From positions 1 to 39,359 of the forward strand of contig JAHBZZ010000026.1 of NCBI GenBank assembly GCA_019635215.1: 39,359 nucleotides of DNA. Reading direction: 5' to 3'. Shown one piece after another: positions 1-39,359 of the stretch. The position numbers were made by a program, and so were the translations under genes. The notes under the pieces were generated by a model. The model saw nothing but the letters and a program-made list of their open reading frames with translations. It made no database searches and had not been told where the DNA came from. How positions within the stretch are numbered: the stretch's first letter is position 1; each line of letters begins with the position of its first letter. Source of the DNA: Nitrosomonas sp. (GTDB lineage Bacteria; Pseudomonadota; Gammaproteobacteria; Burkholderiales; Nitrosomonadaceae).

Positions 1-70
1 ATTAACTTGCGTAATCGGTATCAAGCAAAATTCACAAGTTCTACCTCCCCTAATTTTGAAAATAAAAAAA

Positions 71-90
71 GCTTCCAACATTGTGGAAGC
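71..90. terminator. Bidirectional intrinsic terminator
   Basis: A 7-bp perfect stem (GCTTCCA / TGGAAGC) with a 6-nt loop is flanked by seven A on the left and seven T on the right, so it can act on either strand. It lies just past the stop of the minus-strand PEP-CTERM gene and would end that transcript. Confidence 0.85.
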
Positions 91-143
91 TTTTTTTAAT
101 AGTATCACTATATTTATTAATCTAACGTAACATTGGATCTGTA

Positions 144-791
144 TCAGATAAATCTGCGTCTAGTAACAAGCATTCCAAGCAAACCAAGAACTAACAGACT
201 AATTAATCCAGGTTCTGGCATAGGAGTCGGTCGAGGAGTAGACACTTCTGCTGTAAATCCAATATTTTGGAAATCAACTTGTCGATTAGTGCCAGTTAAA
301 AAAGCGGTAACAAATTGAACATTTAAAGGTGCTGGCAGAACGATATCTTGTGCCAATATTCCCGGCGAACTACCTAATGCAGGCTGAATACCTAAAGTTC
401 CTACTTGTACGTTAGAACTATTGAAGAAAGTAAAATCAATGTTGTCCACATCGAAATCTTCACCTGTATAATTCCAAAAATGTAACGTACTGATGTCATA
501 TTCTTGACCGAAATTAAATAGCAATTCTAACCCACCTCCTACATTATCAGCGGTGAACCAAATATGGGTACTTTGATCATGAAATTCAGTAGCAGTTGCA
601 GAAGGAGCGTCTATTACTTTATCAATTGTATTACCGCCACTAAATGTATTGTTGAAACTGCCAGGTGATGTACCTGCTCCAACTGAAACACTGATATTTG
701 TGTTGTTAAGATAAATTGGCGCTGCAAACGCACTTGTAATACTGAATGAAATTAGAAGTAAAGCTTTTAACACAAGTACCCTTATAAACAT
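144..791 (-). CDS. PEP-CTERM sorting-domain exported protein
   Basis: This 215-residue protein has a typical Sec signal peptide (about residues 1-24, hydrophobic LVLKALLLISFSI followed by AFAA). It ends with a PEP-CTERM tail: PEP at about 192-194, a hydrophobic helix and the basic end RRRF. In this family the tail is cut by exosortase and the protein goes to the surface or exopolysaccharide matrix. The middle is beta-rich with acidic and aromatic residues (FWNYTGEDFDVDNIDFTF), like the galactose-binding-like folds of many PEP-CTERM proteins. I chose the ATG at 791 because AAGGAG lies 7 nt before it. The longer frame from 833 would begin at the predicted transcript start of the -24/-12 promoter at 844-859. 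Sorting class is confident; the actual role is unknown. Confidence 0.93.
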   Translation of the reverse strand: MFIRVLVLKALLLISFSITSAFAAPIYLNNTNISVSVGAGTSPGSFNNTFSGGNTIDKVIDAPSATATEFHDQSTHIWFTADNVGGGLELLFNFGQEYDISTLHFWNYTGEDFDVDNIDFTFFNSSNVQVGTLGIQPALGSSPGILAQDIVLPAPLNVQFVTAFLTGTNRQVDFQNIGFTAEVSTPRPTPMPEPGLISLLVLGLLGMLVTRRRFI

Positions 792-843
792 ATATTTTCT
801 CCTTGTTCTTAATGTTTTTGGCTTATTTGCCATTTAATATTGA

Positions 844-859
844 AGCAAGTATTGTGCCT
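844..859 (-). promoter_or_regulatory. Sigma-54 (-24/-12) promoter of the PEP-CTERM gene
   Basis: On the minus strand the sequence reads AGGCACAATACTTGCT, with GG and GC separated by exactly 10 nt. It matches the consensus TGGCACG-N4-TTGCW at all but two defined positions. The expected transcription start is near 833-834, giving a leader of about 43 nt before the ATG at 791. PEP-CTERM genes in floc-forming betaproteobacteria are known to be controlled by PrsK/PrsR with RpoN, which makes the site credible. Confidence 0.7.
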
Positions 860-934
860 GTCTCTTAATTCATATATCTGTCAATATCTTACAAATATTA
901 GAATGAAATCTAAAAAAGATGTGTTAAAAATTCC

Positions 935-1012
935 GACATTAAGAAGTTATTAGTGGAAATTCATGTATTACACCGACAAAAGCGAAGTATTCGCCATTGC
1001 AGTATGGGAGAT
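935..1012 (+). pseudogene. Possible IS21-type transposase (IstA) N-terminal remnant
   Basis: An ATG-less stretch reads KKLLVEIHVLHRQKRSIRH in one frame, resembling the first helix-turn-helix segment of IS21-family IstA transposases (VEIHVLHRQG-SIR-IA). After about position 1000 the match is lost, so this is at most a decayed fragment. No matching IstB or terminal repeats are visible nearby. The rest of 860-1262 is AT-rich and I see no gene in it. Confidence 0.3.
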
Positions 1013-1262
1013 AGTTTAGATTCGCTTAAAACTAAAACAATGCCGAGTCTGTTAGCTTTAAAGCGCACTAACAACTCGTTAAATTCTGATCAATCAATGG
1101 AGTAATAACCGACTGGTAAGATATACTTCGCAGTCGGTCATGGTCAATATTCCTGATTTGTTACATTTTTTTGTACCAAATAATTATATCTTTATGATAA
1201 CAATCAATATATTTATATAAATTCGTTGCGTTTTTGTGGGTGCATAAAAATACACTTATCCT

Positions 1263-2622
1263 ATGAAAACGAATGCAAACCAGCTCATCGAGATACTGTC
1301 CCAGCACCCGCGCATATCCATTGCGGAGCTTTGCCGTCTATTGGGAAACATTCAACGTTCGACTTTAATGCGGCTTTTACCACAGGTGAACGAACAAGTC
1401 GTGCGCCTTGGAAGTACACGGCGTTCGCGCTATTCACTGCGACGCGCGCTTCGCGGCGACCGTACACCGATCCCTTTGTACGGGATTGACCCAAACGGCA
1501 GCGGGGAGTATATGGCTGATTTAAGTCTGACACACCCTGCAGGCAGTGCGCTCACAACACACACCCATGTACCTTGGCCGCTCGATGTCGATATGCAGGA
1601 TGGCTGGTTTGATGGTCTGCCCTACTTCCTGAGCGATATGGCGCCGACTGTCCTGGGGCGCAATTTTGCATACACCTATGGCAGGGAATTAAGCCTGGAT
1701 GAAAACCCTGCCAATTGGTCCGATGATGATATTGTTTCCGTACTTTCAACCTGGCTACGGACCCGCCTGGAAACCTTATCCTGGGAGATAAGGCCTATGG
1801 TCGTTATCTTGAAACGCGCAGAGACGCGGAACAGCACATCATTGCAGAAACCAGGCTGGAACAGGAATATCCGGCCCTGGCTGACAGAGCTATGTCGCAT
1901 GAAGTCGCCGGCCCATCGGTCGCCGGCAAGTTTCCCAAATTTACAGCGACCCGCTGGAGTAACAATGTGCCTGTTTCGGTTATCGTGAAATTCTCAGGCG
2001 CAGACAACTCGGCTGCGGTACAACGTTGGTCTGATCTATTGGTATGCGAACACCTGGCCTTGGAGACACTTCAGGCACACACGGACATTGCCGCCGCACA
2101 AAGCCGTATTCATCGCTTCGCGGGGCGTACTTTTCTCGAAGTGGCGCGTTTTGACCGCACAGGACTATACGGACGTTTGCCCATATGTACATTGGGCAGC
2201 CTGGCAGACGCATTGATTGGACAAAGGGCCGAATGGCCCGTTCTGATCGAAACACTTGTCAAAAATGGTTGGCTTGCATCGGGACAAGCAAGTATCGTCA
2301 AAACAGTTTGGCTGTTCGGGCGGCTGATTGCGAACGCTGACATGCACGAAGGCAATCTATCCTTCAGGCCGGGGCTTACGCTGGCGCCCATTTACGACAT
2401 GCTGCCCATGCAATATGCCCCGGCGCGTGGCGGAGAGCTCGCGCCGCAGCGCTATTCTCCACCTTTACCGTTTCCCCAGGAGATCAATGCCTGGCGTGTC
2501 GCCGCACACGCTGCGCTCTGGCGTTTTGGAAGACTGCTCAAAATGACACGCGCATTAGTCTGGCGTTTCAGCAAACCTGTGCGGAAAATCATGGCGTCCT
2601 GATGAAGGTTTATGAGACCTAA
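1263..2622 (+). pseudogene. hipH: HipA-family toxin kinase (HipH/YjjJ-like), broken by two frameshifts
   Basis: The reading starts at the ATG at 1263 with an N-terminal winged-helix region (about residues 1-60, ISIAELCRLLG) and the family stretch DGWFDGLPYFLSDM. Near 1743-1757 one base appears lost, and the protein continues in the next frame (ATDPPGNLILGDKAYG, then the kinase lysine region VSVIVKFSG, then RTFLEVARFDR and the catalytic NADMHEGN followed by LAPIYDMLP). Near 2516-2520 a second base appears lost, and the end continues as FWKTAQNDTRIS to a TAA at 2620. Restoring two bases gives 453 residues, close to E. coli YjjJ (about 443). The kinase residues survive but no single frame spans them, so the gene should be dead unless the shifts are sequencing errors. 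No strong RBS and no obvious antitoxin gene are seen. Confidence 0.82.
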
Positions 2623-2810
2623 TAACACATGCCCCGTGATGGCCCGGATTCGCCGTCACGCAGTCAGAAGCTGCTGCGTTAATAGCGCGCCTCCTAATAG
2701 CCAGACCGGATAATACTGACTTCGCGTGTCGGGAATGGCCGGAATACCTCAAATTTGGAGTTGAGCATGTGAAGTACCGCAAACACCGGTATTTCGTCAT
2801 ATCACAATAA

Positions 2811-2832
2811 AAAACCCGCCGAAGCGGGTTTT
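2811..2832. terminator. Bidirectional intrinsic terminator
   Basis: A 9-bp perfect stem AAAACCCGC / GCGGGTTTT closes on a CGAA tetraloop, with the A and T runs built into the stem so it works on both strands. It separates the plus-strand hipH remnant from the minus-strand exported protein gene. Between 2623 and this hairpin there is only a 57-codon frame without a start codon. Confidence 0.8.
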
Positions 2833-2878
2833 GTGAGCGATAGATTTGTTTTCTTGCTAAAAATAATAAGGTCAGTTT

Positions 2879-3268
2879 TTATAAAGACCTTTCATGGTTT
2901 GACTCAATTCTTGCTTTGTTGATGTTTTGGTCAATTAAACCAGCAGCCATTGTTTTGTGATAAGCGGCTTTTGCCAGATTTTCCTGTGCGGCTTTTTCAT
3001 AGCCGTGAATTTTATAGGCGACATGCGACTTAATATGTTGCCCGTTTCTACCGAAGAAACTTGAGCGGGGCTTGTGTTTGAGCGCTTCTTCCTGTTCCTG
3101 CGCTTTGGCCTGCATGTCCTTGGCTAAGTTTTCATATTGTCTGGCCAGTGCTTCATGTTCATCAACTTCCTGGTCGTTCTGAGCCGCAAAAGCATTCATG
3201 GATATACCGCTGATCAGGAGCGCTAATATGGATAAAGTGGTCAAATATTTTCCAATGTTTGTTTTCAT
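2879..3268 (-). CDS. Small exported helical protein, unknown function
   Basis: A 129-residue protein starting at the ATG at 3268; GGAG lies 11 nt upstream. A longer frame to 3355 has no better RBS and would bury the signal peptide. Residues 1 to about 28 are a clear Sec signal (KYLTTLSILALLISG followed by AFAA). The mature part is charged, Gln/Glu/Lys/Ala-rich and predicted to be helical or coiled coil (EHEALARQYENLAKDMQAK). No cysteines, catalytic motif or lipobox are seen, so a soluble periplasmic protein is likely. It converges on the hipH remnant across the shared terminator and has no visible link with the injection system. I do not recognise the family. Confidence 0.7.
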   Translation of the reverse strand: MKTNIGKYLTTLSILALLISGISMNAFAAQNDQEVDEHEALARQYENLAKDMQAKAQEQEEALKHKPRSSFFGRNGQHIKSHVAYKIHGYEKAAQENLAKAAYHKTMAAGLIDQNINKARIESNHERSL

Positions 3269-3355
3269 GATAGTCGTAACTCCAAGTAGGTTGACATGGA
3301 TGCATACTAGCTTTTCAATGTATCCATGTATATTGGGGAAACTATTGTTTTGCAC

Positions 3356-3855
3356 TAAGGGAAACCATTAAATGTTCAGTTAGCTACTTTCCTTGAGGAA
3401 TTCGTGCCGCTCTGGCACGATAAATTTGACGTATTTTACCTGGCCGATGCATTCCTTCGGCAAAGACATTGTCTGCGTCATTGAGTGCTGACGGGACTGT
3501 AGAAAACCTGACTCTGCATACGCAACTTATCCGTCTGATGCAATATTCCCTATCCTGAAAATTTACCTGAACAACGCGCTTTTTCGCTTCTGGAAAATTG
3601 GAGGATTCCTGCGTACAATCCTTATGGCAGCTCTTTTTCTTTATGTATTCTAGATGACTGAATTTTAAATGAATTACCACTTCCTTTCATGCAATATGAA
3701 CGTTAGTCTCACGCATTTCTTCCAGATTGTATTCTTGTCGTTACGGATTCCAAGCGGATCCGGTTGATATTGCGAATAATGATATTACCTAAGTACAAAG
3801 AGGTTCTGAAAACGCAGGTACGCTGAATCTTAATCTATAAAAGAAAGGAGCATCT
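3356..3855. other. Intergenic gap without a supported gene
   Basis: About 500 nt between the divergent exported-protein gene and the sigma-54 activator. The longest frame (minus strand, 3680-3384, 98 codons, GTG start) has no proper Shine-Dalgarno sequence and no recognisable domain, so I do not call it. No -24/-12 promoter is visible in front of the activator gene. A sigma-70 promoter is likely but I cannot place it with confidence. Confidence 0.5.
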
Positions 3856-4824
3856 ATGATAGGGCAATCCTCCGCTTTTCTTGAAATGCTTCGGTATATC
3901 GAAAAAATGACACGCTGTGATGCGCCGGTTCTGATTGAGGGTGAAACAGGCACGGGAAAAGAATTGGTGGCACGCGCCATTCATTATGGCGGTACCCGCG
4001 GTGAGAGTCCGTTTATACCGGTAAACTGCGGCGCTATCCCTGATGCCCTGATCGAAAATGAATTGTTTGGCCACAAACGCGGTGCTTACACAGATGCCCA
4101 GTCGGATGATCCCGGTTTGATCACACATGCCCGGCATGGAACACTTTTTCTGGATGAAGTGGATGCCTTGTCTCCTAAAGCGCAGATCGTATTATTGCGG
4201 TTTTTGCAGGATCAGCAATACCGCCCTCTGGGGGGCGCGCAAATACTGTCGGCAGATGTGCGTGTCATTGTCGCCAGTAATGTGAATTTGACCCGGTTGG
4301 CGGAGCAGGGTGCATTCCGCCTCGATTTGTTGTTCCGTCTCAAAATTATGTACCTGAAGTTACCACCGTTGCGGGAGCGGCAGGGCGATGCTGTGCTGCT
4401 GGCAAACCACTTCCTGCAGGTATGCGCACAGCGTTTTGGATACGGTGATAAGACACTGCATCCGGATACGCTTGCCTGGTTTGATCAATATTATTGGCCA
4501 GGCAATATCCGGGAGCTGGAGAATATGATTTGCCGTGAGTATCTGATTGAAGATAATGCAGTTATTCATATTAAAGCACCCCAATTCAATATGACCGAAC
4601 GGCGTAGCGGTATAGACCGGCGGCAATCCACCCTGACCAGTAAGGTTTTTAACGAGGCTAAAAATCATGCGATTGCCAAGTTTGAGCAGTGCTATCTTTC
4701 CGAAGCCCTGGCCAAGGCGCAAGGCAATGTGACTAAAGCCGCAAAATTAGCGGGTAAAGAACGGCGCGCGTTTGGCAAACTGCTGAAAAAATACAGCCTG
4801 GATAAGCGTCTTTATTATCATTAG
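3856..4824 (+). CDS. Sigma-54-dependent activator, AAA+ and Fis-type HTH, no sensory domain
   Basis: A 322-residue bacterial enhancer-binding protein. The AAA+ core runs from residue 1 to about 235: Walker A GETGTGKE at 29-36, the sigma-54 contact loop as GAYTDA at 76-81 (consensus GAFTGA), Walker B GTLFLDEV from 95, sensor I VIVASN, arginine finger region FRLDLLFRL, then LPPLRER and WPGNIRELEN. A linker (ERRSGIDRRQ) leads to a C-terminal Fis-type HTH at about 280-316 (GNVTKAAKLAGKERRAFGK). It starts directly at the AAA+ domain, as PspF and HrpS do, with no receiver, PAS or GAF domain. The start is firm: AAAGGAG lies 5 nt before the ATG and an in-frame stop sits at 3838. It lies 304 nt upstream of the -24/-12 promoter of the injection-system operon, which is its likely target. 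Confidence 0.93.
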   Translation: MIGQSSAFLEMLRYIEKMTRCDAPVLIEGETGTGKELVARAIHYGGTRGESPFIPVNCGAIPDALIENELFGHKRGAYTDAQSDDPGLITHARHGTLFLDEVDALSPKAQIVLLRFLQDQQYRPLGGAQILSADVRVIVASNVNLTRLAEQGAFRLDLLFRLKIMYLKLPPLRERQGDAVLLANHFLQVCAQRFGYGDKTLHPDTLAWFDQYYWPGNIRELENMICREYLIEDNAVIHIKAPQFNMTERRSGIDRRQSTLTSKVFNEAKNHAIAKFEQCYLSEALAKAQGNVTKAAKLAGKERRAFGKLLKKYSLDKRLYYH

Positions 4825-5127
4825 GTATTGAATCCCTTCCGTGCAGTCGGCTATAAGAATCTGTTATTCGAGATCTTGAGCAGGCTCTAAGATTACGCCA
4901 CCACACATCACCCATCTGGATCGTTATTCGTATTCCATTCACCATAAGCCGGGTCAGATCTGCCCCGGAAGCGGGTCAACCGTTGACTTTCTTCGCCTGT
5001 AGCGCCTTTTGATAGGTTTAAAGATTGATTCATCCGTGACTGGATGGATATCGATATGACCCACCCGCTTGCTGGATGGTATCTATCTTAAATAGATAAA
5101 TCATGACCTTAATGTGTACTCTAATCT
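4825..5127 (+). promoter_or_regulatory. Upstream control region of the eCIS operon (candidate activator and IHF sites)
   Basis: This non-coding stretch holds several possible binding sites: a palindrome GTCAAC-C-GTTGAC at 4975-4987; a direct repeat CTGGATGG at 5040-5047 and 5072-5079, spaced 32 nt (about three helical turns); a palindrome TATCTAT-CTTAA-ATAGATA at 5080-5098; and an IHF-like site AATCATGACCTTA at 5099-5111, one mismatch from WATCAANNNNTTR. The order (enhancer-like repeats, IHF site, -24/-12) is the usual design of sigma-54 promoters. Which repeat the activator binds is inference. Confidence 0.45.
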
Positions 5128-5143
5128 TGGCATACTTCCTGCA
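5128..5143 (+). promoter_or_regulatory. Sigma-54 (-24/-12) promoter of the eCIS operon
   Basis: TGGCATACTTCCTGCA has the invariant GG and GC separated by 10 nt and agrees with TGGCACG-N4-TTGCA except at the last C, the following G and the first T of the -12 box. Transcription would start near 5154, about 60 nt before the first gene (GTG at 5215). It is the only good -24/-12 match I saw between the activator gene and the operon. Confidence 0.72.
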
Positions 5144-5214
5144 TTAATTTAGATGGAGTGCTGATAAGACTGTGATCAGTTTCCTTTGGGTCGGTAGTAG
5201 AGAATCTTGACAAT

Positions 5215-5472
5215 GTGAAAAATGATAAACCAGTACCGGATAGGGATCAGTTGCAGGATGCGGTTTTGCATTATTTGCGAAATAACCCGAATGCGGCTGA
5301 TTCGCTGCAAGGAATCATCAATTGGTGGTTACCGAAGCAAGGGTATGAAAAAGTGGGTATGGAAAGTGTTTATCAGGCCCTCGAGCAATTGATAGCGGCG
5401 GGCGTGGTGGAAAAAGTGCCGCTTGTGGATGGTACTGTGCTCTATCGATTGATTGCCCGCATTGAAGAGTGA
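5215..5472 (+). CDS. Small winged-helix-like protein, first gene of the eCIS operon
   Basis: An 85-residue protein starting at a GTG (5215); the upstream RBS is weak. Helical segments (DQLQDAVLHYLRNN, ESVYQALEQLIAAGVV) followed by a short hairpin (EKVPLVDGTVLYRLI) have the size and shape of a winged-helix domain. No membrane segment or signal is present. It is the first gene after the -24/-12 promoter and sits 23 nt before the next gene. It could be a small DNA-binding regulator or a small structural protein of the particle; the sequence does not decide. Similar small proteins open some other phage-tail-like clusters, as I recall. Confidence 0.75.
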   Translation: MKNDKPVPDRDQLQDAVLHYLRNNPNAADSLQGIINWWLPKQGYEKVGMESVYQALEQLIAAGVVEKVPLVDGTVLYRLIARIEE

Positions 5473-5495
5473 TCGTAATTTTTCAGGAGAAACGC

Positions 5496-5891
5496 ATGGC
5501 GAATGTGAGTTGGTCAATATCGATTCAGGTGGCGGGCGGTCCGACAGTCTCTGCAAGAGAGGGTCCCATTGCGGCAGAGGCGACGGATCGTATTGAAGTA
5601 TCGATTGCGGGTGGCGAAGTGGACAAAGTAGTCGATCTGCAGCCGGGTCCTGCCAGTGGCATACATCTGTTGCTGATCAAATCGAGTCAGTACGGAGACG
5701 GTACTGAGATTACCTTTAAAGTGAGTGATGGTGTCACTGATAGTCCCGCATTGGTTCTGGCGGGCCCGCAGTTTTACTCGGGTGGGGCTGTAATGCTCCT
5801 GGGTCTGGATCCGCAATCCCTGAAATTTTCCAATGCCAGTGCCGATCCGGCCGAGATTGAAATTTTCATCGCGCGTGATGCGACACCCTGA
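5496..5891 (+). CDS. Small beta-rich eCIS-associated protein, unknown function
   Basis: A 131-residue protein. I place the start at the ATG at 5496, where CAGGAG lies 6 nt upstream; the frame is open to 5469 but without an RBS there. The sequence alternates hydrophobic and polar residues throughout (WSISIQVAGGPTVS, IHLLLIKSS, ITFKVSDGV, EIEIFIARD), indicating an all-beta fold. No signal peptide, cysteines or catalytic motif are seen. It lies between the winged-helix-like gene and the sheath gene (29 nt before it), so a small structural role is plausible. I do not recognise the family by name. Confidence 0.8.
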   Translation: MANVSWSISIQVAGGPTVSAREGPIAAEATDRIEVSIAGGEVDKVVDLQPGPASGIHLLLIKSSQYGDGTEITFKVSDGVTDSPALVLAGPQFYSGGAVMLLGLDPQSLKFSNASADPAEIEIFIARDATP

Positions 5892-5920
5892 TTATCTTTC
5901 TCTTGATTGGAGCGTTTAAT

Positions 5921-7492
5921 ATGCCTATTGCGTTAACTTATCCCGGTGTTTATATCGAAGAAATTCCCAGTGGTGTGCGGACGATTACGGGTGTCGCCAC
6001 TTCCATCACTGCTTTTGTCGGTGCATCACGCCGTGGGCCGATTGACACGGAGGCGCCTGTCCGCGTACAGAGTTTTGCTGAATTTGAGCGGAGTTTCGGA
6101 GGATTGTGGCAGCAAAGCCCGATGACGTATGCGGTCAGCCAGTTTTTCCAGAATGGCGGTTCCGATGCCCTGATCATACGGGTCATCAATGGCGGCGCGG
6201 CGGCTACCGGATCGGCAGACACACTCAATCTGGAAGCGGCCTCGCCGGGTGACTGGGGAGAACAGCTCAGGGTCCGCGTCGATCACAACACACGACCTGA
6301 AATCGGTGTGGAAGAACTGTTCAACCTGACGATTCGCGACACAGTGACTGGTGCGACTGAGCGCTTTCTCAATATCTCCGTGTTACCTGCGCATGCGCGT
6401 TATGCAGGCCGGGTGCTGGAACAGGAATCCAGGCTTGTCCGGCTCGCAGCGCCCGCACCGGCCACCCGTCCTGCCGCAACGCCGGATGCCGCGCCGGGTG
6501 TCGATCCGATGACGGTGACGCCCGGTTCTTTTGCATTCAATGCCGATGGCGATGACGGGACAACCATTTCGGACAGCGACGTATCCGCACCTGCGCTGGA
6601 AACCAATAAGCGCGGTATCTGGGCGCTGGAAAAAGCCGATCTCTTCAATTTATTGTGTATTCCACCCTTTTCGTTTGAAGCAACGGGCGATATCGGCGCC
6701 CAGACACGGACTGTGGCCGCCAACTATTGCCGTACCCGCCGCGCGCTCTATATCGTCGATCCGTTGACTGCCTGGGACGAACCGTCTGATCTCATTGCCG
6801 GTGCAAACAATCTGGATGGCGCGACCTGGGGATTGGCGCGCAGTGAAAATGCCGCGGTTTATTTTCCGCGATTACGCAGTCCCGATCCGCTGCAGGAAGG
6901 GCGGCTGGCGGAATTTGCGCCCTGTGGGGCGATTGCGGGCGTCTTTTCACGTACCGACAGTCAGCGCGGTGTCTGGAAAGCTCCCGCCGGGATTGAAGCA
7001 GCCCTGAGCGGTGTATCCGAATTGACCGTCAAATTGACCGATGGCGAGAATGGCCAGCTCAATCCACTGGGTGTGAACTGCCTGCGCAGCTTTCCGGTGA
7101 TCGGGCGTGTCGTGTGGGGCGCGCGTACGATGCGGGGCGCGGATTCACTCGCTTCCGAATGGAAATATGTCCCGGTGCGGCGGCTCGCATTGTTTATCGA
7201 GGAAAGCCTCTACCGGGGCACGCAATGGGTCGTGTTCGAGCCCAACGACGAACCGCTTTGGGCGCAGATACGGCTGAATCTGGGCGCTTTCATGCAGAAT
7301 CTGTTCCGCCAGGGCGCATTCCAGGGCCGCTCGCCGCGTGAAGCCTATTTCGTCAAATGTGATCGCGAAACCACCACACAAAATGATATCGATCTCGGTA
7401 TCGTGAATATCATCGTCGGATTCGCCCCCCTGAAACCGGCCGAGTTTGTCGTCATCAAGTTGCAACAGATAGCCGGACAAATTGAAACTTAA
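5921..7492 (+). CDS. Contractile sheath protein (Pvc2/Afp2-type tail sheath)
   Basis: A 523-residue tail sheath subunit that would polymerise around the inner tube and contract on firing. The N-terminus YPGVYIEEIPSGVRTI is the family signature of phage and eCIS sheaths. The C-terminal domain carries the conserved run from YVPVRRLALFIEESL through FEPNDEPLW and FVKCD, which makes the handshake strands between subunits. An Ala/Pro-rich linker (about residues 170-205) separates an inserted outer domain. The ATG at 5921 follows TTGGAG; the frame open to 5903 lacks an RBS. Only one sheath gene is present, whereas AFP and PVC have three paralogues. It is followed 12 nt later by the tube gene, the normal order. 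Confidence 0.97.
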   Translation: MPIALTYPGVYIEEIPSGVRTITGVATSITAFVGASRRGPIDTEAPVRVQSFAEFERSFGGLWQQSPMTYAVSQFFQNGGSDALIIRVINGGAAATGSADTLNLEAASPGDWGEQLRVRVDHNTRPEIGVEELFNLTIRDTVTGATERFLNISVLPAHARYAGRVLEQESRLVRLAAPAPATRPAATPDAAPGVDPMTVTPGSFAFNADGDDGTTISDSDVSAPALETNKRGIWALEKADLFNLLCIPPFSFEATGDIGAQTRTVAANYCRTRRALYIVDPLTAWDEPSDLIAGANNLDGATWGLARSENAAVYFPRLRSPDPLQEGRLAEFAPCGAIAGVFSRTDSQRGVWKAPAGIEAALSGVSELTVKLTDGENGQLNPLGVNCLRSFPVIGRVVWGARTMRGADSLASEWKYVPVRRLALFIEESLYRGTQWVVFEPNDEPLWAQIRLNLGAFMQNLFRQGAFQGRSPREAYFVKCDRETTTQNDIDLGIVNIIVGFAPLKPAEFVVIKLQQIAGQIET

Positions 7493-7504
7493 GGAGAACA
7501 ATTC

Positions 7505-8029
7505 ATGGCTCAGTTCAGTGTCAACGCATCGCGTTTCGATCCTTACAAAAACTTCAAATTCCGTGTGAAATGGGATGGCCGTTATGTCGCGGGAATCAGC
7601 AAGGTGGGCGCGCTCAAGCGTTCGACCGAACTCGTCGAGCATCGCGAAGGCGGTGATCCCTCCACGTCGCGTAAATCACCCGGCCGCAACAAATACGAGG
7701 CCATTACGCTCGAGCGGGGCGTGACCCATGACACCGAGTTCGAAAAATGGGCCAACAAGGTCTGGAATTTCGGTTCCGGATTGGGGGCTGAAGTCTCGCT
7801 CAAGGATTTCCGCAAGGATCTCATCATCGAGGTCTACAACGAAGCCGGTCAACTGGCTATTGCGTATAAGGTTTTCCGTTGCTGGGTGTCCGAATATCAG
7901 GCTTTGCCCGATCTCGATGCGAATGCCAACGCAGTAGCGATTCAGACAATCAAGCTCGAAAATGAAGGCTGGGAACGTGACTACGAAGTCGCCGAACCGG
8001 CGGAACCCAGTTTTACCGAGCCTGCCTGA
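7505..8029 (+). CDS. Inner tube protein (Pvc1/Afp1-type, T4 gp19 family)
   Basis: A 174-residue tube protein expected to form stacked hexameric rings inside the sheath. The opening FDPYKNFKFRVKWDG and the motifs HREGGDPSTSRKSPG, ITLERGVTHD and FEKWANKVW are characteristic of the T4 gp19-like tube family. A start with AAGGAG 7 nt before the ATG is clear. A single tube gene is seen; AFP and PVC have a second, baseplate-proximal paralogue, here probably replaced by the CIS_tube-domain protein at 21789. It is followed 8 nt later by the hub chaperone gene. Confidence 0.95.
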   Translation: MAQFSVNASRFDPYKNFKFRVKWDGRYVAGISKVGALKRSTELVEHREGGDPSTSRKSPGRNKYEAITLERGVTHDTEFEKWANKVWNFGSGLGAEVSLKDFRKDLIIEVYNEAGQLAIAYKVFRCWVSEYQALPDLDANANAVAIQTIKLENEGWERDYEVAEPAEPSFTEPA

Positions 8030-8037
8030 GTACCATC

Positions 8038-8748
8038 ATGCTGAATTTCTCTCCGGCACAGATACTGGAAGTGTGGGAAAGCGGCGCAAGGCGGCATCCA
8101 TTGGATCGCGCTTTATTGCTCCTGCACCGGATGCAGGCGGATATGGTGTTGCCGGATCTGGCCGATCTTTCCATCGGACAGCGTGATCAGCGATTGCTGA
8201 CATTGCGCCGCCAGTTGTTTGGCCGTGAATTGCCGGGTTACGTCGATTGCCCTGTATGCAGGACACGATTGGAATTTACGCTGGATACGGAAGCATTCCG
8301 TAGCACAGTCAATCATCATTCGGTTGAAGTGGACGGGTTGTTCGTACGCCAGCCCACCAGCCGGGATCTGGCCAGCGTAATGAAAGAATCCGGCCCTGAA
8401 CAGGCGGCTTACCGGTTGGCGCAGCGATGCTGTGTCGCCGTGGCGGAGGAATCACCGCATGAATTGCCGGTATTGAGCGCTGCCCAGGTCGCAAAAATTG
8501 AATCCATACTGGCCGAAATCGATACGGCGGCTGACAGTGTGCTGGATTTTACCTGTGCGCACTGTCATCACACCTGGCAAACGCCGTTCGATATCGGCGA
8601 TTATCTGTGGCGCGAGATCGAACGGTATGCGGGTAAGCTTATGCATGATATTCACACACTTGCTCGTGCCTATGGCTGGAATGAGCATGACATACTCGAA
8701 TTGAGCGATGTCCGCCGTGCTGCGTATATTGACCGGGTGCTGGCATGA
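8038..8748 (+). CDS. T4 gp28-like baseplate hub assembly chaperone with Zn-finger pairs
   Basis: A 236-residue protein matching in layout the phage T4-type baseplate hub assembly chaperone often found in eCIS clusters. Two Cys pairs, CPVC (about residue 72) and CAHCHH (about 175), can form one zinc site, with a helical domain between them (RDLASVMKESGPEQAAYRLAQR) and a helical tail (WREIERYAGKLMHDIHTLARAYGW). In T4 the related protein helps assemble the central hub and is not abundant in the particle. The stop overlaps the next start by 4 nt. No signal peptide. The name rests on family resemblance and position. Confidence 0.8.
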   Translation: MLNFSPAQILEVWESGARRHPLDRALLLLHRMQADMVLPDLADLSIGQRDQRLLTLRRQLFGRELPGYVDCPVCRTRLEFTLDTEAFRSTVNHHSVEVDGLFVRQPTSRDLASVMKESGPEQAAYRLAQRCCVAVAEESPHELPVLSAAQVAKIESILAEIDTAADSVLDFTCAHCHHTWQTPFDIGDYLWREIERYAGKLMHDIHTLARAYGWNEHDILELSDVRRAAYIDRVLA

Positions 8749-9587
8749 GTGGTTATTTCCAGCGGCTGATCGCACGCAGCATGGGTACGGGATCGGATGT
8801 ACGTCCGTTATCGCCTCAGCCCTATGCGGATTTACCGCATGAAAAATTACAAACCGGTAACGACGCGCCGCTTACCATTATCAATACACCGCATTCAGCA
8901 GGTACCGCAGAAGCGGTTGATTCCGCAGCCAGGGGTAAGGTGCCGCTGGCTGAAACAACCGGTGTAGCTAACACAATAGGCGCAACTGGTACTGCGGGCA
9001 CAAGTGATTCAAGCGATTCACCCGTTTCGATACGGCATACTGACGCCTCTGTTGTGACGGACGGCATGCCTGGCACCCGGACAACAGCGGCCGGAGCAAT
9101 GATTGATTCACTGCCCGATAGCATCAGCGGAGCAATTCCGCAGCATCCACCACACGCGGTTGTTAACCATAAACCGCTGTTGGGGCCGCATGCTGTCAAC
9201 CGTGAAGAGACGGTTGACAGGCCGGCCGAGCAGGCGGCTCAGCGCGCAGCGGGAGAAGCAACCGAAGCAACAGAAGCCTTTCATCTGATGCCGTTACAGC
9301 CGCCCTCTTTGGCGCACAATACCGTTTCATCCTCAACGGTTGCCCCGTTTTCGCCATTTTCTCCGGTGCGCGCCGAAACAGCCGCGCTGTCACAAACGCA
9401 CTTATCCGCACCAGGGCAGTATAACCATCAACCGGCGGTATCTGAATCACCCACGATACAAGTAACGATCGGGCGCGTTGAGATTCGCGCTGCTGTCGCC
9501 TCGGCGCCTGCCCGGAAAACATCAGCCAGATCGCCGGCAATGAATCTGGATGACTATCTGAAACAGCGCAACGGAGGGCGGCGATGA
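8745..9587 (+). CDS. Disordered eCIS protein with short conserved ends
   Basis: A 280-residue protein that is mostly low-complexity, rich in Ala, Thr, Ser, Pro and Gly, and predicted to be disordered from about residue 20 to 240. Only the ends look constrained: YFQRLIARSMG at the N-terminus, and a C-terminal segment with a beta strand (IQVTIGRVEIRAAVA) followed by a helical motif (MNLDDYLKQRNGGRR). Proteins of this form, with a similar C-terminal DDYL motif, recur between the hub chaperone and the terminator gene in other eCIS clusters, as I recall. A flexible linker or scaffolding role is inference. It overlaps both neighbours by 4 nt, so it is translationally coupled. Confidence 0.85.
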   Translation: MSGYFQRLIARSMGTGSDVRPLSPQPYADLPHEKLQTGNDAPLTIINTPHSAGTAEAVDSAARGKVPLAETTGVANTIGATGTAGTSDSSDSPVSIRHTDASVVTDGMPGTRTTAAGAMIDSLPDSISGAIPQHPPHAVVNHKPLLGPHAVNREETVDRPAEQAAQRAAGEATEATEAFHLMPLQPPSLAHNTVSSSTVAPFSPFSPVRAETAALSQTHLSAPGQYNHQPAVSESPTIQVTIGRVEIRAAVASAPARKTSARSPAMNLDDYLKQRNGGRR

Positions 9588-10867
9588 GCAACGCACTGGC
9601 GGTTGCAACGGTCACCACGGCGCTGGCGCAAATTGTCCGGGCTGCTGTGCAATCGATATTGCCCGGCGCGGATGTCTTGACCGAACGGCCTGACGCCACA
9701 CTGCTGGCTCAACCGCGTGTCCGGCTGTTCCTGTATCAGGTGTCGCCCAGCAGCGCGCTCAGGAATAACGATCTGCCCACACGTACAGCCAACGGCCATT
9801 TGGTAAAACGGCCTGTAGCCGCACTGGATCTGTACTACCTGCTGGCATTTTATGGTAATGAGAACAATCTCGAACCGCAGCAGATGCTCGGTGCAACGGT
9901 GCGCGATATCCATGCAAAACCGGTGCTGATGCGGCAGATGATCGAGGACGCCATTGCCAGCGAACCCTTTCTGGCGGCATCCAATCTGGCCGATGCGGTG
10001 GAGCAGATTAAATTTACACCGCTATCCCTTTCTCTGGAGGAGCTCTCAAAACTCTGGTCGGTGTTTTTCCAGGCACCGTATGCCTTGTCGGTGGCTTATC
10101 AGGGTACGGTTATTCTGATCGAAAGCGAGGAAAGCCCATTGACGCCGATGCCCGTCCTGCGGCGCGGTGCGGATGACCGTGGTGTCCGTATTCTGCTGGG
10201 TCCGTTTCCGGCTATTGACACCATTCATGTCGGCGTGCCCGAGGAAGCTGCACAGCGTCCGCGCGCAGCTTCCTATCCCAGTGCGCGATTGGGCACGGTT
10301 TTGACCATCACCGGGCGCAATCTTAGCGGGGAAAGCGTGCAGGTACGATTCAGCCATACACGTTTGCCCGTCACGAGAACGATTACGATTCCACCGAGCG
10401 ACCGGTCAGGATCCGAATTGACAGTGACACTGGCAGACGATGCGCCGGCGCAAACCGACTGGGCTGCCGGACTTTATAGCGTCGTCGTGATGGTGCAGAA
10501 CGGGGCTGCCGAACATACCAGCAATCAACTTCCGCTATCGTTTGCACCGAAGATAAACAGCATAACGCCACCCAATCCGGTTGTGCGCGATGGTGGCGGG
10601 AACGTTGCCCTGACGATTGCCTGCGGCCCTGAGGTACGTCCCGCTCAGCGTGTGGCATTGCTCATTGCCGATCGGGAAGTGCCCGCACAGAATCATCCCG
10701 TTGATACGGATACTTTGCAGTTCATCGTTGAGACCGCGCCGGTTGTGACAGATGCGCTCGTACGGCTGCGTATTGACGGCGTGGACAGTTTGCCGTTTAT
10801 ACGTCAGACAGTACCGCCGCCACCGCGTCTGGTCTTTGACGACAATCAAAGGGTCACCATCCTATGA
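9584..10867 (+). CDS. Tail terminator/cap protein (Pvc16-like, DUF4255) with Ig-like domains
   Basis: A 427-residue protein. Residues about 7-185 match the Pvc16 N-terminal (DUF4255) domain, with PRVRLFLYQVSPSSALRNND, ALDLYYLLAFYG and EQIKFTPLSLSLEELSKLWS; in PVC and AFP this protein caps the far end of the tube and sheath and sets the length. Residues about 225-412 form two IPT/TIG-like Ig folds (GTVLTITGRNLSG; INSITPPNPVVRDG), which AFP16 and PVC16 lack. Ig-like decorations on the cap could contact the envelope or host surface. It overlaps the next gene by 4 nt. Confidence 0.9.
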   Translation: MSNALAVATVTTALAQIVRAAVQSILPGADVLTERPDATLLAQPRVRLFLYQVSPSSALRNNDLPTRTANGHLVKRPVAALDLYYLLAFYGNENNLEPQQMLGATVRDIHAKPVLMRQMIEDAIASEPFLAASNLADAVEQIKFTPLSLSLEELSKLWSVFFQAPYALSVAYQGTVILIESEESPLTPMPVLRRGADDRGVRILLGPFPAIDTIHVGVPEEAAQRPRAASYPSARLGTVLTITGRNLSGESVQVRFSHTRLPVTRTITIPPSDRSGSELTVTLADDAPAQTDWAAGLYSVVVMVQNGAAEHTSNQLPLSFAPKINSITPPNPVVRDGGGNVALTIACGPEVRPAQRVALLIADREVPAQNHPVDTDTLQFIVETAPVVTDALVRLRIDGVDSLPFIRQTVPPPPRLVFDDNQRVTIL

Positions 10868-12882
10868 ACGATCTCGCAACCTGGTACAAAACCAATGATG
10901 AATACCTGTCAGCCGCCCTGGTCTGGTTGCGCTTGAGATTGACGCGTTTGATCGGGCAACAGCAAACGGGGAACGCTATCCCGTCCGCTTCGGAAACGGC
11001 TCCGGTCAGCGATACGCAAATCGAGCAGGCCGCGACTGCCATGCAACAAATCGCGACATTGGATCTGTCACCTGCGCTGGTTATTTTGAGTAACCGATTG
11101 GGATTGGGGCCGTTTGAGACGCAGATTCTGTTGCTGTGTGCAGCCATGGAGTTCGATACGCGCATGGGTGCACTCTGTGCCCAGGCGCAAAATGATGTGG
11201 CACGCCCTTATCCGACTTTTGCGCTGGCGCTGGCTTTGTTTGATGATCCTGTGTGGGAAGCGCTTTCTCCGGAACGCCCGTTGCGTTACTGGCAGTTGAT
11301 TGAAATCAATCAATCGGCGGCACAACCGCTGACGGTCAGCGCATTACGCGCGGATGAGCGTGTGGTGAACTACATCAAGGGACTCAATTATCTGGATGAC
11401 CGCTTAAAACCATGGGTTGTGCCCATGACCGGTTCCGTGGATGCGTTACCGTTTTCTCAGCAGCAGCAAGCTGAAAACATTGTCCGCTACATCCGGGCGG
11501 CTGTTCACGAATGGCCCATTGTGAATCTGCTTGGCGCGGATTCAGCCAGTAAACGCACGATTGCCAAACAGGCTGCACAAGCGCTGGGGTTGAATGTTTA
11601 TCGATTGTCCGCCGAGGTATTGCCGGCTTCATGGCGCGAGTTGGAAACATTCGCGCGGCTGTACCAGCGTGAAAGCTATCTGTTGCCCATTGCCCTGTAT
11701 CTGGAGGTGCCGGACGGTGACAAAGCACTGCCTGCAGTCAATCATTTTCTGGCCAGATCAAGCGGTCTGGTATTCATCGATACGCGGGAATCCTGGTTGC
11801 AGATAGAACGCGATGTGCTGACCATCGATATCGCAAAACCGGCGGCAACGGAACAAGCCGCTTTGTGGCAGCAAACATTAGGCCAGCATGCGGGTACGAT
11901 GCCCGTGCTGCTGGCCGGGCAATTCAACCTGAATGCGGCTGAAATACAGCGCATCGCGCATAACGCTTCAGGGGCGGACGCAGGCAATGGGGATGGACAG
12001 TCATTCCGGGATAGCGTTTGGCATACCTGCTTGATCGTCGTTCGTCCGCGTCTGGATACACTGGCACAGCGGCTGGAAGTGAAAGTGCGTACCTGGGAAG
12101 ATTTGGTATTACCGGATATGGAAAAGCATGCACTGCAGCAAATCGTGAATCAGGTAGGGCAGCGTCACCTTGTGTATGATCAATGGGGATTCGGTCGCAG
12201 AATGAGCCGTGGCTTGGGCATCAGTGCGCTGTTTGCGGGGGAGAGCGGCACCGGAAAAACACTCGCGGCCGAAGTGATCGCGCATCGGTTGAGATTCAAT
12301 TTGTACCGTATCGATTTGTCGCAGGTCATCAGTAAATATATTGGGGAAACCGAGAAAAATCTGCGCAAGCTGTTCGATGCCGCGGAAGATGGCGGCACCA
12401 TTCTGTTTTTTGACGAAGCGGATGCCCTGTTCGGCAAGCGCAGCGAAGTCAAAGACAGCCATGACCGCTACGCCAATATCGAGATCAACTACCTGTTGCA
12501 GCGCATGGAGGCTTACCAGGGTCTCGCGATTCTGGCGACCAATATGAAAAATGCGCTTGACACCGCTTTTATGCGCCGCCTGCGTTTCATCGTCAATTTC
12601 CCGTTTCCGGGTATTCCTGAACGCAAACGGATCTGGGAAACCGCTTTTCCTGAAGAAACCGCAAAGGAAACATTGGATTATGCACGTCTGGCACGCTTCA
12701 ATCTGACCGGCGGCAGTATTCAGAATATCGCGATCAATGCGGCCTTTCTGGCCGCGAGCGCAGGGAGCCGCGTAACCATGCCTTTGATTCTGGAGGCGGT
12801 ACGCAGTGAATTCCGGAAACTGGAGAAACCGATCAACGAGGCTGAGTTTCGGCTCATACAAGCGGTGGAGGTGAATGCATGA
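10864..12882 (+). CDS. AAA+ ATPase of the eCIS (Pvc15/Afp15-like)
   Basis: A 672-residue protein. The C-terminal AAA+ module has Walker A GESGTGKT at about 459-466, Walker B FFDEAD near 515, sensor I ILATNMKNALD and the arginine pair FMRRLRF. Upstream lies a helical region (DLSPALVILSNRLGL, PFETQILLLC) and a second AAA-like domain at about 215-370 whose P-loop is degenerate (GADSASKRT), so only one ring is likely catalytic. In PVC and AFP this ATPase is required for assembly or cargo loading but is not part of the mature particle. It is the last structural gene but one before the cargo block, which fits a role in loading. Confidence 0.93.
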   Translation: MNDLATWYKTNDEYLSAALVWLRLRLTRLIGQQQTGNAIPSASETAPVSDTQIEQAATAMQQIATLDLSPALVILSNRLGLGPFETQILLLCAAMEFDTRMGALCAQAQNDVARPYPTFALALALFDDPVWEALSPERPLRYWQLIEINQSAAQPLTVSALRADERVVNYIKGLNYLDDRLKPWVVPMTGSVDALPFSQQQQAENIVRYIRAAVHEWPIVNLLGADSASKRTIAKQAAQALGLNVYRLSAEVLPASWRELETFARLYQRESYLLPIALYLEVPDGDKALPAVNHFLARSSGLVFIDTRESWLQIERDVLTIDIAKPAATEQAALWQQTLGQHAGTMPVLLAGQFNLNAAEIQRIAHNASGADAGNGDGQSFRDSVWHTCLIVVRPRLDTLAQRLEVKVRTWEDLVLPDMEKHALQQIVNQVGQRHLVYDQWGFGRRMSRGLGISALFAGESGTGKTLAAEVIAHRLRFNLYRIDLSQVISKYIGETEKNLRKLFDAAEDGGTILFFDEADALFGKRSEVKDSHDRYANIEINYLLQRMEAYQGLAILATNMKNALDTAFMRRLRFIVNFPFPGIPERKRIWETAFPEETAKETLDYARLARFNLTGGSIQNIAINAAFLAASAGSRVTMPLILEAVRSEFRKLEKPINEAEFRLIQAVEVNA

Positions 12883-13136
12883 ATATCAAACTGCATATCG
12901 ACCGGTTAGTGCTGGATGGCCTTGATTTTCCGCCTGATCAACAGCAAGTGTTACAAACCAGCGTGGTGAACGAATTGACCCGGCTGTTGGGCGAAGGGGG
13001 ATTGGCGCCGCATCTTGCCGGGGGCATTGCTCTGGTACGGCTGTCCGCTGGTGATATCCAGGTAACGGACAACCGCCCGGCGCAACTGGGCCGGCAAATT
13101 GCACAATTGGTCTATGGAGGTATGGGTCATGAATAA
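12879..13136 (+). CDS. Conserved 85-aa eCIS-associated protein
   Basis: A compact 85-residue protein coupled to the ATPase by a 4-nt overlap and to the first DUF4157 gene by an 8-nt overlap. It begins with a strand (IKLHIDRLVLDGL), followed by a helix (QQVLQTSVVNELTRLL), a Gly-rich turn and a C-terminal helix (LGRQIAQLVYGGMG). Short proteins of this pattern sit directly after the ATPase in other eCIS clusters, as I recall, so it may be a cofactor or a chaperone for loading cargo. No enzymatic motif is visible and function is unknown. Confidence 0.85.
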   Translation: MNIKLHIDRLVLDGLDFPPDQQQVLQTSVVNELTRLLGEGGLAPHLAGGIALVRLSAGDIQVTDNRPAQLGRQIAQLVYGGMGHE

Positions 13137-14304
13137 AACGGATGCTCGGCTCGTCAGAACGGCAGGTTTTTTACCACTGACTCAAGGTGCTCAAAGTATT
13201 CAGGGCGTACTGCAACGCAAGTGCGCCTGTGGCAATCATACGATTGCGGGCGGGGAATGCGCAGAGTGCAACCGGAAAAAACAAGCTTTGCAGCGCAAGG
13301 CATCCGACCGGAACCCGGTATCCGGAGCTGAAGTGTCGTCTATCGCGCCGCCTATCGTCCACGCTGTTCTGCGTTCGTCCGGTCAACCGCTTGATGCACA
13401 GACGCAGGCTTTGATGGCATTCAAATTCGGACAGGATTTCAGCCGGGTGCGGGTGCATACTGGTACGCAGGCAGCGGAGTCGGCGCGGCAGGTTAACGCA
13501 TTGGCTTATACGGTCGGGCAGGATATCGTATTCGGAAACGGGCGGTATTCACCCCATACACGTGAAGGACAACAATTGGTGGCGCATGAGCTCGTGCACA
13601 CGATTCAGCAGGATGGGCGCAGGACTTCCATGGCTGGCACGCTCAGAATCGGCAACCCGGGTGATCGTTACGAACAGGAAGCGGACCGTGTTGCTGATCA
13701 GATAGTGGCGGCACCGGCGCAATCCGCGCCTGGCGGCGTGCATCTGCCGCCGCACGCAGGGCCGCTTCAGGTTGCCCGGTTAGTGGCGGACGCTGAGGGA
13801 GCTGCGGAACCGCTGATTCCGCTGGAATCGGGTGCAACGCCAATGGCCAGGGGACCGGAATGCAGCCGGCAGCGCAACCGTGGCCAAAGCCTTCCTTTGG
13901 TGAGAACCGCTTTCCGAGGCGAACGTGGTTTCGCCTATATTCCTTCAGATGGTCATCCCGGGCCAGGCGGGCTGTTAGTCACCGGAAATTCCGTTTCAAT
14001 CAAGATCAGTGCGCGCTGGGAGGAGCAGATTCCCGATCCGGATCAAAGGCCGCCTGATCAGCGCAGCAGGCGAGCGGACCGCCCGCAATACTACCTGAGC
14101 TTTAACGGATGGGTTGATGATTGTGATTCTACGAATGCAGGCGGCCCGGCTTCTTCGATTCAAACCGCAAATCTTGCCATCGGTACAGAGCATACCGTTA
14201 ACCTGGCGAGCCTGATACCGGGTAGATATGGTTTGCAGGTCAATCCTTCTACGGCATCGGCTGAACCCAATCGTGTTCTTGCCGGAACGTGCGAAGTGAC
14301 TTAG
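13129..14304 (+). CDS. DUF4157 (eCIS-core) protein 1, putative cargo with unknown beta-rich C-terminus
   Basis: A 391-residue protein. The start at 13129 has GGAGG 8 nt upstream; the frame is open to 13099 but lacks an RBS. Residues 30-57 form a Cys module (CAC at 32-34, CAEC at 44-47), probably a small zinc ribbon. Residues about 75-162 are the DUF4157 core, with FKFGQDFSRVRVHTG and HELVH at 153-157, a zinc-protease-type HExxH. The family motif YEQEADRVADQI comes after the core (181-192), the reverse of the three paralogues. The C-terminus (about 235-391) is beta-rich with no known motif. No signal peptide: DUF4157 proteins are associated with eCIS and thought to be cargo. Confidence 0.9.
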   Translation: MNKTDARLVRTAGFLPLTQGAQSIQGVLQRKCACGNHTIAGGECAECNRKKQALQRKASDRNPVSGAEVSSIAPPIVHAVLRSSGQPLDAQTQALMAFKFGQDFSRVRVHTGTQAAESARQVNALAYTVGQDIVFGNGRYSPHTREGQQLVAHELVHTIQQDGRRTSMAGTLRIGNPGDRYEQEADRVADQIVAAPAQSAPGGVHLPPHAGPLQVARLVADAEGAAEPLIPLESGATPMARGPECSRQRNRGQSLPLVRTAFRGERGFAYIPSDGHPGPGGLLVTGNSVSIKISARWEEQIPDPDQRPPDQRSRRADRPQYYLSFNGWVDDCDSTNAGGPASSIQTANLAIGTEHTVNLASLIPGRYGLQVNPSTASAEPNRVLAGTCEVT

Positions 14305-14325
14305 GCGGCTGGAACAGGTGAAAAT

Positions 14326-15924
14326 ATGTATAGAGCCATGATTGCAACCCAGCAACAAACGACGGTTAAGCCGCCGCAGGTCTTGCCTGCCATGCGGATG
14401 AACAGGCTGCAGCGCAAACTGACAGTGGGTGCGCGTCATGACCCGCTGGAACGGGAAGCCGACCGGATTGCTGATCAGGTGCTGGCAATGCCGGCGCCGG
14501 TCGCGGATAGCCGTGCACCCTTGCACATTCAACGTTACTCGGAACAAGCAAGCGGGCAGGTGGATGCAGTGCCCGATACGGTTAATCAGGCGCTGGCTGC
14601 TCACGGCAGGCCGCTTGAACCGGCGTTACGGCAGGATATGGAGCATCGTTTCGGCCATGATTTCTCTCAAGTAAAAATACATGCTGGCGGCGTTGCCGGA
14701 CAATCGGCGCGCGCGGTGAATGCGCAGGCCTATACAGTGGGAAGCGACATTGTATTCGGCGCCGGGCAGTTCGCACCGGCAACGCATGCGGGACGGCGGT
14801 TACTGGCGCATGAGCTGACGCATGTGATCCAGCAATCAGCGGGTATATCTCCCACGATGCAAAGACAACCGGACAAGGATAAGAAGGAACCCTCCAGCGA
14901 GGTTGGCAAAGCACTTAAAAAAAACGGCCTGTTTAAAAAATTACCCGAATTTGCCCAGGAAAAAATACTGGACGAAATTGATAAGGCGCCTGAAACGATT
15001 ACTCAGGAAATCTTTGACCGGATCATCGATCTCGCGCCCATTGATTCGCAATACAAAGACGGATTGAAAAAAGCCGGTGAAGCGATCATTAAAACCATTA
15101 CGGGCAGGAAGCCGCCTTCCACCAGTAAATGCGACATACCCGGCTACCATGAAGGCACGTCTTCCACTTACAAAGGCATGTGCTGCAGCAGCACCATCGA
15201 AAGTGCAGCCACGTGCTGCCCGAAAGATAAATTCGCACCTAACAATTCGCCCGTTTGCTGTGCAGCGGATGAATTTGTCACGGCCAGCTACAAATGCGAA
15301 AAGATATCCGCTGTTGATCCCGGCAGTATCTGCATACCGCCCGGCAAAAAAGATGCCCTGGGCAAATGCTGCATGCCACCGCTCGAAGTCATCGATGGCT
15401 TGTGCGTGAGTCCGCCGCCGCAGCAGCCGGAATCCAAACCGGAATCACCGGCCCGGCCATTCAGCCTGACATTTACGGTGGGCGTGATTGATGACTACGA
15501 TATCGATCAGTCTGTCATCAACAGCCGGCAGAAGCCGCATTTCGATAAAGTGAAGAGCCAGATTCATCAGTTTGTCGAAACTTGCCCGGCCAGCATCATA
15601 ACAATCACCGGGTTTGCGGATAAACCCGGAACGGAGGAGCACAATCTGGGCCTTGGGCAGCGCAGGGCCGATCACGTTAAATTCCTGCTCCAACTCGATC
15701 TGATGAAAATCAGCACCGGCGGTATATCTCCGCTGATTCTTGCGCGCTCGGAGGGGGAAAGTAATCCGGTAGACGTCGAGGCGGGTGAAAAATTCTCTGC
15801 ACGGAACAGGCGCGTGGAAATTGAATTTAATTCCATCTGTCCGCCGCTGGGCAGTACGCCTTTGATAAAACCGTTGAATGTTAGCCCTTTTCAGTTGCGC
15901 AGCCCGCAGCAATTCAGTTTTTAA
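14326..15924 (+). CDS. DUF4157 protein 2, putative cargo with Cys-rich and OmpA-like C-terminal domains
   Basis: A 532-residue protein. It has DPLEREADRIADQV at 39-52 and a DUF4157 core at about 82-170 with HELTH at 162-166. It lacks the N-terminal Cys module present in the other three. A charged helical stretch (about 180-260) leads to a Cys-rich segment (about 265-365, including repeated CC pairs such as MCCSS, TCCPK, VCCAA, KCCMP), probably disulphide-bonded or metal-binding. Residues about 378-504 resemble an OmpA-type peptidoglycan-binding domain (ITITGFADKPGTEEHNLGLG, RNRRVEIEF). Delivery to a cell wall or periplasm would make sense of this set. No signal peptide. It starts 22 nt after the previous gene. 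Confidence 0.88.
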   Translation: MYRAMIATQQQTTVKPPQVLPAMRMNRLQRKLTVGARHDPLEREADRIADQVLAMPAPVADSRAPLHIQRYSEQASGQVDAVPDTVNQALAAHGRPLEPALRQDMEHRFGHDFSQVKIHAGGVAGQSARAVNAQAYTVGSDIVFGAGQFAPATHAGRRLLAHELTHVIQQSAGISPTMQRQPDKDKKEPSSEVGKALKKNGLFKKLPEFAQEKILDEIDKAPETITQEIFDRIIDLAPIDSQYKDGLKKAGEAIIKTITGRKPPSTSKCDIPGYHEGTSSTYKGMCCSSTIESAATCCPKDKFAPNNSPVCCAADEFVTASYKCEKISAVDPGSICIPPGKKDALGKCCMPPLEVIDGLCVSPPPQQPESKPESPARPFSLTFTVGVIDDYDIDQSVINSRQKPHFDKVKSQIHQFVETCPASIITITGFADKPGTEEHNLGLGQRRADHVKFLLQLDLMKISTGGISPLILARSEGESNPVDVEAGEKFSARNRRVEIEFNSICPPLGSTPLIKPLNVSPFQLRSPQQFSF

Positions 15925-15980
15925 GCGATGAGCGAAGCATGGCATGAACTGATCAGGCGGATAAATGAACAGGTGAGCAA

Positions 15981-17600
15981 ATGAATACATCGATGACCAC
16001 CACGCGGCAGCAAACGGTATTAAAGCCGCCACAGACGGGCATTCTGCAGCGTCAGTGTGCCTGCGGCAAGCATACGATGGCAGGTGGCATATGTGCGGAA
16101 TGCGTCAGGAAAAAAACAATGGTGCAGCGCAAGCTGACGATCGGCGCACTGAGCGATCCACTGGAACGGGAAGCCGATCGTGTGGCTGAGCAGGTGTCGG
16201 CGGCACAGGCCAATCCTGCTATCAGTGTAGCGATTACAAGTATCCAGCGCGATGCAGGGCGGCCGTCAGAGGCATCGCAAGAAGTGCCGGCGAGTGTTGA
16301 GCAGGTGCTTGCCAGTGCTGGCACGCCGCTTGAACCGGTGTTGCGGCAGGATATGGAGCAGCGGTTCGGTCATGATTTCTCGAAGGTGCGGGTGCATTCG
16401 GATAGCACTGCGAGGCAGTCTGCCTTGGATATCGACGCGAAAGCCTATACGGTGGGTCATCACATCGTATTTGGTGCGGGCCGGTATGCGCCAGCCAGCA
16501 AGGAAGGGCTGCATCTTCTTGCGCATGAGCTGACTCACGTGGTGCAACAGTCTGGTGCGGGCAGTACCGCCCGGCGGCAGGTGCAAAGGGCGCCGGTTTA
16601 TTACCGCCAGCTGACCTGGAAGGATTTTCAGGGACAGGCCGTTGAGAGTGCGCCTGAATCGGCAGGAATATTAAGCTTGTTTGAACTGCCCGGTTTTACG
16701 GCAGTAGCCAGTATAAAAGATACCAAAACCCGATGTAAGCTGGGAAAGACGGCTTCGACTCTCTTTACTGTGACAAAAGAACTTGATCCTGCCCAGGCTG
16801 ACATAATCAAAGCCTACATGGACCCCAGTCAGTCGTGGGTAAAAAAGCGTTTTCAGGATGATGGCACTACGTATTGCTCAGGCATCGCGGCACGATGCGA
16901 GCGCGATTTCGACCAGAGTACCGCGACGGTGACAACCAGTTGTGAAAGGACTGTAAAGGATTGCGAGGATAGTTTCCAGAAGAGTAAAGGGGAGCGCCGG
17001 TTCACGATTGGCAGTAAAAGGCTGATTGTCAGCAGAGCCGACCAGTGCCGGCCGATGCTGTTTAAACCTTGCCAGAATGAATTAATGAAGGATGCACGCG
17101 TTACCGTGGGCGCCACGACAGTGAAGGCGAAAGACGATTGCAGAAAAGTTCTGCTGCCGGTATGCATGGCGGATGAAAAAGTTAAGAAAGCGGATCTGTT
17201 GAAACATGAGCAGGGACACTTCGATATTACCCACACATTGGCTAATAAAGCGCGTCCAAACATTAAAGAGAAAGCAAAAACAGTCCGGGTGACAGAAAAG
17301 CAGTGCGGAAAAGATGCAGCTGAGAAAGCAGCGGATGCGTCGTATGACAAACTGTACAGTGCATTGAAGCAACTGATCGACGATTGGCTGGCGGTGAAAG
17401 AAAAAGCGCATGAGGATTACGATGCACAAACCGGCCATGGTTCAAATGCCGTCAAACAGAAAAGCTGGGAGGCCGATATTCAGGCCGGATTGATGAAATA
17501 CGAGCCGGCAATGTTATCCACTAGAGGATCAACTAAGCTGCCGGTAGCGCCTGCTGGGACAAAATTACCGACAACCTCTCCCACACAGACACCGGAATAA
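15981..17600 (+). CDS. DUF4157 protein 3, putative cargo with a DUF922-like metalloprotease C-terminus
   Basis: A 539-residue protein. A Cys module (CAC 26-28; C38, C41), DPLEREADRVAEQV at 59-72 and the DUF4157 core at about 102-190 (HELTH 182-186) are followed by a domain opening YRQLTWKDFQG (208-218). Later come DPSQSWVK, LLKHEQGHFDIT (HEQGH at 409-413) and DYDAQTGHGSNAVKQKSWE. That succession fits DUF922, a predicted Zn-dependent protease family. Two potential zinc peptidase sites in one cargo is unusual. Several Cys lie between the two parts (about 294-395). No signal peptide. Confidence 0.88.
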   Translation: MNTSMTTTRQQTVLKPPQTGILQRQCACGKHTMAGGICAECVRKKTMVQRKLTIGALSDPLEREADRVAEQVSAAQANPAISVAITSIQRDAGRPSEASQEVPASVEQVLASAGTPLEPVLRQDMEQRFGHDFSKVRVHSDSTARQSALDIDAKAYTVGHHIVFGAGRYAPASKEGLHLLAHELTHVVQQSGAGSTARRQVQRAPVYYRQLTWKDFQGQAVESAPESAGILSLFELPGFTAVASIKDTKTRCKLGKTASTLFTVTKELDPAQADIIKAYMDPSQSWVKKRFQDDGTTYCSGIAARCERDFDQSTATVTTSCERTVKDCEDSFQKSKGERRFTIGSKRLIVSRADQCRPMLFKPCQNELMKDARVTVGATTVKAKDDCRKVLLPVCMADEKVKKADLLKHEQGHFDITHTLANKARPNIKEKAKTVRVTEKQCGKDAAEKAADASYDKLYSALKQLIDDWLAVKEKAHEDYDAQTGHGSNAVKQKSWEADIQAGLMKYEPAMLSTRGSTKLPVAPAGTKLPTTSPTQTPE

Positions 17601-17619
17601 CCGGGAGGACAGACGATAT

Positions 17620-19083
17620 ATGGATACCATGATCATGGATAAAACACCAGCTTCCCGAAAAAATAGCAGGATCAGTTTTTTACCAACTGCTCAAGGTACG
17701 CTGCAACGTGTGTGTGCCTGCGGTAACCATGCGATGGCAGGCGGGGAATGTACCGCGTGCGCCCGGAAAAAAACAATGCTGCAGCGCAAGCTGACGATGG
17801 GTGCCGATAACGATCCGCTGGAACGGGAAGCCGACCGGATTGCCGGGCAGGTAATGGCAAGATCGGCTGCTGCTGTCAGCACTGATTCATTCCGTATTCA
17901 ACGCGCCAGTCAGCAGGCCGGATCCATGGCAATCGTGCCTGCCAGCGTGGACCGTGTCCTCGCGGGTCCGGGTAAGCCGTTTGATGCAGCACTGCAGCAG
18001 GATATGGAGCAGCGTTTTGGCCACGATTTTTCAAAGGTGCGGGTACATACCGGCGCTGCCGCTGCACAATCGGCGCAGGAGGTCAATGCATATGCTTATA
18101 CGGTGGGACGCGACATTGTGTTTGGCGCAGGCCAGTTCGTGCCGGGAACATCTGACGGGCGGCGATTGATTGCGCACGAGCTGACGCATGTGCTGCAGCA
18201 ATCCGGCGTAAGCGGAATAGGTGGCGGCAAACTGGGAACGGTGCATGATCCCTTGCTGCAACGCGATCTCGCACTGCAGCCGACTAACCCCAATGCCCGG
18301 GAAGTCAATCTGACCGCGCAGCAGATTCGTGATGCGATCAACTTCAACCGGCGGCGCTATGATGCGGAAAATACCCGTCTTATTCAGGATGTTGTGGGTG
18401 CGCCTGTGACAGGTACGTTTGACGAGGAAACGATCCGGTTGATCGCACGGTATCAGGATGATTTCGGATTCACGCCCGCGGATGGGAAAGTCGGGCCGGA
18501 TACTTTTGATCAGTTGACCGCCGAGTTGCAGGCGGAGGGTGTCGATGATCAGACGTGCCTGACACTGTTCAATGTATCGGATCCGGCTATTCCGCTGAAT
18601 ATCCGTGTGGCCGGACCGGGCCTGGCGGATATTTTTTCGCGGTTTAGCATGACGGCGCGTTTTTCCCCGCATTGCCACTGCGATCAATTCGAGTACCGTC
18701 AGTTTATCTGTGGTTCGGTGGACAGAACACAAGGTGGCGTGGCCACCAATATCAATCATCTTTTTGCCATTCCCGGCGGTGGCCTGCCGCAATGCCCGGG
18801 CTGGGTGGAGGATGGCAATACGGCACAGGCCCAGAATGGCCGGTATGGTCATCGTAACCATGCGGCCAGGGTTAACAACCGCTATCTGGATGATACAGGC
18901 ACCGTGGATATGGCAAACGGTTGCCGGTTCGAAGCTTTCGATGTACCTGGTATGTTCGGGGTACCGGGTAACAGCGGCGACCGCTATGATTTTGATATAC
19001 GTTTTTTCGGGGATATCCGGCGCAACGGACGGAGGGTGCAGCGGAAATTCTGGGCGGTCAGGGACAATCTGACGATTCCGTGA
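17620..19083 (+). CDS. DUF4157 protein 4, putative cargo with PG_binding_1-like and novel C-terminal domains
   Basis: A 487-residue protein. A Cys module (CAC 32-34, CTAC 44-47), DPLEREADRIAGQV at 65-78 and the DUF4157 core at about 105-195 (HELTH 186-190) are followed at about 230-305 by a peptidoglycan-binding-1-like repeat (VTGTFDEETIRLIARYQDDF then DGKVGPDTFDQL). Residues about 312-487 are an unknown domain containing His, Cys and Asp clusters (FSPHCHCDQFEYRQF, YGHRNHAARVNN, GDRYDFDIRFFGD) that could be enzymatic or metal-binding. GGGAGG lies about 12 nt before the first ATG; ATGs at 17629 and 17635 are alternatives. No signal peptide. Confidence 0.88.
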   Translation: MDTMIMDKTPASRKNSRISFLPTAQGTLQRVCACGNHAMAGGECTACARKKTMLQRKLTMGADNDPLEREADRIAGQVMARSAAAVSTDSFRIQRASQQAGSMAIVPASVDRVLAGPGKPFDAALQQDMEQRFGHDFSKVRVHTGAAAAQSAQEVNAYAYTVGRDIVFGAGQFVPGTSDGRRLIAHELTHVLQQSGVSGIGGGKLGTVHDPLLQRDLALQPTNPNAREVNLTAQQIRDAINFNRRRYDAENTRLIQDVVGAPVTGTFDEETIRLIARYQDDFGFTPADGKVGPDTFDQLTAELQAEGVDDQTCLTLFNVSDPAIPLNIRVAGPGLADIFSRFSMTARFSPHCHCDQFEYRQFICGSVDRTQGGVATNINHLFAIPGGGLPQCPGWVEDGNTAQAQNGRYGHRNHAARVNNRYLDDTGTVDMANGCRFEAFDVPGMFGVPGNSGDRYDFDIRFFGDIRRNGRRVQRKFWAVRDNLTIP

Positions 19084-19160
19084 AAAATAATAGTTTCATT
19101 CGACAGGATTGGGTTTGGGTAGTCCATACAGGGTAATCATTCATCGAGGAATCCGGAATT

Positions 19161-21662
19161 ATGCATTCAGACAATAAAACATATACCTATCGCTGCGGCG
19201 AAAAGGTGGCACTGACCAAGAGCGCCGATGAATTCGTGGTGCGGACTGCACCGGAAAATTTACGGGGATGCCGGTATACACGGGCGGAACAGGTTTCCCC
19301 CGCATCGTATAAATTGACCACGTATGCGGCTGAACTCGATAGCGCCATGAACCAGGCGCGGGAAACCGCTGTCGCGCATCATGCTTATTACACTGCCGCC
19401 ACGGGCGAGGAATTTCTCATTACCGACCGTGTTTTTGTGACGTTTAAAGCGGTCCTGACGCCCGAGCAGATCGATCTGTTTGCCGGCCGTTATGGCTTAA
19501 TACAACAGGAAGTCTATAGTGAACGGGACTACCTTTTTCAATTGACCGAGCATACCGGTATGAATCCGGTCAAACTGGTGGTACAGCTCATGGAAGACGA
19601 GCCGCTGGTGGAGAGCGCGGAGAATGATCTCAATCACCGGTTAAAAACCTACCAGTTTCAGGTGCCTGCTGATCCCAGCTATGTCCGGCAATGGCATTTG
19701 CACGATCATTTCAGTAATCCGGCCTTCGATAGCCGTGCTTCGGCGCGTTGCGAGGAAGCATGGCGGATTCTGAATCATTTTGGCAGCTTCGATGTGGTGG
19801 TGGGGGTGACCGATGATGGTTGCAAGATAGATCATCCGGACTTCGATTCGCCCGGTAAATTTGCCGGTTGGGGTTATTTCCGCGGCAGCCGGCTGGTGGT
19901 GCGCGACGATATCGATGCGGACGCAGCGCAGATGTATCGTACAGGCGCCAACCACGGCACTTCCTGTGCGGGTGTGATTGCGGGTGAAGCCGATGCTGTG
20001 TTAACGGTGGGTGCGGCGCCCGGCTGCCGTCTGCTGCCGATACAGTGGGAATCCAATGGTCCCTATCTTCAGATTACCGATTCCAAGTTGCTGACCGCGC
20101 TCAATTATCTGGCGGATAATGTTGATGTGATCTCCAATTCCTGGGGAGGCGTGCCGACCAGTCTGTGGCCTGCCGCGGTCATCAACAGAATCCGGCAACT
20201 CGCGGTCAATGGCGGGCGGCGGAAAAAAGGCATTGTTTTTTTGTGGGCGGCCGGTAACGAAAATTGCCCCATTCAGCATACCGCCAATACCGAGGTTCCC
20301 TATAACGACGGCTGGCGGCAGAATAGCGATGGCTCATGGTCGTGGGTCGGCGTCAGTACGACACGGCAGTTCCGGAACAACCTGGTTAACGTGCCTGGCG
20401 TCATGCATGTGGCGGCTTTGGCCAGTAATGCGCAGCGGAGCCACTATTCCAATTATGGAACGGGTATCGGTTTATGCGCGCCCACCAATAACGTTCATGA
20501 ATATCGCCGCATGACGGTGACCGGCTTGGGTATTACGACGACGACGGGTACGGGAAGCGGCGTGACGGCGGCATTTGGTGGAACATCAAGCGCTACCCCG
20601 CTGGTTGCCGGGGTAGCCGCGCTGGTCATCTCGGCCAATCCGGGTCTGACTGCACTGGAAGTCATCGCTGTTCTCAAGCGCACAGCAGCCAGGAATCTAA
20701 ATATGGCGGGCTATCCGAAAACGCCGCCTGCCAGTTACGACCCGTCTCCGGGATGGGATGTTTCCCCGGTTCCGCCTTTTGATCAAGGTGCTTTTATCGA
20801 TACAGGGAGTGCGGATGGCCTGTGGAGTCCTTGGTTCGGCCACGGCAGATTAGATGCCGCAGAAGCCGTGGCCGAGGCGCTGCGGCTGGGTGGTGGCGTA
20901 TCTGCTGAACAAACCTACCGTCAGGCCTCTTCGCCGGCCTTGCCGATCCCGGATAACGATGCGGCCGGTGTGCGGGACACCATTCTGTTTGCTGACAATA
21001 CACGCATCGGTTCCATCAGGGTTGCAGTAGATATTGCCCATAGCTATATCGGCGATTTACGGCTGACGTTGCTGACGCCTTCCGGCAGCGGCGTGATGCT
21101 GCACAATCGCAACGGTGGCAGCGCGGATAACCTTAATCAATCTTTTGACGAAAACACGACCCTTGGCCTTGCCGGTTTGAAAGGCCAGCCGCTTCAGGGT
21201 GTCTGGACACTCCATGTCCAGGATCTGGCCCGCGCCGATAAAGGCGTGTTGAACCGTTGGGAGATCGCGGCATCGGGTTACGCGGATGCCACGGTTCAGG
21301 CAGAGGAATCACCGGGTGTCTCTATTCCGGACAATGACTCCGCCGGTATTGAAAGAACGTTGACGGTGACCGGTAACGGCAAGATAGGTGACATCCGTAT
21401 CGCGGTCGATATTACCCATAGCTTCATCGGTGATCTGATCGTAACACTGGTCGCACCTGATGGTACAGGCATCGCCCTGCATTCCCGTAGCGGCGGCAGT
21501 CAGGACAATATCATCAAAACCTATACCACCGCCACGACACCTGCGCTATCGGCATTACGCGGCCATGCGCTGCAAGGGGCATGGCGTTTGCGGGTTGCCG
21601 ATCTCGGTGCCAAGGATGTCGGTAAACTGAATCACTGGACAGTGTGGATAACGCCTGAATAA
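19161..21662 (+). CDS. Subtilisin-like serine protease (S8) with two P domains, leaderless
   Basis: An 833-residue protein. An N-terminal region of about 170 residues (FVVRTAPENLRG, FVTFKAVLTPEQI, VYSERDYLFQL) resembles an S8 propeptide. The catalytic domain has Asp218 (GVTDDGC), His265 (NHGTSCAGV) and Ser476 (GTSSATP), with WAAGNEN for the oxyanion hole. Two tandem P/homoB domains follow (about 590-710 and 717-832), each starting IPDND and ending in an LNxW motif. There is no Sec signal although secreted subtilisins normally have one. Placed between the DUF4157 genes and the hub genes of the same cluster, it may be particle cargo or a particle-associated maturation protease. Confidence 0.93.
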   Translation: MHSDNKTYTYRCGEKVALTKSADEFVVRTAPENLRGCRYTRAEQVSPASYKLTTYAAELDSAMNQARETAVAHHAYYTAATGEEFLITDRVFVTFKAVLTPEQIDLFAGRYGLIQQEVYSERDYLFQLTEHTGMNPVKLVVQLMEDEPLVESAENDLNHRLKTYQFQVPADPSYVRQWHLHDHFSNPAFDSRASARCEEAWRILNHFGSFDVVVGVTDDGCKIDHPDFDSPGKFAGWGYFRGSRLVVRDDIDADAAQMYRTGANHGTSCAGVIAGEADAVLTVGAAPGCRLLPIQWESNGPYLQITDSKLLTALNYLADNVDVISNSWGGVPTSLWPAAVINRIRQLAVNGGRRKKGIVFLWAAGNENCPIQHTANTEVPYNDGWRQNSDGSWSWVGVSTTRQFRNNLVNVPGVMHVAALASNAQRSHYSNYGTGIGLCAPTNNVHEYRRMTVTGLGITTTTGTGSGVTAAFGGTSSATPLVAGVAALVISANPGLTALEVIAVLKRTAARNLNMAGYPKTPPASYDPSPGWDVSPVPPFDQGAFIDTGSADGLWSPWFGHGRLDAAEAVAEALRLGGGVSAEQTYRQASSPALPIPDNDAAGVRDTILFADNTRIGSIRVAVDIAHSYIGDLRLTLLTPSGSGVMLHNRNGGSADNLNQSFDENTTLGLAGLKGQPLQGVWTLHVQDLARADKGVLNRWEIAASGYADATVQAEESPGVSIPDNDSAGIERTLTVTGNGKIGDIRIAVDITHSFIGDLIVTLVAPDGTGIALHSRSGGSQDNIIKTYTTATTPALSALRGHALQGAWRLRVADLGAKDVGKLNHWTVWITPE

Positions 21663-21687
21663 CGAAGCTGCCATAGGAGATTTCAAG

Positions 21688-21792
21688 ATGTTCGCACGAT
21701 ATAACCGTATTGTTCATTTGAAGTATGTGAGCATTTTGAGTTCGATTTTAACGCCGCAATGCGCCCTTCAGCGAGATCTTAAACGACCATGA
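21688..21792 (+). CDS. Possible 34-aa ORF coupled to the hub gene
   Basis: An ATG at 21688 with TAGGAGA 6-8 nt upstream opens a 34-codon frame (MFARYNRIVHLK at the start) whose TGA at 21790 overlaps the ATG of the next gene (21789) as ATGA. The next gene has only a weak RBS of its own, so this frame may serve to couple translation across the junction between cargo block and hub genes. It could also be a decayed gene end. No recognisable domain. Confidence 0.4.
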   Translation: MFARYNRIVHLKYVSILSSILTPQCALQRDLKRP

Positions 21793-22445
21793 CTACTTTT
21801 CCGAATGCACCAAAAGTCCTCAAAGGCGGCATTGTGCTGATCGATGCGGTATCGGTGCAGGTACGGCGCATCATTTCGTTGCAGTATAACCCGGACTCGC
21901 TGACGCGCACCTTGCAGGTACAGGGCGCAGGGGGCGATGAGGGTAGCCGTTCGGAAGCCATGCGCTTTAAAGGCCCGGCCGTGGAGACGTTCAAACTGGA
22001 AGCGGAAATCGATGCAGCGGACCAGCTGGAATTTCCGGATCAGCACCGTGCCGTAGTGGAAAACGGCATCCAGCCCCAACTGGCTGTGCTGGAATCGCTG
22101 GTTTATCCGACCAGTAGCCAGTTGCTTGACCGTAATACCATGGCGCAATCCGGCACGTTGGAGATTGCACCGATGGAAGCGCCACTGGCGTTGTTCATCT
22201 GGAGCAGGCACCGTATCGTCCCGGTACGGGTGACCGATTTCAGCGTGACCGAAGAAGCATTCGATCCGTCACTGAATCCGATTCGCGCCAAGGTGAGTAT
22301 CGGTTTGCGCGTATTGAGTGTGGATGACCTCGGGTTCGCGCATAAGGGCGGTGGTTTGTTTATGAGTTATTTACAGGCGAAGGAGCGGCTTGCCGGTAAG
22401 GTGCAGGCCGGATCGTTTCCAACGCTGGGAATAGGAGGTCTCTGA
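21789..22445 (+). CDS. CIS_tube-domain baseplate protein (Pvc7/Afp7 N-terminal-like)
   Basis: A 218-residue protein with the contractile-injection-system tube N-terminal pattern: an opening that leads into IISLQYNPDSLTRTLQVQG, then FKLEAEIDAAD, LFIWSRHRIVPVRVTDFSVT and NPIRAKVSIGLRVLS. In PVC and AFP this domain and a LysM domain form one protein linking tube and spike; here the LysM is encoded by the next gene, overlapping by one base (TGATG). It probably forms the first ring above the hub. Start at the ATGA overlap with a 34-codon frame. No signal peptide. Confidence 0.9.
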   Translation: MTTFPNAPKVLKGGIVLIDAVSVQVRRIISLQYNPDSLTRTLQVQGAGGDEGSRSEAMRFKGPAVETFKLEAEIDAADQLEFPDQHRAVVENGIQPQLAVLESLVYPTSSQLLDRNTMAQSGTLEIAPMEAPLALFIWSRHRIVPVRVTDFSVTEEAFDPSLNPIRAKVSIGLRVLSVDDLGFAHKGGGLFMSYLQAKERLAGKVQAGSFPTLGIGGL

Positions 22446-22810
22446 TGATTGATCCGATTCAGGCTTTCATGCAGGCCAATGCACTCGTGGCGCCTGTTTA
22501 TCCCCCTGAGAGCCGTTATTATGCGGTTGCAACCACGCAATTGACGCAACCCGATGGCTCGGCCGTCGTCTATCTGAAGCGGCGTTTTGTGCCGCCACCC
22601 GAACATTTTGCGCTGCTGCAAGAACACAGCGTGGCCGAAGGAGACCGGGTAGATAACCTTGCTGCGCGTTATATCGGCGATGCATCGCAATATTGGCGAC
22701 TCTGCGATGCCAATGGCGCCATTCGCCCCGATGAACTGACAGAAACAGCAGGCAGATCGCTGCGTATTACGCTGCCGGAAGGTGTGCCGGGAGTGCCGGA
22801 TGCTGACTAA
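22445..22810 (+). CDS. LysM-like baseplate protein
   Basis: A 121-residue protein with TAGGAGG 5 nt before the ATG. After an N-terminal strand region (SRYYAVATTQLTQ, AVVYLKRRFVP) it carries a LysM-like fold at about 62-112 (SVAEGDRVDNLAARYIGDASQYWRLCDANG; internal motif QYWRLCDANG). In eCIS and Photorhabdus-type particles the LysM module is part of the hub-associated Pvc7, so this is most likely the second half of a split Pvc7 and a structural adaptor rather than a cell-wall enzyme. It overlaps the hub gene by 11 nt. Confidence 0.88.
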   Translation: MIDPIQAFMQANALVAPVYPPESRYYAVATTQLTQPDGSAVVYLKRRFVPPPEHFALLQEHSVAEGDRVDNLAARYIGDASQYWRLCDANGAIRPDELTETAGRSLRITLPEGVPGVPDAD

Positions 22811-23942
22811 GGGCATACAACTGACCATCCTGATCGGCCCAGTCGTGCCGATACCGGTCCCGCAGGTGGTTATGGATGCGTTGGACAGTATCCAGGTGAC
22901 TGCCGCGGCGGGTGAAGTGAGTGGTTTCCAGATCAATCTTCAGTTCAACAGCAAATCGGAACTGAATACCATTTTCCTGATTGCGGGCGCCACCAACAGC
23001 GGCCCGGCCACGCCGCCACTGCGTGTGATGCTGATCGTCACGCTGAATGGCACGCCGCAGCCGCTGTTCGACGGGGTGATGACCAATGTTCAGGTGCAGG
23101 CAGGTGGTAACGGCGCACCCGGTATGGTGACGATTACCGGGGAAGATCTGACTAAAGTGATGAGCATGATCGATTTCAGCGGTCTTCCCTATCCTGCGAT
23201 GCCGATCGAGGCGCGTGTGGCGCTGATTTGCGCCAAGTATGCCGCCTTTGGTCTGATACCGTTAATCATTCCCGTACTGTTTCCCGATATTCCCATTCCG
23301 ATCGAACGGATTCCCGCGCATCAGGGCACTGATCTCGACTATATCCAGCAGCTCGCCGAGGAAGCCGGTTACATCTTTTATATTGAGCCTGGGCCGGCGC
23401 CAGGCACCAACGTGGCTTATTTCGGGCCGGAAATCAAAATCGGCGTGCCGCAACCGGCGCTCAATGTGGACATGGACGCGTTCACCAACGTGGAAAATAT
23501 GAGCTTCTCGTTTGATCCGACCAAAGGCGTGCTGCCCATCGTGTTTATCCAGAATCAGTTGACACGTGTGCCGATCCCGATCCCGATTCCCAATCTCAAC
23601 CCATTGCAACCGCCGCTGGGGGTATTGTCCACGCCGCTCAGCAACCTCAAGCTGCTGAAGAACACGGCCAAGATGAATCCGATGCAGGCGATTTCAACGG
23701 GGCTCAATGAAGCCAAAAAATCGCAGGATTCGGTCAGCGCCGACGGCAGTCTGAATGTGCTGCGCTATGGCCGGCCGCTCAAGGCGCGGCAGCTGGTGGG
23801 GGTGCGTGGCGCGGGTGTGGCCTATGACGGCCTCTATTTCGTGAAAAGTGTGACCAGTACACTCAAACGTGGTGAGTTCAAACAAAGTTTTAATTTGACG
23901 AGAAACGGTCTCGTTTCGATTACGCCGAGGGTTCCCGTATGA
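22800..23942 (+). CDS. Baseplate hub protein (gp27-like half of VgrG/Pvc8)
   Basis: A 380-residue hub subunit. The start at the ATG at 22800 (GGGAG 7 nt upstream) replaces a longer frame from 22782 that has no RBS. Family features include an N-terminal beta barrel (DALDSIQVTAAAGEVSGFQI, LFDGVMTNVQVQAGG), a central hub domain (DLDYIQQLAEEAGYIFYIEP), and the C-terminal GRPLKARQLVGVRGAGVAYDGLY and VKSVTSTLKRGEFKQSFNLTRN, as in phage gp27 and VgrG. The OB-fold and spike part is on the next gene, so hub and spike are split. Trimeric assembly at the base of the tube is expected. Confidence 0.9.
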   Translation: MLTKGIQLTILIGPVVPIPVPQVVMDALDSIQVTAAAGEVSGFQINLQFNSKSELNTIFLIAGATNSGPATPPLRVMLIVTLNGTPQPLFDGVMTNVQVQAGGNGAPGMVTITGEDLTKVMSMIDFSGLPYPAMPIEARVALICAKYAAFGLIPLIIPVLFPDIPIPIERIPAHQGTDLDYIQQLAEEAGYIFYIEPGPAPGTNVAYFGPEIKIGVPQPALNVDMDAFTNVENMSFSFDPTKGVLPIVFIQNQLTRVPIPIPIPNLNPLQPPLGVLSTPLSNLKLLKNTAKMNPMQAISTGLNEAKKSQDSVSADGSLNVLRYGRPLKARQLVGVRGAGVAYDGLYFVKSVTSTLKRGEFKQSFNLTRNGLVSITPRVPV

Positions 23943-24454
23943 GCGACAACAATAAGTTTTTTGGTAAATATCGTGGCATGGTGCTCAACAATGTCGATCC
24001 TATGCAGCAGGGACGGTTGCAGGTACAGGTACCGGATGTCTCCGGTCTGGTGCCCGCAAGCTGGGCGATGCCCTGCGTGCCGCTGGCAGGAATCAATACC
24101 GGCATGTTTGCCCTGCCGATGATCGGTAGTGGCGTCTGGGTGGAATTCGAGCAGGGCAATCCGGATTATCCGATCTGGGTGGGATGTTTCTGGGGGAGCG
24201 CGGCGGAAGTACCGGTATTGTCGCGCATGGTGCCGCCCGCGGTGCCGGGCATCACACTGCAGACCCCGCTCAAGAATGGCATCGTCATCAGCGATGTGCC
24301 CGGTCCCACGGGCGGTATCCAGCTTCAGACCACGACGGGCGCGATGATTTCCGTCACGGATATCGGCATCATGATCTCCAACGGCAAAGGGGCGGTGATC
24401 AATCTCACCGGCCCTACGGTGGATATCAACCTTGGGGCGCTTACCGTTGTTTAG
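23939..24454 (+). CDS. Spike protein (gp5/baseplate V-like, OB fold and beta-helix)
   Basis: A 171-residue protein. Residues about 8-90 are an OB-fold of the gp5/VgrG type (GKYRGMVLNNVDPMQQGRLQVQVPDVSG, with GSGVWVEFEQGNPDYPIWVG). The rest (about 105-170, LKNGIVISD, IQLQTTTGAMISVTDIGIMI, GAVINLTGPTVDIN) is a short strand-turn repeat typical of the triple-stranded beta-helix needle. It overlaps the hub gene by 4 nt and, with it, makes up one VgrG/Pvc8 equivalent. The following PAAR-like protein would cap its tip. Confidence 0.94.
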   Translation: MSDNNKFFGKYRGMVLNNVDPMQQGRLQVQVPDVSGLVPASWAMPCVPLAGINTGMFALPMIGSGVWVEFEQGNPDYPIWVGCFWGSAAEVPVLSRMVPPAVPGITLQTPLKNGIVISDVPGPTGGIQLQTTTGAMISVTDIGIMISNGKGAVINLTGPTVDINLGALTVV

Positions 24455-24483
24455 GCAGTGATATTCGATAAGGAGAACGATTG

Positions 24484-24801
24484 ATGCCCGGTCCTATTCT
24501 TCATCTCGGTGCAACCGTGACCTGCATGCATGCAGGGCCTGCAACGCCCCTCTCGCCTTTTCCGCGTGTCCTGGTGAGTGGCCAGCCCGTGGTGACACAG
24601 GCAACGCCTTATGCGATTACAGGGTGTGCGCTGACCGGCACGCCGAATCCCCCGTGTGTCACCGCGCAATGGGTAGTGGGTGCGGTGCGGGTACTGGCGG
24701 GCGGGGTGCCCGTTATTGTGCAAACCAGTACGGCGGTATGTGTCCCCACCGGAACAGGCTTGCTGCCGCTGGTTGTTCAACCGAGGGTGATTGCCACATG
24801 A
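24484..24801 (+). CDS. PAAR-like spike tip protein (Pvc10-like)
   Basis: A 105-residue protein, Gly/Pro/Thr-rich with spaced Cys and His (VTCMHAGPATPL, TGCALTG, PPCVTAQ, AVCVPTG). It fits the small PAAR-like cap that sharpens the spike and holds a metal ion. AAGGAG lies 7 nt before the ATG at 24484; a TTG at 24481 is in frame but not needed. It sits between the spike and gp25 genes, the usual place of the tip gene, and overlaps the latter by 4 nt. No effector fusion is present on the tip, so tip-mediated delivery seems unlikely here. Confidence 0.85.
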   Translation: MPGPILHLGATVTCMHAGPATPLSPFPRVLVSGQPVVTQATPYAITGCALTGTPNPPCVTAQWVVGAVRVLAGGVPVIVQTSTAVCVPTGTGLLPLVVQPRVIAT

Positions 24802-25166
24802 GCCAGATCGATTATCCTTTTCACTTCGGCAGTCATGGCCGTACGGCGCAGACGGATACGTCTGATTACATTCGTGATTTGATCGAACAGGTATTGTTCA
24901 CTGCACCCGGTGAACGGGTGATGCGGCCTGATTTCGGCAGCGGTGTGATGCAGCTCGTGTTTGCCGCTGCCAGCCCCGAAGTCGCCGCTACGGCCCAGTT
25001 TCTCGTACAAGGCTCATTGCAGCAATGGCTCAGCGATGTGATCATCGTCGAATCGGTCGAAGTGCAGCCTCAGGACAGCGCGCTGCTGATCACCGTGCAC
25101 TATATCGAACGCCGGTCTCAGGCGCGTGGCGTGGCGCAGATCAGTGTGCCGGGAGGAATGCCATGA
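24798..25166 (+). CDS. Baseplate wedge protein, gp25-like (Pvc9)
   Basis: A 122-residue gp25/GPW-like protein. Key features: FHFGSHGRTAQTDTSDYIRD, LIEQVLFTAPGERVMRPDFG (the EPR-type core loop carrying ERVMRPDFGSG), then LVQGSLQQWL and ITVHYIER. In phages and eCIS this protein starts sheath polymerisation on the baseplate. The start is the ATGA overlap at 24798; a frame open back to 24624 is a shadow of the tip gene. It overlaps the next gene by 4 nt. Confidence 0.94.
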   Translation: MSQIDYPFHFGSHGRTAQTDTSDYIRDLIEQVLFTAPGERVMRPDFGSGVMQLVFAAASPEVAATAQFLVQGSLQQWLSDVIIVESVEVQPQDSALLITVHYIERRSQARGVAQISVPGGMP

Positions 25167-27919
25167 AGTATTATTGTTGCGATCAGCGCCGTCTTGAAGT
25201 TGTGAAACTGCACGGCACGCTCAATGGTTTGGAATACCTGGAAGTGGACGACAGCGGTGTGGTGGGTGATCCCACGCGCCAGCTTACGCTGTTCGTCAAA
25301 TTCCTGCGCCCCGTACCCATCCTCAGTACTGATAATTTGCGGATCTGGGGAGGTGAGCGGATCAAAACCGTGGAAATCGAGTGGATCGCGATTGCGGATG
25401 CGCTGCCTGCCGGTGAGCCGTCCGATCTGGTGGATGGGCTGGTGCCGCTCAACGAATTCCTGGTCATTCGCACGCGGTTTTATGGTGATTTTTCGTACTA
25501 TACGCTCAGCCTGGTCAGTGGCCCCGGCAGCGATACCCCGCCCGCGGGTTTCGATCCCCGCCTGAGTGAGATCCCGTTTTCGTTTAAAGTGCAGTGCGAA
25601 TCGGATTTCGACTGTGCAACCGCGACGCTTTGCCCTGCACCCCCGGTGGATAATCCCCGCCTCGATTACCTGGCTAAGGACTACACGCGCTTCCGCCGCC
25701 TGATGCTGGATCGCCTGAGCGTGCTGATGCCGGAATGGCGCGGCCGCAATCCTGCCGATAGCGGGGTGACCCTGATAGAACTGCTGGCGTATGTGGGCGA
25801 TCAGCTTTCGTATCAGCAGGATGCCGTGGCGACCGAGGCTTATCTCGGTACGGCACGCCAGCGTACTTCCTTGCGGCGGCATGCGCGGCTGGTGGATTAT
25901 GCGGTGCACGAGGGGTGCAATGCGCGCGTATGGGTGCGTGTATTCGTCAACGATGAAGGCATGACCCTTCCCGGTCATACCCCCTTACTGACGCATGTGC
26001 CTAACACACCCGATCGTCTGGCGCCCGGAAGCGATCAGCTGCGTGACGTACTGGCCAGCGGCACAGTGGTATTCGAGACGGTTGAAGATACCGTGCTCTA
26101 TCAAACGCATGAACGCATGACCTTCTACAGTTGGGGGCAGCGTGAATGCTGCCTGCCCAAAGGGACGACGCAGGCAACGCTGAGCGGGCATTTTCCCAAC
26201 CTGAAAGCAGGCGATGTGCTGGTGTTTGCGGAAGAGCTCGGGCCGCGCACCGGCTTTGCCGAAGATGCGGATCGTGGTCACCGCTGGGCCGTGCGCCTGA
26301 CCGATGTGCGTTTGGATCAGGACCCGTTCGGCGGATTATTCCTGCCGGTACCTAACAATGGGCCATTGGACATTACTGAAATTCGCTGGGCAGAGCAGGA
26401 TGCACTGCCTTTTCCGCTGTGCCTGTCAACGATCACCGATCAGGATCATGGTGCAGTCTATCTCGATGCAGTTAGTGCGGCCTACGGTAACATCGTGTTG
26501 GCCGATCATGGCCGGACGTTACATGATGAAGCATTGGGCAAAGTCCCTGCTGCGCATCTGACGCTGGCGTCTACACAAGATCAATTGAGTTGCGCGCGCC
26601 CGCCGTTAAAGGCCGTGCCGCCCCGTTTCCGGCCCCGGTTGGCCGAGCGTCCGCTCACACATACCTTACCGCTGATTGCGCTGACTGCTGAACGATTATT
26701 CAGCTTCACGGCGACTGCAGCCATCATCGCAGCGTTGCAGGCGCGTACCTTTACACCGGCTCTGGAAGACGCACTGGAAGTGCAGGGCGTGGTCTTCGAA
26801 GCAGGCCCGGTGGCAGTACAGGGCGGGGATGGCCTGTGGTCGGTAGCCGATGGCGTGAACGCCTATCGCTTACAATTGGAAAGCGGCCAGATCCAGGTTT
26901 CACCCCTGGCAGCCGCTGCTGCACGCATCACTGTCGCTGATCCCCGGCGGGCGCGTCCGGCTATCTCCCTGGCGAGCCAGTACCAGAGTATTCCGGATAC
27001 CTGGCAACCGCGCGCGGATTTACTGGCGAGTGATGCCAGTGCAACGGAATTCGTTGTGGAGAGCGAGCACGACGGTAGCGCTTATCTGCGTTTTGGCGAT
27101 GATGTCCACGGCAAGCGGCCTGACAGCGATACTGTTTTTACCGCGACGTACCGTATCGGCAATGGCACGGCAGGCAACATCGGTTTAGAGTCCATTGCCC
27201 ATATTGTCAGTAACGACGGGCGCTTATTGAGTGTATCCAATCCTTTGCCTGCGCAAGGCGGGGTGGAGCCGGAGAATGCTGAGGAGATCAGACGCGATGC
27301 ACCGGAAGCTTTTCGCATCCAGGAGCGGGCAGTCACGCCGGAAGACTATGCCGAAGTCGCTGAGCGTCACCCGAGTGTCCAGCGTGCTGCTGCCACATTC
27401 CGCTGGACGGGTAGTTGGTACACGGTGTTTCTCACCGTTGACCGCAAGGGCGGCGGCGAGGTGGATGCGGCTTATGAGCAGCGCATTCGTGATCACATCG
27501 AGCGTTACCGCATGGCGGGTTACGATCTGGAAATCGATGGGCCGCGCTATGTGCCATTGGAACTGGGCATGACCGTCTGCGTGAAACCGGATTATTTTCG
27601 TGTCGATGTGCGCGCCGCATTGATGCGTGTATTCAGCAGGGGCTGGTTGATTGATGGCGCGCGGGCCGTGTTCCATCCCGATCATTTCACGTTTGGCCAG
27701 CCGGTTTACCTCAGTATGCTGTATGAGGCAGCGCAGGCGGTTCAGGGGGTCGCATCGGTGGTGATCACGACTTTCCGGCGGTTGCGTGTTCCGCCTGATC
27801 CTAAACCGCTGGATGATGGCGTGCTGACGATCGGTCGCCTGGAGATTGCAAGGCTGGATAACGATCCCAATTTTCCCGAGCGGGGTGTCTTGAAACTGTC
27901 AATAGGAGGAGGTAAATGA
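25163..27919 (+). CDS. Baseplate wedge protein, gp6/J-like (Pvc11)
   Basis: A 918-residue putative baseplate assembly protein. The region LAKDYTRFRRLMLDRLSVLM through SGVTLIELLAYVGDQLSYQQ to RTSLRRHARLVDYAVHEG (about residues 170-250) is the family hallmark. The C-terminal gpJ-type domain includes RFGDDVHGKRPDSDTVF, YRIGNGTAGNIG and AVTPEDYAEVAERHPSVQRA. A Cys cluster at the N-terminus (YYCCDQ) and CESDFDCATATLC near 153 could bind metal. In T4 terms it is one half of the wedge dimer; the second half is the next gene. GGGAGG lies before the ATG at 25163; the frame continues back to 25025 only as overlap with gp25. Confidence 0.94.
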   Translation: MKYYCCDQRRLEVVKLHGTLNGLEYLEVDDSGVVGDPTRQLTLFVKFLRPVPILSTDNLRIWGGERIKTVEIEWIAIADALPAGEPSDLVDGLVPLNEFLVIRTRFYGDFSYYTLSLVSGPGSDTPPAGFDPRLSEIPFSFKVQCESDFDCATATLCPAPPVDNPRLDYLAKDYTRFRRLMLDRLSVLMPEWRGRNPADSGVTLIELLAYVGDQLSYQQDAVATEAYLGTARQRTSLRRHARLVDYAVHEGCNARVWVRVFVNDEGMTLPGHTPLLTHVPNTPDRLAPGSDQLRDVLASGTVVFETVEDTVLYQTHERMTFYSWGQRECCLPKGTTQATLSGHFPNLKAGDVLVFAEELGPRTGFAEDADRGHRWAVRLTDVRLDQDPFGGLFLPVPNNGPLDITEIRWAEQDALPFPLCLSTITDQDHGAVYLDAVSAAYGNIVLADHGRTLHDEALGKVPAAHLTLASTQDQLSCARPPLKAVPPRFRPRLAERPLTHTLPLIALTAERLFSFTATAAIIAALQARTFTPALEDALEVQGVVFEAGPVAVQGGDGLWSVADGVNAYRLQLESGQIQVSPLAAAAARITVADPRRARPAISLASQYQSIPDTWQPRADLLASDASATEFVVESEHDGSAYLRFGDDVHGKRPDSDTVFTATYRIGNGTAGNIGLESIAHIVSNDGRLLSVSNPLPAQGGVEPENAEEIRRDAPEAFRIQERAVTPEDYAEVAERHPSVQRAAATFRWTGSWYTVFLTVDRKGGGEVDAAYEQRIRDHIERYRMAGYDLEIDGPRYVPLELGMTVCVKPDYFRVDVRAALMRVFSRGWLIDGARAVFHPDHFTFGQPVYLSMLYEAAQAVQGVASVVITTFRRLRVPPDPKPLDDGVLTIGRLEIARLDNDPNFPERGVLKLSIGGGK

Positions 27920-30903
27920 GCGACGAGAACTCAATACCGCAAGATATCCTGCAAAATGCGTGTGGTTGCTGCGAGGGTGTCAGTACGCAATCGCCCATCG
28001 CGATCGTTAACCGTCCTGGCCTGGCTGCGATCGCGTATCGCATCGGAACTCATGGTCAGGTGCTTGCCAGCCTGCAGGCACGGCTGTCATCCAAGGATTT
28101 TCCGGCATTGGCGAAATTACGTACCCGTGACCGGGATGATTTTTCCATCGCGCTGCTGGATGCGTATGCCTGCATGGCCGATGTGCTGAGTTTTTATCAG
28201 GAACGCCTGGCCAATGAATCCTATCTGCGCACCGCCAGTGAGCAGCTGTCCATGAGCGAGTTGGCGCGGCTGATCGGCTACCGCCTCAAACCGGGCGTTG
28301 CGGCAGAGACCTATCTCGCGTTTACGCTCGAGGAACCGCCATTACAGGCTGTCAGCAGTGATCCCAAGCAGGCCAGTGGTGTGCCCGATAAAGTGACCTT
28401 GCCGGTGGGTATCAAGGTACAAAGCGTGCCCGGGCCGGATGAGAAACCGCAGATCTTCGAGACTGCCGAGTCTGTTGATGCACGGCCGGATTGGAACGTA
28501 TTTAAAGCCAGAATGCGTGAAATGGTCATCCCGGTGTTCGGGACGCAGGTCGTTTATCTCAAGGGAACCGCCAATCAGTTGAAAGCCGGGGATGCGCTGC
28601 TGTTTGTCGGCAATGAACGCGTGCTCGATTCCGGCAGCGAGCGCTGGGATTTTCGGCGCATACAAAGCGCCGTGTCGGATGGCGTGGCCGATCATACGGT
28701 CGTGACGCTGGAGCGGGGATTGGGTTCCGTTGCGCCTTTTGTGGCGCCTGCGGCCAATCCGAAAGTGTATGCGCTGCGTCTGCGTGCTTCATTATTTGGC
28801 CATCAGGCGCCCGATTGGCGTGTTATGTCCGATGAAGTCAAGCGGGGCTATCTGGGCTTGCCTGCCGGGGCGACCATTACCGATACGCAATGGCCCGGTT
28901 TCACGATTGCCGATATCTCCGATCCGCCTGCCAGCACTGCGACAGGGACGGGCCTGTATGGCGAGTATTTCGATAACAGTAATCTGACTAACCGCAAGGC
29001 AACCCGCACGGATGCCACGGTGAATTTCAACTGGGGGGCGGGTTCCCCGCATCCGCAGATCGGCGCGGATACGTTCTCGGTGCGCTGGACCGGCTGGGTG
29101 CATGCACCTGTCACGGGTGTTTATACGTTTTACACCACGTCTGATGACGGCGTGCGTTTGTGGGTGAACAATCAGTTGTTGGTCAACAACTGGACTAATC
29201 ATGGCGTGACTGAGAACAGCGGGATTATCTCGCTGACTGCGGGTAAGAAATACGATATCAGGCTGGAATTTTACGACAATACCGGTACGGCGGTGATTAC
29301 ATTATCCTGGCTGCCACCCGGCCAGAGTAAGCAGATCATTCCGCAGGCACGGCTTTATCCGCGCAATATTCACACGGTGCACCTGGATGCCGTTTATCCG
29401 CAGGTCGTGCCCGGCAGCTGGCTTGTGCTGTCCATTCCGGAATACCAGGAGTTGTATCAGGTGGTCACGGCAGGGGAAGATGCGCGCGCCAGCTTCATGC
29501 TGACGGGTAAAACCACGCGCCTGACCGTTCAGGGAGAAAATCTGCGTGAACTGTTCAATGAGCGGTTACGCGAGACTGCCGTATTTGCCGGCAGTGAGCT
29601 GCTGGAGCTGGCTGAAGCACCGATGACATCCGATGTGGCCGGTGATTCATTGCGGATCGATCGCCCGGTGGCAGCGCTGATGCCGGAGCGGTCGCTGATA
29701 CTCAGCGGTATCACCACAAACGGCCTGGAAGACAGCGAAGTGCTGACATTGCTGAAAACAGAGCCGGATGGCGATGCGGCGCGGCTGTTCTTTACCGCTG
29801 CGCTGCAAAACAGTTACCAGCGTGATTCCGTCCGGGTTTATGCCAATGTCGCGCGGGCGACGCATGGCGAAACAGTGCGGCAAATCCTGGGAAGCGGTGC
29901 GGCACATCAAACACATCAACAATTTACACTCCAGCACATCCCGCTGACTCATACGGGCGCAGACAATGAAACGGGGGCCGAGGCCGCGCTGGAAGTGCGG
30001 GTCAATGATATCCGCTGGGATGAAACACCAACGTTGTTCGATGCCGAAGCCAATGATCCGGCCTATGTGCTGCATGTCGACGAACAGGGTGCGGGTACGA
30101 TTCAATTCGGGGACGGCAAGCGTGGTGCGCGATTACCGACAGGGCAGGAGAATGTGCGTGTGGTCTATCGTAAAGGCATCGGCGCCATGGGCAACCTGCA
30201 GCCCGGCCAGCTTTCGCAGTTGCTGACACGGCCTCTGGGGTTGAAAGCGGTCAGCAATCCGGTGGCGGCAGAAGGCGGTGTTGACGCGGACAGTACCGAT
30301 CATGCACGCCGTAATATGCCGCTGGGCGTGCGTACATTGGGACGTGTGGTTTCATTGCAGGATTATGAGGACTTTGCACGCGCTTATACTGGTATTGCCA
30401 AAGCGCAGGCTGCCGTGCTGAATACCCGTGCGGGGCGCACGATCGTGATTACTGTAGCGGGTGACGACGGGGGGCAGCCGCCGGAAGGAACGCTGGTTAA
30501 ATTGCGCAATGCACTCAAGCAAAACGGTGATCCGCTGGTGCACTGCGAAACAGTGGTCTATCGCAAGACAACATTCAGACTGGCTGTGCGCATCAAACGC
30601 CACCCGGATCATGAACTCGATCGGGTATTGAAAAACGTGGAAGCTGCTTTGCGTGCCGCTTTTGCTTTCGATGCACGTGATTTTGGCCAGACAGTTGCCC
30701 GTTCCGAGATCATCGCGGCTGCGCAGGCAGTGGATGGTGTGGCGGGCGTCGATCTGGACCGGTTCTACCGCGGTGCGGTGGTTGCATTGGAAGCGCGCCT
30801 GATTCCTGATGCTGCGACTGTCGATGGGGCAGGCAGTGCAGTCGCGGCGGAATTATTGCTGCTCGATGCGGGGCCATTTGATTATCTGGAGGAAATGCCA
30901 TGA
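27916..30903 (+). CDS. Baseplate wedge protein, gp6/J-like (Pvc12), with an inserted PA14 domain
   Basis: A 995-residue second wedge protein. The N-terminal part has the family run from LLDAYACMADVLSFYQERLA to LSMSELARLIGYRLKPGVAA. The core ends with QFGDGKRGARLPTGQENVRV, YRKGIGAMGNLQPGQLS and VSLQDYEDFARAYTGIAKAQ. Between WPGFTIADI and HLDAVYPQVVPGSW, which normally adjoin, residues about 343-483 form a PA14-type domain: GLYGEYFDNSNL, WTGWVHAPVTGVYTFY, SDDGVRLWVNNQLLVNNW, LEFYDNTGTAVITLSWLPPG. PA14 domains often bind sugars. The insertion probably projects from the baseplate rim. Stop overlaps the next start by 4 nt. Confidence 0.95.
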   Translation: MSDENSIPQDILQNACGCCEGVSTQSPIAIVNRPGLAAIAYRIGTHGQVLASLQARLSSKDFPALAKLRTRDRDDFSIALLDAYACMADVLSFYQERLANESYLRTASEQLSMSELARLIGYRLKPGVAAETYLAFTLEEPPLQAVSSDPKQASGVPDKVTLPVGIKVQSVPGPDEKPQIFETAESVDARPDWNVFKARMREMVIPVFGTQVVYLKGTANQLKAGDALLFVGNERVLDSGSERWDFRRIQSAVSDGVADHTVVTLERGLGSVAPFVAPAANPKVYALRLRASLFGHQAPDWRVMSDEVKRGYLGLPAGATITDTQWPGFTIADISDPPASTATGTGLYGEYFDNSNLTNRKATRTDATVNFNWGAGSPHPQIGADTFSVRWTGWVHAPVTGVYTFYTTSDDGVRLWVNNQLLVNNWTNHGVTENSGIISLTAGKKYDIRLEFYDNTGTAVITLSWLPPGQSKQIIPQARLYPRNIHTVHLDAVYPQVVPGSWLVLSIPEYQELYQVVTAGEDARASFMLTGKTTRLTVQGENLRELFNERLRETAVFAGSELLELAEAPMTSDVAGDSLRIDRPVAALMPERSLILSGITTNGLEDSEVLTLLKTEPDGDAARLFFTAALQNSYQRDSVRVYANVARATHGETVRQILGSGAAHQTHQQFTLQHIPLTHTGADNETGAEAALEVRVNDIRWDETPTLFDAEANDPAYVLHVDEQGAGTIQFGDGKRGARLPTGQENVRVVYRKGIGAMGNLQPGQLSQLLTRPLGLKAVSNPVAAEGGVDADSTDHARRNMPLGVRTLGRVVSLQDYEDFARAYTGIAKAQAAVLNTRAGRTIVITVAGDDGGQPPEGTLVKLRNALKQNGDPLVHCETVVYRKTTFRLAVRIKRHPDHELDRVLKNVEAALRAAFAFDARDFGQTVARSEIIAAAQAVDGVAGVDLDRFYRGAVVALEARLIPDAATVDGAGSAVAAELLLLDAGPFDYLEEMP

Positions 30904-32960
30904 ATACAGTGAACACGGTGGCTGACCGCCTGTATGCATTACTGCCAGCCATCCACCGTATCCGTGATGCGGAGCAAGGCTACCCGTTGCGTGAACTGTT
31001 ATCGGTGATTGCCGAGCAGGTGGCCGCAATGGAAGAAAACCTGGCGCAGCTCTATGATGACCAGTTTATCGAAACCTGCGCGCCCTGGGTGGCGCCTTAT
31101 ATCGGTGATCTGATCGGTTATCGCAGCTTGCACGGCGTGGTGCCTAATGTCGCTTCACCGCGTGCTGATGTGGCCAATACCATCCGTTACCGCCGCCGCA
31201 AGGGAACCGCCGCCATGCTGGAGCAGCTTGCGCGCGATGTGACCGGCTGGCCGGCACGTGCGGTGGAATTTTTCCAGTTGCTGGGCTGGGCGCAACATAT
31301 GAATCATGTGCGCCTTCAGGCGCACTACGCCCCTGATCTGCGTGACTGGGCGGCGCTTCACTGGCGGGGCAGCGCTTTCGATACCCTTGCGCATACCGTG
31401 GATGTGCGGCGTATCAGTACTGGTGCCGCCCGTCACAATATTCCGAACATTGGTCTGACGTTGTGGCGGGTACGTGCCTTTCCGCTGACGCGATCGCCTG
31501 CTGTGGAGGATCCTGATATCGGTGGCGGGCTACGCTTCCGCTTCAATCCGCTTGGGGTGGATATGGCGCTGTACAACACGCCGGAAACGGAAGCGGAAAT
31601 CAGCCATCTCGCTGAGCCGGGTAATGTGCCTCTGCCGCTTGCGCGCCGCTGGTTGAAAGCGCATCGTGATGATTATTACGGCCCGGGAAAGAGCCTGTGG
31701 CTGGAGCTGGAAGGCAGCCCGCCGCAGCTGGTTGTGGGCCATCAGATTCACGTTTGCGATCTCAGTGATATCCGGGACGGCGGTGGTAATGTGATTGCCT
31801 GGGCGCACCAGCCTGTGGCGGGTTCCGGTGCGGTGGCCATCGATCCGGTATTGGGCCGTATCGCCTTTGCGGATATCCCCGCTTCGGTACCGCTCGTCAG
31901 CTTCCATTATGGTTTTACCATTGCGATCGGCGGGGGTGAGTATGAGCGTGGCGATCCTGCTATTCCGGTAATGCCTGCCCAGACTATCCAGGGGGGCGTA
32001 GCGCTGCAACCGGCGCTCGATGCCGTGCAAGATGGCGGGACGGTAGAAGTGCGTGACAGTTATCGCTATATCGAGACACCCGTCATTACCGTCAATGCAG
32101 GCAGAACAGTGGTGGTTCGTGCGATCAATGGAGCGCGTCCGCTGCTGGTTGCGGATGGCGAGATCGAGCTTGATCTCGGTGCGGAAGCGACATTGATTCT
32201 GGAAGGTTGGGTGATTCAGGGCGGCACGCTGGTGATGGCCGCTTTTGCCGATGTGCAACCGCGCTATCTTGTGCTGCGGGATTGTACGCTGGTGCCGGGG
32301 CCACGCACCCAGAGCGATGGTTCGCCGCCGCAAGCGGACGATCCCGGCCTGGTCGTGCATCACGCCTTCGCCAGGATCGAACTGGAACGCTGCATTACCG
32401 CACCGCTGCATATTGCTGAAGAAGCAGAAATTTCATTGCGTGAATGCATTGTCGATGCGACTGCACAGGATCTGATCGCATTCCGTGGTTCCGGCGCTGA
32501 TCCGCTGATACCGGGCGGAGAACTGACGCTGGAGAGCTGTACCGTGATCGGCAAAGTACATACCCGGCAGATTACCCTGGCGAGCGATTGCCTTTTCGTC
32601 GCTGCATTGACAGAGAACGACAGCTGGAGAGCGTCCCTCTGGGTGGAGCGCCGCCAGCAGGGCTGCATCCGTTTTTCTTATATCCCGCCCGGATCGCGCA
32701 CGCCGCACCGCTATCGCTGCCAGCCTGCAGAAGACGGTCAGCAGATCCGGCCGCACTTCACTTCACTGCGTTACGGCGATCCGGGTTATTGCCAGTTACA
32801 ACAGGTGACCTCGGACAGGATACGCCGGGGTGCGCATGATGAAAGTGAAATGGGCGTGTTGTATGGTTTGTATCAGCCGCAGCGTGAAACCAATCTGCAC
32901 GTTCGGCTGGAGGAGTATCTGCGTTTTGGTCTGGAAGCGGGTTTGATTTATGGCAGCTAG
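30900..32960 (+). CDS. gpI-like tail/baseplate protein with a C-terminal beta-helix
   Basis: A 686-residue protein. The N-terminal about 180 residues (VADRLYALLPAIHRIRD, YPLRELLSVIAEQVAAMEEN, TCAPWVAPYIGDLIGYR, TIRYRRRKGTAAMLEQLARDV) match the phage tail protein I-like family in eCIS clusters, which joins wedge to fibre. The C-terminal half (about 355-600) is repetitive beta with strand-turn units (TVEVRDSYRYIETPVITVNA, ATLILEGWVIQGG, RYLVLRDCTLV, LRECIVDAT, LTLESCTVIG), a right-handed beta-helix. Such helices in phage proteins bind or cleave polysaccharide; no catalytic residues can be assigned here. Two-thirds of the protein is outside the gpI domain, so it is fusion-like. Confidence 0.88.
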   Translation: MNTVNTVADRLYALLPAIHRIRDAEQGYPLRELLSVIAEQVAAMEENLAQLYDDQFIETCAPWVAPYIGDLIGYRSLHGVVPNVASPRADVANTIRYRRRKGTAAMLEQLARDVTGWPARAVEFFQLLGWAQHMNHVRLQAHYAPDLRDWAALHWRGSAFDTLAHTVDVRRISTGAARHNIPNIGLTLWRVRAFPLTRSPAVEDPDIGGGLRFRFNPLGVDMALYNTPETEAEISHLAEPGNVPLPLARRWLKAHRDDYYGPGKSLWLELEGSPPQLVVGHQIHVCDLSDIRDGGGNVIAWAHQPVAGSGAVAIDPVLGRIAFADIPASVPLVSFHYGFTIAIGGGEYERGDPAIPVMPAQTIQGGVALQPALDAVQDGGTVEVRDSYRYIETPVITVNAGRTVVVRAINGARPLLVADGEIELDLGAEATLILEGWVIQGGTLVMAAFADVQPRYLVLRDCTLVPGPRTQSDGSPPQADDPGLVVHHAFARIELERCITAPLHIAEEAEISLRECIVDATAQDLIAFRGSGADPLIPGGELTLESCTVIGKVHTRQITLASDCLFVAALTENDSWRASLWVERRQQGCIRFSYIPPGSRTPHRYRCQPAEDGQQIRPHFTSLRYGDPGYCQLQQVTSDRIRRGAHDESEMGVLYGLYQPQRETNLHVRLEEYLRFGLEAGLIYGS

Positions 32961-33000
32961 TGATTATATGGAATCAGTAGCATTAATCGTAGTGCTGCCA
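32951..33000 (+). promoter_or_regulatory. Intercistronic stem-loop before the fibre-like gene
   Basis: A perfect 7-bp outer stem TGGCAGC (32951-32957) / GCTGCCA (32994-33000) encloses an inner 5-bp stem GATTA (32962-32966) / TAATC (32984-32988). It begins at the stop of the gpI-like gene and ends 8 nt before the GGGAG of the next gene. There is no U run, so it is more likely an mRNA processing or stability element, or a partial attenuator, than a terminator. It occupies nearly all of the 60-nt gap, one of the few sizeable gaps in the operon. Confidence 0.5.
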
Positions 33001-33020
33001 CTATAACAGGGAGAATTAAC

Positions 33021-36000
33021 ATGAGTGGAGATTACAGCCGGGTTCGCTTCGACCCTCGCATCGATATTGCGAGTGTGTGGATGCAGCAGGGGCGGGTGCA
33101 ACTAGACTCGGATTGGAATGAGGGCATGGCTGCGCTGGAGCGGCGGTTGCGCGCGGAAAGTGTGGATACGTTCGGCGTGCAGCCCGTACCGGGGATGACG
33201 GGGGTGGCGGTGGTTTCTCCGCAAACGCCGGATGCATTCAGGATCGAGGCCGCTGGTGGCGGTATAACCATTGGCCGTGGTCGCATGTACGTGGATGGAT
33301 TGCTGGCGGAGAACCATGGCGGCGGTGCGGCGGAATTCGATGCGGTATTGGCTGAGCTGCGCGGGCAAGCCGCGCTGGCCTACCATCAGCAGCCCTATTT
33401 TCCTGCGCCGCCCGCACTGTCTAGCAGTGGTCCGCATCTGGCCTATCTGGAAGTCTGGTCGCGTGAATTGACTTATCTGCAACGCCCTGAAATAGTTGAG
33501 AATGCAGTTGGCGTGGATACCACGACGCGCTGGCAGACCGTGTGGCAGGTGCGCCTGCTTGGCAATATTGGCAGTGTGGACTGCACTACGCCGGATGGCC
33601 AGTTCCCGGCATGGCAGGCGCTGACTCAACCTTCCGGCGGCCGTCTGTCGATCAAGGCGGAAGGCGTGCCACCTGATCTCGATCCGTGTGAATTACCGCC
33701 GAGCGGCGGTTATCGCGGACTGGAAAATCAGCTTTACCGTATCGAGATTCACGATGGCGGTGCCGTCGGCGCGGCAACGTTCAAATGGTCGCGCGACAAT
33801 GCCAGTGTGGCGAGTCCGGTAGTGGAAATCGTGTCCCAGACAGCTGCCAGCACCGAGCTTAAGTTAGCCAGCCTGGGGCGCGATGCGGTATTGCGCTTCA
33901 ATACGGGTGACTGGGTGGAAATTCTCGACGACCGGCGCGAACTCAGCGGCGAGAATGGCGATCCCGCGCTGCGCCGTGGGGTGATGCGCCAAATCACTGT
34001 CGATAATGCCAAACAGACGATCCAGTTTTCACCGGCCTTGCCCGCAGACCTGATTCCCGCCGGCGGCGATGATACGCTGGTCGCACGCCATACGCGTGTG
34101 CGGCGCTGGGATCAGCAGGGCACCGTGCGCGATGCCGATGGCAATGTCATCGTCAATCTGGATGATATCGGCAGTACGGGACTGATTCCGGTTCCGGCAG
34201 CAGGGGTGTGGGTGGTGCTGGAAAAGGGTGTTCAAATCCGATTTAGCCTTGCCCCTGCGGGCGGTGGATTTCATAGCGGGGACTACTGGGTCTCCGCAGC
34301 GCGTACGGCGGATACGTCGGTGGAAACGTTTACAGATGCGCCTCCACGCGGCATTCACCGCCATTACGCACGTCTGGCTATTGTCACTTTTTCGGATACG
34401 GAGCAGGATTGCCGTACTCACTGGCCGCCAGCTTGCGGCGGTTGCTGTACCCTCACCGTTGCGCCGGGCGAAAGCATTCAGGCTGCACTGGATGCCTTAC
34501 CGGCGGCGGGCGGCTGCGTTTGTCTGAAAACAGGTATACACACCGTTTCTGTACCGATCGAAATCCGCGCTTCAAATATTATCTTGCAAGGCGAGGGACC
34601 AGGCGCCATTGTGCATTCGAGCAGTCCCGGCGCGGTATTGCAGATTGGTGTCAATACCCCGGTCAGCGACATCGTGGTGCAGCGTATCCGCTTTGAGACT
34701 GCACGTACAGTGGATTTCGGCATACTGCTGTATGCGGATAATTGCGCACGGCTGCAGGTGACGCATTGTGAATTCGCCGTCACGGCTACCGCGCTCACAA
34801 CGCAGGTTGGCCTCTACCTTAACCGGGTGACCGATGCCGCTGTCGCCTGCAATCGCATCCGGAACGTGCGGTATGGTATCTGGCTCGGCGAGTATGGCGG
34901 GCGCATGGTTATTGATGACAATGTTATCGAAAGTATGACGGGTGATACCGCTGCCGGTAGTTTCTCGCTGGGCCAGTACGGTATCGCGGTGAATCCGGAG
35001 GAAGCGGCGCCCTGTCATATTGAGAACAATATTATCCGGCATTTCTGGATAGGCATCTATTTGGGCGGTTACGCCACAGGCTCGGCAGTGATCGGCAATC
35101 GTATTCATCGCAGTCCCATTTCCTTACAGGAACCGGCGCCTTCCGATACGGCAGCCTTGCGCCAGTATCTCGATACGCGGCTTTACGCCATTGATGTGGC
35201 GGCGGCCGACTGTGAAGTGCGTCGCAATGATATCGACCTCGATTCCAATGTGTGGGGCGGTATCCGTGTCAGCGCCCCGGATGTGACAATCATTTCTAAT
35301 TGCCTGCATAGTCTTTTTAAACCCAGCCAATTACCGGTTCCCGCCGGTATTTACTGTCTGGCAGATACCGGACAGGGGCGCGCTGCGGATCAGGTTACGA
35401 TCAGTGGCAATCATTTGCTGGGGCCACAGGCAGGTATCGTCGTTTCACGTATCAACGATGCGACCGTGAGCGGCAATCTGATCGATGGCAATGGCGGAGG
35501 GTGGTACGGTGTGCGGCTGGATGATTGCCATCATGGCAGTGTGCAGGATAATACCCTGCAGGAGGTGTTTTTTGCGCTGCACAGTACGGAAGGGGAGCGC
35601 AATCACATGCGGGGTAATCATATCGACCAGGTTGCCACCGGTATTACAGCATCGCAGGAATTCGATCCGGAAATCAGCGACAATCACCTGCAATCCTGCA
35701 TCGTCGTCGGTATTACAGTGTTCGTGCGCGATTCGGCCGCGCTGCTGAACAATCGCCTGATGAATTGCAGCTATTCACCGGCATTATCTATGGGGCTGGC
35801 GGTATTTTCGGAAGAACTGCCCGTGGCCGGTGGTTCACTGGTACGCATTGATGGCTGCGAGGTGATCGATACCGGTGTGTCTGCCGATGGCAGCCAGGTA
35901 ACGATGGTGCGTGCATTGGGAATGGCCGGATGGGTGCCGGCTTTGCAGGCGGTGAATAACCGTGTCGGTTACACGCAAGCCGATAGCATCGATCCGCAAC

Positions 36001-36437
36001 AGGAACACCGTGCGTTTTTATTTATCGGGCCGTTGGCTTACCGTGTTGTGACCGGGGCTGCGGTAGTCGAGTTGATGTCCGGCAGCGCACTGGTGAGCAG
36101 TAATCATTTCCAGGGTCCCGGGTTGACAACATTGGTGGAATTCCTGCGTATGGCTATCAACGATAATCTGGATTTCCGTTTCGAGAAAGTCACCTTCAGC
36201 AATAATATCTGCGATCATTTGAATGCAACGTTCAATCAATCGGGAGCAACGGTCCATCTGTGGGGGGGACATCTTATCGCCATGGGTAACCATATCAAAG
36301 GACCGTTAAGGGTCAATGCCATGTCGCTCAGCAATCGTAATCAGGTTGCACTCATGGGTAATGTGACGACGGGTGACTATATTCAGGTCGGTACGGTCAT
36401 TCCGGCACCGATCAATAACTTCAATGTCAGGATTTAA
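33021..36437 (+). CDS. Fibre-like protein: DUF6519 N-terminus and right-handed beta-helix
   Basis: The largest gene of the cluster (1138 residues). The N-terminus (YSRVRFDPRIDIASVWMQQG, VQLDSDWNEG, GVQPVPGMTGVAVV, GRMYVDGLLAEN) is the DUF6519 signature, found on eCIS- and phage-tail-like loci. A Cys cluster (CRTHWPPACGGCC, near residue 460) precedes a long run of parallel beta-helix repeats (about 475-1130; VAPGESIQAALDALPAAGGC, NIILQGEGPGAIVHSS, VVQRIRFETA, YGIWLGEYGG, VTISGNHLLG, AQVTISG-like turns). The design suggests a long surface-exposed fibre or spike that recognises a polymer. There is no adenovirus-type knob as in Afp13. GGGAG lies 8 nt before the ATG. Confidence 0.85.
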   Translation: MSGDYSRVRFDPRIDIASVWMQQGRVQLDSDWNEGMAALERRLRAESVDTFGVQPVPGMTGVAVVSPQTPDAFRIEAAGGGITIGRGRMYVDGLLAENHGGGAAEFDAVLAELRGQAALAYHQQPYFPAPPALSSSGPHLAYLEVWSRELTYLQRPEIVENAVGVDTTTRWQTVWQVRLLGNIGSVDCTTPDGQFPAWQALTQPSGGRLSIKAEGVPPDLDPCELPPSGGYRGLENQLYRIEIHDGGAVGAATFKWSRDNASVASPVVEIVSQTAASTELKLASLGRDAVLRFNTGDWVEILDDRRELSGENGDPALRRGVMRQITVDNAKQTIQFSPALPADLIPAGGDDTLVARHTRVRRWDQQGTVRDADGNVIVNLDDIGSTGLIPVPAAGVWVVLEKGVQIRFSLAPAGGGFHSGDYWVSAARTADTSVETFTDAPPRGIHRHYARLAIVTFSDTEQDCRTHWPPACGGCCTLTVAPGESIQAALDALPAAGGCVCLKTGIHTVSVPIEIRASNIILQGEGPGAIVHSSSPGAVLQIGVNTPVSDIVVQRIRFETARTVDFGILLYADNCARLQVTHCEFAVTATALTTQVGLYLNRVTDAAVACNRIRNVRYGIWLGEYGGRMVIDDNVIESMTGDTAAGSFSLGQYGIAVNPEEAAPCHIENNIIRHFWIGIYLGGYATGSAVIGNRIHRSPISLQEPAPSDTAALRQYLDTRLYAIDVAAADCEVRRNDIDLDSNVWGGIRVSAPDVTIISNCLHSLFKPSQLPVPAGIYCLADTGQGRAADQVTISGNHLLGPQAGIVVSRINDATVSGNLIDGNGGGWYGVRLDDCHHGSVQDNTLQEVFFALHSTEGERNHMRGNHIDQVATGITASQEFDPEISDNHLQSCIVVGITVFVRDSAALLNNRLMNCSYSPALSMGLAVFSEELPVAGGSLVRIDGCEVIDTGVSADGSQVTMVRALGMAGWVPALQAVNNRVGYTQADSIDPQQEHRAFLFIGPLAYRVVTGAAVVELMSGSALVSSNHFQGPGLTTLVEFLRMAINDNLDFRFEKVTFSNNICDHLNATFNQSGATVHLWGGHLIAMGNHIKGPLRVNAMSLSNRNQVALMGNVTTGDYIQVGTVIPAPINNFNVRI

Positions 36438-36447
36438 GGAGTCAGGG

Positions 36448-36729
36448 ATGGATATCAAGACAGTACAGGAGGCCTTGAAACTGCAGCAGGAACTGAGTGC
36501 GAAACTAACTCAGCAATTTGAAACATTGCACAAGGGTAGAAAACTTACTGCCGCAGCATTACTCAAGGAAAAAGAAAAAGAACTGACACGTGTGCAGAAA
36601 GATGTCGAAATCGTAGCCAGGGAACGCGATCAGGTAATCAGTCGCTGGGATCAGCGTATCGAACAGCGTAAAGCATCTTTAGTCAAACTGGAAGCTGAAA
36701 TAGCTGCGCTCAAGAAACAGGTTGGTTAG
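36448..36729 (+). CDS. Small coiled-coil protein ending the eCIS operon
   Basis: A 93-residue, highly charged protein (36448 ATG, AAGGAG 5 nt upstream; a frame open to 36373 overlaps the fibre gene and lacks an RBS). Residues about 10-93 read as heptads of Leu/Ile/Val with Lys/Glu/Gln (EALKLQQELSAKLTQQFETL, LLKEKEKELTRVQKDVEIVA, QRIEQRKASLVKLEAEIAAL), i.e. one long coiled coil. No membrane segment. It follows the fibre-like gene by 10 nt and may help to fold or attach the fibre, or act as a scaffold. Far too short for a tape-measure protein. Unknown function. Confidence 0.8.
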   Translation: MDIKTVQEALKLQQELSAKLTQQFETLHKGRKLTAAALLKEKEKELTRVQKDVEIVARERDQVISRWDQRIEQRKASLVKLEAEIAALKKQVG

Positions 36730-36909
36730 GAATACAAATCGGTTTCAATAGTGCTTGTTTGCTTTGCCCGATTTATAGCGGATTTCAATCGGTCTTGTTA
36801 TCGCGGGGCTGTTGGTCACGATCAACAGGGGGGTGTTGTTTGTGTGGATTTGCGGAGTGATACATGAGTCAGGCAATCCAGCAAAATAAACAGTACAACT
36901 AAGTTTAGT
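36730..36909. other. Short non-coding gap between the operon and the IS element
   Basis: No gene is seen. A 6-bp inverted repeat (CTGTTG 36809-36814 / CAACAG 36823-36828) is present but not followed by a T run, so I do not call a terminator. The operon's natural end may have been lost when the IS arrived. Confidence 0.4.
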
Positions 36910-38109
36910 TGTACTAGCTCAGACCTGATCTGACAGTTACCCGTTTTTTTTAGGTGTCTGTCAGTTTAGATTTGAGCCAAATTTTTTTCCGCCCAAACCG
37001 ATTGCCCATCAAGCATTGTTTCCAATGGTGTGCGCCCACAGCACATTTTTCCTTGATGTGTTCGTTCATTATTATAGTAATGTATCCACTCGTCCAGATC
37101 TTTCTGTAGTTCCTTCATGTTTGAATAAAGTTTTTTTCTGAATGTGATTTGATAAAACTCATTTAGGATTGTTTTGTGGAATCGTTCACAGATGCCGTTT
37201 GTTTGCGGCGACATGGCTTTTGTTTTGGAGTGATCAATATCATTAATCGCCAAATACAGTTGGTAATCATGCTGATCAACGCGACCGCAATACTCTGTCC
37301 CTCTATCCGTTAAGATACGTAACATGGGCAGTTCGTATTGCTCAAAGTACGGCAATACCTTGTCATTGAGCAGGTCGGCTGCTGTGATTGGTGTTTTGGT
37401 TGTATAGAGCTTGGCAAAGGCTATTTTGCTGTAGGTATCGATAAACGTTTGCTGATAAACACGACCAACACCCTTGAGATTCCCAACATAAAACGTATCT
37501 TGCGACCCCAAATAGCCTGGATGTGCCGTTTCAATTTCACCGCAGGCTTCATCATCGTGTTTCTTCTTTTCAAGGGCGGCAATTTGCGCATCACTAAGCG
37601 TAATGCCGTCACTAGCCATTTTATTCTCAAGCGCTTTTAACCGCTTCTTAAAATTCTCAAGATTATGACGTAGCCAAATAGAACGTACGCCACTTCCTGA
37701 TACGAATATCCCTTTCTTACGCAGTTCATTGCTGGTGCGATGTTGGCCATGCGCAGGTTGCTCAACAGCATAAACGATGACTGTTTGTTCAGTGGTTTCA
37801 TCAACACGGTTCTTGATATTGGGGATTCTTCGATTCTTGTCAATCAGTGCATCGAGACCACCTTCTTCAACCAGGTCCTGATAGCGATAAAACGTATCGC
37901 GTGAAACACCCATGACTTTACAAGCTCTGGAAACGTTACCCAGTTCTTCTGCTAAATTTAATAAACCAGCTTTGTGTTTAATAATACGATTGGTAGTATG
38001 TGTCATTGAGAGTTACCTTCTTTGTTTTGATTAAGATTCGATACCTTTATCAAAACGGGTAACTCTCACTTTTGCAAGTGGTGTGTCAGATTTGATCGGA
38101 ACTAATACA
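36910..38109. mobile_element. IS481-family insertion sequence, 1200 bp
   Basis: The ends form an imperfect inverted repeat: left TGTACTAGCTCAGACCTGAT and on, right (read inward) TGTATTAGTTCCGATCAAAT and on, both then continuing TCTGACA. They match at about 20 of 26 positions and both start TGT, typical of IS481. The single transposase gene fills the interior. A second, inner shared motif AGTTACCCGTTTT is found at both ends (36935-36947 left; right at 38052-38064 on the other strand). No target-site duplication is visible outside the ends. Confidence 0.8.
36966..38006 (-). CDS. IS481-family transposase
   Basis: A 346-residue DDE transposase. The N-terminal HTH (GNVSRACKVMGVSRDTFYRY, about residues 25-45) is followed by a linker (LIDKNRRIPNIKNR) and the rve-type integrase core: Asp in QTFIDTYSKIAF, Asp in ILTDRGTEYCG, Glu in NGICERFHKTIL, with the C-terminal WIHYYNNERTHQGKMCCGRTP. 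Length and order are normal and no frameshift is seen, so it may be active. It lies antisense to the injection-system operon. Confidence 0.95.
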   Translation of the reverse strand: MTHTTNRIIKHKAGLLNLAEELGNVSRACKVMGVSRDTFYRYQDLVEEGGLDALIDKNRRIPNIKNRVDETTEQTVIVYAVEQPAHGQHRTSNELRKKGIFVSGSGVRSIWLRHNLENFKKRLKALENKMASDGITLSDAQIAALEKKKHDDEACGEIETAHPGYLGSQDTFYVGNLKGVGRVYQQTFIDTYSKIAFAKLYTTKTPITAADLLNDKVLPYFEQYELPMLRILTDRGTEYCGRVDQHDYQLYLAINDIDHSKTKAMSPQTNGICERFHKTILNEFYQITFRKKLYSNMKELQKDLDEWIHYYNNERTHQGKMCCGRTPLETMLDGQSVWAEKNLAQI

Positions 38110-38415
38110 GATCGGGTCTGAATTACTACATGTAATGCTAGATGATTTTGCCTTGCTTAAATTATAATCGGCATGTTTAAAATGCGTAATAATTGACTCG
38201 GAACATCCTTGACATGAGAACTCCTTTACCTCGTAGGCTTTTGTTTTCAATGAATCTGATATTTTTTAGGAATCGATAAGCTTTCTGACAGAATAGAACC
38301 CGACAAATATTTCTTTTTCGATTGTGTAGAAATTCTTTTCACCCCACCGGGTTTGGACAAGCCTATTTGCCAGCTTGATAAGATCATCTTTCCAGTAGCT
38401 AGATTCGTGAATCAT
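38110..38415 (-). pseudogene. Broken gene abutting the IS, unknown conserved family
   Basis: A minus-strand frame starts at the ATG at 38415 (MIHESSYWKDDLIKLANRLV) and reads FYTIEKEIFVGFYSVRKLIDS before a TAA at 38266-38268. The same frame then continues with KISDSLKTKAYEVKEF up to the IS border at 38109. The 49-residue opening resembles a hypothetical-protein family of about 200 residues beginning SYWK and with EKEIF-GFYS-RKL. The in-frame stop and the IS junction make it a remnant. The RBS is poor. Confidence 0.45.
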
Positions 38416-38525
38416 GCCTTCAATTCATTGCCAAAATGACAGGTGATTATAAAATTACCGTCCACCTTCCACACTATTGACATTAGTAGCAACACCGTAA
38501 CATTATGGCTCTTATGAATATATTA

Positions 38526-38539
38526 CGCCGCAAGCGGCG
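38526..38539. repeat. Small GC-rich hairpin between two genes
   Basis: A 5-bp stem CGCCG / CGGCG with a CAAG loop lies in otherwise AT-rich DNA just past the higA stop (38573) and before the broken gene. It has no T run on either strand, so it may be a REP-like repeat or a weak transcript end. Apart from it, 38416-38572 shows nothing. Confidence 0.35.
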
Positions 38540-38572
38540 GGGCATAAATTCCGAAGAGATTAAATACAGATA

Positions 38573-38875
38573 CTAAATATGCGCTTCTTTCTGTGGTTGC
38601 CACGGATGAATTTTTCGAATTTTATTGCCTAGCGCGGTTTTGGCTTTATCAAGCTCATAGGTTTTTTGCAGGTTTAACCACAATTCAGGGCCGGTGCCGA
38701 AGAACTGCCCTAGCCGCAAAGCAGTATCTGCTGTTAAATCCCGCTTGCCTCGAATAATCTGCGAGATACGGTTTGGCGGCACGTCAATTTGTCGCGCAAG
38801 TTCAGTGCGCGTTATTCCGATTTCCGTTAATTCATCGGCGAGAAATTCGCCGGGGTGAATAGCTTCTCTAAGCAT
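38573..38875 (-). CDS. higA: HigA-family antitoxin
   Basis: A 100-residue antitoxin. Opening REAIHPGEFLADELTEIGIT is the HigA/VapI signature, followed by an XRE-type HTH at about 22-60 (TELARQIDVPPNRISQIIRG) and ending FGTGPELWLNLQKTYEL. It neutralises the HigB RNase and represses the operon by DNA binding in known systems. Toxin-first order with a 26-nt gap, as in classic higBA. Intact length, normal family size. Confidence 0.95.
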   Translation of the reverse strand: MLREAIHPGEFLADELTEIGITRTELARQIDVPPNRISQIIRGKRDLTADTALRLGQFFGTGPELWLNLQKTYELDKAKTALGNKIRKIHPWQPQKEAHI

Positions 38876-38901
38876 CTTTGTTTACCTTTTCATAGACTGT
38901 T

Positions 38902-39177
38902 TCAATGATAATCCACGATTTCCACATCAATTGCGCCTTCATCCCACATAAAGCACACGCGCCATTGTTGATTGATACGAATACTGTATTGTCCCACTCT
39001 ATCGCCGGATAAGTGTTCAAAGCGATTGCTGGGTAATGCAACCAACGCTTCAAGCGTATCGGCAGCATCCAGTATTCGGAGGCGCTTTTCCGCTTGGCGT
39101 TTAAAGCCGGAAAATGCTGCAACATGTTGACCGTCAAAGAGGCGCTGTGTTTTCCGGCATTTAAAGCTCTTTATCAT
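38902..39177 (-). CDS. higB: HigB-type RelE-family toxin
   Basis: A 91-residue toxin. Start at the ATG at 39177 (MIKSFKCRKTQRLFDG), after TTAGGGTTAAGG; a frame to 39192 adds only five residues and is less likely. Family features: RLRILDAADTLEALVALPSN, HLSGDRVGQYSIRINQQWRV and the end EIVDYH, as in ribosome-dependent HigB mRNA endonucleases. It is cotranscribed with higA downstream. Intact. Confidence 0.95.
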   Translation of the reverse strand: MIKSFKCRKTQRLFDGQHVAAFSGFKRQAEKRLRILDAADTLEALVALPSNRFEHLSGDRVGQYSIRINQQWRVCFMWDEGAIDVEIVDYH

Positions 39178-39187
39178 CCTTAACCCT

Positions 39188-39218
39188 AACATACATAACT
39201 CGTTACGTCAATCGTCAA
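39188..39218 (-). promoter_or_regulatory. Possible sigma-70 promoter of higBA, with tandem TTGACG
   Basis: On the minus strand a tandem TTGACG-A-TTGACG (39206-39218) lies upstream of TATGTATGTT (-10 candidates TATGTA at 39192-39197, TATGTT at 39188-39193). Spacing from the first TTGACG is 15 or 19 nt, not the ideal 17, so the match is moderate. The tandem repeat could also be an operator for HigA. Confidence 0.35.
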
Positions 39219-39359
39219 AATAGGGCATCTAGGTATATAACCCAATACTCGGGATACGTTCCTTCATTTTTCTCTTTGTTTGCGATTGCTCAGGACTGAA
39301 TTAGCATGACGAGCAAATATAGCTGGTATTTTATCTGTAAGAATATTTCCTAACCAAAG
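39219..39359. other. Right-hand end, no gene seen
   Basis: AT-rich sequence upstream of higBA with no supported frame, hairpin or promoter in the bases available. Confidence 0.4.

Follow-up and report, generated by a model that had tools for sequence, protein, structure and literature searches.

How bacteria begin to produce eCIS is documented for few systems (AFP, PVC and Streptomyces), and the locus analyzed here raises the question of how the eCIS operon of a Nitrosomonas genome is turned on. The window, by which we mean the whole stretch of 39,359 nucleotides that was analyzed, encodes on its forward strand an eCIS sheath (5903–7492, Pfam PF17482; the frame opens at 5903, with the ATG at 5921 the more likely start) and an eCIS inner tube (7505–8029, Pfam PF06841), followed at 8038–36437 by the rest of the cluster as recognized by Pfam. 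This remainder comprises a baseplate protein, a Pvc16-type protein, an AAA ATPase with a winged helix, four eCIS_core proteins, a subtilase, a second tube protein, a gpV-like spike-complex protein, gp25, two baseplate J-like proteins, a DUF6519/beta-helix protein and genes without a Pfam match. The sheath, tube, baseplate, Pvc16-type protein and AAA ATPase that together identify an eCIS are all present in the window, and T6SS families (TssB/C-type sheath, TssF/G, membrane complex) were absent from the 29 window proteins scanned. The four copies of eCIS_core (PF13699) are consecutive genes (13099–19083, forward strand), one of them also with an OmpA domain and one with a peptidoglycan-binding domain, and the subtilase gene (19161–21662) directly follows them; the eCIS_core and subtilase genes are candidate cargo or processing genes.

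Two small genes precede the sheath gene. The first gene of the operon, g1 (5215–5472, forward strand), was identified by profile searches and a structure model as encoding an 85-aa winged-helix protein, and served us as the marker of the module described below; its AlphaFold model (pLDDT 80.9) matches the winged-helix domains of Fur, Zur, LmrR and PadR proteins. The second gene, g2 (5469–5891, forward strand), belongs to an unknown family, with an open frame from 5469 and an ATG at 5496 that has the better ribosome-binding site.

In front of g1 lies a predicted sigma-54 promoter, TGGCATACTTCCTGCA (5128–5143, forward strand), in which the −24 GG (5129–5130) and the −12 GC (5141–5142) are spaced by ten bases in a TGGCAY-N6-TGCW context, 71 nt upstream of the GTG start of g1 at 5215. 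Scored with an approximate sigma-54 matrix (maximum 19.6 bits), this site reaches 16.4 bits and is the top site in the 39 kb window, the runner-up having 13.3 bits. Among 2000 dinucleotide shuffles of 4825–5214 (forward strand), only one attained 16.4 bits, and 30 shuffles of the whole window gave a mean of 0.13 sites at 16.4 bits on both strands. Sigma-54 transcription usually starts about 12 nt past the GC, and by this usual geometry the start point is predicted near 5154. One rpoN match above the cut-off was found in the same genome. The strict consensus TTGGCAYRNNNNYTGCW has four matches in this 3.39 Mb genome versus two for a reversed control, and a loose sigma-54 consensus has seven matches in the window versus 8.2 expected, i.e. 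chance level; as both counts are near control or chance, the motif by itself is no proof, and the weight falls on its conservation. An inverted repeat, CTGAT/ATCAG (5161–5179), lies in the predicted 5' leader and is also found in the closest relative (L068).

Upstream of the promoter and in the same orientation, we found the gene of a 322-aa bEBP (3856–4824, forward strand) with an AAA+ sigma-54 interaction domain (PF00158, 2.7e-58), an AAA lid (AAA_lid_14) and a Fis-type HTH (HTH_8, 1.2e-06), the Walker A and B motifs reading GETGTGKE and LFLDEV. A preliminary description of the locus had put forward a GG-N10-GC sigma-54 site at this position, about 70 nt before the first gene and with a sigma-54 activator gene upstream in the same orientation, and each of these points was borne out. 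It had also suggested that the system answers to a nitrogen, envelope or surface signal. This suggestion was not upheld: nothing found points there, and the protein, which opens with the AAA+ domain, lacks a sensor domain, its open frame of only 327 aa leaving no space for an N-terminal receiver domain of the NtrC type. In the sigma-54 contact loop, GAYTDA replaces GAFTGA. Among the rows of its own clade GAFTDA/GAYTDA is the commonest form (26 of 39 rows, including a few duplicates), and the canonical GAFTGA is found in 36 of 59 more distant activator rows; the recognition helix GK[ED]RRA-GKL[LI]KK is kept in all but two of the activator rows compared.

The genes further upstream (144–833, 1263–2602 and 2879–3355) were sought in the palindrome-survey loci and found only in the window, and therefore lie outside the module. 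The HipA-like gene among them (1263–2602, forward strand) consists of two overlapping frames (1263–1988, and 1892–2602 with HipA_C) and looks broken. The gene at 144–833 (reverse strand) has an end that by eye resembles a PEP-CTERM protein and no Pfam match at 0.001, and a sigma-54-like site, AGGCACAATACTTGCT (844–859, reverse strand, 13.1 bits), is located just upstream of it. An alignment of seven loci revealed no conserved motif 5' of the activator gene, with a good match only around the start codon.

Of 125 Nitrosomonadaceae genomes, 49 contain sheath relatives (E ≤ 1e-20), and we examined 33 loci, consisting of the window and 32 fetched stretches. Seven of the 33, the window included, combine g1 with an activator of at least about 70% identity; in one further locus the activator match reaches only 37%. 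All seven are Nitrosomonas loci in which the top sigma-54 hit (13.8–18.6 bits) is placed 81–111 nt before g1 and the second-ranked hit has at most 6.0 bits. When the best 17 matches of the sheath search (337 bits or more) were taken instead, among them a broken second copy (L043) and a cluster with only 945 nt upstream (L049), eight clusters had a sigma-54 site scoring 13 bits or more in the 1 kb before the sheath, and nine had none. In the eighth site-bearing cluster (L048) the activator lies about 31 kb off. Seven of the nine clusters without a site are in genomes lacking a clade activator, and the promoter therefore tracks the activator, not the sheath; the remaining two are in genomes (G022, G094) with one elsewhere. 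Conservation, proposed at the outset as a check on the promoter, was thus seen in the six relatives that carry the activator and g1 and failed in nine of the 17 best sheath clusters. Three more sheath-like loci exist in the genome of the window itself (G000:C12, C1 and C17), and in the stretches fetched around them no sigma-54 site reaching 13 bits precedes the sheath.

Between the activator gene and the promoter we found paired 16-base palindromes (best form GGGTC-N6-GACCC), which are the predicted binding sites of the activator and fall within the range of about 80–200 nt from the promoter, with both window copies imperfect. The distal site, UAS1 (GGGTCAGATCTGCCCC, 4951–4966, forward strand), has seven of eight core positions and begins 177 nt before the sigma-54 site, and the proximal site, UAS2 (GATATCGATATGACCC, 5047–5062, forward strand), is degenerate with one good half and begins 81 nt before it; an extra half-site read from the sequence (GGGTCAACCGTTGAC, 4973–4987, forward strand) has a similar counterpart in L068. 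In the Nitrosomonas loci the proximal palindrome begins 81–82 nt before the sigma-54 site. Over all loci in which a distal copy was found, that copy begins 164–177 nt before the site (164–175 nt in relatives). One relative (L069) has no distal copy with seven of eight core bases, and imperfect copies also occur in L068 (both) and L070 (distal). The spacer from the proximal palindrome to the −24 element is 65 nt long in six of the seven Nitrosomonas loci and 66 nt in the seventh, and its sequence has diverged. An AATCA element is positioned 36–37 nt into this spacer in six of the seven loci; in the window it belongs to an IHF-like site (AATCATGACCTTA, 5099–5111, forward strand) that matches 12 of 13 consensus positions and begins 36 nt into the spacer. 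An equally good IHF-like match was reached in 845 of 4500 shuffled spacers, so a role of IHF is a suggestion only.

This geometry extends beyond the family. A single stretch common to Rhodocyclaceae and Gallionellaceae records (L076/L077) carries palindromes 80 and 175 nt before the sigma-54 site, and a gammaproteobacterial MAG (L082) carries them 78 and 164 nt before it (rows that repeat one another are L077 with the L076 stretch, L193 with the L074 contig, and L191, L213 and L219 with the L082 locus). Both palindromes are also present in a Desulfocapsa locus (L079), with a weak sigma-54 site, TGGTCTGTTAATTGCT, 78 nt past the start of the proximal one; this site was found by reading the sequence and is absent from the matrix scan listings. 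In a Nitrococcus locus (L081) the palindromes are present and the promoter is missing at the expected distance. Within 1500 nt after more distant activator genes, a perfect palindrome was found in one of 55 cases and two palindromes in none of 55. A search of the window's own genome with GGGTYNNNNNNRACCC gave 7 places versus 15 for the control, and missed the two palindromes of the window, both of which are degenerate.

In genus g3 of the same family, which we take to be Nitrosospira, four loci (L197–L200) encode activator orthologues of 64–68% identity, their open frames still of normal length, whose contact loop reads DSCSGA, DSYTGA, DSCTEA or DSCIGG. In the 20 kb stretches around them we found neither g1 nor a perfect palindrome nor a sigma-54 site reaching 14 bits, two of the four having a single palindrome with seven of eight positions. 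Their sisters L194–L196 retain GAYTGA together with perfect palindromes and a sigma-54 site of 14.2–17.3 bits, again without g1; activator, palindromes and sigma-54 site precede a FecR/TPR protein gene in L195 and an IS110-type transposase gene in L196. The activator clade is hence not exclusive to eCIS. In two Brocadia loci (L083 and L086) the activator and g1 are followed by a radical SAM gene (recognized by Pfam in L083 and by sequence start in L086) and not by a recognizable injection system; in L083 another g1-like stretch lies at 4985–5242. Outside Proteobacteria, two Calditrichota loci (L090 and L092) bring together the activator, a sheath, an AAA gene and a g1-like gene (E about 1e-20), with no good sigma-54 site before g1 (6.7 bits). 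Together with L084, the Brocadia and Calditrichota loci have g1 and a sigma-54 score below 10.

To sample loci by g1, we built a profile from 18 proteins and searched 369 genomes of the class (E ≤ 1e-6), which gave one copy in each of 13 genomes, including the window and the L082 locus. A sigma-54 site of 11.7–18.3 bits was located at most 90 nt upstream of g1 in 13 of 13 loci, the next best site having at most 8.4 bits. Perfect palindromes were present in 8 of 13, at 77–81 nt from the site in seven and at 68 nt in one. Of 3900 shuffled g1 upstream regions, 81 reached 11.7 bits and 18 held a perfect palindrome. All 13 genomes have a clade activator, adjoining g1 in eight and elsewhere in five, and in 9 of 13 the stretch that was read holds a sheath gene related to that of the window. 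Four of these loci (L232, L233, L234 and L237) count as sheath-bearing clusters and not as proven eCIS, with a sheath identity of only 31–45%. Among the others, a Pvc16 gene adjoins g1 in G430; in G475 (L236) g1 leads into a T6SS with VipA and VipB in one protein, Hcp, a gp25-like protein, TssF, TssG and a hub; a PEP-CTERM-type gene follows g1 in G218, on an 11 kb contig without a match to the injection genes of the window; and in G361 the contig ends after g1. The G475 locus has a sigma-54 site of 14.8 bits before g1 and an activator of the same clade about 31 kb off.

A second g1 sample, from order and phylum searches, gave 31 new loci, 30 of them with enough upstream sequence (L252 was left out); five further matches were omitted (G975, G1123, G887 and the second matches in G943 and G1206). 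With 11.7 bits, the minimum seen in the first sample, as threshold, 18 of 30 loci have a site within 200 nt, a count that includes L253, which comes from the same genome as L207 (17 of 29 without it), and perfect palindromes are present in 8 of 30. By a split made afterwards, all 11 loci with a g1 score of at least 56 bits have a site, versus 7 of 19 weaker ones. Nine of the 12 loci without a site keep an activator match nearby, and these failures may reflect a diverged promoter or none. In seven loci (L201–L207) a promoter of 11.7–17.2 bits is present without a perfect palindrome between the activator gene and g1. A DNA-only pattern of palindrome plus promoter had 8 hits in the 369 genomes versus 10 for a reversed control (counted by eye). 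The pattern is nevertheless informative because four of the eight hits adjoin g1, which itself was found only 13 times in these genomes. The pattern was partly derived from L082, one of the four, which leaves three independent hits adjoining g1: a full eCIS cluster in G330, the site beside the Pvc16 gene in G430, and the contig end in G361.

Taken together, the comparison of sequences lends good support to the reading of 5128–5143 as a good, real sigma-54 promoter and to sigma-54 control of the eCIS operon. With a probability of about 0.86, we consider that this site is the −24/−12 promoter of the eCIS operon and would be opened by the activator encoded at 3856–4824, acting from the paired palindromes. 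The basis for this consists of the promoter motif, the activator domains, the paired sites, their fixed geometry, the conservation, the co-loss and the presence of rpoN. Sigma-54 RNA polymerase would occupy 5128–5143 and be held there as a closed complex; the activator would bind the palindromes about 81 and 177 nt upstream (5047–5062 and 4951–4966), assemble into an AAA+ ring and open the complex via DNA looping, perhaps aided by an IHF-like bend at 5099–5111; and transcription would then run from near 5154 through g1, g2 and the injection-machine genes, the predicted extent of the operon. As it has no sensor domain, the activator is probably controlled through its expression level or through a partner, and the co-inherited g1 might be the best candidate for such feedback. 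Several observations count against this reading, namely the imperfect palindromes and the GAYTDA loop of the window, the 9 of 17 sheath clusters and 12 of 30 second-sample loci without a site, the incomplete arrangements in L081 and L201–L207, the low promoter scores before g1 in L083, L084, L086, L090 and L092, the DNA-only pattern being no more frequent than its control, and the approximate nature of the scoring matrix.

One alternative, which we regard as rather unlikely, is that the sigma-54 promoter serves mainly g1 (and g2), with the injection genes on a promoter of their own and any sigma-54 effect on them indirect. It draws on the constancy of g1 after the promoter while what lies downstream varies between sheath clusters, a T6SS and a PEP-CTERM-type gene. 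The close packing of the genes argues for a common transcript instead: the gap between g1 and g2 is at most 23 nt, that between g2 and the sheath gene is 11 or 29 nt depending on the start, and a single terminator-like site was listed between g1 and the sheath, within g2. Moreover, in three clusters without g1 (L048, L052 and L053) a sigma-54 site with an upstream perfect palindrome is found 135–199 nt before the sheath itself.

It is less probable still that the promoter is real and driven by another activator of the genome, the gene at 3856–4824 serving other targets or decaying. At E ≤ 1e-50 the genome does have six activator matches; of its three other strict-consensus sites, two (L002 and L005) precede exported-looking genes; and the neighboring protein, with its missing sensor domain and variant loop, is accompanied by degenerate palindromes. 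Against this, activator, palindromes, promoter and g1 co-occur across genera and classes, conserved recognition-helix residues accompany conserved palindromes, and loss of the activator loop coincides with loss of palindromes and promoter. A chance motif in an AT-rich intergenic region, with the operon read from an unrecognised sigma-70 promoter, is very improbable: consensus-like motifs are frequent and the site is missing from 9 of 17 related clusters, but only 1 of 2000 shuffles reaches its score, its position and score are kept in all seven loci with activator and g1, sites occur in 13 of 13 and 18 of 30 g1 loci versus about 2% of shuffles, and no sigma-70-like match was listed at 4825–5214.

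Beyond promoter opening by the neighboring activator, we tentatively raise a broader possibility, in which activator, two palindromes at fixed helical spacing, promoter and the g1 gene, whose product resembles the Fur DNA-binding domain, form a portable cassette. Such a cassette might have been passed among Proteobacteria and to other phyla, serving eCIS and T6SS alike as a shared switch, and feedback from g1, exerted either on the activator or on g1's own promoter, might make production an all-or-none burst.

Among known systems, T6SS clusters provide the closest parallel, as some have their own sigma-54 activators (VasH, Sfa2) and RpoN-dependent expression, according to passages of PMC10482370. 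The likeness, drawn from the description of VasH and Sfa2, is a contractile injection system cluster with its own sigma-54 activator. The window differs from them in that its target is an eCIS, its activator lacks an N-terminal sensor domain and its operon opens with a winged-helix gene. The preliminary description had called a sigma-54-controlled contractile injection system unusual; given VasH and Sfa2 this does not hold as such, and it stands for eCIS, for which we found no report of sigma-54 or RpoN control in the portions of the open-licence PMC literature covered. The word sigma is absent, by term searches, from PMC10598620, PMC4122934, PMC12961389 and PMC11297309, and also from PMC10553843 on the eCIS of sulfate reducers. 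As stated in part of a review, the regulation of clusters without conserved regulatory genes remains unclear (PMC10598620).

The eCIS regulators described so far are of other kinds. As the preliminary description had said of AFP and PVC, other regulators are in charge there: in the relevant passages of PMC6748792, AnfA1, which is distantly homologous to RfaH, is a positive regulator of AFP, and RfaH operators are found on class I and III pvc operons. As in the prediction for the window, positive control is exerted on an eCIS operon from a site before its first gene; AnfA1 and RfaH do so by anti-termination at an operator, whereas the window has a sigma-54 promoter and an AAA+ activator. In a survey, a GerE/LuxR-type regulator gene was recurrent beside eCIS (25.8% of loci, as given in part of Geller et al. 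2021, PMC8213781, a text in which the words sigma and enhancer are absent), unlike the AAA+ sigma-54 activator of the window. For the Streptomyces eCIS, sections of PMC10020575 describe developmental, bldA-linked control with regulated promoters and a putative cluster-encoded regulator, and no sigma-54 promoter. The activator itself resembles the PspF type in starting directly at the AAA+ domain and ending in a Fis-type HTH, but its score against TIGR02974 (243.7 bits) is under the model cut-off of 443.55, and no psp gene was recognised among the scanned window proteins.

The comparison suggests that an arrangement of promoter and activator recurring before similar machines in other bacteria, for which we found no prior description in eCIS, would extend sigma-54 control from T6SS to eCIS, with a small winged-helix family as the marker of such operons. 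A conserved module of activator, operator sequence and promoter offers a handle for predicting which eCIS are under its control. The activator could likewise be a means to switch an eCIS on, and thereby to ask when environmental bacteria build these particles.
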